Part shown: positions 1-64,000 of the stretch, piece by piece
Position numbering within the stretch: the first letter of the stretch is position 1
Layout of the letters: each line of letters starts with the position of its first letter
Assembly: GCA_947561395.2 (NCBI GenBank)
Contig: OX387192.1
Coordinates: forward strand, 10,576,221 to 10,640,220
DNA length: 64,000 bases
Reading direction: 5' to 3'
Source: Buxus sempervirens
Taxonomy: Eukaryota > Streptophyta > Magnoliopsida > Buxales > Buxaceae
Made by a program: the position numbers and the translations under genes
Notes under the pieces: model-generated
What the model was told of the DNA's origin: nothing
Seen by the model: the letters and a program-made list of their open reading frames with translations, nothing else
The model's database searches: none

Positions 1-1675
1 AGACATCTTCCTTCATCCAATTGAAGAACAATTGTTTCTCCATTGTATCCATGATATGAGAATTTATGACTTCAACTTCAGCAATAATTTCCTAATGGCA
101 ATTTTGATGGCCATCAACTTGTTCATAGATAATTCATATCATAGTTCTGATTATGTTGCTTCAATCTTGGAAAGAGAATTTTCCTCAATAACCACCAACA
201 TGAGGACTTCACCTGGATCTATGCCAATTCTGGACTTTCCTCTCTAACGATTTCCTTCTTATAGATAGCAGATTATTTGCCATGTAGCGCCCTTCCGGGT
301 TTTCACTACATTTTCTCCATTTTTTCCTTTTTCTTTTTTTTTTCTTCGTTTTTTTTTTATCCTTCATCACCAACAACTATATAGTCAAAGCTGCCTTAAT
401 TCAAAATTTCTTAATCAAAGAGGACTTATGAATGGGACGAAACGAAGGCTTGGTGTTGGTTTAGAAAGAAAAGGAATAAAAGGCTCAAATATCATATGAT
501 CAAATGGGTTAACTGAAATTGTAATTTTTAAGGCATTTCTTCCCTTGGAATGAATACAAAATTGCCCCCAATAATGAAGTTCTTCCCTCAATTTGATTTC
601 TTCATTTGAAACTTATTCTCCAGTATTGAACTTCTTTTTTCCATTCTTTTCTTCACAATTTTGAAGACGTTCTCCAAATAGCATTTGATTATTTTTTTTT
701 CTTCCTTTTTTTTTCTTTCTTTTTCTTTTTTTTTTTTCATTTCTTTGCCCCATTTTCTGAAAACATATTCAAAATCCCTTTTGGACTTCAATAACTGTCC
801 CTTCATTCCTTTTTTTTTTTATGCCTTAATAAGTTTGCCCCAGTGTGGGGTTACAATTCTCAGTTTAGGTTACTTGGAAAAATGTATCAAGCTCAAAGGG
901 TTTAACTAGGGATTTCAAAAATTTTGGGGATATAAGAAAGAAAGGCCTCTTATCATTTTAAGAAAAATTTGAATTTTAGACTTGGTAGAGTTGTACTACA
1001 TGACTGGCTCAGGATTTTTTCTTCTCTTTTTTTTCTATTATTTTTTTTTTCAACCTATATCAAAAAGCCTCTTCAAATAGAACCTCTGTTATGAACAAGT
1101 TCTTCACCTTTTGATCAATCTTATGAATTTGGATTCTTTCCATCAGATGATGCCCAATTCTATTTCCAACGAAAAAGTCAAATCTTCTTCCATATTTTTA
1201 AGTGCAAAGCCCCAAAATTTCTTCAAACAATATTATCAACTTCCCTTTGATTGAATCAGCAAGTGGTGCGATCCTTTCTGAATTATAATGAAGGAACTTC
1301 AAATCTTCTTCTATCTTTTCTGTTGAAGACTGTGGGTCATCTTTGGTTCCAAAGGCCATAAAATTGGTCATTTCATAATTTTGCAGAATATTCTTCTCAT
1401 GACACTTAGAAAGATTTGAATTTTCATATAAAATGTCTTTTTCTTCGATTTTGGTCTCAAAATTGAGCCAAATGTCGAAGTCACATTCAACTTAATAAAA
1501 TTCAATAAGAGATATGATTCATAAGTAAAAGGACCTTGCTGAAAACTTTTTTTTCTTTTTTCTAGAAAAATGTTAAAGGAAAAAATCTTTTTTTTTTTTT
1601 TTTTTGAAGAGCCTTTATTGAAATCACTTCCTGAGAACAAGGCTCCTTAGGATCCTCAGGAAATGTGCATTCTTC
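1..1675 (-). other. 3' non-coding region of left gag-only element (partial)
   Basis: After the gag stop come a short degenerate stretch resembling the pre-RT region of the complete element, then homopurine tracts (minus strand) and AT-rich DNA. It mirrors 16900-18562 and is cut by the window edge, so its PPT and 3' LTR are not seen. I see no convincing gene here. Confidence 0.7.
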
Positions 1676-3373
1676 TTATGCAGGTTTCTTTTCAGAGAAC
1701 ATGGGAGTTCGAAAACTGCCCTTGTTCTTAAAGGCAAAAGCTGATTTTTCTTTCTTTTTCAGAAAACTTCTTTCTCCTGCTGGATGAGGCAAGTCTTCCT
1801 GTTCATAACCAGGAGCATTTCTTTCAAGATAAACCCTGACTGTGGGACCAATAGGAGCGATAAGTTGAGAAGGGTCAAATCTTCTTTCTCCAGAGAAAAT
1901 TGCCCCTATTGCATTTGAGCTGCCTGCCCCATTGTTAGCGGTAGGTGGGATGGGAGTGACTGAATTGAATGATAAGGAGTTATTATCCAACAAACCCTGG
2001 ATTGCATGCTTTAGGGCCAAGCAACGATCTGTGGTATGCCCTGGAGTGCTCATATGATAATCACAGATTGCAGATGAATCATAATTCTTCCCCTTGCTTG
2101 CATGAGGATTTGGCAACCTCAAAGTCACATAACCTTTTTGCAATAAAGTAGACAAAAGCTCAGATGGTCTCATAGGCAGTTTAGAAAATTCCCTTCTCTT
2201 CCTTACTTCTGTTTCCTCCTTCACAGGTTGTGCAGAAGGGACATTAATTTGAATAGGCAGCAAAGGAAATTGATGGGTTGGCTTGATAGGAGGTGGGGCG
2301 ACATTGATTTGAAAGGGTTCCCTGGGAGGTTTCACCATATTTACTTCTGCTTCTATCCTTTCTTCATTCTTTCTTATTCCATTACCATTCTCCTTTTTCT
2401 GTGTAGAGAAAGTGGTGGAAGCTTCCTGGTTCAACACTGCAGAGTAATCATCTATTTTCCCAGACTTGATCCCATCTTCAATTCTGTCTGCCACTTGCAC
2501 TAGGGCGGCAAAGTTGGTGGTAGTTTGACCCACCAAGTGACTGTAAAAGGGTTGCCCCAGTGTGCTGATGAAGGTTGAAATCATTTCTGGTTCTCCTACG
2601 GGTGGCCTGACCTGAGAGGCTGTCTCCCTCCACCTTTTAGCATATTGCCTTATGGTCTCATCATTTCTCTTGCTCATCATCATCATGTCGTACCGGTCTG
2701 GCACGATCTCAGAGTTAAACTTGTATTGAGACAAAAAGGTGTCTGCCAGGTCCTTCCATCCTCTAATCTTCTCATGATCCAAAGTGGCAAACCACCTCAA
2801 AGCAGCTCCAGTTAAACTCCTCTGGAAAAGCTGAATTAGTATGCCGTCATCCCGGCCAAACTGGCATAAAGCCCCGCAGTATAACTTCAAATGGCTCATT
2901 GGGCAGCCAGTGCCATCATATTTATCAAAATCTGGGCATTTAAACTTGGCCGGTAGACATACATCGGGGTATAGGCACAGATCTTCAAAATTGGTGCCCC
3001 CAAAGTTACGTATCCCTTTCACCTCCCTCATTTCATCCTGGATCATCTCCAGCCTGTGCATGAATTTTCTTTCTATTTCATCCCTCATCTTTTCTTTTTC
3101 ATTCTCTTTCTCAGACTCAACCATCTCCTCCCTGATCAGTATAGGTTCAGGGGTAGGTTCAGAAATGGGTTCAGGAATAGGTTGAACCGGAGGTGGGATA
3201 TTGATTGGAGGTGGAGGTGCTTGGTTGGAAGTGGAGGCTTGGTTCTGGGCTTGGACTTGCTGGGCCTGCACCGATAGTATGTTTTCTAGCATTCGGGCTA
3301 GTCCTGCCACCTGTTCCTGAAGCAGGACAAGATCTGGGTGAGGAGCATCAGCTTCAGTCTCAATGGGATTCAT
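1676..3373 (-). CDS. Gag polyprotein of gag-only Tat element, left copy (565 aa)
   Basis: This is a structural capsid-forming protein of Ty3/gypsy Tat type. The start MNPIE is the first ATG after the predicted splice acceptor (3403). The N-terminus (1-60) is helical and Gln-rich, followed by a Pro-rich linker to about residue 90 and an acidic helical stretch. The retrotransposon gag capsid domain spans about 125-320, with motifs such as FDKYDGTGCPMSHLKLYCG and LTGAALRWF. A zinc-knuckle-like CX2HX5HX4C (CDYHMSTPGHTTDRC) lies near residue 435. There is no protease domain, and the frame closes at SEKKPA. It differs from the plus-strand copy (15202-16899) by only a few residues, so it is recent and perhaps functional. 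It probably supplies capsids, with enzymes coming from a complete element. Confidence 0.9.
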   Translation of the reverse strand: MNPIETEADAPHPDLVLLQEQVAGLARMLENILSVQAQQVQAQNQASTSNQAPPPPINIPPPVQPIPEPISEPTPEPILIREEMVESEKENEKEKMRDEIERKFMHRLEMIQDEMREVKGIRNFGGTNFEDLCLYPDVCLPAKFKCPDFDKYDGTGCPMSHLKLYCGALCQFGRDDGILIQLFQRSLTGAALRWFATLDHEKIRGWKDLADTFLSQYKFNSEIVPDRYDMMMMSKRNDETIRQYAKRWRETASQVRPPVGEPEMISTFISTLGQPFYSHLVGQTTTNFAALVQVADRIEDGIKSGKIDDYSAVLNQEASTTFSTQKKENGNGIRKNEERIEAEVNMVKPPREPFQINVAPPPIKPTHQFPLLPIQINVPSAQPVKEETEVRKRREFSKLPMRPSELLSTLLQKGYVTLRLPNPHASKGKNYDSSAICDYHMSTPGHTTDRCLALKHAIQGLLDNNSLSFNSVTPIPPTANNGAGSSNAIGAIFSGERRFDPSQLIAPIGPTVRVYLERNAPGYEQEDLPHPAGERSFLKKKEKSAFAFKNKGSFRTPMFSEKKPA

Positions 3374-3620
3374 GGTGTGAGCTCTTGATCTGGTTACAGG
3401 AGCTATGATTGCAAGTGTATTAGTACCTGATCACAGAATAAAGGAAAAAATATCAGTGCCCAATTAATCTCATTCACATGCCTAGGAATGCCTATGTGCA
3501 AGCTGGGTGAACACGAGTTTGGATTTTTTCTTTATTTGCTTCTTCTTCTTTTTTTTTTTTTGAATTGAATTGTTGGAATATTCTAGGGCTTCCAACAGGT
3601 CCCACAAAAAGAGAAAATGA

Positions 3621-4320
3621 TCTGAAATTCAAAGGCTTTCAGAGGCCCAGAGGTATTTTTGGAAAAGGTCCGAAATTCAAAGGCTTTCAGAGGCCTAGGG
3701 ATATTTTTGGAAAAGGTCTGAAATTCAAAGGCTTTCAGAGGCCCAGGGATATTTTTGAAAAAAGTCTGAAATTCAAAGGCTTTCAGAGGCCTAGGGATAT
3801 TTTTGAAAAAAGTCTGAAATTCAAAGGCTTTCAGAGGCCCAGGGATATTTTTGTAAAAAGTCTGAAATTCAAAGGCTTTTAAAGGCCCAAAGGATATGTG
3901 TCTATAATTCAGAGGCTTATAGATGGCCCAAAGAATGTGTGTCTATAATTCAGAGGCTTATAGACGGCCCAAAAAAATGATTTGTCTAAAATTCAGAGGC
4001 TTTTAGACGGCCCAAAAATGATTTGTCCAAAATTCAGAGGCTTTTAGATGGCCCAAAGAAATGATTGTCTAAAATTCAGAGGCTTTTAGACGGCCCAAAA
4101 GGTTGTGTGTCTATAATTCAGAAGCTTATAGACGGCTCAAAAAAGGTTTGTTGGAAAAGGTCTGAAATTCAAGGGCTTTCAGAGGCCCAAGAGTTTTGGA
4201 AAAGTCTGAAATTCAAAGGCTTTCAGAAGCCCTAGAGTTTTGGAAAAGTCTGAAATTCAAAGGCTTTCAGAAGCCCTAGAGTTTTGAAAAAGTCTGAAAT
4301 TCAAAGGCTTTCAGAAGCCC
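3621..4320 (-). repeat. Tandem hairpin array in leader (16 units)
   Basis: Sixteen units share a core that in the element sense reads TCTGAAA-GCCTTTGAA-TTTCAGA or a variant, usually preceded by GGGCC. The middle block (about 3900-4133) uses different stems, TCTATAA/TTATAGA and TCTAAAA/TTTTAGA, around loop GCCTCTGAA. Both strands of each stem change together, so pairing is kept. A few units carry single stem mismatches. Spacers are A/T-rich and vary in length. Confidence 0.85.
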
Positions 4321-4477
4321 AAGGAACCTTTCTCTCACATTTTTTTTTCAATTATTTTTTATTTATTTATTTTTTTTTTGAAGCATTTTATTCAAACTTG
4401 TTTCCCTTTATCATTATTTAAAGGTTAAAGGAAGATTTTAGTGGGAAAAACTGATTAAAGTTGAATATTCCGAGAAA

Positions 4478-4608
4478 ACCGTATACACAGTACGGTCCAG
4501 TCCTGTCCGTATTCAAATTACGAGCAAGCTGTAACCGTATGCAATCCACGGGCGAGCCTAGCCCGTATAACCAATACGGGCAAGCCCAGCCCGTGTACTA
4601 AATGCGGT
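4478..4608. promoter_or_regulatory. 28-bp-period dyad array in leader (5 units)
   Basis: Units start at 4478, 4506, 4534, 4562 and 4590, an exact 28-bp period of 19-bp dyad plus 9-bp linker. Arms are YCCGTA/TACGGG-like with variable N7 centres; the last unit has CCCGTG with TGCGGT. It lies inside the transcribed leader, between the PBS and the hairpin array. Confidence 0.85.
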
Positions 4609-5846
4609 TTTACGGAACCCTGTTATGTTTTTCCAGTTTTTACATGGTTTGATCACTTTCATTGTTCATCCAAACGTACGGTTCACCCATTGCAGAGCTT
4701 CTAAACTGTCCCAAAATGGACCTTGGCCTTTTTGCTAAAACACATGCTTAGGAGGGCACATGTACCCTCTGAATTGACACCATACTCAAGAATTTGGTAC
4801 CCTTTTGTTGCCTCTTGTGTGTACATAGGGTAGGATTGATTCTAAACAGAGTTAGAGACTCTTCCTATGGGCTGCACCAACTTTAGAAAAAATGCATATT
4901 TTGGGACCAATTTTATCCCGAACCAATGGGCACCATGACACCCCTATGACATGAAAATAATGCAAAACAATAGGATTACCTTGTTACCTTGTTTACCTTC
5001 AATATGGCATCCGCATTATGCCCTGGTTTGTAAGCCATGCACACGGCCTTTCCACAATCATACAAACCCATATCCCCACGTAATTGTGTACTTTAGCCAA
5101 AAACGTGTAACTCCACCTTCAAGCGTAGGGGTTTTGGGTTTTGGCTTAATGGCAACTTAGCACTCAAGCCTAGTGATGACCAGAATCCCAGATCCACGTT
5201 ATCATCACATCATTAGCTCAAAGTTCTAAGGTGAATGTTTTCACTTTCGCTTTCCGAAGTATCGACCTCGTTGCGCCAAGCTACACACATTCGGGTTCAA
5301 CTTCCTATAGGTTAAGGGTAGGCTGTGTAAAAGTAAAAGGTGCACTGTGCATTGTAAAAATAGGTTACATTCACAACGTCCCAGACCCTTGCCACTCTTT
5401 TCGCAGCCATGCATAAACAAACCAAGGCATAATAGGAAAGCATATTTAAAATAAACAAGTAAATAAAGCAATCCTATAGCACCTAAAACATGCTCATAAA
5501 AAAATCATCTATCATGCAAACATATCATCATGTTATACACCCAAAATCATCATGGAGATCATGCTGAAAATTAAAACATGCTATTATAAAAATATAGCAA
5601 AAAATAAGCATGGTTCAGCAAAACGGACCTCCCCTACGCATGTTTGTAGAAACAATCCTATAAATCAAAATTAAGCATGTTCTACCCCCATGAATTCTTA
5701 AGCAATAATTTAGATTTAAAACATATTCAACATGCTTAAGAACACCAAACAGCAAGCAAAACAAAGACATGCTAAAAACACAAAATAGCAAGCAAATCAA
5801 AAAGTCAAAAACATGAACAAACACCAAAAAGGCTGAAATCCTCAAG
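4609..5846 (-). other. Untranslated leader of left Tat element (PBS-proximal part)
   Basis: This stretch is not coding. It mirrors 12730-13967 almost base for base and contains a CATG-rich block of about 400 bp next to the PBS. Short frames here are shared by the copies but lack any family resemblance. Confidence 0.7.
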
Positions 5847-5864
5847 TCCCCAGCAGAGTCGCCA
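5847..5864 (-). other. Primer-binding site
   Basis: The minus strand reads TGGCGACTCTGCTGGGGA, two bases after the LTR end. It begins with TGG, complementary to a tRNA CCA end. It closely resembles the tRNA-Arg type PBS reported for Ogre elements. The tRNA identity comes from memory and was not verified. Confidence 0.75.
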
Positions 5865-7157
5865 GTTGTGAGACATGGGAAAAAATCAATCTTAATGATT
5901 TCCTCAATCATCGCACGGGATTATATAAAACAAAGAGTCGCCACCATTCAATTTAGGTGTGAATGGACACCAAAATATTAAATAAGCACAAAAGGCAATT
6001 TTTAGGGCAAAATATCCCTCCTAAAAAAAACAACCAGAGATGGGTAAGGGGATTAAGTTATGAACAGGGGAAGGTGTTAGGCACCCCTATTCATCCACAC
6101 AAGGTGGTTGCCAGGTATTGTTCATGTTTAAATAAAGGAAAAAGCTTGCTATAAAAATTAGGAAAAATCACAAAAAAAGGAAAAATATATGGTTTTTCAT
6201 ATGAATAGTCTGATTGATCCAGAACTATCAAATATGATCATACCATTCCTAGGGTTTCATGATCAAAACAAAATTGAGATAAAATCAATTAAAATCAATT
6301 TAAAGTGAAAAATCCAAAAATCTGGCTTCAAGTCAAAATTCTAGAAATCTAGAAAAATATGATTTTTATGAAATATTTCGAAATTGAACTTGAATAGTCC
6401 AGGAGATAGGTAAAGCCCAAATTTCACATTAAATCAGAAAATCAAAACCAAAAATACCCACGTTGATGAAGAACACCAAAAGGGGAGAACTGAGACCGTA
6501 GGGTCTTCTCTCAATAATGAAAAACAATTTAAAAAACATCTCATGAAACCCTAGAATTTATTTTCAGGCTTCTGGATTTAGATTTATCATATTGATCATG
6601 ATAAATCCAAGGTCCTAGCCTACAACCACAAAAATCACGAAAACAGTGCTGTAGGTGCAAAAGTGGCAAAAATCCAAATTTTGGCAAAAAGAGCGGATCT
6701 CATGCTATAAACATCATAGACTCATGTCATTCATTCAGATTCATCATAAAAAGCATTAAAACATGATCAGGATATTCAAAACAGCCACATCTCACAAATT
6801 AGAGCACATGGGGGTCTACCCTACGGATCCACCTGTTCTCTTTTCCCCTAGTTCTCTCTTCACGTTTTACGGCTAGAGAGACTCTTGAGGTACTTGGAGA
6901 TAGGTTTGGTTACACAAACACAATCACAGGCTTTATTCTATAAAAAAAAGAAAAAAACAGATATGGGGTTCTATTCTAGGGATCCACCTGTTCCCCTTTC
7001 CCCTAGTTCTCTCTTCACGTTTTACGGTTAGAGAGACCCTTGAGGTACTTAGAGACAAGTTTAGGGATACTAGATACAAATATGGCCTTATTCTACAGCA
7101 ATAGAGATGATCCTATTACTTCTAGAATTGAAGACAGAAAATAAAAAGGGATAGGGG

Positions 7158-7166
7158 ACTTACCTG
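7158..7166 (-). promoter_or_regulatory. Predicted 5' splice site in LTR (CAG|GTAAGT)
   Basis: The minus strand reads CAG|GTAAGT, a perfect plant donor consensus, about 105 nt downstream of the TATA box. It is present in all intact LTR copies except LTR A, where one base has changed. It would pair with the acceptor near 3403, just upstream of gag. Confidence 0.6.
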
Positions 7167-7270
7167 GATTGAGCAGGCAGAGCAGCAGGGATTCCTTTCT
7201 CTTCTCTTGGAGCTTCTTAGAATTCCTTGACTTCAAAATTTCGTGGCCCTTAGCTAGAGGAGAGAGCCTC

Positions 7271-7278
7271 TATTTATA
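7271..7278 (-). promoter_or_regulatory. TATA box of left LTR
   Basis: TATAAATA on the minus strand, followed by a conserved GAGGCTC context. The same box is found in every complete LTR of the family. It predicts transcription starting about 30 nt downstream, at the U3/R border. Confidence 0.75.
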
Positions 7279-7487
7279 GGCAAACCCAGGGGTATGGTTG
7301 GTCCAAGGTTTGGCAGGATAGAGTTTCAGTTTGAGTTAAACATAAGATCATGTCAATCCTTTATCCACAAGGATAAATGAGATAATTCGAATGGATAAAT
7401 AAGAGGATTCGCTTATCCAAGAGAGATATTTGGGTGCAGATAAGGCTCAAAAATCAAAAAGGTAAAATTCGCACAAAGACCCCCGTG

Positions 7488-7590
7488 CCCGTATATATAT
7501 TACGGTCGCGCCCTGCCCGTATTATTAATACGGGCACGCCGTGACCGTATATCAACTGCAGGTATGACCAGTCCGTAAATAAAATACGGT
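7488..7590. promoter_or_regulatory. 28-bp-period dyad array in the variant U3
   Basis: Four 19-bp units start at 7488, 7516, 7544 and 7572, exactly 28 bp apart. Three fit YCCGTA-N7-TACGGK; the third has a degenerate right arm (TGCAGG). The N7 interiors are AT-rich and differ from unit to unit. The array lies about 210 bp upstream of the TATA box in element orientation. The sequence differs from the common-U3 array but the architecture is the same. Confidence 0.85.
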
Positions 7591-7693
7591 CATGACCAGT
7601 TTGGCCAGATTTTACACTTTTTTGACCTGTTTCAAATCCCAATTAATATTTTCAATTATTTTCTCATTTTTAGTGCAATTTGGGGTGTCTACA

Positions 7694-9050
7694 ACCCTGT
7701 CGCTCAGGCAACTTGGTTGGGCAATCAAATAATTTCAAAACATAATTTTAAACCAACGAGCACTCAAGGTGGGTACCTAGGTGATTACTTTGGCGACCTA
7801 AATAAAAATAAACACTTTTCAACTCTCACTCAGCCCATCGCTCAGGCGATCAGTTGGGCAACCTACGTTCTAAACTTTCTAAAAATACACAGGTGAGACG
7901 CTCGACCAGATCGCTCAGGTGATCGTGCCAGGTGCGTAACGCCCCGAATCCAGGTTACGTAATAAAATCGTAACACGAGTCTGAAGTGTTAGTTAAAATA
8001 CACAGGATCTATATTAAAGTAAAGGAAAACATGAAAATACAATGATCAAACATAAATCCACTAAAATCAGAGTCAACTAATATCAGTCACCATCCCAAAT
8101 GAATCAATATCCAACATCATTTGTTTACTCACAATATCAAAACAATATCAATCAAAGTCTACAATCACAATACTAATACTACTCCACGTAGTAGTCCTTC
8201 TCCCTATACTCAGGGTAATTGTTTGTAGTATCTACCCGTAGAGTATCGTCTTCTCTAGGATCTAAGAACAAAACAAAACCAAATGAGATACGAATATCCC
8301 AGCAAGTAGCACATGCATGCTCAAATACATTTTATTCAGTTCTAAACATGAATCAATTATAAAACATATATTAGTGGCGATAACACGGATAATCCAACAT
8401 GGTCCAGCAAAATAAATCCGAACAACAATATCGATTTCAAACAATATATTATGGTGGGACTTGTGAAATTTGACTACTTTGTATGGTTAAAACCTAGCAT
8501 TTCAAACAAATCAGTCTAAGAATAACTGCAACATCTCAAATATCCATATCATCACCCTCATGGTGGAAATACACAAGACCTCACCCTCATTGTGGAAATG
8601 GGGTTGCTGCAGCCACTCCCTCATGGAAGGCCTCTCCATCATGGAGGAAATGCATTAAGGAAAACTAGACTTAATCCAAACAAAATTGACAAGTTCCATT
8701 TATTAGCTAGACTATATGGATCCATATGAAGCTTTACCCAAAATAGCTTAAAACAATATTAATCAAGTAAACTAAAGTTCTCAATATACAAATAAATCAT
8801 GACAAATTCTAATCTTATATCAATTCCACATAAACAAAATAATCACACTAAACCATAACCAATATAAGTTCTTTTAACAAATCCAAATAAACTAGATTCA
8901 ATGTAAACTTCCCAATTAAGTCCATTTTAAGCCCAAGTAATCCAAAATAACCCAAAGTAGAGCTCAAAACCACCGATTTGTCAAATCTGACGAGGAGTGT
9001 GTTCTCAGAGATTTATTTACTTAAACATGTATAAATATGTGATTCCCCAC
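7694..9050 (-). repeat. Tekay/Del-like LTR fragments between Tat elements
   Basis: Non-coding DNA of the LTR family seen intact at 59852-62488. From 7933 the sequence (TGCGTAACGCCCCGAATCC) is the reverse complement of an LTR 3' end. The block near 8280-8330 (tatcccagcaagtagcacatgcatg) recurs inverted at 62080-62105 and in direct orientation near 63320-63345. Bases 7694-7932 carry several CGCTCAGG motifs from another part of the same LTR type. The pieces are truncated by Tat insertions at 7693 and 9051. Confidence 0.65.
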
Positions 9051-10862
9051 TGTAGACACCCCAAATTGCACTACAAAATGAGAAAATAATAAAAACATGT
9101 AATTAGAGCTTAAAACAGGTCAAAAAGGCCTAAAAATAGAATGAACAGGCTTTGCCCGTATTGGCTTCACGGGCCGATCTCGCCCGCAAAATATCTACGG
9201 GCAGGCGCGTCCGTAGTATTTATACGGTCCCCGTTGGACCGTAGTGTATTTACGGGCATTAAAGACACGTGCAAGTTTTGTCATCATCTCGATTTCCGAG
9301 CTTTATTTGAAGTCCAATATATCTTTAAACGAGCGGATTATGTCTTTTATTCGCTGAAGTCACCTTGGATGGCTATGGATGGGCATCATCTCTGTATTTC
9401 ACTCTATCCTGAGAATCAGGATATATCCTTCTGGACCAGCCTTGCCCCTGGGTGTGTCTATAAATAGAGGCTCATTCCTCTAGCTTAGGGCCACGAAATT
9501 TTGAGTCCAAGGAATTCTAAGAAGCTCCAAGAGAAGAACTCCTGCTGCCTGCCTGCTCAATCTAGGTAAGTCCCCTATCCCTTTTTATTTTCTGTCTTCA
9601 ATTCTAGATGTAATAGGATCATCTCTATTACAGTAGAATAAGGCCATATCTGTTTTTGTACTCCTAAACTTGTCTCCAAGTACCTCAAGGGTCTCTCTAG
9701 CCGTAAAACGTGAAGAGAGAACTAGGGGAAAGGGGAACAGGTGGATCCCTAGAATAGAACCCCATATCTGTTTTTTCTTTGTTTCATAGAATAAGGCCTG
9801 TGATTGTGTTTGTGTACCCAAACCTATCTCTAAGTACCTCAAGAGTCTCTCTAGCCGTAAAACGTTAAGAGAGAACTAGGGGAAAAGAGAACAGGTGGAT
9901 CCGTAGGGTAGACCCCCATGTGCTCTAATCTGTGAGATGTGGCTGTTTTAAATATCCTGATCATGTTTTAATGCTTTTTATGATATATCTGAATGAATAA
10001 CATGAATCTATGATGTTTATAGCATGAGATCCCCTATTTTTGATAAAATTTGGATTTTTGCCACTTTTGCACCTACAGCACTGTTTTCGTGATTTTTGTG
10101 GTTTTAGGCTAGGATCATGGATTTATCATGATCAATATGGTAGATCTGAATCCAGAAGCCTGAAAGTAAATTCTAGGGTTTCATGATGTGGTTTTTAAAT
10201 TGTTTTTCATTATTGAGAGAAGACCCTACGGTCTAAGTTCTCCCCTTTTTGGTGTTTTTCATCAACGTGGGTATTTTTGGTTTTTATTTTCTGATTTAAT
10301 GTGAAATTTGGGCTTTATCTATGTCCTGGACTATTCAAGTTCAATTTTGAAATATTTTATAAAAATCATATTTTTCTAGATTTCTAGAATTTTGACTTAA
10401 AGCCAGATTTTTGATTTTTCACTTTAAATTGATTTTATTTGATTTTACCTCAATTTTATTTTGATCATGAAACCCTAGGAATGGTATGATCATATTTGAA
10501 AGTTCTGGATCAATCAGACTATTCATGTGAAAAAACCATACAATTCTCTATTTTTTGTGAATTTTGTGATTTTTATAACAAGCTTTTTCCTTTAATTTAA
10601 CATGAACAAATACCTGGCAACCACCTTGTGTGGATGAATAGGGGTGCCTAACACCTTCCCCTGTTCATAACTTAATCCCCTTACCCATCTCTGGTTGGTT
10701 TTTTTTAGGAGGGATATTTTGCCCTAAAATTTGCCTTTTGTGCTTATTTAATATTTTGGTGTCCATTCACACCTAAATTGAATGGTGGCGACTCTTTGTT
10801 TTATATAATCCCGTGTGATGATTGAGGAAATCATTTAAATTGATTTTTTCCCATGTCTCACA
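9051..10862 (+). repeat. LTR A (common U3 type)
   Basis: It starts TGTAGACACC and ends CTCACA, 1812 bp. It carries the dyad array (9155-9256), TATAAATA (9459-9466) and a mutated splice donor TAG|GTAAGT at 9565/9566. R/U5 includes a tandem duplication of a block with CTCTCTAGCCGTAAAACGTGA. Confidence 0.85.
9155..9256. promoter_or_regulatory. 28-bp-period dyad array in LTR A (4 units)
   Basis: Units start at 9155, 9183, 9210 and 9238 (28, 27, 28 bp apart). Arms are CCCGTA/CACGGG, CCCGCA/TACGGG, TCCGTA/TACGGT and ACCGTA/TACGGG. It lies about 200 bp upstream of the TATA box. Confidence 0.85.
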
Positions 10863-10887
10863 ACTGGCGACTCTGCTGGGGAGAAAA
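10863..10887 (+). other. PBS and junction between LTR A and LTR B
   Basis: PBS TGGCGACTCTGCTGGGGA (10865-10882) is followed by only five bases (GAAAA) before the degenerate start of LTR B. The normal leader after the PBS is missing. This is a deletion or recombination joint. Confidence 0.75.
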
Positions 10888-10991
10888 TAGAGACACCCCA
10901 AATTGCACTGCCAAATGAGAAAATAATAAAAACATGTAATTAGAGCTTAAAACAGGTCAAAAAAGCCTAAAAATAGAATGAACAGGCTTTG

Positions 10992-11093
10992 CCCGTATTG
11001 GCTTCACGGGCCGATCTTGCCCGCAAAATATCTACGGGCAGGCGCGTCCGTAGTATTTATACGGTCCCCGTTGGACCGTAGTGTATTTACGGG
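10992..11093. promoter_or_regulatory. 28-bp-period dyad array in LTR B (4 units)
   Basis: Four 19-bp dyads with 28/27/28-bp spacing. The sequence is the same as in LTR A apart from linker changes. Confidence 0.85.
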
Positions 11094-11295
11094 CATTAAA
11101 GACACGTGCAAGTTTTGTCATCCTCTCGATTTCCGAGCTTTATTTGAAGTCCAATATATCTTTAAACGAGCGGATTATGTCTTTTATTCGCTGAAGTCAC
11201 CTTGGATGGCTATGGATGGGCATCATCTCTGTATTTCACTCTATCCTGAGAATCAGGATATATCCTTCTGGACCAGCCTTGCCCCTGGGTGTGTC

Positions 11296-11303
11296 TATAA
11301 ATA
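11296..11303 (+). promoter_or_regulatory. TATA box of LTR B
   Basis: TATAAATA followed by GAGGCTC. The predicted start is about 11330, and the donor at 11410/11411 would leave a first exon of about 80 nt. Confidence 0.75.
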
Positions 11304-11407
11304 GAGGCTCATTCCTCTAGCTTAGGGCCACGAAATTTTGAAGTCAAGGAATTCTAAGAAGCTCCAAGAGAAGAGAAAGGAATCCCTGCTGCTCTGCCTG
11401 CTCAATC

Positions 11408-11416
11408 CAGGTAAGT
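11408..11416 (+). promoter_or_regulatory. Predicted 5' splice site in LTR B (CAG|GTAAGT)
   Basis: Perfect donor consensus. Joining to the acceptor at 15171-15172 would remove 3762 nt, including U5, PBS, dyad array and hairpin array, and put gag near the 5' end of the mRNA. Confidence 0.6.
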
Positions 11417-12711
11417 CCCCTATCCCTTTTTATTTTCTGTCTTCAATTCTAGAAGTAATAGGATCATCTCTATTGCTGTAGAATAAGGCCATATTTGTAT
11501 CTAGTATCCCTAAACTTGTCTCTAAGTACCTCAAGGGTCTCTCTAGCCGTAAAACGTGAAGAGAGAACTAGGGGAAAGGGGAACAGGTGGATCCCTAGAA
11601 TAGAACCCCATATCTGTTTTTTCTTTTTTTTTATAGAATAAAGCCTGTGATTGTGTTTGTGTAACCAAACCTATCTCCAAGTACCTCAAGAGTCTCTCTA
11701 ACCGTAAAACGTGAAGAGAGAACTAGGGGAAAAGAGAACAGGTGGATCCGTAGGGTAGACCCCCATGTGCTCTAATTTGTGAGATGTGATTGCTTTTAAT
11801 ATCCTGATCATGTTCTAATGCTTTTTATGATATATCTGAATGAATTACATGAATCTATGATGTTTATAGCATGAGATCATCTCTTTTTGCTAAAAATTGG
11901 ATTTTTGCCACTTTTGCACCTACGGCACTGTTTTCGTGATTTTTGTGATTTTAGGCTATGATCTTAGATTTATCATGATCAATATGGTAGATCTAAATCT
12001 AGAAGCCTGAAAATAAATTCTAGGGTTTCATGATGTGGTTTTTAAATTGTTTTTTATTATTGAGAGAAGACCCTACGGTCTAAATTCTCCCCTTTTGGTG
12101 TTTTTCATTAATGTGGATATTTTTGGTTTTGATTTTCAGATTTAATGTGAAATTTGGGCTTTATCTGTGTCCTGGACTATTCAAGTTCAATTTTGAAATA
12201 TTTTATAAAAATCATATTTTTCTAGATTTCTAGAATTTTGACTTGAAGCCAGATTTTTGGATTTTTCACTTTAAATTGATTTTATTTGATTTTATCTCAA
12301 TTTTATTTTGATCATGAAACCCTAGGAATGGTATGATCATGTTTGATAGTTCTGGATCAATCAGACTATTCATATGAAAAAACCATATATTTTTGCTTTT
12401 TTTTGATTTTGTGTGATTTTTATAACAAGCTTTTTCCTTTATTTTAAACAGGAACAATACCTGGCAACCACCTTGTGTGGGTGAATAGGGGTGCCTAACA
12501 CCTTCCCCTGTTCATAACTTAATCCCCTTACCCATCTCTGGTTGTTTTTTTTAGGAGGGATATTTTGCCCTAAAATTGCCTTTTGTGCTTATTTAATATT
12601 TTGGTGTCCATTCACACCTAAATTGAATGGTGGCGACTCTTTGTTTTATATAATCCCGTGTGATGAATGAGGAAATCAATTAGATTTGATTTTTTTCCCA
12701 TGTCTCACAAC

Positions 12712-12729
12712 TGGCGACTCTGCTGGGGA
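12712..12729 (+). other. Primer-binding site of gag-only element
   Basis: TGGCGACTCTGCTGGGGA, two bases after the LTR B end. It is identical to the PBS of the 21 kb element, which would let both use the same tRNA primer. Confidence 0.8.
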
Positions 12730-13967
12730 CTTGTGGATTTCAGCTTTTTTGGTGTTTGTTCATGTTTTTGACTTTTTGATTTGCTTGCTATTTTGTGTTT
12801 TTAGCATGTCTTTGTTTTGCTTGCTGTTTGGTGTTCTTAAGCATGTTGAATATGTTTTAAATCTAAATTATTGCTTAAGAATTCATGGGGGTAGAACATG
12901 CTTAATTTTGATTTATAGGATTGTTTCTACAAACATGCGTAGGGGAGGTCCGTTTTGCTGAACCATGCTTATTTTTTGCTATATTTTTATAATAGCATGT
13001 TTTAATTTTCAGCATGATCTCCGTGATGATTTTGGGTGTATAACATGATGATATGTTTGCATGATAGATGATTTTTTTATGAGCATGTTTTAGGTGCTAT
13101 AGGATTGCTTTATTTACTTGTTTATTTTAAATATGCTTTCCTATTATGCCTTGGTTTGTTTATGCATGGCTGCGAAAAGAGTGGCAAGGGTCTGGGACGT
13201 TGTGAATGTAACCTATTTTTACAATGCACAGTGCACCTTTTACTTTTACACAGCCTACCCTTAACCTATAGGAAGTTGAACCCGAATGTGTGTAGCTTGG
13301 CGCAACGAGGTCGATACTTCGGAAAGCGAAAGTGAAAACATTCACCTTAGAACTTTGAGCTAATGATGTGATGATAACGTGGATCTGGGATTCTGGTCAT
13401 CACTAGGCTTGAGTGCTAAGTTGCCATTAAGCCAAAACCCAAAACCCCTACGCTTGAAGGTGGAGTTACACGTTTTTGGCTAAAGTACACAATTACGTGG
13501 GGATATGGGTTTGTATGATTGTGGAAAGGCCGTGTGCATGGCTTACAAACCAGGGCATAATGCGGATGCCATATTGAAGGTAAACAAGGTAACAAGGTAA
13601 TCCTATTGTTTTGCATTATTTTCATGTCATAGGGGTGTCATGGTGCCCATTGGTTCGGGATAAAATTGGTCCCAAAATATGCATTTTTTCTAAAGTTGGT
13701 GCAGCCCATAGGAAGAGTCTCTAACTCTGTTTAGAATCAATCCTACCCTATGTACACACAAGAGGCAACAAAAGGGTACCAAATTCTTGAGTATGGTGTC
13801 AATTCAGAGGGTACATGTGCCCTCCTAAGCATGTGTTTTAGCAAAAAGGCCAAGGTCCATTTTGGGACAGTTTAGAAGCTCTGCAATGGGTGAACCGTAC
13901 GTTTGGATGAACAATGAAAGTGATCAAACCATGTAAAAACTGGAAAAACATAACAGGGTTCCGTAAA
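12730..13967 (+). other. Leader, PBS-proximal part
   Basis: Untranslated stretch of about 1.2 kb. The first 400 bp hold about eleven CATG tetranucleotides, mostly as GCATG. The rest is unique-looking sequence shared with the left copy and the 21 kb element. Several short frames are conserved only because the DNA is. Confidence 0.65.
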
Positions 13968-14098
13968 ACCGCATTTAGTACACGGGCTGGGCTTGCCCGT
14001 ATTGGTTATACGGGCTAGGCTCGCCCATGGATTGCATACGGTTACAGCTTGCTCGTAATTTGAATACGGACAGGGCTGGACCGTACTGTGTATACGGT
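13968..14098. promoter_or_regulatory. 28-bp-period dyad array in leader (5 units)
   Basis: Units start at 13968, 13996, 14024, 14052 and 14080, all exactly 28 bp apart. Linkers follow a loose CTGGGCTTG-like consensus. This is the mirror of 4478-4608. Confidence 0.88.
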
Positions 14099-14254
14099 TT
14101 TCTTGGAATATTCAACTTTAATCAGTTTTTCCCACTAAAATCTTCCTTTAACCTTTAAATAATGATAAAGGGAAACAAGTTTGAATAAAATGCTTCAAAA
14201 AAAAATAAATAAATAAAAAATAATTGAAAAAAAAATGTGAGAGAAAGGTTCCTT

Positions 14255-14954
14255 GGGCTTCTGAAAGCCTTTGAATTTCAGACTTTTTCAAAACTCTAGG
14301 GCTTCTGAAAGCCTTTGAATTTCAGACTTTTCCAAAACTCTAGGGCTTCTGAAAGCCTTTGAATTTCAGACTTTTCCAAAACTCTTGGGCCTCTGAAAGC
14401 CCTTGAATTTCAGACCTTTTCCAACAAACCTTTTTTGAGCCGTCTATAAGCCTCTGAATTATAGACACACAACCTTTTGGGCCGTCTAAAAGCCTCTGAA
14501 TTTTAGACAATCATTTCTTTGGGCCATCTAAAAGCCTCTGAATTTTAGACAAATCATTTTTGGGCCGTCTAAAAGCCTCTGAATTTTAGACAAATCATTT
14601 TTTTGGGCCGTCTATAAGCCTCTGAATTATAGACACACATTCTTTGGGCCATCTATAAGCCTCTGAATTATAGACACATATCCTTTGGGCCTCTGAAAGC
14701 CTTTGAATTTCAGACTTTTTACAAAAATATCCCTGGGCCTCTGAAAGCCTTTGAATTTCAGACTTTTTTCAAAAATATCCCTAGGCCTCTGAAAGCCTTT
14801 GAATTTCAGACTTTTTTCAAAAATATCCCTGGGCCTCTGAAAGCCTTTGAATTTCAGACCTTTTCCAAAAATATTCCTAGGCCTCTGAAAGCCTTTGAAT
14901 TTCGGACCTTTTCCAAAAATACCTCTGGGCCTCTGAAAGCCTTTGAATTTCAGA
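14255..14954 (+). repeat. Tandem hairpin array in leader (16 units)
   Basis: In the sense strand each unit reads GGGCC, a 7-8 nt stem, a 9-nt loop GCCTTTGAA or GCCTCTGAA, then the complementary stem. Outer blocks use TCTGAAA/TTTCAGA. The central block (14442-14675) uses GTCTATAA/TTATAGAC and GTCTAAAA/TTTTAGAC. Compensatory change at two stem positions with an invariant loop frame argues for selection on RNA or single-strand DNA structure. The array lies about 250 nt upstream of gag, inside the predicted leader intron. Confidence 0.88.
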
Positions 14955-15144
14955 TCATTTTCTCTTTTTGTGGGACCTGTTGGAAGCCCTAGAATATTCC
15001 AACAATTCAATTCAAAAAAAAAAAAAGAAGAAGAAGCAAATAAAGAAAAAATCCAAACTCGTGTTCACCCAGCTTGCACATAGGCATTCCTAGGCATGTG
15101 AATGAGATTAATTGGGCACTGATATTTTTTCCTTTATTCTGTGA

Positions 15145-15172
15145 TCAGGTACTAATACACTTGCAATCATAG
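15145..15172 (+). promoter_or_regulatory. Predicted branch point and 3' splice site before gag
   Basis: A pyrimidine-rich stretch, then TACTAATAC (a strong branch-site match), then ACTTGCAATCATAG with AG at 15171-15172, only 29 nt before the gag ATG. An alternative acceptor CAG lies at 15146-15148. It partners with the donor in the LTR. Confidence 0.5.
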
Positions 15173-15201
15173 CTCCTGTAACCAGATCAAGAGCTCACAC
15201 C

Positions 15202-16899
15202 ATGAATCCCATTGAGACTGAAGCTGATGCTCCTCACCCAGATCTTGTCCTGCTTCAGGAACAGGTGGCAGGACTAGCCCGAATGCTAGAAAACATACTA
15301 TCGGTGCAGGCCCAGCAAGTCCAAGCCCAGAACCAAGCCTCCACTTCCAACCAAGCACCTCCACCTCCAATCAATATCCCACCTCCGGTTCAACCTATTC
15401 CTGAACCCATTTCTGAACCTACCCCTGAACCTATACTGATCAGGGAAGAGATGGTTGAGTCTGAGAAAGAGAATGAAAAAGAAAAGATGAGGGATGAAAT
15501 AGAAAGAAAATTCATGCACAGGCTGGAGATGATCCAGGATGAAATGAGGGAGGTGAAAGGGATACGTAACTTTGGGGGCACCAATTTTGAAGATCTGTGC
15601 CTATACCCCGATGTATGTCTACCGGCCAAGTTTAAATGCCTAGATTTTGATAAATATGATGGCACTGGCTGCCCAATGAGCCATTTGAAGTTATACTGCG
15701 GGGCTTTATGCCAGTTTGGCCGGGATGACGGCATACTAATTCAGCTTTTCCAGAGGAGTTTAACTGGAGCTGCTTTGAGGTGGTTTGCCACTTTGGATCA
15801 TGAGAAGATTAGAGGATGGAAGGACCTGGCAGACACCTTTTTGTCTCAATACAAGTTTAACTCGGAGATCGTGCCAGACCGGTACGACATGATGATGATG
15901 AGCAAGAGAAATGATGAGACCATAAGGCAATATGCTAAAAGGTGGAGGGAGACAGCCTCTCAGGTCAGGCCACCCGTGGGAGAACCAGAAATGATTTCAA
16001 CCTTCATCAGCACACTGGGGCAACCCTTTTACAGTCACTTGGTGGGTCAAACTACCACCAACTTTGCCGCCCTAGTGCAAGTGGCAGTTAGAATTGAAGA
16101 TGGGATCAAGTCTGGGAAAATAGCTGATTACTCTGCAGTGTTGAACCAGGAAGCTTCCACCACTTTCTCTACACAGAAAAAGGAGAATGGTAATGGAATA
16201 AGAAAGAATGAAGAAAGGATAGAAGCAGAAGTAAATATGGTGCAACCTCCCAGGGAACCCTTTCAAATCAATGTCGCCCCACCTCCTATCAAGCCAACCC
16301 ATCAATTTCCTTTGCTGCCTATTCAAATTAATGTCCCTTCTGCACAACCTGTGAAGGAGGAAACAGAAGTAAGGAAAAGAAGGGAATTTTCTAAACTGCC
16401 TATGAGACCATCTGAGCTTTTGTCTACTTTACTGCAAAAAGGTTATGTGACTTTGAGGTTGCCAAATCCTCATGCAAGCAAGGGGAAGAATTATGATTCA
16501 TCTGCAATCTGTGATTATCATATGAGCACTCCAGGGCATACCACAGATCGTTGCTTGGCCCTAAAGCATGCAATCCAGGATTTGTTGGATAATAACTCCT
16601 TATCATTCAATTCAGTCACTCCCATCCCACCTACCGCTAACAATGGGGCAGGCAGCTCAAATGCAATAGGGGCAATTTTCTCTGGAGAAAGAAGATTTGA
16701 CCCTTCTCAACTTATCGCTCCTATTGGTCCCACAATCAGGGTTTATCTTGAAAGAAATGCTCCTGGTTATGAACAGGAAGACTTGCCTCACCCAGCAGGA
16801 GAAAGAAGTTTTCTGAAAAAGAAAGAAAAATCAGCTTTTGCCTTTAAGAACAAGGGCAGTTTTCGAACTCCCATGTTCTCTGAAAAGAAACCTGCATAA
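15202..16899 (+). CDS. Gag polyprotein of gag-only Tat element, right copy (565 aa)
   Basis: Full-length gag with the same domain order as the copy at 1676-3373: Gln-rich N-terminal helix, Pro-rich linker, acidic coiled segment, gag capsid domain at about 125-320, and zinc-knuckle-like CDYHMSTPGHTTDRC near 435. Start MNPIE. It resembles the gag of the 21 kb element (39367 leftwards) at the N-terminus and throughout the capsid, so co-assembly is plausible. The frame ends at a stop shortly before a degenerate pre-RT stretch. No internal stop is present, in contrast to the frameshifted gag of the 21 kb element, so the gag-only line may be the one still making capsid protein. Confidence 0.9.
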   Translation: MNPIETEADAPHPDLVLLQEQVAGLARMLENILSVQAQQVQAQNQASTSNQAPPPPINIPPPVQPIPEPISEPTPEPILIREEMVESEKENEKEKMRDEIERKFMHRLEMIQDEMREVKGIRNFGGTNFEDLCLYPDVCLPAKFKCLDFDKYDGTGCPMSHLKLYCGALCQFGRDDGILIQLFQRSLTGAALRWFATLDHEKIRGWKDLADTFLSQYKFNSEIVPDRYDMMMMSKRNDETIRQYAKRWRETASQVRPPVGEPEMISTFISTLGQPFYSHLVGQTTTNFAALVQVAVRIEDGIKSGKIADYSAVLNQEASTTFSTQKKENGNGIRKNEERIEAEVNMVQPPREPFQINVAPPPIKPTHQFPLLPIQINVPSAQPVKEETEVRKRREFSKLPMRPSELLSTLLQKGYVTLRLPNPHASKGKNYDSSAICDYHMSTPGHTTDRCLALKHAIQDLLDNNSLSFNSVTPIPPTANNGAGSSNAIGAIFSGERRFDPSQLIAPIGPTIRVYLERNAPGYEQEDLPHPAGERSFLKKKEKSAFAFKNKGSFRTPMFSEKKPA

Positions 16900-19800
16900 G
16901 AAGAATGCACATTTCCTGAGGATCCTAAGGAGCCTTGTTCTCAGGAAGTGATTTTAATAAAGGCTCTTCAAAAAAAAAAAAAGATTTTTCCCTTTAACAT
17001 TTTTCTAGAAAAAAAAAAGGTTTTCAGTAAGGTCCTTTTACTTATGAATCATATCTCTTATTGAATTTCATTGAGTTGAATATGACTTTGACATTGGGCT
17101 CAATTTTGAGACCAAAATCAAAGAAAAAGACATTTTATATGAAAATTCAAATCTTTTTAAGTGTCATGAGAAGAATATTCTGCAAAATTATGAAGTGACC
17201 AATTTTATGGCCTTTGGAACCAAAGATGACCCACAGTCTTCAACAGAAAAGATAGAAGAAGATTTGAAGTTCCTTCATTATAATTCAGAAAGGATCGCAT
17301 CACTTGCTGATTCGTTCAAAGGGAAGTTGAGAATATTGTTTGAAGAGATTTTGGGGCTTTGCACTTGAAAATATGGGAGAATCTGACCTTTTCGTTGGAA
17401 ATAGAATTGGGCATCATTTGATGGAAAGAATCCAAATTCATAAGATTGATCAAAAGGTGAAGAACTTGTTCATAACAGAAGTTCTATTTAAAGAGGCTTT
17501 CATGTTGACAGAAGGTGATTAAGAAGAAAAAAAAAAAGAAGAAAAAATCCTGAGCCAGTCATGTAGTACAACTCTACTAAGTCTAAAATTCAAACTTTTC
17601 TTAAAATGATAAGAGGCCTTTCTTTCTTATATCCCCAAAATTTTTGAAATCCCTAGTTAAACCCTTTGAGCTTGATACATTTTTCCAAGTAACCTAAACT
17701 GAGAATTGTAACCCCACACTGGGGCAAACTTATTAAGGCATAAAAAAAAAAGGAATGAAGGGACAGTTATTGAAGTCCAAAAGGGATTTTGAATATGTTT
17801 TCAGAAAATGGGGCAAAGAAATGAAAAAAAAAAAAAAAGAAAAAGAAAGAAAAAAAAAGGAAGAAAAAAAAATAATCAAATGCTATTTGGAGAACGTCTT
17901 CAAAATTGTGAAGAAAAGAATGGAAAAAAGAAGTTCAATACTGGAGAATAAGTTTCAAATGAAGAAATCAAATTGAGGGAAGAACTTCATTATTGGGGGC
18001 AATTTTGTATTCATTCCAAGGGAAGAAATGCCTTAAAAATTACAATTTCAGTTAACCCATTTGATCATATGATATTTGAGCCTTTTATTCCTTTTCTTTC
18101 TAAACCAACACCAAGCCTTCGTTTCGTCCCATTCATAAGTCCTCTTTGATTAAGAAATTTTGAATTAAGGCAGCTTTGACTATATAGTTGTTGGTGATGA
18201 AGGATAAAAAAAAAACGAAGACAAAAAAAGAAAAAGGAAAAAATGGAGAAAATGTAGTGAAAACCCGGAAGGGCGCTACATGGCAAATAATCTGCTATCT
18301 ATAAGAAGGAAATCGTTAGAGAGGAAAGTCCAGAATTGGCATAGATCCAGGTGAAGTCCTCATGTTGGTGGTTATTGAGGAAAATTCTCTTTTCAAGATT
18401 GAAGCAACATAATCAGAACTATGATATGAATTATCTATGAACAAGTTGATGGCCATCAAAATTGCCATTAGGAAATTATTGCTGAAGTTGAAGTCATAAA
18501 TTCTCATATCATGGATACAATGGAGAAACAATTGTTCTTCAATTGGATGAAGGAAGATGTCTTTCTAGACTGGGGCAAAATAGTCAGATTGAAAGAGTCG
18601 TCATATCTGGAGCATCAATTGACAAGCCGATGGTCATGGGAATGATTCTAAAGGTTCCAAAGGTTGATTTTGGTCTTTTTGCATTTTCTGAAATAATCTT
18701 CTCATTATTCAACTTGATTTTAATTCTTTTGGACTATATGCTAATAAGTGATTGGATCATTTTTTCAAAAAAAAAATATAAAACACAAAAAAGCAAAAAA
18801 TATATTTTTGGCCTATGATGAGAATCTATATCTTTTCATAAAACATTGGTTTTGCAAGCATTAGAGAATTCTGAGGCCACTAGTATAAAACATATTTTCT
18901 TATGTTTGCATTTGCATTCTTCTATTAGGGTTTCTTTTTGGCAAAGGTTAAAAAAAAAAGAAAAAAAAGAAAAAAAAAGAGAAAAAGGAAAAAAGAGGAT
19001 CATCTCTACTGAGGGGCAAATACTTCTTCAAGTAACCAAAACCGGGGCATGCTCAGTGTCTTTCCTTCTGGGTTTTCATTGGAATGAATTCCAACATATG
19101 GAAGAAGCAATCAAGCTTTAGTCTTCGAATTTGAAAGAAAAAAAAAAGGGCTTCGAAGCAATGGCATGTTTTCTTCGTTAAACAAGGGTTCCCAATTCTT
19201 CATTCATGAAGAAGGATTTTACTGGGGTAGCAAGAAGGCATTAAAGACAGATCATGGGTTGTAAAGGCATGAGGTTAGATCAACAGATCGTGATCCATCA
19301 ATCAAGATGAGGGCATTCACTTGGGCAATTAAAAAGCATGAATACAGGTTATGGGCAGTAAGGGCACTTACATCGTTATTGAGAGAGCAAGAAGATAAAG
19401 AAGCAAAAGCAAATTGCAAAATATTCAAGCACAGGTTCGGGCATCAAATGGCACCCAGGTATATCAAATAAGAAAATCAATCAGGAAAATTCAAATAGTG
19501 AAAAACATCAAAATCAATTGAGTTTGCAGTGGTAAATTTTAAATCCACATTCTTTTCAAAATTTGCTTGTCTCAGATTTCTTTTCATAGCCACGAGAGCT
19601 CCAAGAAATCTGAGATAAGGAAGAGACGCCACCCCATCAGACTTCAAGCAGGGGTTTCATTGGCTATCTTCAAATCCATGTTTTTTACCAAAGCAAGTTC
19701 AATTAATGAGATGTCTTTCAAATGTGTAATTTTGAGTTGTGTCTGTTCTTTGCTGTTCATTATGCTACAACTGCAGGCCACCCAGAAAAATTGTCTTTTT

Positions 19801-20112
19801 CATCATTTTCTCACAATTTTTAGGAGATCAATGTTTATATTAGTTGTAAGTTGCAAGGATTGCCACCTTACCCACTTTTGTTTAAAAATTTTGTCTCAAA
19901 TCTCACTTCATAGCCCACAAGTGCTCAGTGAGAAGAGAGAGGAAGATTTGGCCCTTAAGCTGAGGGATTTCTTAGCAAATCTTCCACAATCGATTCTTTT
20001 TTCAAAAATCATCCATCTAATCCTTGCAAAGTGCAATTGATTATACAAAAATCTCAGAAGGTGCAATTGGTGGGTCTTTTTGCTCTCTGCTTATAATTGG
20101 TTCCAATTACCA
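16900..20112 (+). other. Degenerate 3' region of gag-only element (pol deleted)
   Basis: Bases 16905-17230 still align by eye with the region between protease and RT of the 21 kb element (a FPEGFNEPSSS-like track is recognisable) but carry stops. RT, RNase H and integrase are missing. Bases 17550-18300 resemble the region downstream of integrase at 31500-32160. Homopurine tracts occur at 17821-17873 and 18948-19006. The last ~330 bp match the subterminal DNA of the 21 kb element (24263-24597, inverted). The 157-codon frame at 19567-20040 has no family resemblance. Confidence 0.7.
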
Positions 20113-20128
20113 GCAAAGAGGGGGCAGC
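20113..20128 (+). other. Polypurine tract
   Basis: GCAAAGAGGGGGCAGC directly before the TG of LTR C, primer for plus-strand DNA. It is preceded by the inverted repeat AATTGGTTCCAATT (20097-20110 area). The same PPT flanks the 3' LTR of the 21 kb element. Confidence 0.8.
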
Positions 20129-21942
20129 TGTAGACACCCCAAATTGCACTGCCAAATGAGAAAATAATAAAAACATGTAATTAGAGCTTAAAACAGGTCA
20201 AAAAAGCCTAAAAATAGAATGAACAGGCTTTGCCCGTATTGGCTTCACGGGCCGATCTTGCCCGCAAAATATCTACGGGCAGGCGCGCCCGTAGTATCTA
20301 TACGGTCCCCGTTGGACCGTAGTGTATTTACGGGCATTAAAGACGTGCAAGTTTTGTCCTCCTCTCGATTTCCGAGCTTTATTTGAAGTCCAATATATCT
20401 TTAAACGAGCGGATTATGTCTTTTATTCGCTGAGGCCACCTTGGTTGGCTATGGATGGGCATTATCTCTGTATTTCACTCTATCCTGAGAATCAGGATAT
20501 ATCCTTCTGGACCAACCATACCCCTGTGTGTGTCTATAAATAGAGGCTCATTCCTCTAGCAAAAGGCCACGAAATTTTGAAGTCAAAGAAGTACAAGGAA
20601 CTCCGAGAGAAGAACTCCTGCTGCCTGTCTGCTCAATCCAGGTAAGTCCCCTATCCCTTTTTATTTTCTGTCTTCAATTCTAGATGTAATAGGATCATCT
20701 CTATTGCTGTAGAATAAGGCCATATCTGTTTTTGTATTCCTAAACTTGTCTCTAAGTACCTCAAGGGTCTCTCTAGCCGTAAAACGTGAAGAGAGAACTA
20801 GGGGAAAGGGGAACAGGTGGATCCCTAGAATAAAACCCCATATCTGTTTTTTTTTTGTCTTTTTCATAGAATAAGGCCTCTGATTGTGTTTGTGTAACCA
20901 AACCTATCTCCAAGTACCTCAAGAGTCTCTCTAGCCGTAAAACGTGAAGAGAGAACTAGGGGAAAAGGGGAACAGGTGGATCCGTAGGGTAGACCCCCAT
21001 GTGCTCAAATCTGTGAGATGTGGCTATTTTGAATATCCTGATCATGTTCTAATGCTTTTTATGATATATCTGAATGAATTACATGAATCTATGATATTTA
21101 TAGCATGAGATCATCTCTTTTTGCCAAAATTTGGATTTTTGCCACTTTTACACCTACAGCACTGTTTTCGTGATTTTTGTGGTTTTAGGCTAGGATCTTG
21201 GATTTATCATGATCAATATGGTAGATCTGAATCCAGAGGCCTGAAAATAAATTCTAGGGTTTCATGATGTGGTTTTTAAATTGTTTTTCACTTTTGAGAT
21301 AAGACCCTACGGTCTAAATTCTCCCTTTTTGGTGTTTTTCATCAACGTGGGTCTTTTTGGTTTTGATTTTCAGATTTAATGTGAAATTTAAGCTTTATCT
21401 ATGCCCTGGACTATTCAAGTTCAATTTTGAAATATTTTATAAAAATCATATTTTTCTAGATTTCTAGAATTTTGACTTGAAGCCAGATTTTTGGATTTTT
21501 CACTTTAAATTGATTTTATTTGATTTTATCTCAATTTTATTTTGATCATGAAACCCTAGGAATGGTATGATCATGTTTGATAGTTCTGGATCAATCAGAC
21601 TATTCATATGAAAAAACCATATATTTTTGCTTTTTTTTGATTTTGTGTGATTTTTATAACAAGCTTTTTCCTTTATTTTAAACATGAACAATACCTGGCA
21701 ACCACCTTGTGTGGATGAATAGGGGTGCCTAACACCTTCCCCTGTTTATAACTTAATCCCCTTACCCATCTCTGGTTGTTTTTTTTAGGAGGGATATTTT
21801 GCCCTAAAATTGCCTTTTGTGCTTATTTAATATTTTGGTGTCCATTCACACCTAAATTGAATGGTGGCGACTCTTTGTTTTATATAATCCCGTGTGATGA
21901 ATGAGGAAATCAATTAGATTTGATTTTTTCCCATGTCTCACA
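20129..21942 (+). repeat. LTR C, 3' LTR of the gag-only element
   Basis: Starts TGTAGACACC and ends CTCACA, 1814 bp, with dyad array, TATAAATA (20535-20542) and donor CAG|GTAAGT at 20641/20642. R/U5 contains a duplicated block of about 125 bp (about 20703-20835 and 20868-20995). It is followed by PBS and leader, which is abnormal for a 3' LTR. Confidence 0.85.
20233..20334. promoter_or_regulatory. 28-bp-period dyad array in LTR C (4 units)
   Basis: CCCGTA-N7-CACGGG, CCCGCA-N7-TACGGG, CCCGTA-N7-TACGGT and ACCGTA-N7-TACGGG, spaced 28, 27 and 28 bp. The arms contain CpG in an otherwise AT-rich U3. Confidence 0.88.
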
Positions 21943-21944
21943 AC

Positions 21945-22398
21945 TGGCGACTCTGCTGGGGACTTGTGGATTTCAGCTTTTTTGGTGTTTGTTCATGTTT
22001 TTGACTTTTTGATTTGCTTGCTATTTTGTGTTTTTAGCATGTCTTTGTTTTGCTTGCTGTTTGGTGTTCTTAAGCATGTTGAATATGTTTTAAATCTAAA
22101 TTATTGTTTAAGAATTCATGGGGGTAGAACATGCTTAATTTTGATTTATAGGATTGTTTCTACAAACATGCGTAGGGGAGGTCCGTTTTGCTGAACCATG
22201 CTTATTTTTTGCTATATTTTTATAATAGCATGTTTTAATTTTCAGCATGATCTCCATGATGATTTTGGGTGTATAACATGATGATATGTTTGCATGATAG
22301 ATGATTTTTTTATGAGCATGTTTTAGGTGCTATAGGATTGCTTTATTTACTTGTTTATTTTAAATATGCTTTCCTATTATGCCTTGGTTTGTTTATGA
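21945..22398 (+). other. PBS and truncated leader downstream of LTR C
   Basis: TGGCGACTCTGCTGGGGA (21945-21962), then 436 bp nearly identical to 12730-13165, ending abruptly at TTTATG. This shows LTR C was also the 5' LTR of another copy that has been lost. Confidence 0.75.
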
Positions 22399-22446
22399 TT
22401 GATTTTTTCCCATGTCTCACAACTGGCGACTCTGCTGGGGCCATTG
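22399..22446 (+). other. Rearrangement junction between opposite Tat elements
   Basis: Bases 22399-22441 repeat the last ~26 bp of a plus-strand LTR together with the PBS. Six bases later the minus-strand 3' LTR begins, lacking its own terminal ~25-30 bp. The inserted piece is exactly the inverse of what that LTR end plus PBS would look like. Confidence 0.65.
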
Positions 22447-24246
22447 TTAATGATTTCCTCAATCATCACACGGGATTATATAAAACAAAGAGTCGCTACC
22501 ATTCAATTTAGGTGTGAATGGACACCAAAATATTAAATAAGCACAAAAGGCAATTTTTAGGGCAAAATATCCCTCCTAAAAAAAACAACCAGAGATGGGT
22601 AAGGGGATTAAGTTATGAACAGGGGAAGGTGTTAGGCACCCCTATTCATCCACACAAGGTGGTTGCCAGGTATTGTTCATGTTTAAAATAAAGGAAAAAG
22701 CTTGCTATAAAAATCACACAAAATCACAAAAAGAAGATAAAAATATATGGTTTTTTTCATATGAATATTCTGATTGATCCAGAACCATCAAATATGATCA
22801 TACCATTCCTAGGGTTTCATGATCAAAACAAAATTAAGATAAAATCAAATAAAATCAATTTAAAGTGAAAAATCCAAAAATCTGGCTTCAAGTCAAAATT
22901 CTAGAAATCTAGAAAAATATGATTTTTATGAAATATTTCGAAATTGAACTTGAATAGTCCAGGATATAGGTAAAGCCCAAATTTCACATTAAATCAGAAA
23001 ATCAAAACCAAAAATACCCACGTTGATGAAGAACACCAAAAGGGGAGAACTGAGACCGTAGGGTCTTCTCTCAATAATGAAAAACAATTTAAAAAACATC
23101 TCATGAAACCCTAGAATTTATTTTCAGGCTTCTGGATTTAGATTTATTATATTGATCATGATAAATCCAAGGTCCTAGCCTAAAATCACAAAAATCACGA
23201 AAATAGTGTTGTAGGTGCAAAAGTGGCAAAAATCCAAATTTTGGCAAAAAGAGCGGATCTCATGCTATAAACATCATAGACTCATGTCATTCATTCAGAT
23301 TCATCATAAAAAGCATTAAAACATGATCAGGATATTCAAAACAGCCACATCTCACAAATTAGAGCACATGGGGGTCTACCCTACGGATCCACCTGTTCTC
23401 TTTTCCCCAAGTTCTCTCTTCACGTTTTACGGCTAGAGAGACTCTTGAGGTACTTAGAGATAGGTTTGGTTACACAAACACAATAACAGGCTTTATTCTA
23501 AAAGAAAAAGAAAAAAAACAGATATGGGGTTCTATGCTAGGGATCCACCTGTTCCCCTTTCCCCTAGTTCTCTCTTCACGTTTTACGGCTAGAGAGACCC
23601 TTGAGGTACTTGGAGACAAGTTTAGGGATACAAAAACAGATATGGCCTTATTCTACAGCAATAGAGATGATCCTATTACTTCTAGAATTGAAGACAGAAA
23701 ATAAAAAGAGGATAGGGGACTTACCTGGATTGAGCAGGCAGAGCAGCAGGGATTCCTTTCCTTCTCTTGGAGCTTCTTAGAATTCCTTGACTTCAAAATT
23801 TCGTGGCCCTTAGCTAGAGGAGAGAGCCTCTATTTATAGACAAGCCCAGGGGTATGGTTGGTCCAGAAGGATATATCCTGATTCTCAGGATAGAGTGAAA
23901 TATAGAGATGATGCCCATCCATAGCCATCCAAGTTGACTTCAGCGAATAAAAGACATAATCCGCTCGTTTAAAGATATATTGGACTTCAAATAAAGCTCG
24001 GAAATCGAGAGGATGACAAAACTTGCACGTGTCTTTAATGCCCGTAAATACACTACGGTCCAACGGGGACCGTATAAATACTACGGACGCGCCTGCCCGT
24101 AGATATTTTGCGGGCGAGATCGGCCCGTGAAGCCAATACGGGCAAAGCCTGTTCATTCTATTTTTAGGCCTTTTTGACCTGTTTTAAGCTCTAATTACAT
24201 GTTTTTATTATTTTCTCATTTTGTAGTGCAATTTGGGGTGTCTACA
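22447..24246 (-). repeat. 3' LTR of the 21 kb element (terminal bases missing)
   Basis: Aligns without gaps to 41642-43441. The last ~25 bp of the LTR are replaced by the junction at 22399-22446. It contains the dyad array at 24041-24142. Confidence 0.85.
24041..24142. promoter_or_regulatory. 28-bp-period dyad array in 3' LTR (4 units)
   Basis: Four dyads with the same spacing as in the 5' LTR (43236-43337). Confidence 0.85.
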
Positions 24247-24262
24247 GCTGCCCCCTCTTTGC
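24247..24262 (-). other. Polypurine tract of the 21 kb element
   Basis: The minus strand reads GCAAAGAGGGGGCAGC next to the 3' LTR. It is identical to the PPT at 20113-20128. Confidence 0.8.
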
Positions 24263-24597
24263 TGGTAATTGGAACCAATTACAAGCAGAGAGCAAAAAGA
24301 CCCACCAATTGCACCTTCTGAGATTTTTGTATAATCAATTGCACTTTGCAAGGATTAGATGGATGATTTTTGAAAAAAGAATTGATTGTGGAAGATTTGC
24401 TAAGAAATCCCTCAGCTTAAGGGCCAAATCTTCCTCTCTCCTCTCACTGAGCACTTGTGGGCTATGAAGTGAGATTTGAGAAAATTTTTTTTAACAAAAG
24501 TGGGTAAGGTGGCAATCCTTGCAACTTACAACTAATATAAACATTGATCTCCTAAAAATTGTGAAAAAATGATAAAAATATGCAATTTTTGGCTTCG
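24263..24597 (-). other. Subterminal region shared with gag-only elements
   Basis: Non-coding. It matches the reverse complement of about 19800-20112. It holds repeated TGCAATTG-like words and the AATTGG/CCAATT inverted repeat beside the PPT. Shared ends would let both element types be processed by the same machinery. Confidence 0.65.
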
Positions 24598-24699
24598 CCC
24601 GTATTTGGCTTACGGACAGATCCTGCCCGTAGAGGGTTTACGGGCGACCGGGACCGTATGGATTTCACGGGCATTTGATGCCCGTACTGAGTTTACGGA
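24598..24699. promoter_or_regulatory. 28-bp-period dyad array at head of antisense gene 1 region (4 units)
   Basis: Units start at 24598, 24626, 24653 and 24681. Arms are CCCGTA/TACGGA, CCCGTA/TACGGG, ACCGTA/CACGGG and CCCGTA/TACGGA. One further dyad with N8 lies at 24773-24792. It is followed by an 8-bp inverted repeat AGTTCGCG-AA-CGCGAACT (24716-24733). Its position suggests a promoter for the plus-strand gene that starts at 26107. Confidence 0.8.
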
Positions 24700-26106
24700 T
24701 TTTACTCTCTTCTTAAGTTCGCGAACGCGAACTTTTTCTCTTCTGCTCGCATTCAAGCCCTAATTCTCTGCGACCGTATCTTCTCCTACGGTTTTCCATT
24801 CTTCTTTTTCAACAGTGACTTGTCTTCTATTTCCGACGAGCTTCTCATTTTCCGGCGACTCTCTTCCTCCGGGGACCTCTGTTCTCCATTGATTCCGGCG
24901 GCTTCATTTCTCGGCTATTCTCACATTCTCCGGCAACAACTTACTCATTCGGCCTTGTCATTTTTTTGTCAGAATAGTGGTGTCTTCGACGACTATCAAC
25001 TTCTCCTTGCGACAGTGACCTTGCCGAGACTGCTTCCTTTCACTCCAAGTATCACTCAAACATCTCCTGTGAGTGGGTTTGAAGCTTCCCTTTCTATTTT
25101 GCAAACTTCTCATTCGACCCACACAGGTATGTCGAACAGTAGCTTTCACCTTAACTATTTTGACTGAGAATCATTGTTCAAAATCCATGACTGAATGAAC
25201 ACAATGATTTTTTATTGTTTCTGCTCAATTTACAGAGTTCTTCAACACCTTTTCTGATCATATGAAATTGAATGACTTGTGTCTCATGAACCAAACTCTT
25301 ATGCTGTTAATTCCTGTCTGAATATGATTGCAAATTTTTGAATGAATGCACTAGTACTTGAATGGCCAAACTCCCTCAAATTTTGGCTTGTTCATCATTA
25401 TAGGCTGCCAATTTCCTTGCCAATGACACCTATGAGAATGTAATGCTTCTGGATTCATGTTTGACCCATGCTCAATTTTCTCAGTTATTGAACTGCTGTG
25501 CTGCCTTGTTGAAATCATGTTTTGATTGGTGCTGTATTTTTCATGATTTTGATGCATGCTAGTAGACTTTTGTATGCTCAATACCAGCTTCCAGACCGTT
25601 GCTTTAAGTTTCTTGAAACTTTGCTTTGATCATGGGATGCTAGATGATTGCTCACCCATGCATTTTTTTAGAAAATTGGTTTTGACCAGCTTTCTGAATC
25701 TGTAATCGAATAAGTCTAAACTTGATGAGCAGTTCTCTTACCACAATCACAACACAATTAGGCTTGAATTTCCGTCCTGAAACCAAAATACAAAAGAGAA
25801 GATTAAAATCAATCCTTAACACACATATCTTTTTTTTTTGTGATATAAATAGAATATATAGGAAGCCTAAACTTTCTACATATAATTTTTATATATTTTC
25901 TTGATTAAAGCAAAGACAAGTAAATAAAACAGTAAAATTTCTCCAAACATAAAAATAAACTCCTTCTGATTTGATTGGGAGTTTCTGAATCATTTTCTTC
26001 CATTTTCCATTTTCTTTTTCCTGTAAATCAATTGATCTTGGTTATAATGATTAATCAAGCAACTAAAAATTTAAATAATTAATCATCTCCCTGATTTGAA
26101 CCGTAG
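24700..26106 (+). other. Probable 5' UTR and leader intron of antisense gene 1
   Basis: No TATA box is clear after the array. A donor-like CACACAG|GTATGTCG lies near 25126, and an acceptor-like TAG sits immediately before the ATG at 26107, so a leader intron of about 980 nt is possible. The 115-codon frame at 24820-25167 looks like UTR rather than protein. Confidence 0.4.
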
Positions 26107-29030
26107 ATGGCCCGCCTTAGATCGGCTTCTCGAGATCCTGCAGATGAGCCTTCCTCCTCGAGGGTTAGGCGAGATCCTGCTGATGTGGCCTCGTCTTCGA
26201 GGGCTGAGAGGGATTCCGATTCTGATATCCCAGATTTCCCTTCTGGGGATTCGCGTGAGGCGACCCCAGAGGTATACTCTAACCTTTCTGCAATTTCCTA
26301 TCCTTTCCCAAAATACATCTTCCTGATTCTCCCATTATTTTCTTTTAGCCGGCTGTTGAGGCTTCTGGCAGAGATAGGAGCCGTAGCAGACGCAGAGCTG
26401 GAGGCAGAGATGGAGGCCATGATGAGGGCCATAGAGGAGGCTGCAGAGGGGGCCGTGGCAGGGATGAGGCCAGGACCAGGGTTGAGATCCCTGAGGAGGT
26501 GGCTGCCCAGATTAGGGACACCGATCTTCTGCATGGCTTGAGGACTCATCCCTCAGCATGCGTTAGGGCGGATATCCCTTTGGAGTATCCGATGTCCCAT
26601 TATAGAGGGAGCTGGGCCAGCTTCACTAGATTTTTGAGAGCTTGCAGTTCGGCCTATCGTCGGGAGCTAGGATTGTACGGTTTCGGCATGTTTATCACCA
26701 TCCCGGACGTTCGCTTGGATCGAGCCCTCATTGCAGCATTATTGGAGAGGTTTTTCCCAGAGACCTTGAGCTTCCACTTCCCAGATATTGAGATTGGGAT
26801 CCGGCCTTCTGATTTCACGCTCATCACCGGGATTAGGATGATCGGTGATGTTATTACTGAGATGGCGATGCCAGAGGCCGATGAGATTGCTGGTTATCTT
26901 GGATACATTGTGCTGCCTCCTGAGGCCTGGGATCGGGGGAGAGCTAGATTGTCTCTGACATGGTTGAGAGAGACTTTCCGGAGGAGGCAGTTTGGCCAGC
27001 TTGCTGCCGGTGATCACGTATTCCCCTTCGCCTTCAGATTTCTTTTTCTGTATATGATGGGATCCTGCTTCTTCCCAGAGGACACGACTTCAGTTAGTCC
27101 TCACTTCTTGAGTCTTCTGGGAGATTTGCAGTGGGCGAGGAGGTACGCCTGGGGCCCACTCATATTTGGTACTATTCTGGCTGGCCTGCGCCGATCAGTG
27201 AGTGGCCTCTCTACATCCAGAGGGGCTGGAGTTGGATGCCGGTTCTTCTGGCCTTTTCTGCAGGTGAAATGTTTATTTTCTTTTTTTTTTCACTCTTTCT
27301 CTTTTCCTTATCTCTCTTTTTCTATTCTTCTGACTATTTTCTTCTTTCTTGTAGTTTTTTGCTAGGGTTTATATACCCTATTTCCGCCCTACCTCTACGA
27401 TGCCTGAGGAGACGTATCCTATGGCACTTAGATGGTGTCATGTAGAGCACGACTCTGAAAAGAGTCGTCCCAGGTCCGTCCGGGCCCACTTGGACAGGTT
27501 GTATCGGTCTGAGGTAATCTTCTTTAATTTCTCTACTTTCTTCTTTTCTTTTCTTCCTGTACTCGCATATCTGATGTCTTGTTCTGTTTTTCAGCTATTT
27601 GTCCCCAGGATGGAGGACATTCATGAGGTGCTAGCCCTGCAGGCAGCCAGAGATGATGCATTTGTCCCTGACCAGAGACGACAGAGATACCAGTTCTTTA
27701 TTGGTCAGCTGGGCAGCATCTGGTATTGCGGTGAGCGCTTCTTCTTTCAGCATGTGGGAGAGCCACGGATTCCTACCATCCCGCCAGATACTACTCCTTT
27801 CTATCCTCCTATGCCTGTTGATCCTGCCCAGTTCTTGGATTGGACTGAGGCAGAGACATTATTGGAGGAGGGTGACTATGATGCCTGGTTCAGGCGAGCT
27901 TCTGTTGGGTGCCTCATGTCACCCATGCCTGTCCGTGGCGGAGTCACGGAGATAGGAGGGGTAGTGATTAGGGCCTACGACACCACGGTATGCCTTCTTC
28001 CTTCTCTGATCTTCTATTTCCATTTCATTAGCATTTTTTTCGGACTTCTTTCTTTGCTATTTCAGGAGGCTCAGTTGGCAGAGATCAGGTCTCGCTATGC
28101 TGATTTAGAGCGCCAGCGTGATGCAGCGATCGCTGAGCGGGACGCCCTCTATATCACTATTTCCGATCTCCGGGGGCAGCTAGCCAGAGCCCAGGGCCAG
28201 GAGGGTCCATCTGATGCACAGGACCAGGCGGGTCCGTCTGATACTCAGGTTAATTTCTTCTTTTATTTCCATTCCTGCTTTTGTATTAGCCTATGTTGTT
28301 CTGACTGAATTTTTTTTCTTAGTTTCAGGAGTACACAGCTGGTCCCTCTTCACCTACTTCACCCGTGCCTATGCATTTCCGGGATGAGGTGTTTTCTGTG
28401 GCACGGGTGGAGTTCGTGACGTCTCCCAGTCCAGTGGAGGTTCCTGCAGCAGAGCCCGAGATCGAGGCTGATATTGTACCTGCTGCTGAGGACGTGCCAG
28501 AGTCTGCCCCAGTAGCTGAGACTGCTCCTGCTACATCTGTTGGTGTTGATATGGATTCCGCTATGGACGCCGCTGTGGTAGAGCCTACCGTGGAGACTGC
28601 CGTGATGGAGGAGGCTACAGCTGATCCTGTAGAGCCCGAGGTGGAGATGACTGCTACTGAGCCTGTGGAGCCGGAGGTTGATGTACCTGGGACATCTGCT
28701 CCTGCTGGTCCTGTTAGTCCTGATATGGAGGATGCGGAGGTGACACATGCTGCTGTTGATCCTTCTGCGGATTCTTCCCGTACAGATTCTGATCCCGATT
28801 CTACGGGATATGTAGATACTTCAGGGTACGTCCCTCCTGATCATCCCACTGCTGGTCTTGTGCCTTTATATATGTGGCATGATATTCAGTCTGTTTTGAG
28901 CAGGATGACGCGTAGCACGGCCCGCAATGTTGTGTGGCATGTCTTTGAGCGCCGGCGATCTACAGGCCGTGGTCGAGGCAGAGGACGAGGCCGTGGCCGT
29001 AGGAGCGGACCTGCATGGCCATTAGATTAG
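26107..29030 (+). CDS. Antisense gene 1: plant-mobile-domain (PMD) protein, six exons, ~840 aa
   Basis: Predicted exons: 26107-26271, 26349-27263, 27355-27513, 27595-27987, 28066-28248 and 28323-29030. All introns have GT-AG borders with pyrimidine tracts and all are phase 0, and the joined frame stays open. The first ~120 residues are Arg/Ser/Gly-rich. A region typical of the plant mobile domain (aminotransferase-like) follows in exons 2-4, with motifs such as FHFPDIEIGIRPSDFTLITG and WCHVEHDSEKSRPRSVRAHL. Then come a short coiled coil (exon 5), an acidic Pro/Val/Glu-rich tail and a Gly-Arg C-terminus. It runs opposite to the retroelement, between integrase and PPT, where Tat-lineage elements are known to carry extra frames. 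The function is unknown; cellular PMD proteins (MAIN/MAIL1) act in transposon silencing. The last acceptor is ambiguous (28323 or 28329). Confidence 0.75.
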
Positions 29031-29234
29031 GATTCTTCCATGTACCTTTGTATTTTTTTGCAAAAGTGATGTAAACATTCATATATATAAAAGAAGTTTG
29101 TTTTATTTCCATTTGTGTTCTTTCTTCTTTATTTACAGTATTTATTATCTGATGAATGTTAAAACAGGGACAGGTGAAGCTTAGGGAAACCAAAGAAATT
29201 AAAAATTCCCATTTTTTTGCATTTTTTCGAAGGA
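29031..29234 (+). other. 3' UTR of antisense gene 1
   Basis: AT-rich stretch with TATATATAAAAG and TTTGTTTTAT words suited to polyadenylation. No gene seen. Confidence 0.4.
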
Positions 29235-29364
29235 ACCGTACTTATACTACGAGCAGGCTGTGCCCGTAAAGTTATTACGGGCGTACTTTGCCCGTGAAAT
29301 TTTCACGGTCAGGCGTGTCCGTAATTCCTATACGGGCGAGCCTTGCCCGTAATATAATTACGGA
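29235..29364. promoter_or_regulatory. 28-bp-period dyad array in promoter of antisense gene 2 (5 units)
   Basis: Units start at 29235, 29263, 29291, 29318 and 29346. The third has CCCGTG paired with CACGGT, which keeps a complementary arm by changing both sides. The array ends 23 bp before the TATA box of the gene. Confidence 0.88.
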
Positions 29365-29387
29365 ATTTACTGTCTTACGATTTTTTC

Positions 29388-29395
29388 TATATAAA
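29388..29395 (+). promoter_or_regulatory. TATA box of antisense gene 2
   Basis: TATATAAA, 92 bp upstream of the ATG at 29487 and just downstream of the dyad array. Confidence 0.7.
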
Positions 29396-29486
29396 CTCCT
29401 AGGGAACATCATTGTGACACTTTTATTAATTGAAAAACTCCCTGAGCACGTCTTTTCTCGCTTTCCTTGGCTTCTTTGGCGCTTCC

Positions 29487-31209
29487 ATGGCTTCCCCTAC
29501 GCCGCTTTCTCCTGCCTTTGAATCTCCTCCTGCAAGACAACCTGTTAGATCAAAACCTCCTAATCTTACCAGGTACAATATTGTGGATTCCTTTTATGAT
29601 AGATGGGTTAACTCCATGACCCTTGATGAGGAGATTCGTTGGGATTCCATTCACTTAGGGCACATCCTACACCTCCCTAAAATTCCCTTTAAGTGGGAAA
29701 TCATTGAAGCTTTGATAGGCCATTGGGTACCTGAGCTGAATCTCTTCCGTTTTGATGATAAAGAGATGACTCCTACCATAGAAGAGATTGAAACCATCCT
29801 TGGCCTTAGATTTTCTGAAAAAGTTGTGAACCCACCCCTAAAGCTTAGTTATAAAAAAGAGGCTTCCACTTTCTTGGGTATAGGGAAGAAGGACTTAGGA
29901 AATTCTGATGCACTATTGACCTTGTCCAAGACCTTTTTGACTGAAAAACTTCTGAGGAGTAATGACAAGGACTCTAGGTTTAATGCATTGATCCTGATAG
30001 TGGTCAATCAGCTGCTTTTTCCACGGGGTGATGACCAGGTTGACTTGGCTCTCATCTCAGTTATCTGTCAGGTTAGGGAACGCGAGAGGTTGGCCCCTAT
30101 GATCCTAGCAGAGATATATCAGGCTCTTACTGATTGTTATTTCAGGAAGAAGAAACGCTTCCTTGCCTGCGCCCCTATCCTACAGGTAAAATATGCATAT
30201 ATTTTTTTTCTTCTATTTTTTTTTTCTATTCTTCCTTTCCTTTCTTTCTTTTTTTTTTTCTTTTTCTTTTTTTTTTCTTTTTGGAAATAAATTAAAATAC
30301 TCCCTTTTTCTGCAGCTTTGGTTGCTTGACCATCTTAGCCAGGTTGAAGAAATAACTCGCCGCTTCTTTCCAAGATTGAAAGTTCCTGTTTTGATGAGCA
30401 ATAGGGGATGTCCTAACATCCAAGGTGGCAAGCAAGGCTGGTTCACTTTCTTGGGTACTCTCCAGGATGATCAAGTGAGATGGCCTGGCACTTATCAGCC
30501 CACTCTAGAGACAGTGATCAGCTTTAGAGATAAAAACTTTCTGGCCCTAGCAGGCTTGAAATCTGCTGTTCTCTATCTTCCTTTGAGGGTTCTTCGGCAA
30601 TTTGGAGCGACCCAGGGAATTATGATTCCCACAGGTTATGAGAGCTTTATAGGGCCACTTACTTCAGCCACCATGGGGTTAAATGCTTAATTAATGAAAG
30701 AGTGGTCCTATGTTTGCTTTCTGCGGGGTCCAGTCTTTTCTGAGTCCCATGTGAAGGACTATCACTTCTGGATCAAGGAACAGGTGCAGAGTCATGCCCC
30801 AGTACCAGAGGATCCTCCTGCAATTCTTCCTCCTACTTATGAGGACATTCTGGAGTCAGAAAGGGCAACCCATAAGCGGCTTCAACAAATATGGGTACGG
30901 GAGGCTCAAGAACTTAGGATAAAAGTCCTTGTTCTGGAGAGGAAGCTTGAAGAGCAGAAGTCTGGCCGCATTGCCATGGAGAAGAAACTTGAAGAACAAA
31001 GGCAGGCTCGTCGCTTTGAAGTCCGTGTGATGCGGAAGAAATATCAGGATTCCTTGGCTGACCTTAGGGCGTTGAAGATCAAGCTTTCTTTTTCAGATGA
31101 GGTCATCTCCTTTTTGAGTGATCCTGATGCAGAGGGTGCTTCTGGAATCATTGCAACTCAGGCAGCTAGGATTAGGGAGCTTGAGGAGCAGTTAGGGAGT
31201 AGGGATTAG
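29487..31209 (+). pseudogene. Antisense gene 2: DUF7745-like protein with C-terminal coiled coil, two exons, one stop
   Basis: Exon 1 is 29487-30185 (start MASPTPLSP), the intron 30186-30315 (GT-AG, with a very long pyrimidine tract), exon 2 30316-31209, phase 0. The exon 1 region with FDDKEMTPTIEEIETILGL and FALI-like/VNQLLFPRGDDQVDLALI features resembles the plant family I know as DUF7745. Exon 2 continues it (LWLLDHLSQ, RRFFPRLKVP, RQFGATQGI). A coiled coil fills the last ~130 residues. An in-frame TAA at 30688-30690 breaks the frame between domain and coiled coil; the reading frame resumes directly after it. It may be a recent nonsense mutation or give a truncated product. The role is unknown. 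Confidence 0.65.
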
Positions 31210-31658
31210 ATTCTTTCATCATTTTTTTTTCTTTTCATTTTTTTCATACTTTTTTACAAAAGCAAACTCCATTAGTGGAAAGATATTAGATTTGATTCAA
31301 AAATAGGTTTTATATTATTGGCCTCAGAATTCTCAGATGCTTATAAAAACAGAAGTTTTATGAAAAAGTATTTGATTTCTCATCACTGGCCAAAGTATAG
31401 TTTTTTTTTTTTTTTTTTGAAAGCTGATCCAAAACACTTAATCACATATAATTAAAGGAATTAAAATCAGGTTGAATAATGAGAAGGGTAGTCCAAGCAA
31501 TAGGGAGAGACCAAATTTGTCTACCCCGTGACCTTTAGAATCATCCCCTAATGATTTTTCCTTCATGATTGGCCTTGCTAATCTGCTCAGTTTCCAGTGC
31601 TTATGCTGATTTGAAACTTAGACCACATGATCAGCTCAACCCTTGATTCTTTTCTTCT

Positions 31659-31693
<35 letters not shown>

Positions 31694-32163
31694 GCCCTTC
31701 TTGCCCCTAGTGCCAATTACGGTTTTCACTAGGGTTGGCCTCTGCATTCCGTCATCACCAATCTTACTCTGAAAGTTGAATGAATATACTAAAATCACCG
31801 AGGTCTTAATAATAGGACGAAACAAAGGCTAGGTTCGGTTTATGAAAGAAAGGTATTAAAGGCTCAAAATTTTCTAAGCGTGAAAATGGGTCAACTGGAC
31901 TTACAGTCATGGTGAATTCAATCCCATTCTTCTTCTTTTGTATTTGGCATTTATTTGCCCCTATTTTTTTTCTTTTTTTTTTTTAATTTTTTTTCTTTTT
32001 GCCCCTATTGGCCTTGCCCTTATTGGCGTTGCCCCAGTATAAGGCTGTAAGTCCAGTTTGGGTTTAACAAAAAAAACGAACATGCTCAAATTGGTTTGAC
32101 TAAGGATTCAAATTTTGGGATATAAAGAACAATGGCCTCAGATCATTTCCTAGTAATATTCAT
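31210..32163 (-). other. Non-coding spacer between integrase and antisense gene 2
   Basis: T-rich on the plus strand, with several pyrimidine runs (31400-31420, 31650-31692, 31965-32000). Parts resemble 17550-18300 of the gag-only element and 44940-45300 of the old Tat remnant. No gene seen. Confidence 0.6.
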
Positions 32164-33519
32164 TCATGGAAAATATCTCTTTACTGCATCAGAGTTGATT
32201 GGCTCAGGAAAATCCTTCCCATCCATTTCTGTTAAGATGAGAGCACCCCCTGATAGGACTTTCTTGACCACATAAGGTCCTTCCCAATTTGGTTTGAACT
32301 TTCCACGAGGATCTTCCAAAAAGGGTAAAATCTTTTTTAATACCAAATTTCCTTCTTGGAAAGTTCTGGGCTTCACCTTTTTATTGTAAGCCCTAGCCAT
32401 CCTCTTCCGATATAATTGGCCATGACTAAGTGCCTTCAAACGCTTTTCTTCAATTAAATTGAGTTGATCATGTCTAGACCGTATCCATTCAGCTTCTTCT
32501 AATTCTGCTTCCATTAGCACTCTTAGTGAAGGTATTTCCACCTCCACTCGTAAAACTGCTTCCATTCCATAAACTAAAGAGTATGGAGTTGCCCCTGTAG
32601 AAGTCCGGATTGAGGTTCTGTAAGCATGTAGAGCAAGTGGCAGCATTTCATGCCAATCTTTGAAACTCACTACCATTTTCTGAATAATCTTCTTTATATT
32701 CTTATTTGCTGCTTCCACTGCCCCATTCATCTTTGGTCTGTAAGGCGCTGACTTGTGGTGGGTAATCTGAAATTGTTCACACATCTTCCTCATGTCTTTG
32801 TTCTTAAGGTTTGAAGCATTGTCTGTTACTATGGCACTTGGCAAACCATAGCGGCAAATGATGTTGTGCTTCAAAAACTTAATAACATGGCTACTCGTAA
32901 TGTTTGCATAAGAAGCCGCTTCTACCCACTTGGTAAAATAATCGATTGCTACAAGTATAAACCTGTGTCCATTTGATGCCTTTGGAGAGATCATTCCAAT
33001 GACATCTATACCCCACATAGAAAAGTGCCACGGAGACGTCATACTGTGTAATTCACTTCGGGGTGCATTCTTGTTATCTGCGTACACTTGGCATAAATGA
33101 CACCTTTTAACGTGCATATAGCAATCATGCTCCATAGTCGACCAGTAATATCCCAATCGCAGAATCTTCTTGGCAAGCATATGCCCATTCATATGGGGTC
33201 CACACACTCCTCCATGTACGGTTTCAACTATCCTTTCTGACTCAGTTTTTGCAACACATCTAAGTAGTATATCATTGTGTGATCTTTTGTACAACTGTCC
33301 ACCACTTAGTAAGAACTGTCCTGCCAACCTCTGTATTGTTCTTTTTTCTGTAGAGGTGACATTTTCTGGTAAGCTCCGATCATTTAGGAAGTTCTTAATG
33401 TCTTGAAACCATGGTACTTCTTCTTCTGGGGTTTCTTCTAGAACAAGGCAGTAAGCTGGTTCATCCCTGACTTCAATTTCCAATGGTCTAATATCAACCC
33501 CTTCTGGCATACTGACCAT
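32164..33519 (-). pseudogene. Integrase part of Tat pol (451 codons)
   Basis: Integrates the element cDNA. Near the N-terminus is an H2C2 zinc finger (HMNGH...CHLCQVY). The catalytic core has Asp in WGIDVIG (about residue 170), Asp in VTDNASN (about 230) and Glu in GAVEAAN (about 266), so the DD35E triad is intact. The C-terminal domain ends at KRYFP (GPY/F-like WEGPYVVKKV). It is separated from the RNase H part by a single in-frame TGA at 33520-33522, so in the living ancestor this was one polyprotein. Confidence 0.9.
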
Positions 33520-33522
33520 TCA

Positions 33523-34389
33523 AGCCAATGTTGCCAGAGCATCTGCAAACTGATTTTTGGCCCTTGGCATATAATTGAAGGAAATTCGAGTAAACTTGGT
33601 GCTTATTTCTTCCAAATACTGGTGATAGGGGATCAATTTATGATCCTTGGTTTTCCATTCACTAGTTGTTTGGAAGATGATAAGACTCGAATCCCCATAT
33701 ACGTCAAGTTCCTCTACTTCATGGTCTAAGGCAGCTTGCAACCCAATTATGCATGCTTCATACTCTGCTATATTGTTCGTGCATTGGAACCTTAACTTCA
33801 CTGCGATTGGGATATGTGCCCCATCTGGCTTGATCAATACAGCCCCTATTCCATTTCCATTCATATTGGCGGCCCCATCAAAAAACATTTGCCATGAGCT
33901 TTCACCTTCTTCCTCTTCAGCAAACAGGATTGCCTCATCAGGGAAGTTGGTCTTTAAGGGTTGGTATTCTGGTAAAGGGTGTGCAGCTAAGTGATCTGCA
34001 ATAGCTTGACCCTTAATGGCCTTCTGTGTGATATAGGTGAGGTCAAATTCAGAGAGTAACAACTGCCACTTTGCTGTTCTGCCAGTTAAAGCTGGTTTCT
34101 CAAATAGATACTTCAAAGGGTCCATGCGGGATATCAATAAGGTGGAATGACTAAGGAAATAGTGCCTTAGTCTCTGAGTTGCCCATACTAAAGCACAACA
34201 AGTCTTTTCCAAAGGGGAATACTTTGCTTCATATTCTGTAAATTTCTTACTCAGGTAGTAAATCGCCCTCTCCTTTCTGCCTGTGTCGTCATGCTGTCCT
34301 AAGACACACCCCATTGATGTCTCCAAAACAGACAAGTATAGGATTAGTGGCCTTCCTGGAGTTGGTGGTACTAGCACGGGTGGGTTTAA
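33523..34389 (-). pseudogene. RNase H and second (archaeal-type) RNase H part of Tat pol
   Basis: The first ~130 codons are the Ty3-type RNase H/connection region (RHYFLSHSTLL, DPLKYLFEKPAL). Then comes a second RNase H with FFDGAANMNGNGIGAVLI, NNIAEYEA and YGDSSLII. The dual RNase H is a hallmark of the Tat lineage. It is bounded by in-frame stops TAA (34390-34392) and TGA (33520-33522), both single-base nonsense changes relative to the expected frame. Confidence 0.88.
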
Positions 34390-35790
34390 TTAGTATTCCT
34401 TTATTGTGTCAAAGGCTTCTTGGCACTCATCATTCCAGACTGTCGGGTTATTCTTTCTTAAAAGTTTGAAAATTGGTTCACAGATAGCGGTGAGCTGTGC
34501 TATGAACCGGCTTATGTACTGAATCCTCCCAAGAAAACCCCGAACTTCCCTCTCGGTTCTGGGTGATGGCATTTCAATGATGGCTTTAGCTTTAGCTGGG
34601 TCAATCTCAATTCCCCTTCTGCTTACTATAAAACCCAATAATTTTCCTGATGTAGCCCCAAAGACACACTTAGCAGGGTTAAGCCTTAGACTGTATTTCC
34701 TAAGCCGGTCAAATACCTTCTTCAAGTTGATCAAGTGGTCTTCTTCTTCACATGATTTGGCTATCATATCATCCACATAAACCTCCATCTCCTTATGGAT
34801 CATATCATGGAATAAGGCTGTCATGGCCCTCTGGTAGGTTGCCCCAGCGTTCTTAAGTCCAAATGGCATGACAGTGTAGTGGAAGGTACCCCAAGGGGTG
34901 ATAAAGGCTGTCTTCTCTTGGTCTTCCTTAGCCATCTTAATCTGATTATACCCAGAAAACCCATCCATGAATGAAAACAGGCTATGTACAGCGGTGTTAT
35001 CCACCAAGATGTCTATGTGTGGAAGTGGAAAATCATCCTTTGGACTTGCCTTATTCAAATCTCTATAATCTACGCACATTCTGACCTTTCCATCCTTCTT
35101 TGGTACTGGCACTATATTTGCAAGCCATTCGGGGTATGTGGACACTGCTAAGAATCCAGCTTGGAATTGCTTAACCACTTCATCTTTAACCTTTAATGTC
35201 CATTCAGGTTTTAACCTTCTCAGTTTCTGCTTAACTGGCTTGGCATCTGCTAGGATGGGTAGCCTGTGTACCACCATATCTGTGTCTAACCCCGGCATAT
35301 CCCGATACGACCATGCAAACACATCTTCATAATCAGCCAAAAATCGCATCATTTCATCCCGCTGTACCTCAGATAGGCATACCCCAATCTTCACTATTTT
35401 TGGGTCATCTTCGGTCCCTAGGTTGATAGATATGGTCTCTTCAATATTGGGTTGGACCCCCTTTTCATGACGCTTTAATTGATATGTGATTTCTTTTGGA
35501 ACGTCGTCTTCTTCGTCCTCGGTCTCTTCTTCCACCTCCATTAGGTCAAAGTCGAGCTCAAGGTCGAAGTCATACTCATCCTGGTCAAATTCCGTTTGCT
35601 TATATGGTTCATAAATGGTTTGGACCTTTTTGAAAAATTTATCTTTTCTAGAAAAAACTGAAAAATCTTTTTGTGTTATTTGAGAGCCTTCTACAAAATC
35701 TTTCCCTGAAGACGAAGGCTCATTAAAACCTTCAGGAAAAGGGCATTCCACTAATGGAGTTTTTTTTTGGAAGCCATGTCTGTTTGCCAA
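34390..35790 (-). CDS. Reverse transcriptase part of Tat pol (466 codons)
   Basis: The N-terminal ~110 residues are an acidic linker. The RT follows with RMCVDYRDLNKASPKDDFPL, FMDGFSGYNQI, the catalytic YVDDMIAKS (about residue 340) and FLGRIQYISRFI. The catalytic Asp pair is intact. The frame lies in -1 relative to gag-protease, which it overlaps by 40 nt at an A9 run. It ends at a nonsense TAA just before the RNase H region. Confidence 0.88.
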   Translation of the reverse strand: MANRHGFQKKTPLVECPFPEGFNEPSSSGKDFVEGSQITQKDFSVFSRKDKFFKKVQTIYEPYKQTEFDQDEYDFDLELDFDLMEVEEETEDEEDDVPKEITYQLKRHEKGVQPNIEETISINLGTEDDPKIVKIGVCLSEVQRDEMMRFLADYEDVFAWSYRDMPGLDTDMVVHRLPILADAKPVKQKLRRLKPEWTLKVKDEVVKQFQAGFLAVSTYPEWLANIVPVPKKDGKVRMCVDYRDLNKASPKDDFPLPHIDILVDNTAVHSLFSFMDGFSGYNQIKMAKEDQEKTAFITPWGTFHYTVMPFGLKNAGATYQRAMTALFHDMIHKEMEVYVDDMIAKSCEEEDHLINLKKVFDRLRKYSLRLNPAKCVFGATSGKLLGFIVSRRGIEIDPAKAKAIIEMPSPRTEREVRGFLGRIQYISRFIAQLTAICEPIFKLLRKNNPTVWNDECQEAFDTIKEY

Positions 35791-38700
35791 ACAAACGCGG
35801 CTTCAAAAGTAAGGGGAGTTTCCTCCCAATTATTCAGAATGAAAGAATCTGGGGCAGGGATACAAGCCTGCTCCTCGAGCTCATGGTCTGCATCAGAAAT
35901 CACCAGTACTGGGTGAGTTGCATTGCCTGCTTCTTCAGTAGGGCCAGTTCCAGATGGAACTTCTACTGCAGCCCAATCAATAAAAGGTAGCTCCTCTGCT
36001 ACTTTTTCTTGGTCGCCTTCTGTCATGGCAAAGAATGCCCCTACGTCCTCAGAATAGTCCTGCTCCTGTTCTGCCTGTGGCCCAGGCCCACCAGATGCTT
36101 GAGGAGGTGGAACACATGGTTGTATTGTGGAGGGTTTGGGTTTCTGGAATGGGTTGACATTGTAGTATGGAGGTTTAGACTGATCCTCAGGAGGAGACAT
36201 CTGAATCATGTGAGACAGCTTAGGAAAAGTTTCCCTGATGTGCGGGAATTTCATAGCTTCTATCTGCCCCTGTCTTCTCCATTTCCTTGGCTTGGACCCC
36301 AATCCTGCTCTGTGAACCATCTTCTTAACCTGAACTGGTTCTATCCTTCCTTGTAGGTTAATCCCCAGACCTTTTCCAGGGTGAAAATGGTACTTTTCTA
36401 ATACATTTTTGACCATTTTTTCAGCACAGGTCAATTTTCCTTCTTTTTGCTGATACCCCCTAGGTATATAATTCACAGCTTCAAATTGAAAAGAGTGAAA
36501 CGCCATTTTATCTGCTGTCATTTCCGTGTTAATACAGGGTACATCAGGGGACCACATGGGGGGAACCAAGTTTTCGGCCAGGACGGTAATCACCTTTTGC
36601 CCTCTAATGTACTTGACTCTTTGGTGGAGAGTAGATGGTATAGCCCTAGCTGTATGAATCCACGGCCTTCCTAGGAGTAGGTTGAAAGCCGCAGGTATAT
36701 CCATCACTTCAAATGTGATGTTGAAAATATACGGTCCAATTGTGACCGGCAGTTCAACCTCCCCTAGGGAGTGTGTTTTAGAGCTGTCAAATGCTCTTAT
36801 AATTCTTCCATTTTGTTTTATTTTGTTTCGCTCCAGATTGAGCTTAGCAAAGGTTACTAATGGGCAGACATTGAGGGCTGACCCATTATCAATCAAGACC
36901 CGGGCTATCATGCAGCCCTTACTGAGCACAGCAATGTGCAATGGATCCACATGATGGTATCCTGCTGGACTAATTTCCGTCTCAGAAAAGGTTATGACGT
37001 TATGGGATAAAATTTGACCAACCATCCGGCCTAGTTGGTCTGGTTCAATGTTTTTAGGCACATGGGCCCCCTGGAGTATCCTTAACAAGGAGTCCCTATG
37101 TTTTTCAGAATTTAACAATAGGCCCAGTATTGAGATCTGGGCAGGGACTTTGTTCAACTGCTCGATGACATTGAACTCACTCTTTTTTATTACCTTCATG
37201 AGGTCAGCAGCCTCACTGTTAGTTACCTGAGGGGCCTCTTCCCCTACTTTGGCCTTGCCTTTATTTTTTTCTTCTTCTTTATCATTCTCTGTTTCTTTCT
37301 GTTTTTCTTCCACCCCTACACACTTTCCTGACCTCATCATAAGGTTTACTTCTTCCTTGCTTTCAACTGCAGGGCATGTAGTGGTAAATGCTTCACTGTA
37401 GTTCCATGGTACAGCCGATTCAATGTAGGAAGGCTTAGGGACGTTTACCACCAATGGGGGAAGTTTGGACTTGGAAATGGAAGTCTGAGTAATAGGCACA
37501 TTAACAACCCATGGAGGAAGTTGTTTTGGTTGGGGGTTTGCAGAAGTGACTGATGCACTAAGGGGGTCACAATTTATGACCAATGGTGGCTTAGACTGAA
37601 TGGGCGGAGTAAAAGTGGATGGATGGCAATTAATGACCAAAGGTGGCTTGGTGATGTTCATCTGGGCCATGAGGGATGAGACCCGGTCCAAAGATGAGCT
37701 AATGTTCTTTGCAGCACTATCATTCCCCTTTGAAATCATATTTATTTCTTTGCCTTCACTTCTCCTGTCAAAATATACTTTGACCGTTGTCCCTATGGGA
37801 GCAATTAATTGAGATGGGTCAAAGGTTATTTTGTCAGAAGAGATGACTCCTATGACATTAGATGGGCCTGTCCCGTGATGCTGGGGCAGTGGGTTTTGTC
37901 CAATATCCGTTCTTGGAGGATTGGAAGCCCCTGTATTGAAAGACAGGGTATTCTGGTCTAGTAAATCCTGAATGGCATGTTTCAAAGGCCAGCACTTGTC
38001 TGTAGGGTGCCCAGGTGCACCCATATGGTAATCACAAGTGGTGGAGGGGTCAAAATTTCTCCCCTTAGATGCATTCGGATTAGGTTCTCTTAAGGTGATA
38101 TACCCTCCTTGCAATAAAGTGGGCAGCAATTGAGAGGGAGTCATTGGAATAGGGGTGAAAACCCTATTTCTCCTTGCTGCAAAATAGGCATCCTTTTCCT
38201 CTTTGGTAAAAACCCTTTTTTGGTCTGAAGGTGCTGCTGGAACATTGACCCTCATAGGGGCCTGGGTGGATGGAGATGGAGCAGGTACGTTGATTTGTAT
38301 GGGCTTGTTAGGGCCAGATGGTGGCTGTACCATGTTTACCTCACCCTCCTTCTTGTTCCCATTCTTTTTTGTCCCACTTCCTTTCTTTAGGTTGGGGTCC
38401 TGCTGGCTAACCATGGCAGAGTGGTCAATTATCTTACCTGACCTTATTCCATCCTCAATTCGGTCAGCCACCTGAACCAAAGCTGCAAAATTAGTGGTGG
38501 TCTGACCCACCAAGTGGCTGTAGAATGGTTGACCCAAAGTGCTTATGAAGGTAGAAATCATTTCCTGTTCTAGCATGGGTGGCCTGACCTGGGAGGCCGT
38601 CTCCCTCCACCTTTTGGCATATTGCCTTACAGTCTCTTCCCTTCCTTTGCTCATTCTCATGACGTCGTACCTATCTGGCATGATCTCTGAATTGAACCGG

Positions 38701-38816
38701 TATTGAGTTAGGAATGCATCAGCTAGGTCCTTCCATCTTTTGATCTTTCCATGGTCTAGAGTAGCAAACCATCTTAATGCGGTTCCTGTCAGGCTCCTTT
38801 GGAAAAGTTGGATCAA
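35751..38816 (-). CDS. Gag (C-terminal part) and protease of Tat element (1021 codons)
   Basis: Begins in the gag capsid domain (IQLFQRSLTGTALRWFATLD). A zinc-knuckle-like CDYHMGAPGHPTDKC follows, then a long Pro-rich linker with repeated PPLVINC/PPLVVNV words. The aspartic protease lies near residue 643 (VLIDNGSALNVCPL, DNG instead of DTG). A G-patch-like stretch (HPGKGLGINLQG) is near 815. The acidic C-terminus ends at SKKKLH. Upstream it is broken from the gag N-terminus by a one-base insertion near 38820. The lineage is Tat. Confidence 0.85.
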   Translation of the reverse strand: MIQLFQRSLTGTALRWFATLDHGKIKRWKDLADAFLTQYRFNSEIMPDRYDVMRMSKGREETVRQYAKRWRETASQVRPPMLEQEMISTFISTLGQPFYSHLVGQTTTNFAALVQVADRIEDGIRSGKIIDHSAMVSQQDPNLKKGSGTKKNGNKKEGEVNMVQPPSGPNKPIQINVPAPSPSTQAPMRVNVPAAPSDQKRVFTKEEKDAYFAARRNRVFTPIPMTPSQLLPTLLQGGYITLREPNPNASKGRNFDPSTTCDYHMGAPGHPTDKCWPLKHAIQDLLDQNTLSFNTGASNPPRTDIGQNPLPQHHGTGPSNVIGVISSDKITFDPSQLIAPIGTTVKVYFDRRSEGKEINMISKGNDSAAKNISSSLDRVSSLMAQMNITKPPLVINCHPSTFTPPIQSKPPLVINCDPLSASVTSANPQPKQLPPWVVNVPITQTSISKSKLPPLVVNVPKPSYIESAVPWNYSEAFTTTCPAVESKEEVNLMMRSGKCVGVEEKQKETENDKEEEKNKGKAKVGEEAPQVTNSEAADLMKVIKKSEFNVIEQLNKVPAQISILGLLLNSEKHRDSLLRILQGAHVPKNIEPDQLGRMVGQILSHNVITFSETEISPAGYHHVDPLHIAVLSKGCMIARVLIDNGSALNVCPLVTFAKLNLERNKIKQNGRIIRAFDSSKTHSLGEVELPVTIGPYIFNITFEVMDIPAAFNLLLGRPWIHTARAIPSTLHQRVKYIRGQKVITVLAENLVPPMWSPDVPCINTEMTADKMAFHSFQFEAVNYIPRGYQQKEGKLTCAEKMVKNVLEKYHFHPGKGLGINLQGRIEPVQVKKMVHRAGLGSKPRKWRRQGQIEAMKFPHIRETFPKLSHMIQMSPPEDQSKPPYYNVNPFQKPKPSTIQPCVPPPQASGGPGPQAEQEQDYSEDVGAFFAMTEGDQEKVAEELPFIDWAAVEVPSGTGPTEEAGNATHPVLVISDADHELEEQACIPAPDSFILNNWEETPLTFEAAFVWQTDMASKKKLH
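35760..35768 (-). promoter_or_regulatory. A9 run at the gag-protease/pol frame change
   Basis: On the minus strand TCC AAA AAA AAA CTC sits three codons before the gag-protease stop. The pol frame is -1. It fits an A-AAA-AAA slippery heptamer but also a plain homopolymer indel. Confidence 0.4.
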
Positions 38817-39367
38817 GATACCCCTTCATCCTGCCCAAACTGGCATAGGGCACCACAGTATAACTTTAGGTGGCTCATAGGGCAACCAGTGCCATCATAC
38901 TTGTCCAAGTCTGGGCACTTAAATTTGGCCGGCAGGTTAACATTGGGGTATAGGCACAGGTCTTCAAAATTGGTGCCTCCAAAGTTGTTTATCCCTTTGA
39001 CTTCCCTAAGTTCATCTTGGATCATTTCTAGCTTATGCATGAACTTTCTTTCAACCTCTTCCCTTATCTTTTCCTTTTCCTTAGCCTTGTTTGATTCAGC
39101 TGTCTCATCCCTGGTCAGTATAGGTTCAGGGGTGGGTTCATAGACGGGTTCAGGAGTTGGTTGCACTGGCGGTGGAACGTTGACTTGGGGTGGAGGTGCA
39201 GGGTTGGATGTGGATGCCTGGTTCTGGGCCTGCATTTGTTGGGCCTGCACTTGTTGGGCCTGTACTGACAGTATGTTCTCTAGCATTCGGGCTAGTCCTG
39301 CCACTTGTTCTTGGAGTAGAACAACATCTGGATGAGGAGCATCAACTTCATCTTCAATGGGATTCAT
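38813..39367 (-). pseudogene. Gag N-terminal part of Tat element (frameshifted)
   Basis: Start MNPIEDEVDAPHPD, the same start as the gag-only elements. Gln-rich helix (QAQQVQAQQMQAQ), Pro-rich linker and the beginning of the capsid domain to FGQDEG, where an extra G shifts the frame into a stop. The original gag continued into the 35751-38816 frame. Confidence 0.85.
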
Positions 39368-39396
39368 GGCTCGAGCTCTTGATCTGGTTACAGGAG

Positions 39397-39425
39397 CTAT
39401 GATTGCGAGTGTATTAGTACCTGGA
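39397..39425 (-). promoter_or_regulatory. Predicted branch point and 3' splice site before gag
   Basis: The minus strand reads GTACTAATACACTCGCAATCATAG|CTCC with AG at 39398-39397, 30 nt before gag ATG. It pairs with the LTR donor at 42920/42919; the predicted intron is 3523 nt. Confidence 0.5.
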
Positions 39426-39629
39426 TACAAGATAAAGGAAAAGATATCAATGCTCAATTAATCTCATTCACACGCCTAAAAATGCCTATGTGCAAGCTGG
39501 GTGAACACGAGTTTGGATTTTTCTTTATTTGCTTCTTTTTTTTTTTCTTTTTCTTTTTTTTTTCTTTTTTTGAATTGATTTGTTGGAATATTCTAGGGCT
39601 TCCAACAGGTCCCACAAAAGAGAGAAAGG

Positions 39630-40108
39630 TCTGAAATTCAAAGGCTTTCAGAAGCCCGGGGGGTTTTTTTTTTTTTTTTTTTTTGAAAAAGGTCTGAAAT
39701 TCAAAGGCTTTCAGAGGCCCAGGGATGTGTTGATGAAAGTCTGAAATTCAAAGGCTTTCAGAGGCCCAAAAGAAAAAGGTCTGAAATTCAAAGGCTTTCA
39801 GAGGCCCAAAAGTTCTGAAATTCAAAGGCTTTCAGAAGCCCAAAAGATCTGAAATTCAAAGGCTTTCAGAGGCCCGGAGTTTTTTGAGAAAAAGTCTGAA
39901 ATTCAAAGGCTTTCAGAGGCCCAGGGTTTTTTGAGAAAAAGTCTGAAATTCAAAGGCTTTCAGAGGCCCAGGATTTTTTTTTTTGAAAAAGTCTGAAATT
40001 CAAAGGCTTTCAGAGGCCCAGGATTTTTTTGAAAAATCTGAAATTCAAAGGCTTTCAGAGGCCCAAGAGTTTTGAAAAAGTCGGAAATTCAAAGGCTTTC
40101 AGAAGCCC
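39630..40108 (-). repeat. Tandem hairpin array in leader of 21 kb element (11 units)
   Basis: Eleven units, all of the TCTGAAA-loop-TTTCAGA class with loop GCCTTTGAA (sense). The ~28-nt core is almost invariant, while spacers range from a few to about 30 nt and contain T/A runs. The second and third stem classes of the gag-only elements are absent. Confidence 0.85.
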
Positions 40109-40261
40109 AAGGAACCTTTCTCTCACATTATTTTGTTTGTTTTTTTTTTCTTTTTTTTTTTCTGAAGCATTTTATTCAAACTTGTTTCCCTTTATCATTA
40201 TTTAAAGGTTAAAAGAATATTTTGGTGGAAAAAACTGATTAAAGTTGAATATTCCGAAAAA

Positions 40262-40392
40262 ACCGTATACACAGTACGGTCCAGCCCTGCCCGTATTCAA
40301 ATTACGAGCCTGCCGTGACCGTATGCAATCCACGGGCGAGCCTAGCCCGTATGACCAATACGGGCACGCCCAGCCCGTGTACCAAATGCGGT
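40262..40392. promoter_or_regulatory. 28-bp-period dyad array in leader of 21 kb element (5 units)
   Basis: Units start at 40262, 40290, 40318, 40346 and 40374, exactly 28 bp apart. Arms match those at 4478-4608 while several N7 centres and linkers differ. Confidence 0.88.
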
Positions 40393-41596
40393 TTTACGGA
40401 ACTCTGTTATATTTTTCCAGTTTTTACCTGGTTTGATCACTTTCATTGTTCATCCAAACGTACGGTTCACCCATTGCAGAGCTTCTAAACTGTCCCAAAG
40501 TGGACTTTGGCCTTTTTGCTAAAACACATGCTTGGGAGGGCACATGTACCCTCCAAATTGACATCATACTCAAGAATTTGATACCCTTTTGTTGCCTCTT
40601 GTGTGTACATAGGGTAGGATTGATTCTAAACAGAGTTAGAAACTCTTCCTATGGGCTGCACCAACTTTTAGAACATATGCATATTTTGGGACCAATTTTA
40701 TCCCAAACCCATGGGTACCATGACACCCCTATGACATGAAAATAATGCAAAACAATAGGATTACCTTGTTACCTTGTTTACCTTGAATATAGCATCCGCA
40801 TTATGCCCTGGTTTGTAAGCCATGCACACGGCCTTCCCACAATCATACAACCCCATATTCCCACGTAATTGTGTAATTTAGCCAAAAACGTGTAACTCCA
40901 CCTTCAAGCGTAGGGGTTTTGGGTTTTGGCTTAATGGCAACTTAGCACTCAAGCCTAGTGATGACCAGAATCCCAGATCCACGTTATCATCACATCATTA
41001 GCTCAAAGTTCTAAGGTGAATGTTTTCACTTTCGCTTTCCGAAGTATCGACCTCGGTGCGCCAAGCTACACACATTCTTGTTCAACTTCCTATAGGTGAT
41101 AGGTAGGCCGTGTAAAAAATAAAAGGTGCACAGTGCATTGTAAACATAGGTCACATTCACAACGTCCCAAACCCTTGCCACTCTTTTCGCAGCCATGCAT
41201 AAACAAACCAAGGCATAATAGGAAAGCATATTTTAAATAAACAAGTAAATAAAGCAATCCTATAGCACCCAAAACATGCTCAAAAAAAATCATCTATCAT
41301 GCAAACATATGATCATGTTATACACCCAAAATCATCATGGAGATCATGCTGCAAATTAAAACATGCTATCCTAAAAATATAGCAAGAAACAAGCATATTT
41401 CAGCAAAACGGACCTCCCCTACGCATGTTTGTAGAAACAATCCTATAAATCAAAATTATGCATGTTTCTACCCCCATGAATTCTTAAGCACTAATTCAGA
41501 TTTAAAACATACTCAACATGCTTAAGAACACAAAATAGCAAGCAAATTAAAAAATCAAAAACATGAACAAACACCAAAAAAGCTGAAATCCATAAG
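40393..41596 (-). other. Leader of 21 kb element, PBS-proximal part
   Basis: Untranslated stretch homologous to 4609-5846 and 12730-13967, CATG-rich near the PBS. No gene seen. Confidence 0.65.
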
Positions 41597-41614
41597 TCCC
41601 CAGCAGAGTCGCCA
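41597..41614 (-). other. Primer-binding site of the 21 kb element
   Basis: The minus strand reads TGGCGACTCTGCTGGGGA, two bases from the LTR end, identical to the PBS of the gag-only elements. Confidence 0.8.
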
Positions 41615-41616
41615 GT

Positions 41617-43441
41617 TGTGAGACATGGGAAAAAATCAATCTTAATGATTTCCTCAATCATCACACGGGATTATATAAAACAAAGAGTCGCCACCATTCA
41701 ATTTAGGTGTGAATGGACACCAAAATATTAAATAAGCACAAAAGGCAATTTTTAGGGCAAAATATCCCTCCTAAAAAAAACAACCAGAGATGGGTAAGGG
41801 GATTAAGTTATGAACAGGGGAAGGTGTTAGGCACCCCTATTCATCCACACAAGGTGATTGCTAGATATTGTTCATGTTTAAAATAAAGGAAAAAGCTTGC
41901 TATAAAAATCACACAAAATCACAAAAAGAAGATAAAAATATATGGTTTTTTTCATATGAATATTCTGATTGATCCAGAACCATCAAATATGATCATACCA
42001 TTCCTAGGGTTTCATGATCAAAACAAAATTAAGATAAAATCAAATAAAATCAATTTAAAGTGAAAAATCCAAAAATCTGGCTTCAAGTCAAAATTCTAGA
42101 AATCTAGAAAAATATGATTTTTATGAAATATTTCGAAATTGAACTTGAATAGTCCAGGATATAGGTAAAGCCCAAATTTCACATTAAATCAGAAAATCAA
42201 AACCAAAAATACCCACGTTGATGAAGAACACCAAAAGGGGAGAACTGAGACCGTAGGGTCTTCTCTCAATAATGAAAAACAATTTAAAAAACATCTCATG
42301 AAACCCTAGAATTTATTTTCAGGCTTCTGGATTTAGATTTATCATATTGATCATGATAAATCCAAGGTCCTAGCCTAAAATCACAAAAATCACGAAAATA
42401 GTGCTGTAGGTGCAAAAGTGGCAAAAATCCAAATTTTGGCAAAAAGAGCGGATCTCATGCTATAAACATCATAGACTCATGTCATTCATTCAGATTCATC
42501 ATAAAAAGCATTAAAACATGATCAGGATATTCAAAACAGCCACATCTCACAAATTAGAGCACATGGGGGTCTACCCTACGGATCCACCTGTTCTCTTTTC
42601 CCCTAGTTCTCTCTTCACGTTTTACGGCTAGAGAGACTCTTGAGGTACTTAGAGATAGGTTTGGTTACACAAACACAATCACAGGCTTTATTCTAAAAGA
42701 AAAAGAAAAAAAACAGATATGGGGTTCTATGCTAGGGATCCACCTGTTCCCCTTTCCCCTAGTTCTCTCTTCACGTTTTACGGCTAGAGAGACCCTTGAG
42801 GTACTTGGAGACAAGTTTAGGGATACAAAAACAGATATGGCCTTATTCTACAGCAATAGAGATGATCCTATTACTTCTAGAATTGAAGACAGAAAATAAA
42901 AAGAGGATAGGGGACTTACCTGGATTGAGCAGGCAGAGCAGCAGGGATTCCTTTCCTTCTCTTGGAGCTTCTTAGAATTCCTTGACTTCAAAATTTCGTG
43001 GCCCTTAGCTAGAGGAGAGAGCCTCTATTTATAGACAAGCCCAGGGGTATGGTTGGTCCAGAAGGATATATCCTGATTCTCAGGATAGAGTGAAATATAG
43101 AGATGATGCCCATCCATAGCCATCCAAGTTGACTTCAGCGAATAAAAGACATAATCCGCTCGTTTAAAGATATATTGGACTTCAAATAAAGCTCGGAAAT
43201 CGAGAGGATGACAAAACTTGCACGTGTCTTTAATGCCCGTAAATACACTACGGTCCAACGGGGACCGTATAAATACTACGGACGCGCCTGCCCGTAGATA
43301 TTTTGCGGGCGAGATCGGCCCGTGAAGCCAATACGGGCAAAGCCTGTTCATTCTATTTTTAGGCCTTTTTGACCTGTTTTAAGCTCTAATTACATGTTTT
43401 TATTATTTTCTCATTTTGTAGTGCAATTTGGGGTGTCTACA
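41617..43441 (-). repeat. 5' LTR of the 21 kb element
   Basis: 1825 bp, TGTAGACACC...CTCACA on the minus strand. It contains the dyad array (43236-43337), TATAAATA (43026-43033, minus) and donor CAG|GTAAGT at 42920/42919. Confidence 0.88.
43236..43337. promoter_or_regulatory. 28-bp-period dyad array in 5' LTR (4 units)
   Basis: Same four dyads as the 3' LTR array, about 200 bp upstream of the TATA box. Confidence 0.85.
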
Positions 43442-44890
43442 AGGGTCGAGCGACCTAAACAGAAAACTTGATTTTTCATATTTTGAAGAGTTATTCAATA
43501 CCAAAATAATTTTAAATGAATTTAAATACCAGAACCAACAAATATGGAGTGTTTACAACTGTTTTCAATGATCTTGTGTATTTAAACAAATTGATGAGTG
43601 ATTTAGGGTTGTTTGCAAAAAGAGTTGTCTTACTTTGAAAATAAAAGGATTTTTGGGTTATTTCACCATCTGATTTAATTTTATTGGGAAAAATTATTAC
43701 TCAACAAAATATATTTTAAAGTATCTTGATTTCTGAACTTTAGAAAAATCTTCACATATGAACTATTTTGTAAAATTATATTTGGAAATAGTTTAAGCTT
43801 CGGAAAACCCTATATGCCACTAGGCACTATTACTAACTATATCGTTTGGAGTTGGTTGTCATTGTTGGTATCTAGCGGGTATAGCTGCATGTGGATCCAT
43901 AGGGTTAAGCTTGAGAGTGAAGAGTTTTTTCTTTGATTGGATAATCCTAGTTTGCACTCGCGCTTCCTTTGCAAGTTTTTTGCTTTGGAGGGTTAGCATG
44001 TATGTGTGGATAAGCGGCCATCCTTGTGTATTGATTAAGGTACTGCAAGCCGGATGGTACGTGCCGAACTTCGTAAGTTTCATGCGCAATAAGTCAATGA
44101 TTACGCCTCTTGTCTCAATTGTTATACGGGTTTGAGGGTCTTAGTAGTTTTGCTCATAAGTCGCATGGTGGCATAGTGAATGGAGAGTTTCTTTTCAAAG
44201 GCCAACTTGTCTTCATGAGTCCTACAAATGATACATGATGGATTATGATGGAATAGTTGTGATCTTGCTTATTACACTCATGTGTTGGAATTTATGTTGA
44301 TGGAAAAGATTATAATTGTTGAATTGTTTTGTTTTGATTACTGTTTTATTTATTGAGATTGTATCCTGTTTATTCGTTATTTTATCAAGCTTGAGAGAAT
44401 GACTATTTTTAAGTATAATTGCTTATTCATGCATGTTGATACCTACTGGGATATTCGTATCTCATTCCTATTTTGTTTTATTTTGTTTTTAGCTGATACA
44501 CGAGAGAGGGACTTGGGGTTTGATACTTAGGGCGAGATTGCAGATTTTCTTCCGGAAGATTATTATTATCCTGAGTAGATATAGTTTTGAGGTTGATACA
44601 GATATTAGATACATTTGATTTATTATTTGTTTATTTTATGGATTTGATGATTATGAGAGTGAGAGTGATAGAATCTATTTACCAGACTTGATTTATTTTT
44701 ATGGGATGATTTGGATGACTTTTATCCATACTTATTATTGAGTTTTTATAGATGATAAACTTCCGTACTCTGATATTAATTGTTAAATGAATGATATTAT
44801 TAGTCTGGTAATTTGATGTTTTGGGCCTAGTAGCACTTCGGATTCGGGTTGGATGCCTGTTTTGCATTGACCCAGGTTCGGGGCATTACA
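43442..44890 (+). repeat. Tekay/Del-like LTR, 3' half
   Basis: Non-coding. It ends CCAGGTTCGGGGCATTACA, the typical 3' end of this LTR type, and contains the GATATTCGTATCTCATTCC block shared with 8280-8310 and 63310-63330. The Tat 5' LTR joins at 43441. The first bases, AGGGTCGAGCGACC, complement the DNA at 7695-7699 (see findings). Confidence 0.65.
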
Positions 44891-45820
44891 CCACCTACCA
44901 GAGGGGACGTGCGTACAGGCTCAAAGAGGCTTAGAATGTACAGGTGAGATTTATGTTCTACCCACTCCTTTTTGCTTTGTCTTCTTTACTTTTTTACCTC
45001 ATTCTTACTATTTTTCTTATTCATCCTCCTTTTGCCCCTTTTGTTTTCTCTTTCTCCTTTTCTTTTTTCTCTTTTCCTTTTTTGCTTTGCAGATCCTGTT
45101 ACAAGCTTTGTCTTTCATTTCTCTTGGCTTTCCTCCATTCTTAGCCTTCTTTTTTGCTTCACTTTCTTTTCTTTTTTCTTTTTTTTTTCTTCTCTTCCTT
45201 TTTTCTCTTGTTCCCCTATTAAATTCCATGTCCTAATTATTTTAAGTAGATTACAATTGTTAATGGTGGAAAAAAGAAATAATTAAACTTAAAGGGTCTA
45301 ACTAAGGGTTGACTGTTGGGTTGATGAAGGGCTTAACGATTCTCGGATTAAGACAAAGATGGCCGCTTGTCACATCCCAATCAAACAATCCCACGCATGG
45401 TAGATTTTGACAAAATTTGTATTTATCAACTTAGGATAAATTGCTCCATTCATATCTTGCAAGATCAATGTTCCCTTGTAGGAAACATTCTTTATTATGG
45501 ATGGTTCTTCATAGTTCGAGTTGAGTTTCTCTTTGACATCTTTTTGGTGGGGGATGATATTTTTCAATAATAAATCTCCTATCCAAATCTGTCATGGTAT
45601 ATAAAACCTATTTATTATAAGACCCGGGTACCCTCTGCTAATAAAGTTGTCCATGGCAAAGAACCTTTATCCTCTTTTCATCAACCAAATATAGTTGTCC
45701 AAATATTAATTGCTCCCACATGGTGTCATCCATTTTTTCTTCTTTTAGAATTATGAGCGGTGGATCTACAATTCCATTGGGAGTACAGTTTTGATGTCGT
45801 ATATGTTAAGAGAAGGGAGT
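44891..45820 (-). pseudogene. Old Tat-type integrase remnant, 3' part
   Basis: The minus-strand translation, allowing many stops and frameshifts, follows the C-terminal half of the Tat integrase of 32164-33519. Recognisable pieces are VDEKRIKVLCHGQLY and, at 45370-45567, GTLILQDMNGAIYPKLIN (compare GALILTEMDGKDFPEPIN). The T-rich DNA at 44945-45290 resembles the spacer downstream of integrase in the 21 kb element. It is much older than the other Tat copies. Its other half continues at 56226-56480 across the Reina insertion. Confidence 0.7.
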
Positions 45821-46021
45821 TGTTAGGCCATGTAGAGTACGTAGGCCTAATCCAAGATTTGCTGAGATATAGTTTCCAAGAATCTTGCACAAGGGAAGTG
45901 ATGAGGATTGGAATTGTCAAAAATAGTGTGCTGTTGGTTACTCCCACCATTTAGCGGAGATTATCAATAAAAAATTGCAGTCTTGTGTTGAGTATATTTC
46001 ATCTCTGATTGGGACCTAACA
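45821..46021 (+). repeat. 5' LTR of Reina-like element
   Basis: TGTTAGGCC...CCTAACA, 201 bp, preceded by TSD GGAGT and followed by the tRNA-Met type PBS. Confidence 0.9.
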
Positions 46022-46248
46022 TTGGTATCAGAGCAGGGCTACCAACAAGGAACGATTAGAATAGTTGGAGGGCGATGTGAATGAAGTCAAGGAAGGCCTT
46101 CAACGCTTGGAAGTCAATGATCGATTGGTTTTCGAACGTATGCTGCGAATGGAGGAAGTGTTACAGGAACTCTTAGCTACTGCATGTGGAAAAACTGGGG
46201 GTTCTTCTACGTATGAAAGGGAAGACTCATCGAAGGCAACCAAGAATG

Positions 46249-46891
46249 TGACACCAAACAGAATAGAGATTATTCTGTAGGCTAATTTGAACAGATGATA
46301 AACAGGGAAGAACACAAGCAGCTTGCCCAAAACACAGAGAAAAACGTCTCTGAAGTTCAATTCAATATTAATTCATCAAAGTCCCCTAAACTGAGTCCAC
46401 AAGCCGGACTTTATAGCCAAAATCGTCTATACTGGAAAGTTACTAAAAACGGCAAAATCCCTTAAGGCATGCCTAAATAAAATATAGAAATAAATAAGCA
46501 TCCTATGAAAAATCTAGCCCAAATCGGTTTTAAAATCACTTCCTAATTAACAAACGAAGTATTACCAAAAATAGCAACAAATAACTAAGAATAGCAATTC
46601 GGAGGGGAAAACAGCGGATTTGGAGGTCGATAAAGGTGCACATCGACTTTAGTCATGTAGCATGGCGTGCGCACCGGAAATATCTTTCCGAATTGGGGTC
46701 ATATGCGCGATTCCGATAACCGTAGCCAAAGTTATGGCCAAAATACTAAAACGCGCTCAAAACTGCCCCAATTAGAAATATATCACCATCACTTCCTGCC
46801 TTTGCGATGCTCTGCCAACTCATGGTATTCCAGCGCCATCAATGTACAATCTGACAGCTGCGCATCATCTGTCTCGGATCCCCCTGCATCA
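46249..46891 (-). repeat. 3' LTR of CRM element
   Basis: 643 bp. It overlaps the last ~100 bp of the integrase frame (stop at 46789). Confidence 0.88.
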
Positions 46892-49800
46892 GTCACCCCA
46901 AGTTGGAAAGAACTCGTCCTCGAGTTCAGACTAGTGTCATCCGAATCCCCAAAACAAGGACTTAGGTGCTTCACATTAAAGACATCAGAAGTCTTCAAGT
47001 GACTGGGCAGGCGCAACCTGTAAGCATTATCATTGATCTTCTGTAGTACCTCACAAGGTCCAATCTTCCGGTCCTTAAGCTTATTATACTCCCCAGCAGG
47101 AAAACGATCACGAGTTAATACTGCCCAAACAAAATCACCAACATCAAATAGTACCTGACGACGATGACTGTCAACCCGAGTCTTGTACTTGGTATTGCTC
47201 TCCTCAATGGCCAGTTTTACTTGCTCATGGATACCCCGAAGATGCGCCGCCATCTCATTTGCTTTAGGACTGAAACGTCCTATACGTGGAATAGGGGCTA
47301 AGTCCAGCACCCCGGATGGGTTTTGACCATAGACAATCTCAAATGGGCTTAAGCCTGTAGTTCTGTTTTCGATCTGTTATAGGCAAATTCTGCCTGAGGT
47401 AATGCCAAATCCCACTGCTTTGGCTTAGTTCCTGCCAAACACCTCAAAAGGTTGCCCAAACTTCGATTCACCACCTCGGTCTGGCCATCCGTCTGGGGGT
47501 GGTAGGTGCTGCTAAAATTCAGTTGTGTCCCCAGTTTCCCCCACAAGCTCTGCCAGAAATGACTGATGAACTTGGTATCACGATCTGATGTGATAGATCG
47601 AGGAACACCATGCAAACGCACAATCTCCTTGAAGTATAGATGGGCGATCCGAGCAGCATCCATAGTCTTCCTACAGGCTATAAAATGGGCCATCTTGGAA
47701 AACCTGTCAACCACCACAAAGATAGAATCCGAGGCCCGTTGGGTGCGGGGAAGCCTAACACAAAGTCCATGCTAACATCGAACCAAGGAGCTTCAGGAAC
47801 AGGTAAGGGAGTGTACAGGCCTGCATTGGTGAGAACTCCCTTAGACCGTTGGCAAATATAACAGCGGTCCACATAATGAGCCACATCACTGGTCAACTTG
47901 GGCCAGTAAAAGTCGGAAGAGATGAGGGCCAATGTCTTATCGCGGCCAAAGTGTCCCTCATTATGAAGTTCACTTATAATCTGCTGCCTCAATGAACAAT
48001 CTGGAATGCACAACTGTAATCCACGAAACAGGTAACCATTATGCAAAACAAAATCATGACGGTGACCATCAGTTACCTCCTGAAATATCCTTCCGAAGGA
48101 AGGATCAGCTGCATACATATCGGTGAAAGCCTCAAAGCCTGCAACTCTGTTACGCATGGTGGTGAGAAGTAAAGTGCGGCGACTTAGGGCATCTGCAACA
48201 CGGTTCAGGCTCCCTGCTTGATGTCTTAGCGTAAAGGTGAACTCCTGTAAGTACGCCACCCATTTGGCATGCCGTCTACTCAGCTTGTGTTGGCCATTAA
48301 TGTACTTCAGAGCCTCATGATCAGTAAATAGAATAAACTCCCTCTGTACTAGGTAGTGACGCCAATGTTTCAAGGACTGAACTATGGCATAAAACTCCAG
48401 GTCATAGGTGGAATAATTTTTCTTTGATCCCGATAGCTTCTCATTGAAAAAAGCAACCGGACGCCCAGACTGACTCAGAACACCACCAATGCCAATGCCA
48501 GATGCATCACAATTTACCTCGAACACTTTGTCAAAATCAGGGAGTGCCAAAACTGGTGCTTCAGTCATCTTCTGCTTGACCAGTTGAAAACTAGCCTCAG
48601 CCTCGTCAGACCACTTGAAATCTCGTCCCTTGAGGCACTCTAGAAGCAATCAGAGTGCTGAAATTTCTGATGAATCGTCGATAGAAGGATGCCAACCCAT
48701 GGAAACTTCTGACATCGTGCAAGGTCTTTGGTTTGGGCCACTCCAAGACTGCGTCTATTTTTGACTGATCTGCATGAACACCATCAGTAGACACAACAAA
48801 GCCAAGAAAAGTTACAGAAGTAGTGAAAAAAGAACACTTCTTCTGGTTGACAAATAGGCACTCTGCCTTCAGCTTCTCAAAAACAGCACGGAGGTGATCA
48901 AAGTGTGAAGCCCATGTTGGACTATAAATGAGAATATCGTCAAAGTAAACCACAACGAATTTCCCCATAAAAGGCCGTAAAATCTGATGCATAAACCTCA
49001 TGAAGGTACTGGGTGCATTGGATAGCCCAAAAGGCATGACCATCCACTCATATAACCCATGTTGTGTTTTAAACGCTGTCTTCCACTCATCTCCAGGCCT
49101 TATTCTAATCTGATGGTATCCGCTTTTAAGGTCAATTTTTGAGAAAACCTTAGAACCGGACAGCTGATCCAACATATCATCCAGGCGGGGAATTGGGAAC
49201 CTGTACTTCACAGTAATCTTGTTGATTGCTCAACTATCAACACACATACGCCAAGAACCATCCTTCTTTGGTACAAGTAGGGCAGGGACTGCACATGGGC
49301 TCATACTCTCACGAATATAACCCCTCTCTAATAACTCTGCTACCTGTTGCTGCAACTCTTCAGCCTCCTTGGGACTGAGGCGGTATGCAGGTCGATTAGG
49401 TAAATTCGATCCTGGAACAAGATCAATCTGGTGCTGGATATCTCTCATAGGTGGTAGCCCAGGAGGAAGATCCTCTGGCATCAGGTCAGCAAATTCTGAT
49501 AGCAATTGCCGAACTTCTGCTGGTAAGTCAGCATCCATGGCCATTGTATTACTCCCGCAAGGCAGTAGAGCATATACTACATCTCCATGCTCAATCTCTT
49601 CTAAAAACCTGGACATAGAAAGCAGGTTAGTATTATTGGTTAGCGGTATAGGACTAGGTCCTTCCCGCCGGGGCGCCAACACAACCTTTTTTCCTTTGAT
49701 GTGAAGTGAGTATGTATTCTTCCTTCCATCATGAACGACACTACGGTCATACTGCCAAGGTCGACCCAACAACACATGACATGCATCCATGGTCACAACA

Positions 49801-51161
49801 TCACACCAGGCATTATCAAAATATTTTCTGCCAATTGAAAAAGACACGAGGCATCGCCTATCAACTGTTACCTCACTGCCTTTGTTTAGCCACGACAACT
49901 TGTATGGCTTAGGATGACGGTCCGTCTTCAACTGCAATTTCTGGACAGCCTCCTCGGACACTATATTCTCACAACTGCCGCTGTCAATGATCAATTTGCA
50001 AACTTTATCTGCAACTGTACAGGTCGTATGGAAAATATTGGTCCTCAACCAATCATCCCCTGAATCGCCCTTGGGGGTCAGTAGACTCTTGCGAATGACC
50101 AGAGTCTCATGACCATCTCCATACAGCACATTGCTAGCATCATCATCATCATACACAGGTTTATCAATCTCCTCGGTCTCGTTTACCACGTCTTCCTCAA
50201 TCAACAAGTTTTTGCCCTTTTGATTAGCTGATTTCCTGCAATCAGTAGCCCTATGCCCCTGTTCACCACAACGAAAACATCTAATAGTAGAGTTAGAATT
50301 ACCCTGCGGTGGCTGCTGGACAGGATGGGAGTCCTGAGGGCGAACTGGTCGATTGTTTTGATCGCTCTTGATCATTGGTCTCCTGTTCTGTTGTTTTTCA
50401 ACTGCAAGTGCACACTGGTATGCCTCCGAGACAGTCCACAATGAATGAAGACTGAGGACATCTTGCAGATTTTGACGCAAACCTCCCAAATACCGTGCCA
50501 CCATCTGCTCCCCCGTCTCAGATAAATCGTTCCGGGCGATCAACTGGTAGAACTCCTCCGTATAATCATCGACCGATCTCGCACCCTGCCTCAACGTATG
50601 AAGTCGTTGAAATAAGGTTTGAGTGTAGCCGAAGGGAAGGAAGTGTCCCTTCATTTTCTTCTTCATCTTCTCCCAATCAGTGATCTTGGTCTTGCCCTGC
50701 CTGTCTCGTGAACGTCGCAACTGCTCCCACCACGCAGATGCTCTGCCTTTGAGTTTGATGGCGACTAGTTTCACTTTCATACGATCTGAAACTTCCTTGT
50801 AATCAAAAATACGTTCCACTTCGTCTAACCAGTCAATGAATCCCTCGGCCTGTAACGTACCAGAAAATTCTGGCGGATCGAACCGAAAACCGAGATCTCC
50901 ACGACGCTCCTCCCGACCACGGTACCCCCTAAACGGAGCACGATTGTGATAGGGGTTTTCGAAAGTGGAATCAGAATCGTGATTGGAGACCTTACGATCC
51001 TCGAGATCACGCGCCGCTAGACGCTGGGTTAACTCTGTGACTTGCCTCTGCAAATCTTCAATCATTACATCCTGAACGCTACGATCATGGTGTTGAGCTT
51101 CCTCATTCGGAACCTGCCCACGACGACCACGACCACCACCAGCCATTAAAACTGATGACAT
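46789..51161 (-). pseudogene. Gag-pol polyprotein of CRM element
   Basis: Start MSSVLMAGGG at 51161 (or the next Met at 51146). Gag is followed by zinc knuckle CFRCGEQGHRATDC, protease LIIDSGSCENIVS, RT with FDDILIYSP, RNase H (VNCDASGIGIGGVLSQ), H2C2 finger (HNEGHFG...CYICQRSKG) and integrase with D, D and E ([11 protein letters not shown]) intact. The CRM-type C-terminus has KIGPCEVLQKINDNAYRLRL. Breaks: TGA at 49230-49232 (Arg codon CGA to TGA expected), and frameshifts near 48645, 47740 and 47355. Catalytic residues are otherwise preserved, so inactivation is fairly recent. Confidence 0.88.
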
Positions 51162-51197
51162 ATCACCCCAGGAAGATGTTGAAGCTTTGATACCAAC

Positions 51198-51840
51198 TAA
51201 CGCCAAACAGAATAGAGATTATTCTGTAGGCTAATTCGAACAGATGATAAACAGGGAAGAACACAAGCAGCTTGCCCAAAACACAGAGAAAAACGTCTCT
51301 GAAGTTCAATTCAATATTAATTCATCAAAGTCCCCTAAACTGAGTCCACAAGCCGGACTTTATAGCCAAAATCGTCTATACTGGAAAGTTACTAAAAACG
51401 GCAAAATCCCTTAAGGCATGCCTAAATAAAATATAGAAATAAATAAGCATCCTATGAAAAATCTAGCCCAAATCGGTTTTAAAATCACTTCCTAATTAAC
51501 AAACGAAGTATTACCAAAAATAGTAACAAATAACTAAGAATAGCAATTCGGAGGGGAAAACAGCGGATTTGGAGGTCGATAAAGGTGCACATCGACTTTA
51601 GTCATATAGCATGGCGTGCGCACCGGAAATATCTTTCCGAATTGGGGTCATATGCGCGATTCCGATAACCGTAGCCAAAGTTATGGCCAAAATACTAAAA
51701 TGCGCTCAAAACTGCCCCAATTAGAAATATATCACCATCACTTCCTGCCTTTGCGATGCTCTGCCAACTCATGGTATTCCAGCGCCATCAATGTACAATC
51801 TGACAGCTCCGCATCATCTGTCTCGAATCCCCCTGCATCA
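51198..51840 (-). repeat. 5' LTR of CRM element
   Basis: 643 bp, ending one base before the PBS. The terminal CA has changed to TA. Confidence 0.88.
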
Positions 51841-52699
51841 GAATGGCGATGATAACGGGCAGTCCAATAACCATTACAAATCGGTTAAAATGGATTTTCC
51901 TCGTTATTTTAGAGATGACCCGACGGAGTGGCTCAATCGTGTGGCTCAATTCTTCTATTACAAAGAGACACCCATGGATCAACGGGTTGCATTAGCATCC
52001 TTTTACTTGGAGGGTGAGGGCAACCAGTGGTTCCAATGGATGCAAAGAGTACATCAAGAAGAAGCTACAAAAATAACGTGGGATATCTTTGAAAGGGAAT
52101 TGTGGGTGCGATTTGGGCCTACAGAGTATGAGGATTTCGACGAAGCTTTATCCAAGGTGAAACAACAAGCAACTCTAAGAGATTACTAGAAAGAATTTGA
52201 ACGTTTGGCAAATCGGGTGCAAGGGTGGGGGCAAAAGGCACTTATCCGAACATTTTTGGGAGGCTTAAAACCTGAAATAGCTGATGAGGTGAGAATGTTC
52301 AGGCCTAAGACATTGAGAGAAACAATTGGGTATGCTAGGATGCGTGATGAGCAGCTTAGTCGCCAAAGAAGGATGGCTCGAGTCACAACTTCAGCAAGAC
52401 CGGCACTACCAACGTCAACACCAAACAAAACAACAATAGTGGCAACCGTAAAAAAATTATCATGGGACGAGATGCAGCGGCGTAGAGAACAAGGGCTATG
52501 TTTCAATTGTAATGAAAGATTTTCTCTAGGCCACAAATGCAAGGCACCTCATATATTTCTTATAGAAGGATCTCCCATCTCGGAGGTGCACATTCAAGAG
52601 ATAGGCACTGAAGAAGCTGAAACAAGTGGGATCCCTGAAGATACGGTGCAACCAGAAATCTCTTTACATGCCTTGTCAGGCTAGACATCTCCTTACACA

Positions 52700-53059
52700 A
52701 TGAGAGTAACGGCTTTGCTAGGAAAGCAAAATGTTATAGTACTTATTGACAGCGGCTCAACCCATAATTTCATTGATGCAAAACTTGCAGAGATATTACA
52801 GCTACCGGTGGTGCCAATTCCAAAGTTTGCAGTCAACGTTGCTAATGGAGAAAGATTGGAGTGTACTAGCAAGTATGAGCAAGTAGGTGTGGTCATTCAA
52901 GGTATTTCATTTTGCATTAATCTTTATTCCTTGCCTTTAATTGGGCTTGATCTGGTGTTGGGGGTACAATGGCTTGAAAAACTTGGATCTGTTGTGTGCA
53001 ATTGGAGGAATTTAACGATGGAATTCCATTGGGAAGGTGGGTTAAGAAGGATCAAGTGA
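52700..53059 (+). pseudogene. Protease region of Reina-like pol
   Basis: Retropepsin-like domain with active-site VLIDSGSTHNFID near residue 14 and the flap/C-terminal LDLVLGVQWLEKLG motif. Separated from gag by a stop at 52682-52684 and followed by a stop at 53057-53059. Confidence 0.8.
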
Positions 53060-54856
53060 AATGTTCTAGAAGCCGCTCAATGTGTCACAGCTCAATCTAT
53101 AACTAGAGAAGTTATCATGGGAGGGGAGCTCTTTGCAATATGTGTTAAAGAAAGTCAAAACACAAATCAAAAGACCACAGATGCTGCCATCCAACAATTA
53201 TTACAGGAATATACAGATCTATTTGAGGAACCCCGAGGGCCTCCACACTAGCGAGAATTCGATCATCGAATACCCATGAAAGAAGGAGCTGGATCAGTCA
53301 ATGTCCGACCATATCGTTATGCGCACTTTCAAAAGGAAGAGATTGAAAGACAAGTGAAGGAGATGCTATCAATAGGAATTATTCAAGCAAGTTGCAGCCC
53401 TTTCTCTAGTCCAGTGTTATTGGTGAAAAAGAAAGAAGGCAGTTGGTGATTTTGCACAGACTATCGTGCCTTAAATGCAGTAACGGTAAAGGATTGATTT
53501 CCAATCCCTACTGTTGATGACATGCTAGATGAGCTCCATGGTGCAACTTATTTTTCGAAAATAGATCTCCGTGCTGGCTACCATCAAATTCAACTTCACC
53601 CAGATGACATCCCCTAGACAGCATTTCACACCCACAACGGCCATTATGAATATCTTGTCATGCCATTTGGCCTTTGCAATGCTCCATCTACCTTTCAAGC
53701 AACTATGAATGCCATTTTTAGGGCCTACCTTAGGCAATTCATACTCGTCTTCTTCAATGATATTTTGGTTTATAGTGATACATGGGAAAGGAATCTTGTC
53801 CATCTTCGACAAACTTTTGATATTTTGAAGGAGCAACAGTTTTATGTCAAACCAGCAAAGTGTGAATTTGGCAAGGTTGAATTGGAATACTTAGGCCATA
53901 CCATCTCAAGAGGTGTGAAAGTAGATCCGGCAAAAATCTCAGCCATGTCTAAATGGCCTAAACCCAATACCGTTACAGAACTAAGGGGTTTTTTGGGTCT
54001 TATAGGTTACTACCATAAGTTTGTGCAAAACTATGGTTTGATTGCAAGACCACTCACTCGTCTTCTCAAGAAAGGGCAGTTCCAATGGACAAATGAAGCT
54101 GATGCAGCATTCATGGCCCTCAAGGAAGCTTTGTCAACAACACCAGTATTAGCGATGCCAAACTTCAATGAAACATTTGTCATTGAGGCAGATGCTTCGG
54201 AAAGAGGCATTGGAGCTGTGCTTTCCCAACAAGAGAGACCGATTGCCTTTCTAAGTAGGGTTCTAGGGCCTACAAAGAGATCGTGGTCAATTTATGCCAA
54301 GGAAATGCTTTCAATTGTTGAAGCGGTTCGTTGTTGGCGTCCATACTTGATGGGAAAGAAATTTCAGATACGCACAGATCAAAGGAGTTTAAAATTCCTG
54401 CTTGAACAGCGTGTGGCCACACCAGAACAACAGAAGTGGGTCTTAAAGTTACAAGGATATGAGTATGAAATTATTTATAAGCCCTGGAAGGATAATACAG
54501 CTGCAGATTCTCTCTCTAGACAGCCAAATGCTCCTCTTTTGCTTGCCATTTCGAGTATCTCTTGCACACTATGGGATGAATTAAGGAAGGAACATGCCTC
54601 AAGCCCTTTCATAACTGCAAAGATTCAAGAAATCACTACAAAACCTGATCAGATGTGCCACTATATGGTTAATGAGGGACTTCTTTTCTACAAAGGCAGG
54701 GCTGTCATATCGCCAGAGTCACAGTTGAAACAACTTCTTCTACAAGAGGTACACGATACTAAGCTGGGAGGTCACTCGGGTATTCTCAGAACTTACCATC
54801 GTTTGTTAAAGATTTTCACTGGCCGAAACTTAGACAAGATGTTAAAGCTTATATAG
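53060..54856 (+). pseudogene. Reverse transcriptase and RNase H of Reina-like pol
   Basis: The RT region has in-frame stops after EGSW (about 53449), after VKD (about 53495) and after HPDDIP (about 53615). The catalytic motif reads FFNDILVYS (53752 onwards), Asn replacing the first catalytic Asp, so the enzyme would be inactive even if read through. The RNase H part is well kept (EADASERGIGAVLSQ, RTDQRSLKFLLEQ, DNTAADSLSRQ). The frame breaks in the integrase zinc finger near 54820. Confidence 0.85.
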
Positions 54857-54867
54857 CTAACTACGAT

Positions 54868-56076
54868 GTGTGTCAGCGAACCAAGTATGAAGCTTGTTCA
54901 CCCCTAGGTCTCCTACATCCACTGCCCACGCCTGATCAAATTTGGGAGGCTATTTCTCTTGACTTCGTGGAAGGATTACCTCTCTTTTCGGGTAAGAATG
55001 TCATTCTTGTGGTTGTTGATAGACTAAGTAAGTACGCGCATTTCATAGCTATTTCCCATCCTTTTACAACCAAAAGAGTTGCTGAAATCTTTGTGGAATC
55101 TGTAGCTAAGCTCCATGGCATTCCAAGAACTATTGTAAGTGACCGAGACCCTTTGTTCTTGAGTTCTTTTTGGCAAGAATTCTTTAAACTGCAAGGTTCC
55201 CAGTTCAAATTTAGTTTGTCGTATCATCCCCAAACCAACGAACAGACTGCGGTCCTTAATCGTTGTTTGGAACAATACCTACGTTGTTTCAAATTTCGAA
55301 AACTGAAGCAATGGGTTCACTATCTTCCTTGGGTTGAATATTGGTACAATACCTCATACTATGCATCAATCGGCATGTCTCCCTTTAGAGCAGTTTATGG
55401 TAGAGATCCTCCTGATGTTTCTCGATATACTTGGAAAGCTACTGCAGTCCATGATGTTGATAAGGAGTTAGTAGCTAGAGATGAGATCTTACAGCAGCTC
55501 AAGTCCAACCTGGAAGTTTCTAAAAATCACATGAAGCAATTTGCTGATCGCCATCACCGTGATGAGTCATTTCAGGTAGGGGAATTTGTTCTCCTCAAGC
55601 TTCAGCCTTATAGGCAACACACTGTATTTTCTAGAGCACACCAAAAGCTTGCTAGCCGCTATTTTGGACCTTATGAAGTTATGGAGAAGATTGGCTTTGT
55701 GGCCTATCGATTGGCCCTTCCCGAAGGTTCTCGTGTCCATCCTATTTTTCATATTTCTCAGCTCAAACGATATAGAGGGTCACCACCTTTAGCTCAACCA
55801 GAAACACTTCCAATGACTAATAATAGTGAGCTAGTTATCGAGCCCAACTCTATCATTGACTACCGTTGGCTTAAATGTGGCACTCGTTTTATATCTCAAG
55901 CCTTGGTTCAATGGAAAAAGCTTCGAAAAGAAGATGCCACGTGGGAAGATGTTGATCATCCCAAGGAACAATTTCTTGAGTTTCATCTTGAGGACAAGGT
56001 TCCAGTCGAAGGGGGGAAGAATGTTATTAGGCCATGTAGAGTACGTAGGCCTAATCCAAGATTTGCTGAGCTATAG
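54868..56076 (+). pseudogene. Integrase and chromodomain of Reina-like pol
   Basis: Core domain with Asp in LDFVEGLP and Asp in VSDRDPLF. The expected Glu in the third motif is Ala (QTAVLNR instead of QTEVVNR), so the DDE triad is broken. The GPY/F module is at HQKLASRYFGPYEVMEKIG. A chromodomain (ALVQWKKLRKEDATWEDV) lies at about 55890-55995, expected to target integration to heterochromatin marks. The frame ends inside the 3' LTR at 56076. Confidence 0.85.
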
Positions 56077-56225
56077 TTTCCAAGAATCTTGCACAAGGGA
56101 AGCGATGAGGATTGGAATTGTCAACAATAGTGTGCTGTTGGTTACTCCCACCATTGAGCGGAGATTATCAATAAAAAATTGCAGTCTTGTGTTGAGTATA
56201 TTTCATCTCTGATTGGGACCTAACA
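56022..56225 (+). repeat. 3' LTR of Reina-like element
   Basis: TGTTATTAGGCC...CCTAACA, 204 bp, followed by TSD GGAGT. The chromodomain frame runs through its first ~55 bp. Confidence 0.9.
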
Positions 56226-56480
56226 GGAGTTTCCCTAGTAAATGTATTGATAAAATCTGATATCTGGTAGCATATAGGGTAATTTTTTGTGGTGTCTTTG
56301 TATGTGATAGCTATTCTCTCCAAGATCTTCTTCAAGTTCTGTTGGTGTCTTCCAATGCCTTGTTCACAATTAGTTCGTAAGCTATGTAGTTTAGTTGTAT
56401 TATTTTTAACTCGTCACAGATCTTTTTCCATGCCTTTTTTGGTTCTTGGCATTGTCTGGGATGAAAGGCTTAGGTAGTCT
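56226..56480 (-). pseudogene. Old Tat-type integrase remnant, 5' part
   Basis: The minus-strand translation across several frames gives pieces such as DNAKN, LKKILERIAITYKD and YQISDFINTFTRETP, which follow the Tat integrase core (DNASNLKN, IKKIIQKMVVSFKDW, YRTSIRTSTGATP). It continues directly into 45820 when the Reina element and one GGAGT are removed. Confidence 0.7.
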
Positions 56481-57252
56481 ATCACGCTCCAATTTCAGCT
56501 CTATAAAAGTCCCTAATTAATAATAAAAACTTTAATAGTTATAATAATAATAATTCCATGGGAACTTAGGGATTTGGAACATGACTGGAGTTTCTATTCT
56601 CCCCAAAATAGAAGCCCAAGCAAATTTACTCTCTCACATGTGCACTTAGAATTCTAATTCTAATTATTTTGAAGAGCTTAGGATTTGAAAGTTTGTAGAA
56701 GTTATTTGTAATACTATCTAATGTCTAAAGGCATAAATTTTATCTAAGTGGGAACCAAATTTTGAATTTTTGGTTAAAAATTTTTCTAATTATTTTGAAG
56801 AGTTTAGGATTTGGTAGTTTGTAGAAGTTGCTTGTAACAAATTAAAAAATGGTGATATTGAAGAAATTTTCAAGTTCCCTTTAATTTTTTACTAAATGAA
56901 GCTCTTCTTTTAAATTTAAGATGCGTCTTTTGCCTCAAGGGATCACATTTGATATTTTCCTTCAAACCTTTAATCCATCATATTATTCAAATAGGAAACA
57001 TTCAACGGACAAACAAACTATTACAACTATAAAATCCGTGGAAGCATAATGCGAACAACTATAGTAACAGCACTAGTACAAAGGGATCACTAGGCTGTTT
57101 CCTATGGCACATGCTTCTTTATTTTGGCAGCTGCTAAACACACTCAAACATAGGCAGCTGATCATATACAGTAGTTATAGACATAACACTGTCCATACAG
57201 GACTAGGATACTTGAAAGAGGCTTCTTATTTTCAGGATGGATTTCTTACTCT
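56481..57252. other. AT-rich spacer downstream of the defensin gene
   Basis: No coding frame of note. It contains two copies (about 56650-56715 and 56797-56935) of a repeated segment that recurs upstream of the defensin at 58617-58750. Confidence 0.5.
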
Positions 57253-57976
57253 CTAGCACTGCGTGGCGCATATGCATTTGGAGAGACCACCGGTAAACTT
57301 ACAAGACCCAGTGTGTGCACCCTCCACATAAATGCATGTCGTCATACAAGTCGTGCTGTGGAAGCAGGTCCCGGAAAATGTTTGGCTTGGCACGTTACAG
57401 AAATTTGCTTCTGTAATTGGCATTTCTGCAAGTAAGAAAAAAAAAGGGATAAGACATAAGAGATATATTTTAACTTTAATTTGTGTCTCAAAAAGCTTTA
57501 TCACTTTTGCCTCTAAACATAATAAGATAAAAATATTTACAGAGAATTGAGATTTCAGGTCTAGTAGTTGGGCGTGAATGAAAATATGAGCTTGGTTCTG
57601 TAATAGTTTCTTCTCGATTTATCTTCCTCTCAAAGAAAAAAGAGCAGAAAAGAGGAGAGCAGAACAAAAACATATATGTTGGAAGATGGCTCCTAGGTTG
57701 TGACATCCTGATCCCACATCGGAAATGGATGAATGTCTGATACGGTATAAGAGTCAGGGAGATACACAGGTGGTTCACATCAATCATCTGTTGATGGGGA
57801 TTGGCAGATAAATGAGTTGCCTTTATGCTAAGGTACTTCTTGCAAGTGAGAATGGTACATAAATATAGATATAAGAGAAAATATACCACAGGAATACAAT
57901 GGGAGGGTATATAGGTTTACTGACCAAATGTAAGGAGGAAGAGGAAGAGAATGGTAGTGGTAAGTGCCCTAGCCAT
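57253..57976 (-). CDS. Plant defensin (gamma-thionin), two exons, 74-residue precursor
   Basis: Secreted antimicrobial-type peptide. Exon 1 (57976-57925) encodes an 18-residue hydrophobic signal start (MARALTTTILFLFLL); the phase-1 intron (57924-57426, GT-AG with pyrimidine tract TTTTCTTACTTGCAG) sits inside the signal region, as usual in defensin genes. Exon 2 (57425-57253) completes the signal and gives a mature peptide starting about ANFCNVP. Eight cysteines have spacing C-X10-C-X5-C-X3-C-X10-C-X8-C-X-C-X3-C, an exact plant defensin CS-alpha-beta pattern with the GXC and CXC motifs. No stop or lost cysteine is visible, so it is probably functional. A TATA box stands 54 nt upstream of the ATG. 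The target organism is not predictable. Confidence 0.88.
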
Positions 57977-58029
57977 CCCTTGTGTGCGCTGCTTGAAACT
58001 TGGAATGAATACTTTCAAATATGGGGACA

Positions 58030-58037
58030 TATTTATA
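58030..58037 (-). promoter_or_regulatory. TATA box of the defensin gene
   Basis: TATAAATA on the minus strand, about 54 bp upstream of the start codon, giving a short 5' UTR. Confidence 0.7.
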
Positions 58038-58180
58038 GGGTGTAACTGAAAGATGGATACATTAGAATTGTTATGCTCGATGTTTGGCCTCTGATCTTTA
58101 TGTTTGACTTCTGCAAAGATATCAAAGAACTCGGATCTTTCTCTGCATTATACAATAACTACAGGAATAAGATACATTAA

Positions 58181-58500
58181 GGCGATGGAACCAAAGCCAT
58201 GTATAGTGTGTGTAAAATTTATGACGTTGAAAATGAGGAAAATGAAGAGAAAACCGAGGAAGCAAGGAATCCAAAAGAGAATTTATGGCGATGGAACCAA
58301 AGCCATGTGTAGTGTGTGTAAAATTTATGACGTTGAAAAATGAGGAAAATGAAGAGAGAACCGAGGAAACAAGGAATCCAAAAGAGAATTTATGGCGATG
58401 GAACCAAAGCCATGTGTAGTGTTTGTAAAATTTATGATGCTGGAAATGAGGAAAATGAAGAGAAAACCGAGGAAACAAGGAGTCCAAAAGAAAAACAAAC
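58181..58500. repeat. 106-bp minisatellite, three copies
   Basis: Three tandem units start with GGCGATGGAACCAAAGCCAT at 58181, 58287 and 58394 (periods 106 and 107). They lie about 150-470 bp upstream of the defensin TATA box. The frames through it are a by-product of the repeat. Confidence 0.85.
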
Positions 58501-59329
58501 AAAGATTGAACCTTCACGTACAAAGGACGTCACTTTCCTTTTTCGGGAAAACAGATGAAATTGAGATCCAGGACAAAGAGAGATCATATTGATCTTTAGA
58601 TAAAAAAAGAAATAAATAAAGATTTTGGAGGGGCTTAGAAATTAAAAGTTCATAAAAGCTACTTGTAATATATTAAAAAAAGAGGTCATATTGAAGATTT
58701 AATATTTTTCCCTTTAATTTTTACTGATTCAAGCTCTTCTTTTGGATTGAAGATGGTGATGTTATTCTTTATTTATTTACTTTTACTAATGAGAGGCACG
58801 TGTATTGCATGTGGAGATGTTTAGGGATATCCTGCACTTAGGAGAAACAACTTCTCTCCCTCTTTGAACTTCATATGAGAATGCACTAATCATATGTAGT
58901 GGGCGTTTTACTTATGAAATTGATAGAGAAGAATTATGATTGATCCACATCAAATTACAGTACGATCAAAATTATTAGAATAGAAAACGAGACCTCATAC
59001 TATATCCAAAAACACAACTTATCAATTGGTCATCAACTTTTGCAACTAAAATCTTGTTTCTCAAGTGAGTTATAGATGACCTTTTTTTAACATATAAACC
59101 AGCAATTTTGAACGTGCATTGCACATTAAAATTTGTCCTTCTTGGTTTTTTCCCCCTTATTTTTAAGAATTACTAAAAATTGAAAAAACAAACCTTTTAC
59201 ATATTGCTATTGTTTATATATTTTGACATTAGTCTTTGAAAATCAAATGTGTTTTATTTGTTTATGTAGTCTTACAACAAATGTTTATAAAGTCTTGGGT
59301 GTCTCATTTTTGAAAGTTGGGAGTCACTC
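58501..59329. other. AT-rich spacer with a repeated segment
   Basis: Bases 58617-58750 resemble 56797-56935 in direct orientation (shared words TTTAATTTTTTACT and AAGCTCTTCTTTT), so the repeat flanks the defensin gene. No gene seen. Confidence 0.5.
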
Positions 59330-59805
59330 ATCATCCTAGTTTTCCTACTTCATTCCTTTGGAAATTTTATAATTCCCCTTAAGGTGAAAATTTTTGTATG
59401 GACTGCTGTGTTAAATAGGATCAATACTCTAAGATAATCTTCCAAGGCAGAGGAAAACTTGGGCTTTGTCACCACATACTTGCACACTCTGTATGAAGGA
59501 TGCTGAATCAATTGATCATTTACTATTGCATTGTGAGTTTGCTGATTTTATTTGGAAAAGATTATTACACTATACAGGAGTTAAGTGGGTATTGCCTAAA
59601 ACCTTGGATGAGTTTGCAGCACAGTGATGGTTCCCTGGTATGCCTTTTTGTATGAAGGAGTTTTCTTTGTTACATTATGGTTTCTTTGGCTGAACCGGAA
59701 TAGATGCATTTTTTATGATGTTTATAAGAGTCAAGAGGCACTATTAGATTCAATGATGGGATTGGCTGCATTTTCGTCTTCAGTCTGTAAAATCCTGAAA
59801 TCTTA
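59330..59805 (+). pseudogene. LINE-type RT C-terminal zinc-binding (zf-RVT) remnant
   Basis: The plus-strand translation, with two frame changes, gives LKVKIFVWTAVLNRINTLR, then RKTWALSPHTCTLCMKDAES with IDHLLLHCEFADFIWKRLL, then LWFLWLNRNRCIF. This is the zf-RVT domain found at the end of plant LINE reverse transcriptases. Only the C-terminal part is left, with stops, so it is dead. Confidence 0.8.
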
Positions 59806-59851
59806 ATATTACGAAAAATTTGATTTTATAGATAATAAGTTGATAAAGTGG

Positions 59852-62488
59852 TGTAATGTTATAGGGAATGAAGAATGATGGTGATCTAGAAATTTCAGAC
59901 AAATCAAGTGGTGGAAGATTGATCTAACAAGGTAAGTAACTAGTTTTATTTAATTGGAGGAAGCAAGGATTTTGGTGGAGTGGTAGTGCATATTATCATG
60001 TTAGTTAAATATAATTGGTTGTATTTAGGTTGAGTAGTGTGTCAATATGGCAAATCATAAGAAGTTTTAAGTGTAGTTTGGCGGTAAAAGTCAGATCTAT
60101 AAATAAAAGCAGTTGGTTAGGTTAGTTGGTTCTGATGAATCTGGAATTTTCTTGAGAGAGACTTGAGATCAGAGCCTAGAAGCATTTGAAGCTAGGGTTG
60201 GAGTGAGATATGAGAGGTGCAAGGAAGAGAGGATGATTCTCTTAGTGGCCGAGTGATTCTAAAGTAAATCTGAAGGAGAATTAAACCTTAAGAGTGGAGT
60301 TTTCTAAGAAAGTAGTGAGGAGATCTGAGGAGTTCGTTCAGATCAAGGAACTCAGATAAGAAGAATTATTATTACAGAATTTTAGGTCTCTTGTAGTGGA
60401 TTTATAGAGATCAGGTTAGATATAATCAGATCTGGATGCAATTCGTTGGATTTTTGAAATTAAAGTCAAGCAAGGTGTGGTCCTGTCATTAAAGGGGAGA
60501 TCTAGAAGCTTAGACTTAGCGAGAGCTGAAATTTGAGCTTAGTCATGTGTGTAGTACCTTTACGAATATCAAACTATTCACAATTTGGGATTAATCGCAA
60601 GTTTGAACACTGTTTTCATTTTGAAGAGATTTCGATACGAATTGAGTAGAAAACCTTAGATCCATTGAGAAATTTGTTTGATTATGGTTTGAATTAGGAG
60701 ATTGCAATTATTTAATTGTGTATGAGGTTTATAGAGTGTTTTAAATTGATTAAATCACGATTTGAAGTTTTAAAACTCGAGAAAACTTAGAAAATCTCGA
60801 ATATGCTCGCGATATGAAAATTTAGCCTGTTGCCTGGGATCAGGCTCGAGCACTTAATCCGGCGGCCTATTACAATGTGTCAAACACCCAAGGCCATTCG
60901 AGCGCTCAATCGAGAACCTCACTTGTGTTTTTTTTTTTTTTTTTTAAAGAATTTCAGAACCCGAGAGTGATTTTGTTCAAAATAGTCAAATGCCTGATAT
61001 AGTATTCGAGTGCTATATTGAGCGCTCAAACCCAAAATGACCTGAGCTCGAGCGCCAGTGTGAGCGATGGTTTTAAACTTAGAATTTAATGGACGCCCAA
61101 GAGAATGCTTGAGCGCCATATCTGGTGCCCAAACCCAGATTCAGATCTTGACATTTTTGTGTACTTTTAAATTTTGAAATGATTTTTAGGCAAATACAAC
61201 ACATGTAAAAATAAGATTTGAGTATTTAGAAGTGGTTTTCAATTGTCAAATAATTTTATAAAAATTATAGAAGATTGTGGGTACGTTCTACTGAAATTGG
61301 TCTTGAATTAGATATTGAGAGAAATTTGGTTCCTACAATGACTTTTCTTAAATGGGATTGTATAATAATGATTTCTTACTAATTTGGGTAGATTGAGCCT
61401 ATTTCTTAGATTTCTGACAGATTTGAATAACTTGACCTTTCTCCATGAGTGAGATGATTTCTTTATTATCTATATTATTTGAATATTGCCATGAGGGCTT
61501 GAGTTTTTTTATCCTCCGTGATGGAGTGAGATTGGCCATGATGACCCATGAGTATGTATTTAAGCAAAATGGTTTATGTGCTTGGTTTTGAATGTCTATT
61601 GGGCTTAGCTTGCCTTAGATCCATTGCTTAAGCTTGTTAGTAAAGTGTATTTACTTTGTTGATGTAATTGCATGGCCATGAGTATTATCACTGCTAGTGT
61701 AGAGCAGCACCGAAACCCTGAGTAAGCCAGTGTTGTCATTGTGGAAACCCAGAGTAGGCCGGTAATGGATGACGAAACCATGAGTAGGCCGTCATTTCAG
61801 AATCCGAAACCTTGAGTAGGCCGGATTATACATGGAAGGCGTGAATTTGGCTATGGAATGGTTATTTCTCAACTAAAGTGAATTACAAATCATTAGCTAA
61901 TAGTGATAATTGATTTGAATAAGACTTATATTTTGAATGATATTGTACAGAATGTCTACTTTGTCACATGTTTAATGATTCTACTTTGATTTCATTTTCG
62001 ATCTTGATTGGTATTGAAGAGGATTATATTTTTTTGATCATGACAATATTTTAAATTGAATTGACATATTATTTTCAGCATGCATGTGCTACTTGCTGAG
62101 ACATTCTTTTCTCATATTGGTTTTGTTTTCCTTTCAGATACTCCGGCAGAGGATACGACTATTGGGTTTTAGCCAGAGGACTCTTATGGAGCTGAGGATT
62201 ATTTCGTTCAGTAGGTTATAGTCTGATATTGATTCATTTTGTATTTGTTTGTTCCTGTGGATTGATGAGAAATTGAGAGTAGAGAATTTGAGTCAAAAAT
62301 GATTTCTTTAAAGGACCTGTAATAGAACTATTTATTTTTTCCTATGCTTAATAGAATGTTGATATTACGCACTCTGATATTATGACTCATATTTTGTTAT
62401 GAGATAGCATGAGCACTATGGGCCCATACATAACACTTCGGAGACAAGTTTATATCTTTAGTGAACAAATCGGATCTGGGGCTTTACA
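59852..62488 (+). repeat. Tekay/Del-like LTR (2.6 kb)
   Basis: Starts TGTAATGTT (59852) and ends GGATCTGGGGCTTTACA (62488). It has TATAAATAAA near 60096, a T20 run at about 60929, several GAGCGCTC/GCTCGAG words at 60840-61110, and a minirepeat GAAACC-TGAGTAGGCCGG (four copies, 61696-61830). It is followed by a gag remnant in the same orientation, so it is probably a 5' LTR. The start is inferred from the TG end and is less certain than the 3' end. Confidence 0.6.
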
Positions 62489-62631
62489 GAGGCAGTATTA
62501 AAGCATACTAGGATTCCCAATCCTAGGTAGTGAGACCTTAAGTTGGTATGGGATGGTGTGCTCGTTAAATAGAACTTTAAGGATTAGGTGAGAGATACTA
62601 TCTAAATCAAGTATTGTATTTTGCAGCTATA

Positions 62632-63050
62632 CATGGCAGGTAGAGGAGACGATCTAGGACCGTTGATGCTCTAGCAGATAAGCCAACACATGAGCAGCCG
62701 CGGGACGTCCCACATCAGATGGGTGATATATGGGCTGCTATGGGCACATTGACTCATCTCTTGACTATGGCGAGAGAGGAGAGGATAAGCCAGACTGGCA
62801 ATGGTAATGACCATTGTAATGGCCAAGAACTTGGAGATATGCAGAGACGGGATGGAGATTGACCTACTTTGAGAGAGATTGAACAGTTTAGGAGATTGAC
62901 TTCTCCATCGTTACACAGAGACCCAAACCCAATGGAGCTTGAAAGATGGGTGCAGAGGGTTGAGAAGAAGAGAGAAAGGGAAGGAAGTGGCAACTGAGTT
63001 TTTACAGACCCAGAAGAGAAAGGGGAAGGTGACAAAGGAAGAGATCATGG
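62632..63050 (+). pseudogene. Chromovirus gag N-terminal remnant
   Basis: Starts MAGRGDDLGPL. Across frameshifts it gives IWAAMGTLTHLLTMAREER and FRRLTSPSLHRDPNPMELER, which follow the gag of Tekay-type chromoviruses (F-L-PP-F-G-DP-AE-W). Truncated at 63057 by an inverted LTR. Confidence 0.6.
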
Positions 63051-63057
63051 ATCTATC

Positions 63058-64000
63058 TGTAATGCCCTGGATCTGAGTTACGTAGAGAAACCATAACTCA
63101 TCTTCGAAGGTTAATATATAACACAGGATCGCAATATCAGAGTGAAGGAAAAACATGAATGAACAATAACTAAATAATCAGAGTGCACTACAATCCAAAA
63201 CTAAAATAATGAATACAGTAGTACAACTCTAAACTCACATAACCGAGCAACTACCCGCAGGTATCGTCCTCTCCAAGAGCAGCTAAAAACAAGACAAAAC
63301 AATACGGAATGAGATACGAATATCCTAGTAAGTAGCACATGCATGTACAAATACATTTTTCATAGTTATAAAACATGGATCGAATAATACGCAGGCAACG
63401 ATGGCGATAACACGATTAATCCGACTAATCCCACAATAATTCAGCAGACAAAGAAGATATAACTAATGAAGAACAACATGTAATTCAAATCTGTAGTATT
63501 GATGTCAACTAACCCAAATAATCACGAAATCCAATCTAATCATAAAACCATGTCTCGATGAAACTGAGTTTTCATAACAATCCAATAGATATATCTCAAG
63601 TCAAGTCAATTGCCAATATAGATAAAATCATATCATGCTCAAGCTCACATATCCCGCCTACCAAGACTCGGATACTGAAATGACGTCCTACTCTAGGTAT
63701 TGTCATCCAATGTCGGCCTACTCCGGGTATCGACATTGACAACATCGAACTACTTGTAGTGTCAGTGTTGCTCTACAACGGGGTGGAGATACAAACCATA
63801 GAGGCTAATGTCATGTAGTTCACTTTAATTGGGTAATTTGCATGCCTGAGCGACATCCAAGCCTCCTTGTACACAGTCCGGTCAACATAGACCCAGCACT
63901 TTGAAATGACGGCCTATCCAGGAACTCGTCATCCAATGTCGGCCTACTATGGGTATTGACACTGACAACTCGGCTTATACAAGGATACGGGCTGCTCTAC
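63058..64000 (-). repeat. Tekay/Del-like LTR, inverted, partial
   Basis: The plus strand begins TGTAATGCCCTGGATCTGAG, the reverse complement of an LTR 3' end. It carries the shared GAGATACGAATATCC block and the complement of the GAGTAGGCCGG minirepeat (63660-63960, at least four copies). It runs off the window. Confidence 0.65.

Follow-up and report, generated by a model that had tools for sequence, protein, structure and literature searches.

Short dyads that recur in tandem along the retrotransposons of the 64-kb stretch of Buxus sempervirens DNA analysed here (the window) raise the question of what such arrays are for and, if they are read by a protein, which protein that would be. The answer proposed below, from one window of one genome and from its sequence only, is that the arrays probably form a platform on which one dimeric protein binds and regulates the element promoters.

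Periodic arrays of an alternating half-site

The core of the dyad, CCGTA-N7-TACGG, occurs 54 times in the window with at least 8 of 10 matches; 20 dinucleotide shuffles gave 5.45 on average and never more than 12. At 9 or more matches out of 10 there are 42 dyads (shuffle mean 0.35), and perfect ones number 25, with none in the shuffles. Within the window, the motif is thus far more clustered than in shuffled sequence. Eleven arrays hold 48 of the 54 dyads (25 perfect, 17 with nine and six with eight matches), including all 42 with at least 9 of 10 matches; the eleven arrays and the roughly 48 dyads reported by the first-pass annotation were both recovered, each array at its annotated place. 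The other six dyads (7944, 27933, 47660, 50015, 50920, and 53970) are isolated, which is about the number expected by chance.

Within arrays, dyads follow each other at 28 bp in 30 of 37 cases and at 27 bp in seven, so that the 28-bp period described before is real and its supposed strictness is not. A pattern of three half-sites has 26 matches in the window, whereas 100 shuffles produced none. Exact half-sites are found 69 times in the 1260 bp of arrays and 58 times in the remaining 62740 bp, where their density of 0.92 per kb is lower than the 1.40 that base composition predicts and shows no enrichment. Inner gaps of 0-20 were scanned for core dyads. A gap of 6 gave six dyads with at least 8 of 10 matches and a gap of 8 gave nine, none of these nine in any array; with at least 9 of 10 matches, the gap of 8 gave four (shuffle mean 0.05), all isolated and one of them perfect (24774), and a gap of 17 gave 11, all in LTR bodies outside the arrays.

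The repeat unit was analysed on one array per near-identical class, which leaves five arrays and 22 dyads out of the 11 arrays and 48 dyads. The five classes differ in their spacer sequences and share the same half-sites and spacing. The conserved form is GnCCGTA-N7-TACGGnC, with G at position -1 in 18 and C at position +19 in 20 of the 22 non-redundant dyads, and with a free position 0, which can be C, A or T on the left arm. This outermost C/G had been part of the 19-bp form proposed initially, CCCGTA-N7-TACGGG, which is exact in only six of the 48 dyads and has to be replaced. The conservation of the arms around a free 7-bp centre was described correctly: the inward-facing gap is always 7 bp in the 48 array dyads, and both centres and linkers drift. 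The outward-facing gap between dyads is 7 or 6 bp. Centre to centre, half-sites of one dyad lie 14 bp from each other, and those that face each other across a linker 14 (or 13) bp, forming an alternating ladder. Conservation falls on a 7-bp half-site, GnCCGTA, whose orientation alternates approximately every 14 bp. The dyad centre is 75% AT and the inner linker 40% AT. At 14 bp, or 1.33 turns, neighbouring half-sites would fall on different faces of the helix. An asymmetry between the left and right arms (changed positions 9/110 versus 3/110, p=0.13) was considered and dropped.

The carrier elements and their antisense genes

The LTRs of the carrier elements, here called E, F1, and F2, open with TGTAGACACCCC, one of the six starts being altered, and the PBS TGGCGACTCTGCTGGGGA comes after the LTR end. 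This PBS may be complementary to tRNA-Arg, as would be expected of an Ogre element. The two LTRs of element E are 99.56% identical over 1800 bp, and a purine-rich, PPT-like stretch precedes the 3' LTR. Its pol region holds an additional RNase H, with RT_RNaseH followed by RVT_3 in 33520-34389 and the integrase core in 32164-33519, and two matches to PF10536 (26349-27263 and 29487-30185) lie on the + strand, opposite to gag/pol on the - strand. An aRH between RH and INT, together with a PMD extra ORF in 57% of elements, has been described for Ogre (PMC6317226, in the passages covered). Judging from these predicted domains, element E is an Ogre-type Tat element (Ty3/gypsy) with two putative antisense PMD genes, aORF1 and aORF2.

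Downstream of its PMD, aORF1 encodes a coiled-coil-like stretch, an acidic region, and an RG-rich C-terminal tail (exons and coiled coil read by eye). It has a possible 5' UTR intron with a donor near 25126. In aORF2, a weak further PMD match lies in 30190-30690 and a stop at 30688-30690, after which a coiled-coil-like stretch follows, also by eye. This in-frame stop, and others between adjacent same-frame ORFs of pol (32164-35802), indicate that this copy of element E is not intact, despite its near-identical LTRs. A PDB sequence search with both PMD exons returned no matching chain, and a PMD piece and an RT piece used as protein queries found no relatives in viral contigs.

Elements F1 (1-7693, cut off by the left edge of the window) and F2 (10888-21944) are related to E and approximately 96% alike over 7.7 kb. 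Both have kept gag and the arrays in LTR and leader. No RT-core, integrase, or PMD match was found in F1 and F2 within the window, in which F1 is incomplete, and short pre-RT remnants are all that is left; they are apparently gag-bearing deletion derivatives belonging to a non-autonomous Ogre subfamily. That F2 keeps its arrays without an integrase, PMD, or RT-core match is what would be expected of a factor acting in trans.

Other repeats share the window. Chromovirus-type elements at 45819-56225 (chromodomain, Tf2-1-like SH3) contain isolated dyads only, and a 203-bp repeat of 97.5% identity lies in the same region (45819-46021 and 56023-56225). A 107-bp tandem repeat is present in three copies, with 94% matches, at 58177-58491.

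Arrays at likely promoters, leaders, and antisense genes

Six of the 11 arrays are in LTRs, three in 5' leaders, and two before the antisense genes, one each (Table 1). All six LTR starts that were found are followed by an array, in line with the initial claim that every Tat LTR has one; a placement bound to LTRs does not hold, given that five of the 11 arrays stand in leaders or before antisense genes. Element E carries five of them, in both LTRs, in the leader, before the putative 5' UTR of aORF1, and before aORF2. Read in element sense, the array before aORF1 precedes the 3' LTR of E by approximately 350 bp.

A TATAAATA box is found 202-211 bp downstream of the array in all six LTRs (204 bp in the 5' LTR of element E). 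At aORF2, whose ATG is at 29487, the array is followed on the gene side by a TATATAA that begins 25 bp away; the background of TATAWAW is 0.083 per 100 bp on the + strand. TATA matches are also present on the opposite side of two arrays (29235 and 10992), and none was found within 300 bp of the array before aORF1 or of the leader arrays. The isolated N8 dyad next to the former may or may not be part of the platform.

Table 1. Arrays, elements, and genes in the window.
Feature	Position	Strand	Remarks
Element E 5' LTR	41615..43441	-	Begins TGTAGACACCCC; PBS TGGCGACTCTGCTGGGGA at 41597-41614
Element E 3' LTR as matched	22447..24246	-	Match stops short of LTR end
gag + pol of element E	32164..39457	-	gag, G-patch, RT, RNase H + second RNase H, integrase
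aORF1, putative antisense multi-exon gene	26107..29030	+	PMD exon 26349-27263
aORF2, putative antisense gene	29487..31209	+	Exon 29487-30185, DUF7745/PMD
LTR array, 4 dyads (28/27/28)	43235..43338	-	U3 of element E 5' LTR, ~104-207 from LTR start
LTR array, 4 dyads	24040..24143	-	U3 of element E 3' LTR
Leader array, 5 dyads, spacing 28	40261..40393	-	Between PBS and gag, element E
Array before aORF1, 4 dyads (28/27/28)	24597..24700	.	Directly before CT-rich putative 5' UTR of aORF1
Isolated perfect CCGTA-N8-TACGG dyad	24774..24791	.	Putative 5' UTR of aORF1, 76 bp past 24597..24700 array
Array between aORF1 and aORF2, 5 dyads (28/28/27/28)	29234..29365	.	
LTR array, 4 dyads	7487..7591	-	Element F1; its U3 ~60% identical to that of E
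Leader array, 5 dyads	4477..4609	-	Element F1
LTR array, 4 dyads	9154..9257	+	LTR B (9051-10864)
LTR array, 4 dyads	10991..11094	+	5' LTR of element F2
LTR array, 4 dyads	20232..20335	+	3' LTR of element F2; array to which the first-pass annotation was attached
Leader array, 5 dyads	13967..14099	+	Element F2
Second leader dyad array	3621-4315	-	
Second leader dyad array	14260-14954	+	
Second leader dyad array	39630-40103	-	

Conservation of the half-sites between diverged copies

From position 396 onwards, the LTR of F1 matches the 5' LTR of E with 97.7% identity (1392/1425), but in U3 only about 60% of positions agree. Across these U3s the half-site core is identical at 38 of 40 positions and the rest of the array at 23 of 48 (Fisher p=1.3e-6), the latter count leaving out the eight free positions (3/8 identical); the arms are thus far from diverging freely between copies. 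Identity in the flanks of the array is 54/79 and 108/184, and 263 masks slid over the same alignment gave a mean of 0.63 and a maximum of 0.865. Since the alignment may itself be anchored by the half-sites, the evidence for constraint is strong, not conclusive. The U3 module appears to have been exchanged between these two LTRs (7693 to 5865 in F1, 43441 to 41615 in E), which are approximately 98% alike beyond the TATA region.

In the leader arrays, the core is identical at 50/50 positions between F1 and E and the rest of the array at 75/84 (p=0.026), with similar values for F2 and E (49/50 and 76/84). Between F1 and F2 there is no difference between core and spacer (49/50 and 83/84). Taken whole, the leader arrays are no more conserved than the surrounding leader (125/134 versus 1214/1270, F1 and E).

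A predicted platform and its candidate binders

Each array would form a platform for four to five protein dimers, made of 8-10 GnCCGTA half-sites of alternating orientation at approximately 14 bp, with the AT-rich N7 inside each dimer site and the GC-richer linker of 6-7 bp between sites. The same arrangement stands in U3 some 200 bp ahead of the LTR TATA box, again in the leader preceding gag, and once more before each of the two antisense PMD genes. With the same platform at all these places, one dimeric factor could act on all transcription units at once, which would also account for the retention of arrays in F2, an element without antisense genes. The dyad had been read from the start as the site of a dimeric protein, and this reading is supported by the fixed inner gap (48/48), the conserved cores, the drifting centres, and an arm covariation that does not exceed that of shuffles. 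From these features we infer protein binding, dimerisation, and an effect on transcription.

The preferred candidate for the binder is one or both of the PMD proteins of the element itself, acting in a self-regulatory or anti-silencing loop, although this assignment is tentative and has a somewhat less than even chance of being right. The predicted architecture of these proteins comprises a PMD head, a coiled-coil-like region, and an RG-rich tail (the tail in aORF1). A fuller version, in which homo- or heterodimers of the antisense PMD proteins would bind the GnCCGTA ladder in the LTR, in the leader, and in the promoters of their own genes, and so form a VANC-like, sequence-specific circuit of self-activation or anti-silencing, is possible and rather doubtful. 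PMD-A clades have been described as Gypsy-specific, and an anti-silencing role has been speculated for the PMDs captured by MULEs (PMC5418596). Silencing is the process in which host PMD genes act, the function of the PMD domain being called undetermined in the literature covered, and whether the MAIN/MAIL1/PP7L complex directly recognises a DNA motif was left open in the covered part of PMC7156037. No binding of PMD to DNA, nor any DNA target of a PMD protein, is reported in the literature passages covered.

Instead of the PMD proteins, a dimeric host transcription factor, such as a stress or developmental regulator, may read the arrays, which would then be host sites collected in the promoters of the element. 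This possibility comes close behind the PMD proteins and is nearly as likely. Retrotransposon LTRs often carry sites for stress-related factors, sometimes in tandem (PMC2829016, in the part covered), and the location of the arrays upstream of TATA boxes, in six of six LTRs and at aORF2, is consistent with a host factor. Against it speaks the lack of half-site enrichment outside the arrays, a comparison confined to the window and its base composition. We know of no plant factor with a GnCCGTA half-site that could be named with confidence.

DNA site or RNA hairpin

A dyad can also act as a hairpin in RNA. As has been suggested for the palindromes of Sireviruses, the arrays could function in the genomic RNA of the element, with a role in its packaging or processing or in the production of small RNAs. 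This is unlikely. Seven folds of five of the 11 arrays (two on both strands) beat shuffles, with z from -4.2 to -9.7, but good folding is expected of any dyad array. Small RNAs have been reported at Sirevirus palindrome clusters (Bousios 2016, cited in PMC10760457, covered in part). The covariation of the CCGTA arms, on the other hand, is no better than in shuffled sequence (score 0.126 versus 0.132 over 22 dyads, with both-side changes in 2 cells versus 2.6), which favours DNA recognition over RNA hairpins. In sense RNA the changed core pairs would be wobble in five cells and broken in five, with no difference in antisense RNA. The free position within the half-site is paired in 11 of the 22 dyads, and the retention of G at -1, beyond that free position, fits base contacts and not a continuous stem.

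A second tandem dyad, TCTGAAA-GCCTTTGAA-TTTCAGA in sense orientation, is found in the leaders just before gag, in 16, 16, and 11 copies spaced by 34-63 bp. Its loop is mostly conserved and its stems covary (TCTAAAA/TTTTAGA, TCTATAA/TTATAGA), with a score of 0.317 versus 0.170 that was reached in 0/500 shuffles (21 of 43 copies aligned, nine distinct). Both-side changes (2 versus 1.2, reached by 166/500 shuffles) and pair types are not so distinctive, the latter not being above shuffles, and the changes in this dyad may stem from few events. Its covariation, in nine distinct rows only, indicates that the test is able to detect RNA-like change here, which counts against hairpins at the CCGTA arms. 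The pattern of change resembles that of a DNA site in the CCGTA ladder and, in the neighbouring leader dyad, rather that of an RNA hairpin.

CpG content and host silencing

Each arm holds a CpG amid AT-rich DNA, as had been pointed out in the first-pass annotation, and the observed/expected ratio of CpG is 1.14-1.79 in the arrays, 0.29-0.73 in their flanks, and 0.46 in the whole window. With two CpGs in most dyads, the arrays might be sites that let the host recognise the element and silence it, by CpG methylation or by a repressor. This is somewhat more unlikely still, because such sites should tend to disappear from an element, yet the half-sites are kept across divergent U3s. Protection of CpGs among copies was also considered and dropped: decay to TG/CA affects 2 of 52 array cells and 10 of 81 cells outside in the LTRs (p=0.13; four of the six LTRs compared, three other changes set aside), and 3/39 in arrays and 6/69 outside in the leaders, with no protection in the latter.

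That the arrays are a neutral minisatellite spread by duplication is very improbable: tandem arrays are common in the sister Tat clade Retand (PMC11963269, in the part covered) and elsewhere in the window, but here the unit interiors differ from each other while the half-sites stay fixed, and substitutions between divergent copies avoid the half-sites.

Relation to known systems

The carrier element is neither a Sirevirus nor a VANDAL/VANC element. In Ty1/copia elements the integrase precedes RT, whereas in element E it follows RT/RNase H. VANDALs are DNA transposons of the MULE type, whereas E is a gag/pol retrotransposon, and a Pfam scan of 20 of the 25 listed ORFs found no match to a MULE transposase.

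In form, the nearest precedent is nonetheless the Sirevirus group (Ty1/copia), and the first-pass statement that no description of the array was known was too strong. According to the covered part of PMC2829016, palindromic repeats are arrayed in Sirevirus LTRs ahead of the TATA box, and more such boxes precede an extra gene; palindromic boxes cluster in the same manner in the six of six LTRs studied here, the TATA box lying downstream at the distance given above. Both systems are also CpG-dense, with a core conserved against diverged flanks and with CGG/CCG in the arms (PMC2829016). They differ in superfamily, and Sirevirus motifs such as CACCGGACTGTCCGGTG have short centres (PMC2829016). The Ogre array, unlike that of Sirevirus, has a 7/7 spacing on a 14-bp ladder, recurs in the leader, and flanks antisense PMD genes instead of an env-like gene.

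In proposed logic, the nearest precedent is the VANDAL/VANC system, known from VANDAL21 of Arabidopsis (PMC5735166, in the part covered). There too, one element family has a short motif arrayed in several of its non-coding regions and encodes candidate or proven regulators; the tandem repeats and the motif diverge together (PMC5735166). The VANC21 motif has a single orientation and its binding is proven (PMC5735166), whereas the Ogre half-sites alternate in orientation and their binding is predicted, and PMD is a protein family other than VANC.

Within the Tat lineage, Retand has antisense genes between pol and the 3' LTR with a proposed DNA-binding regulatory role; these encode TRP28 instead of PMD, and a dyad array or LTR motif was not found described in the covered text of PMC11963269. 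Ogre elements with PMD eORFs (PMC6317226, PMC5418596) are of the same lineage and have the aRH and the PMD extra ORF, without mention of a cis-element array in the parts covered. No description of a dyad array in Tat/Ogre LTRs was found by literature search in the passages covered, although one may exist, and those matches to the motif string that were looked into are unrelated to the array. Viral contigs yielded two stretches, each with a single exact dyad and no array, and genome contigs yielded three Streptomyces records with a longer exact pattern; both collections are without plant genomes, and this outcome carries little weight. A plasmid search with DNA and a phage search with protein gave no match.

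Implications for Tat elements and PMD proteins

Because it is conserved and stands in the leader and the LTR promoter region as well as ahead of the PMD genes, the array is a concrete candidate DNA target for PMD proteins. If the circuit proposed above is true, it would be the first DNA target of a PMD protein among the literature passages covered, and regulators of this kind would have a common ancestry with the host proteins MAIN and MAIL1, which are silencing factors today. If the binder is a host factor instead, the array would name the signal by which some of the largest plant retrotransposons are activated. Should PMD bind the array, the reason for which giant Tat elements have antisense genes could be tested directly, and so could anti-silencing and the origin of MAIN/MAIL1.
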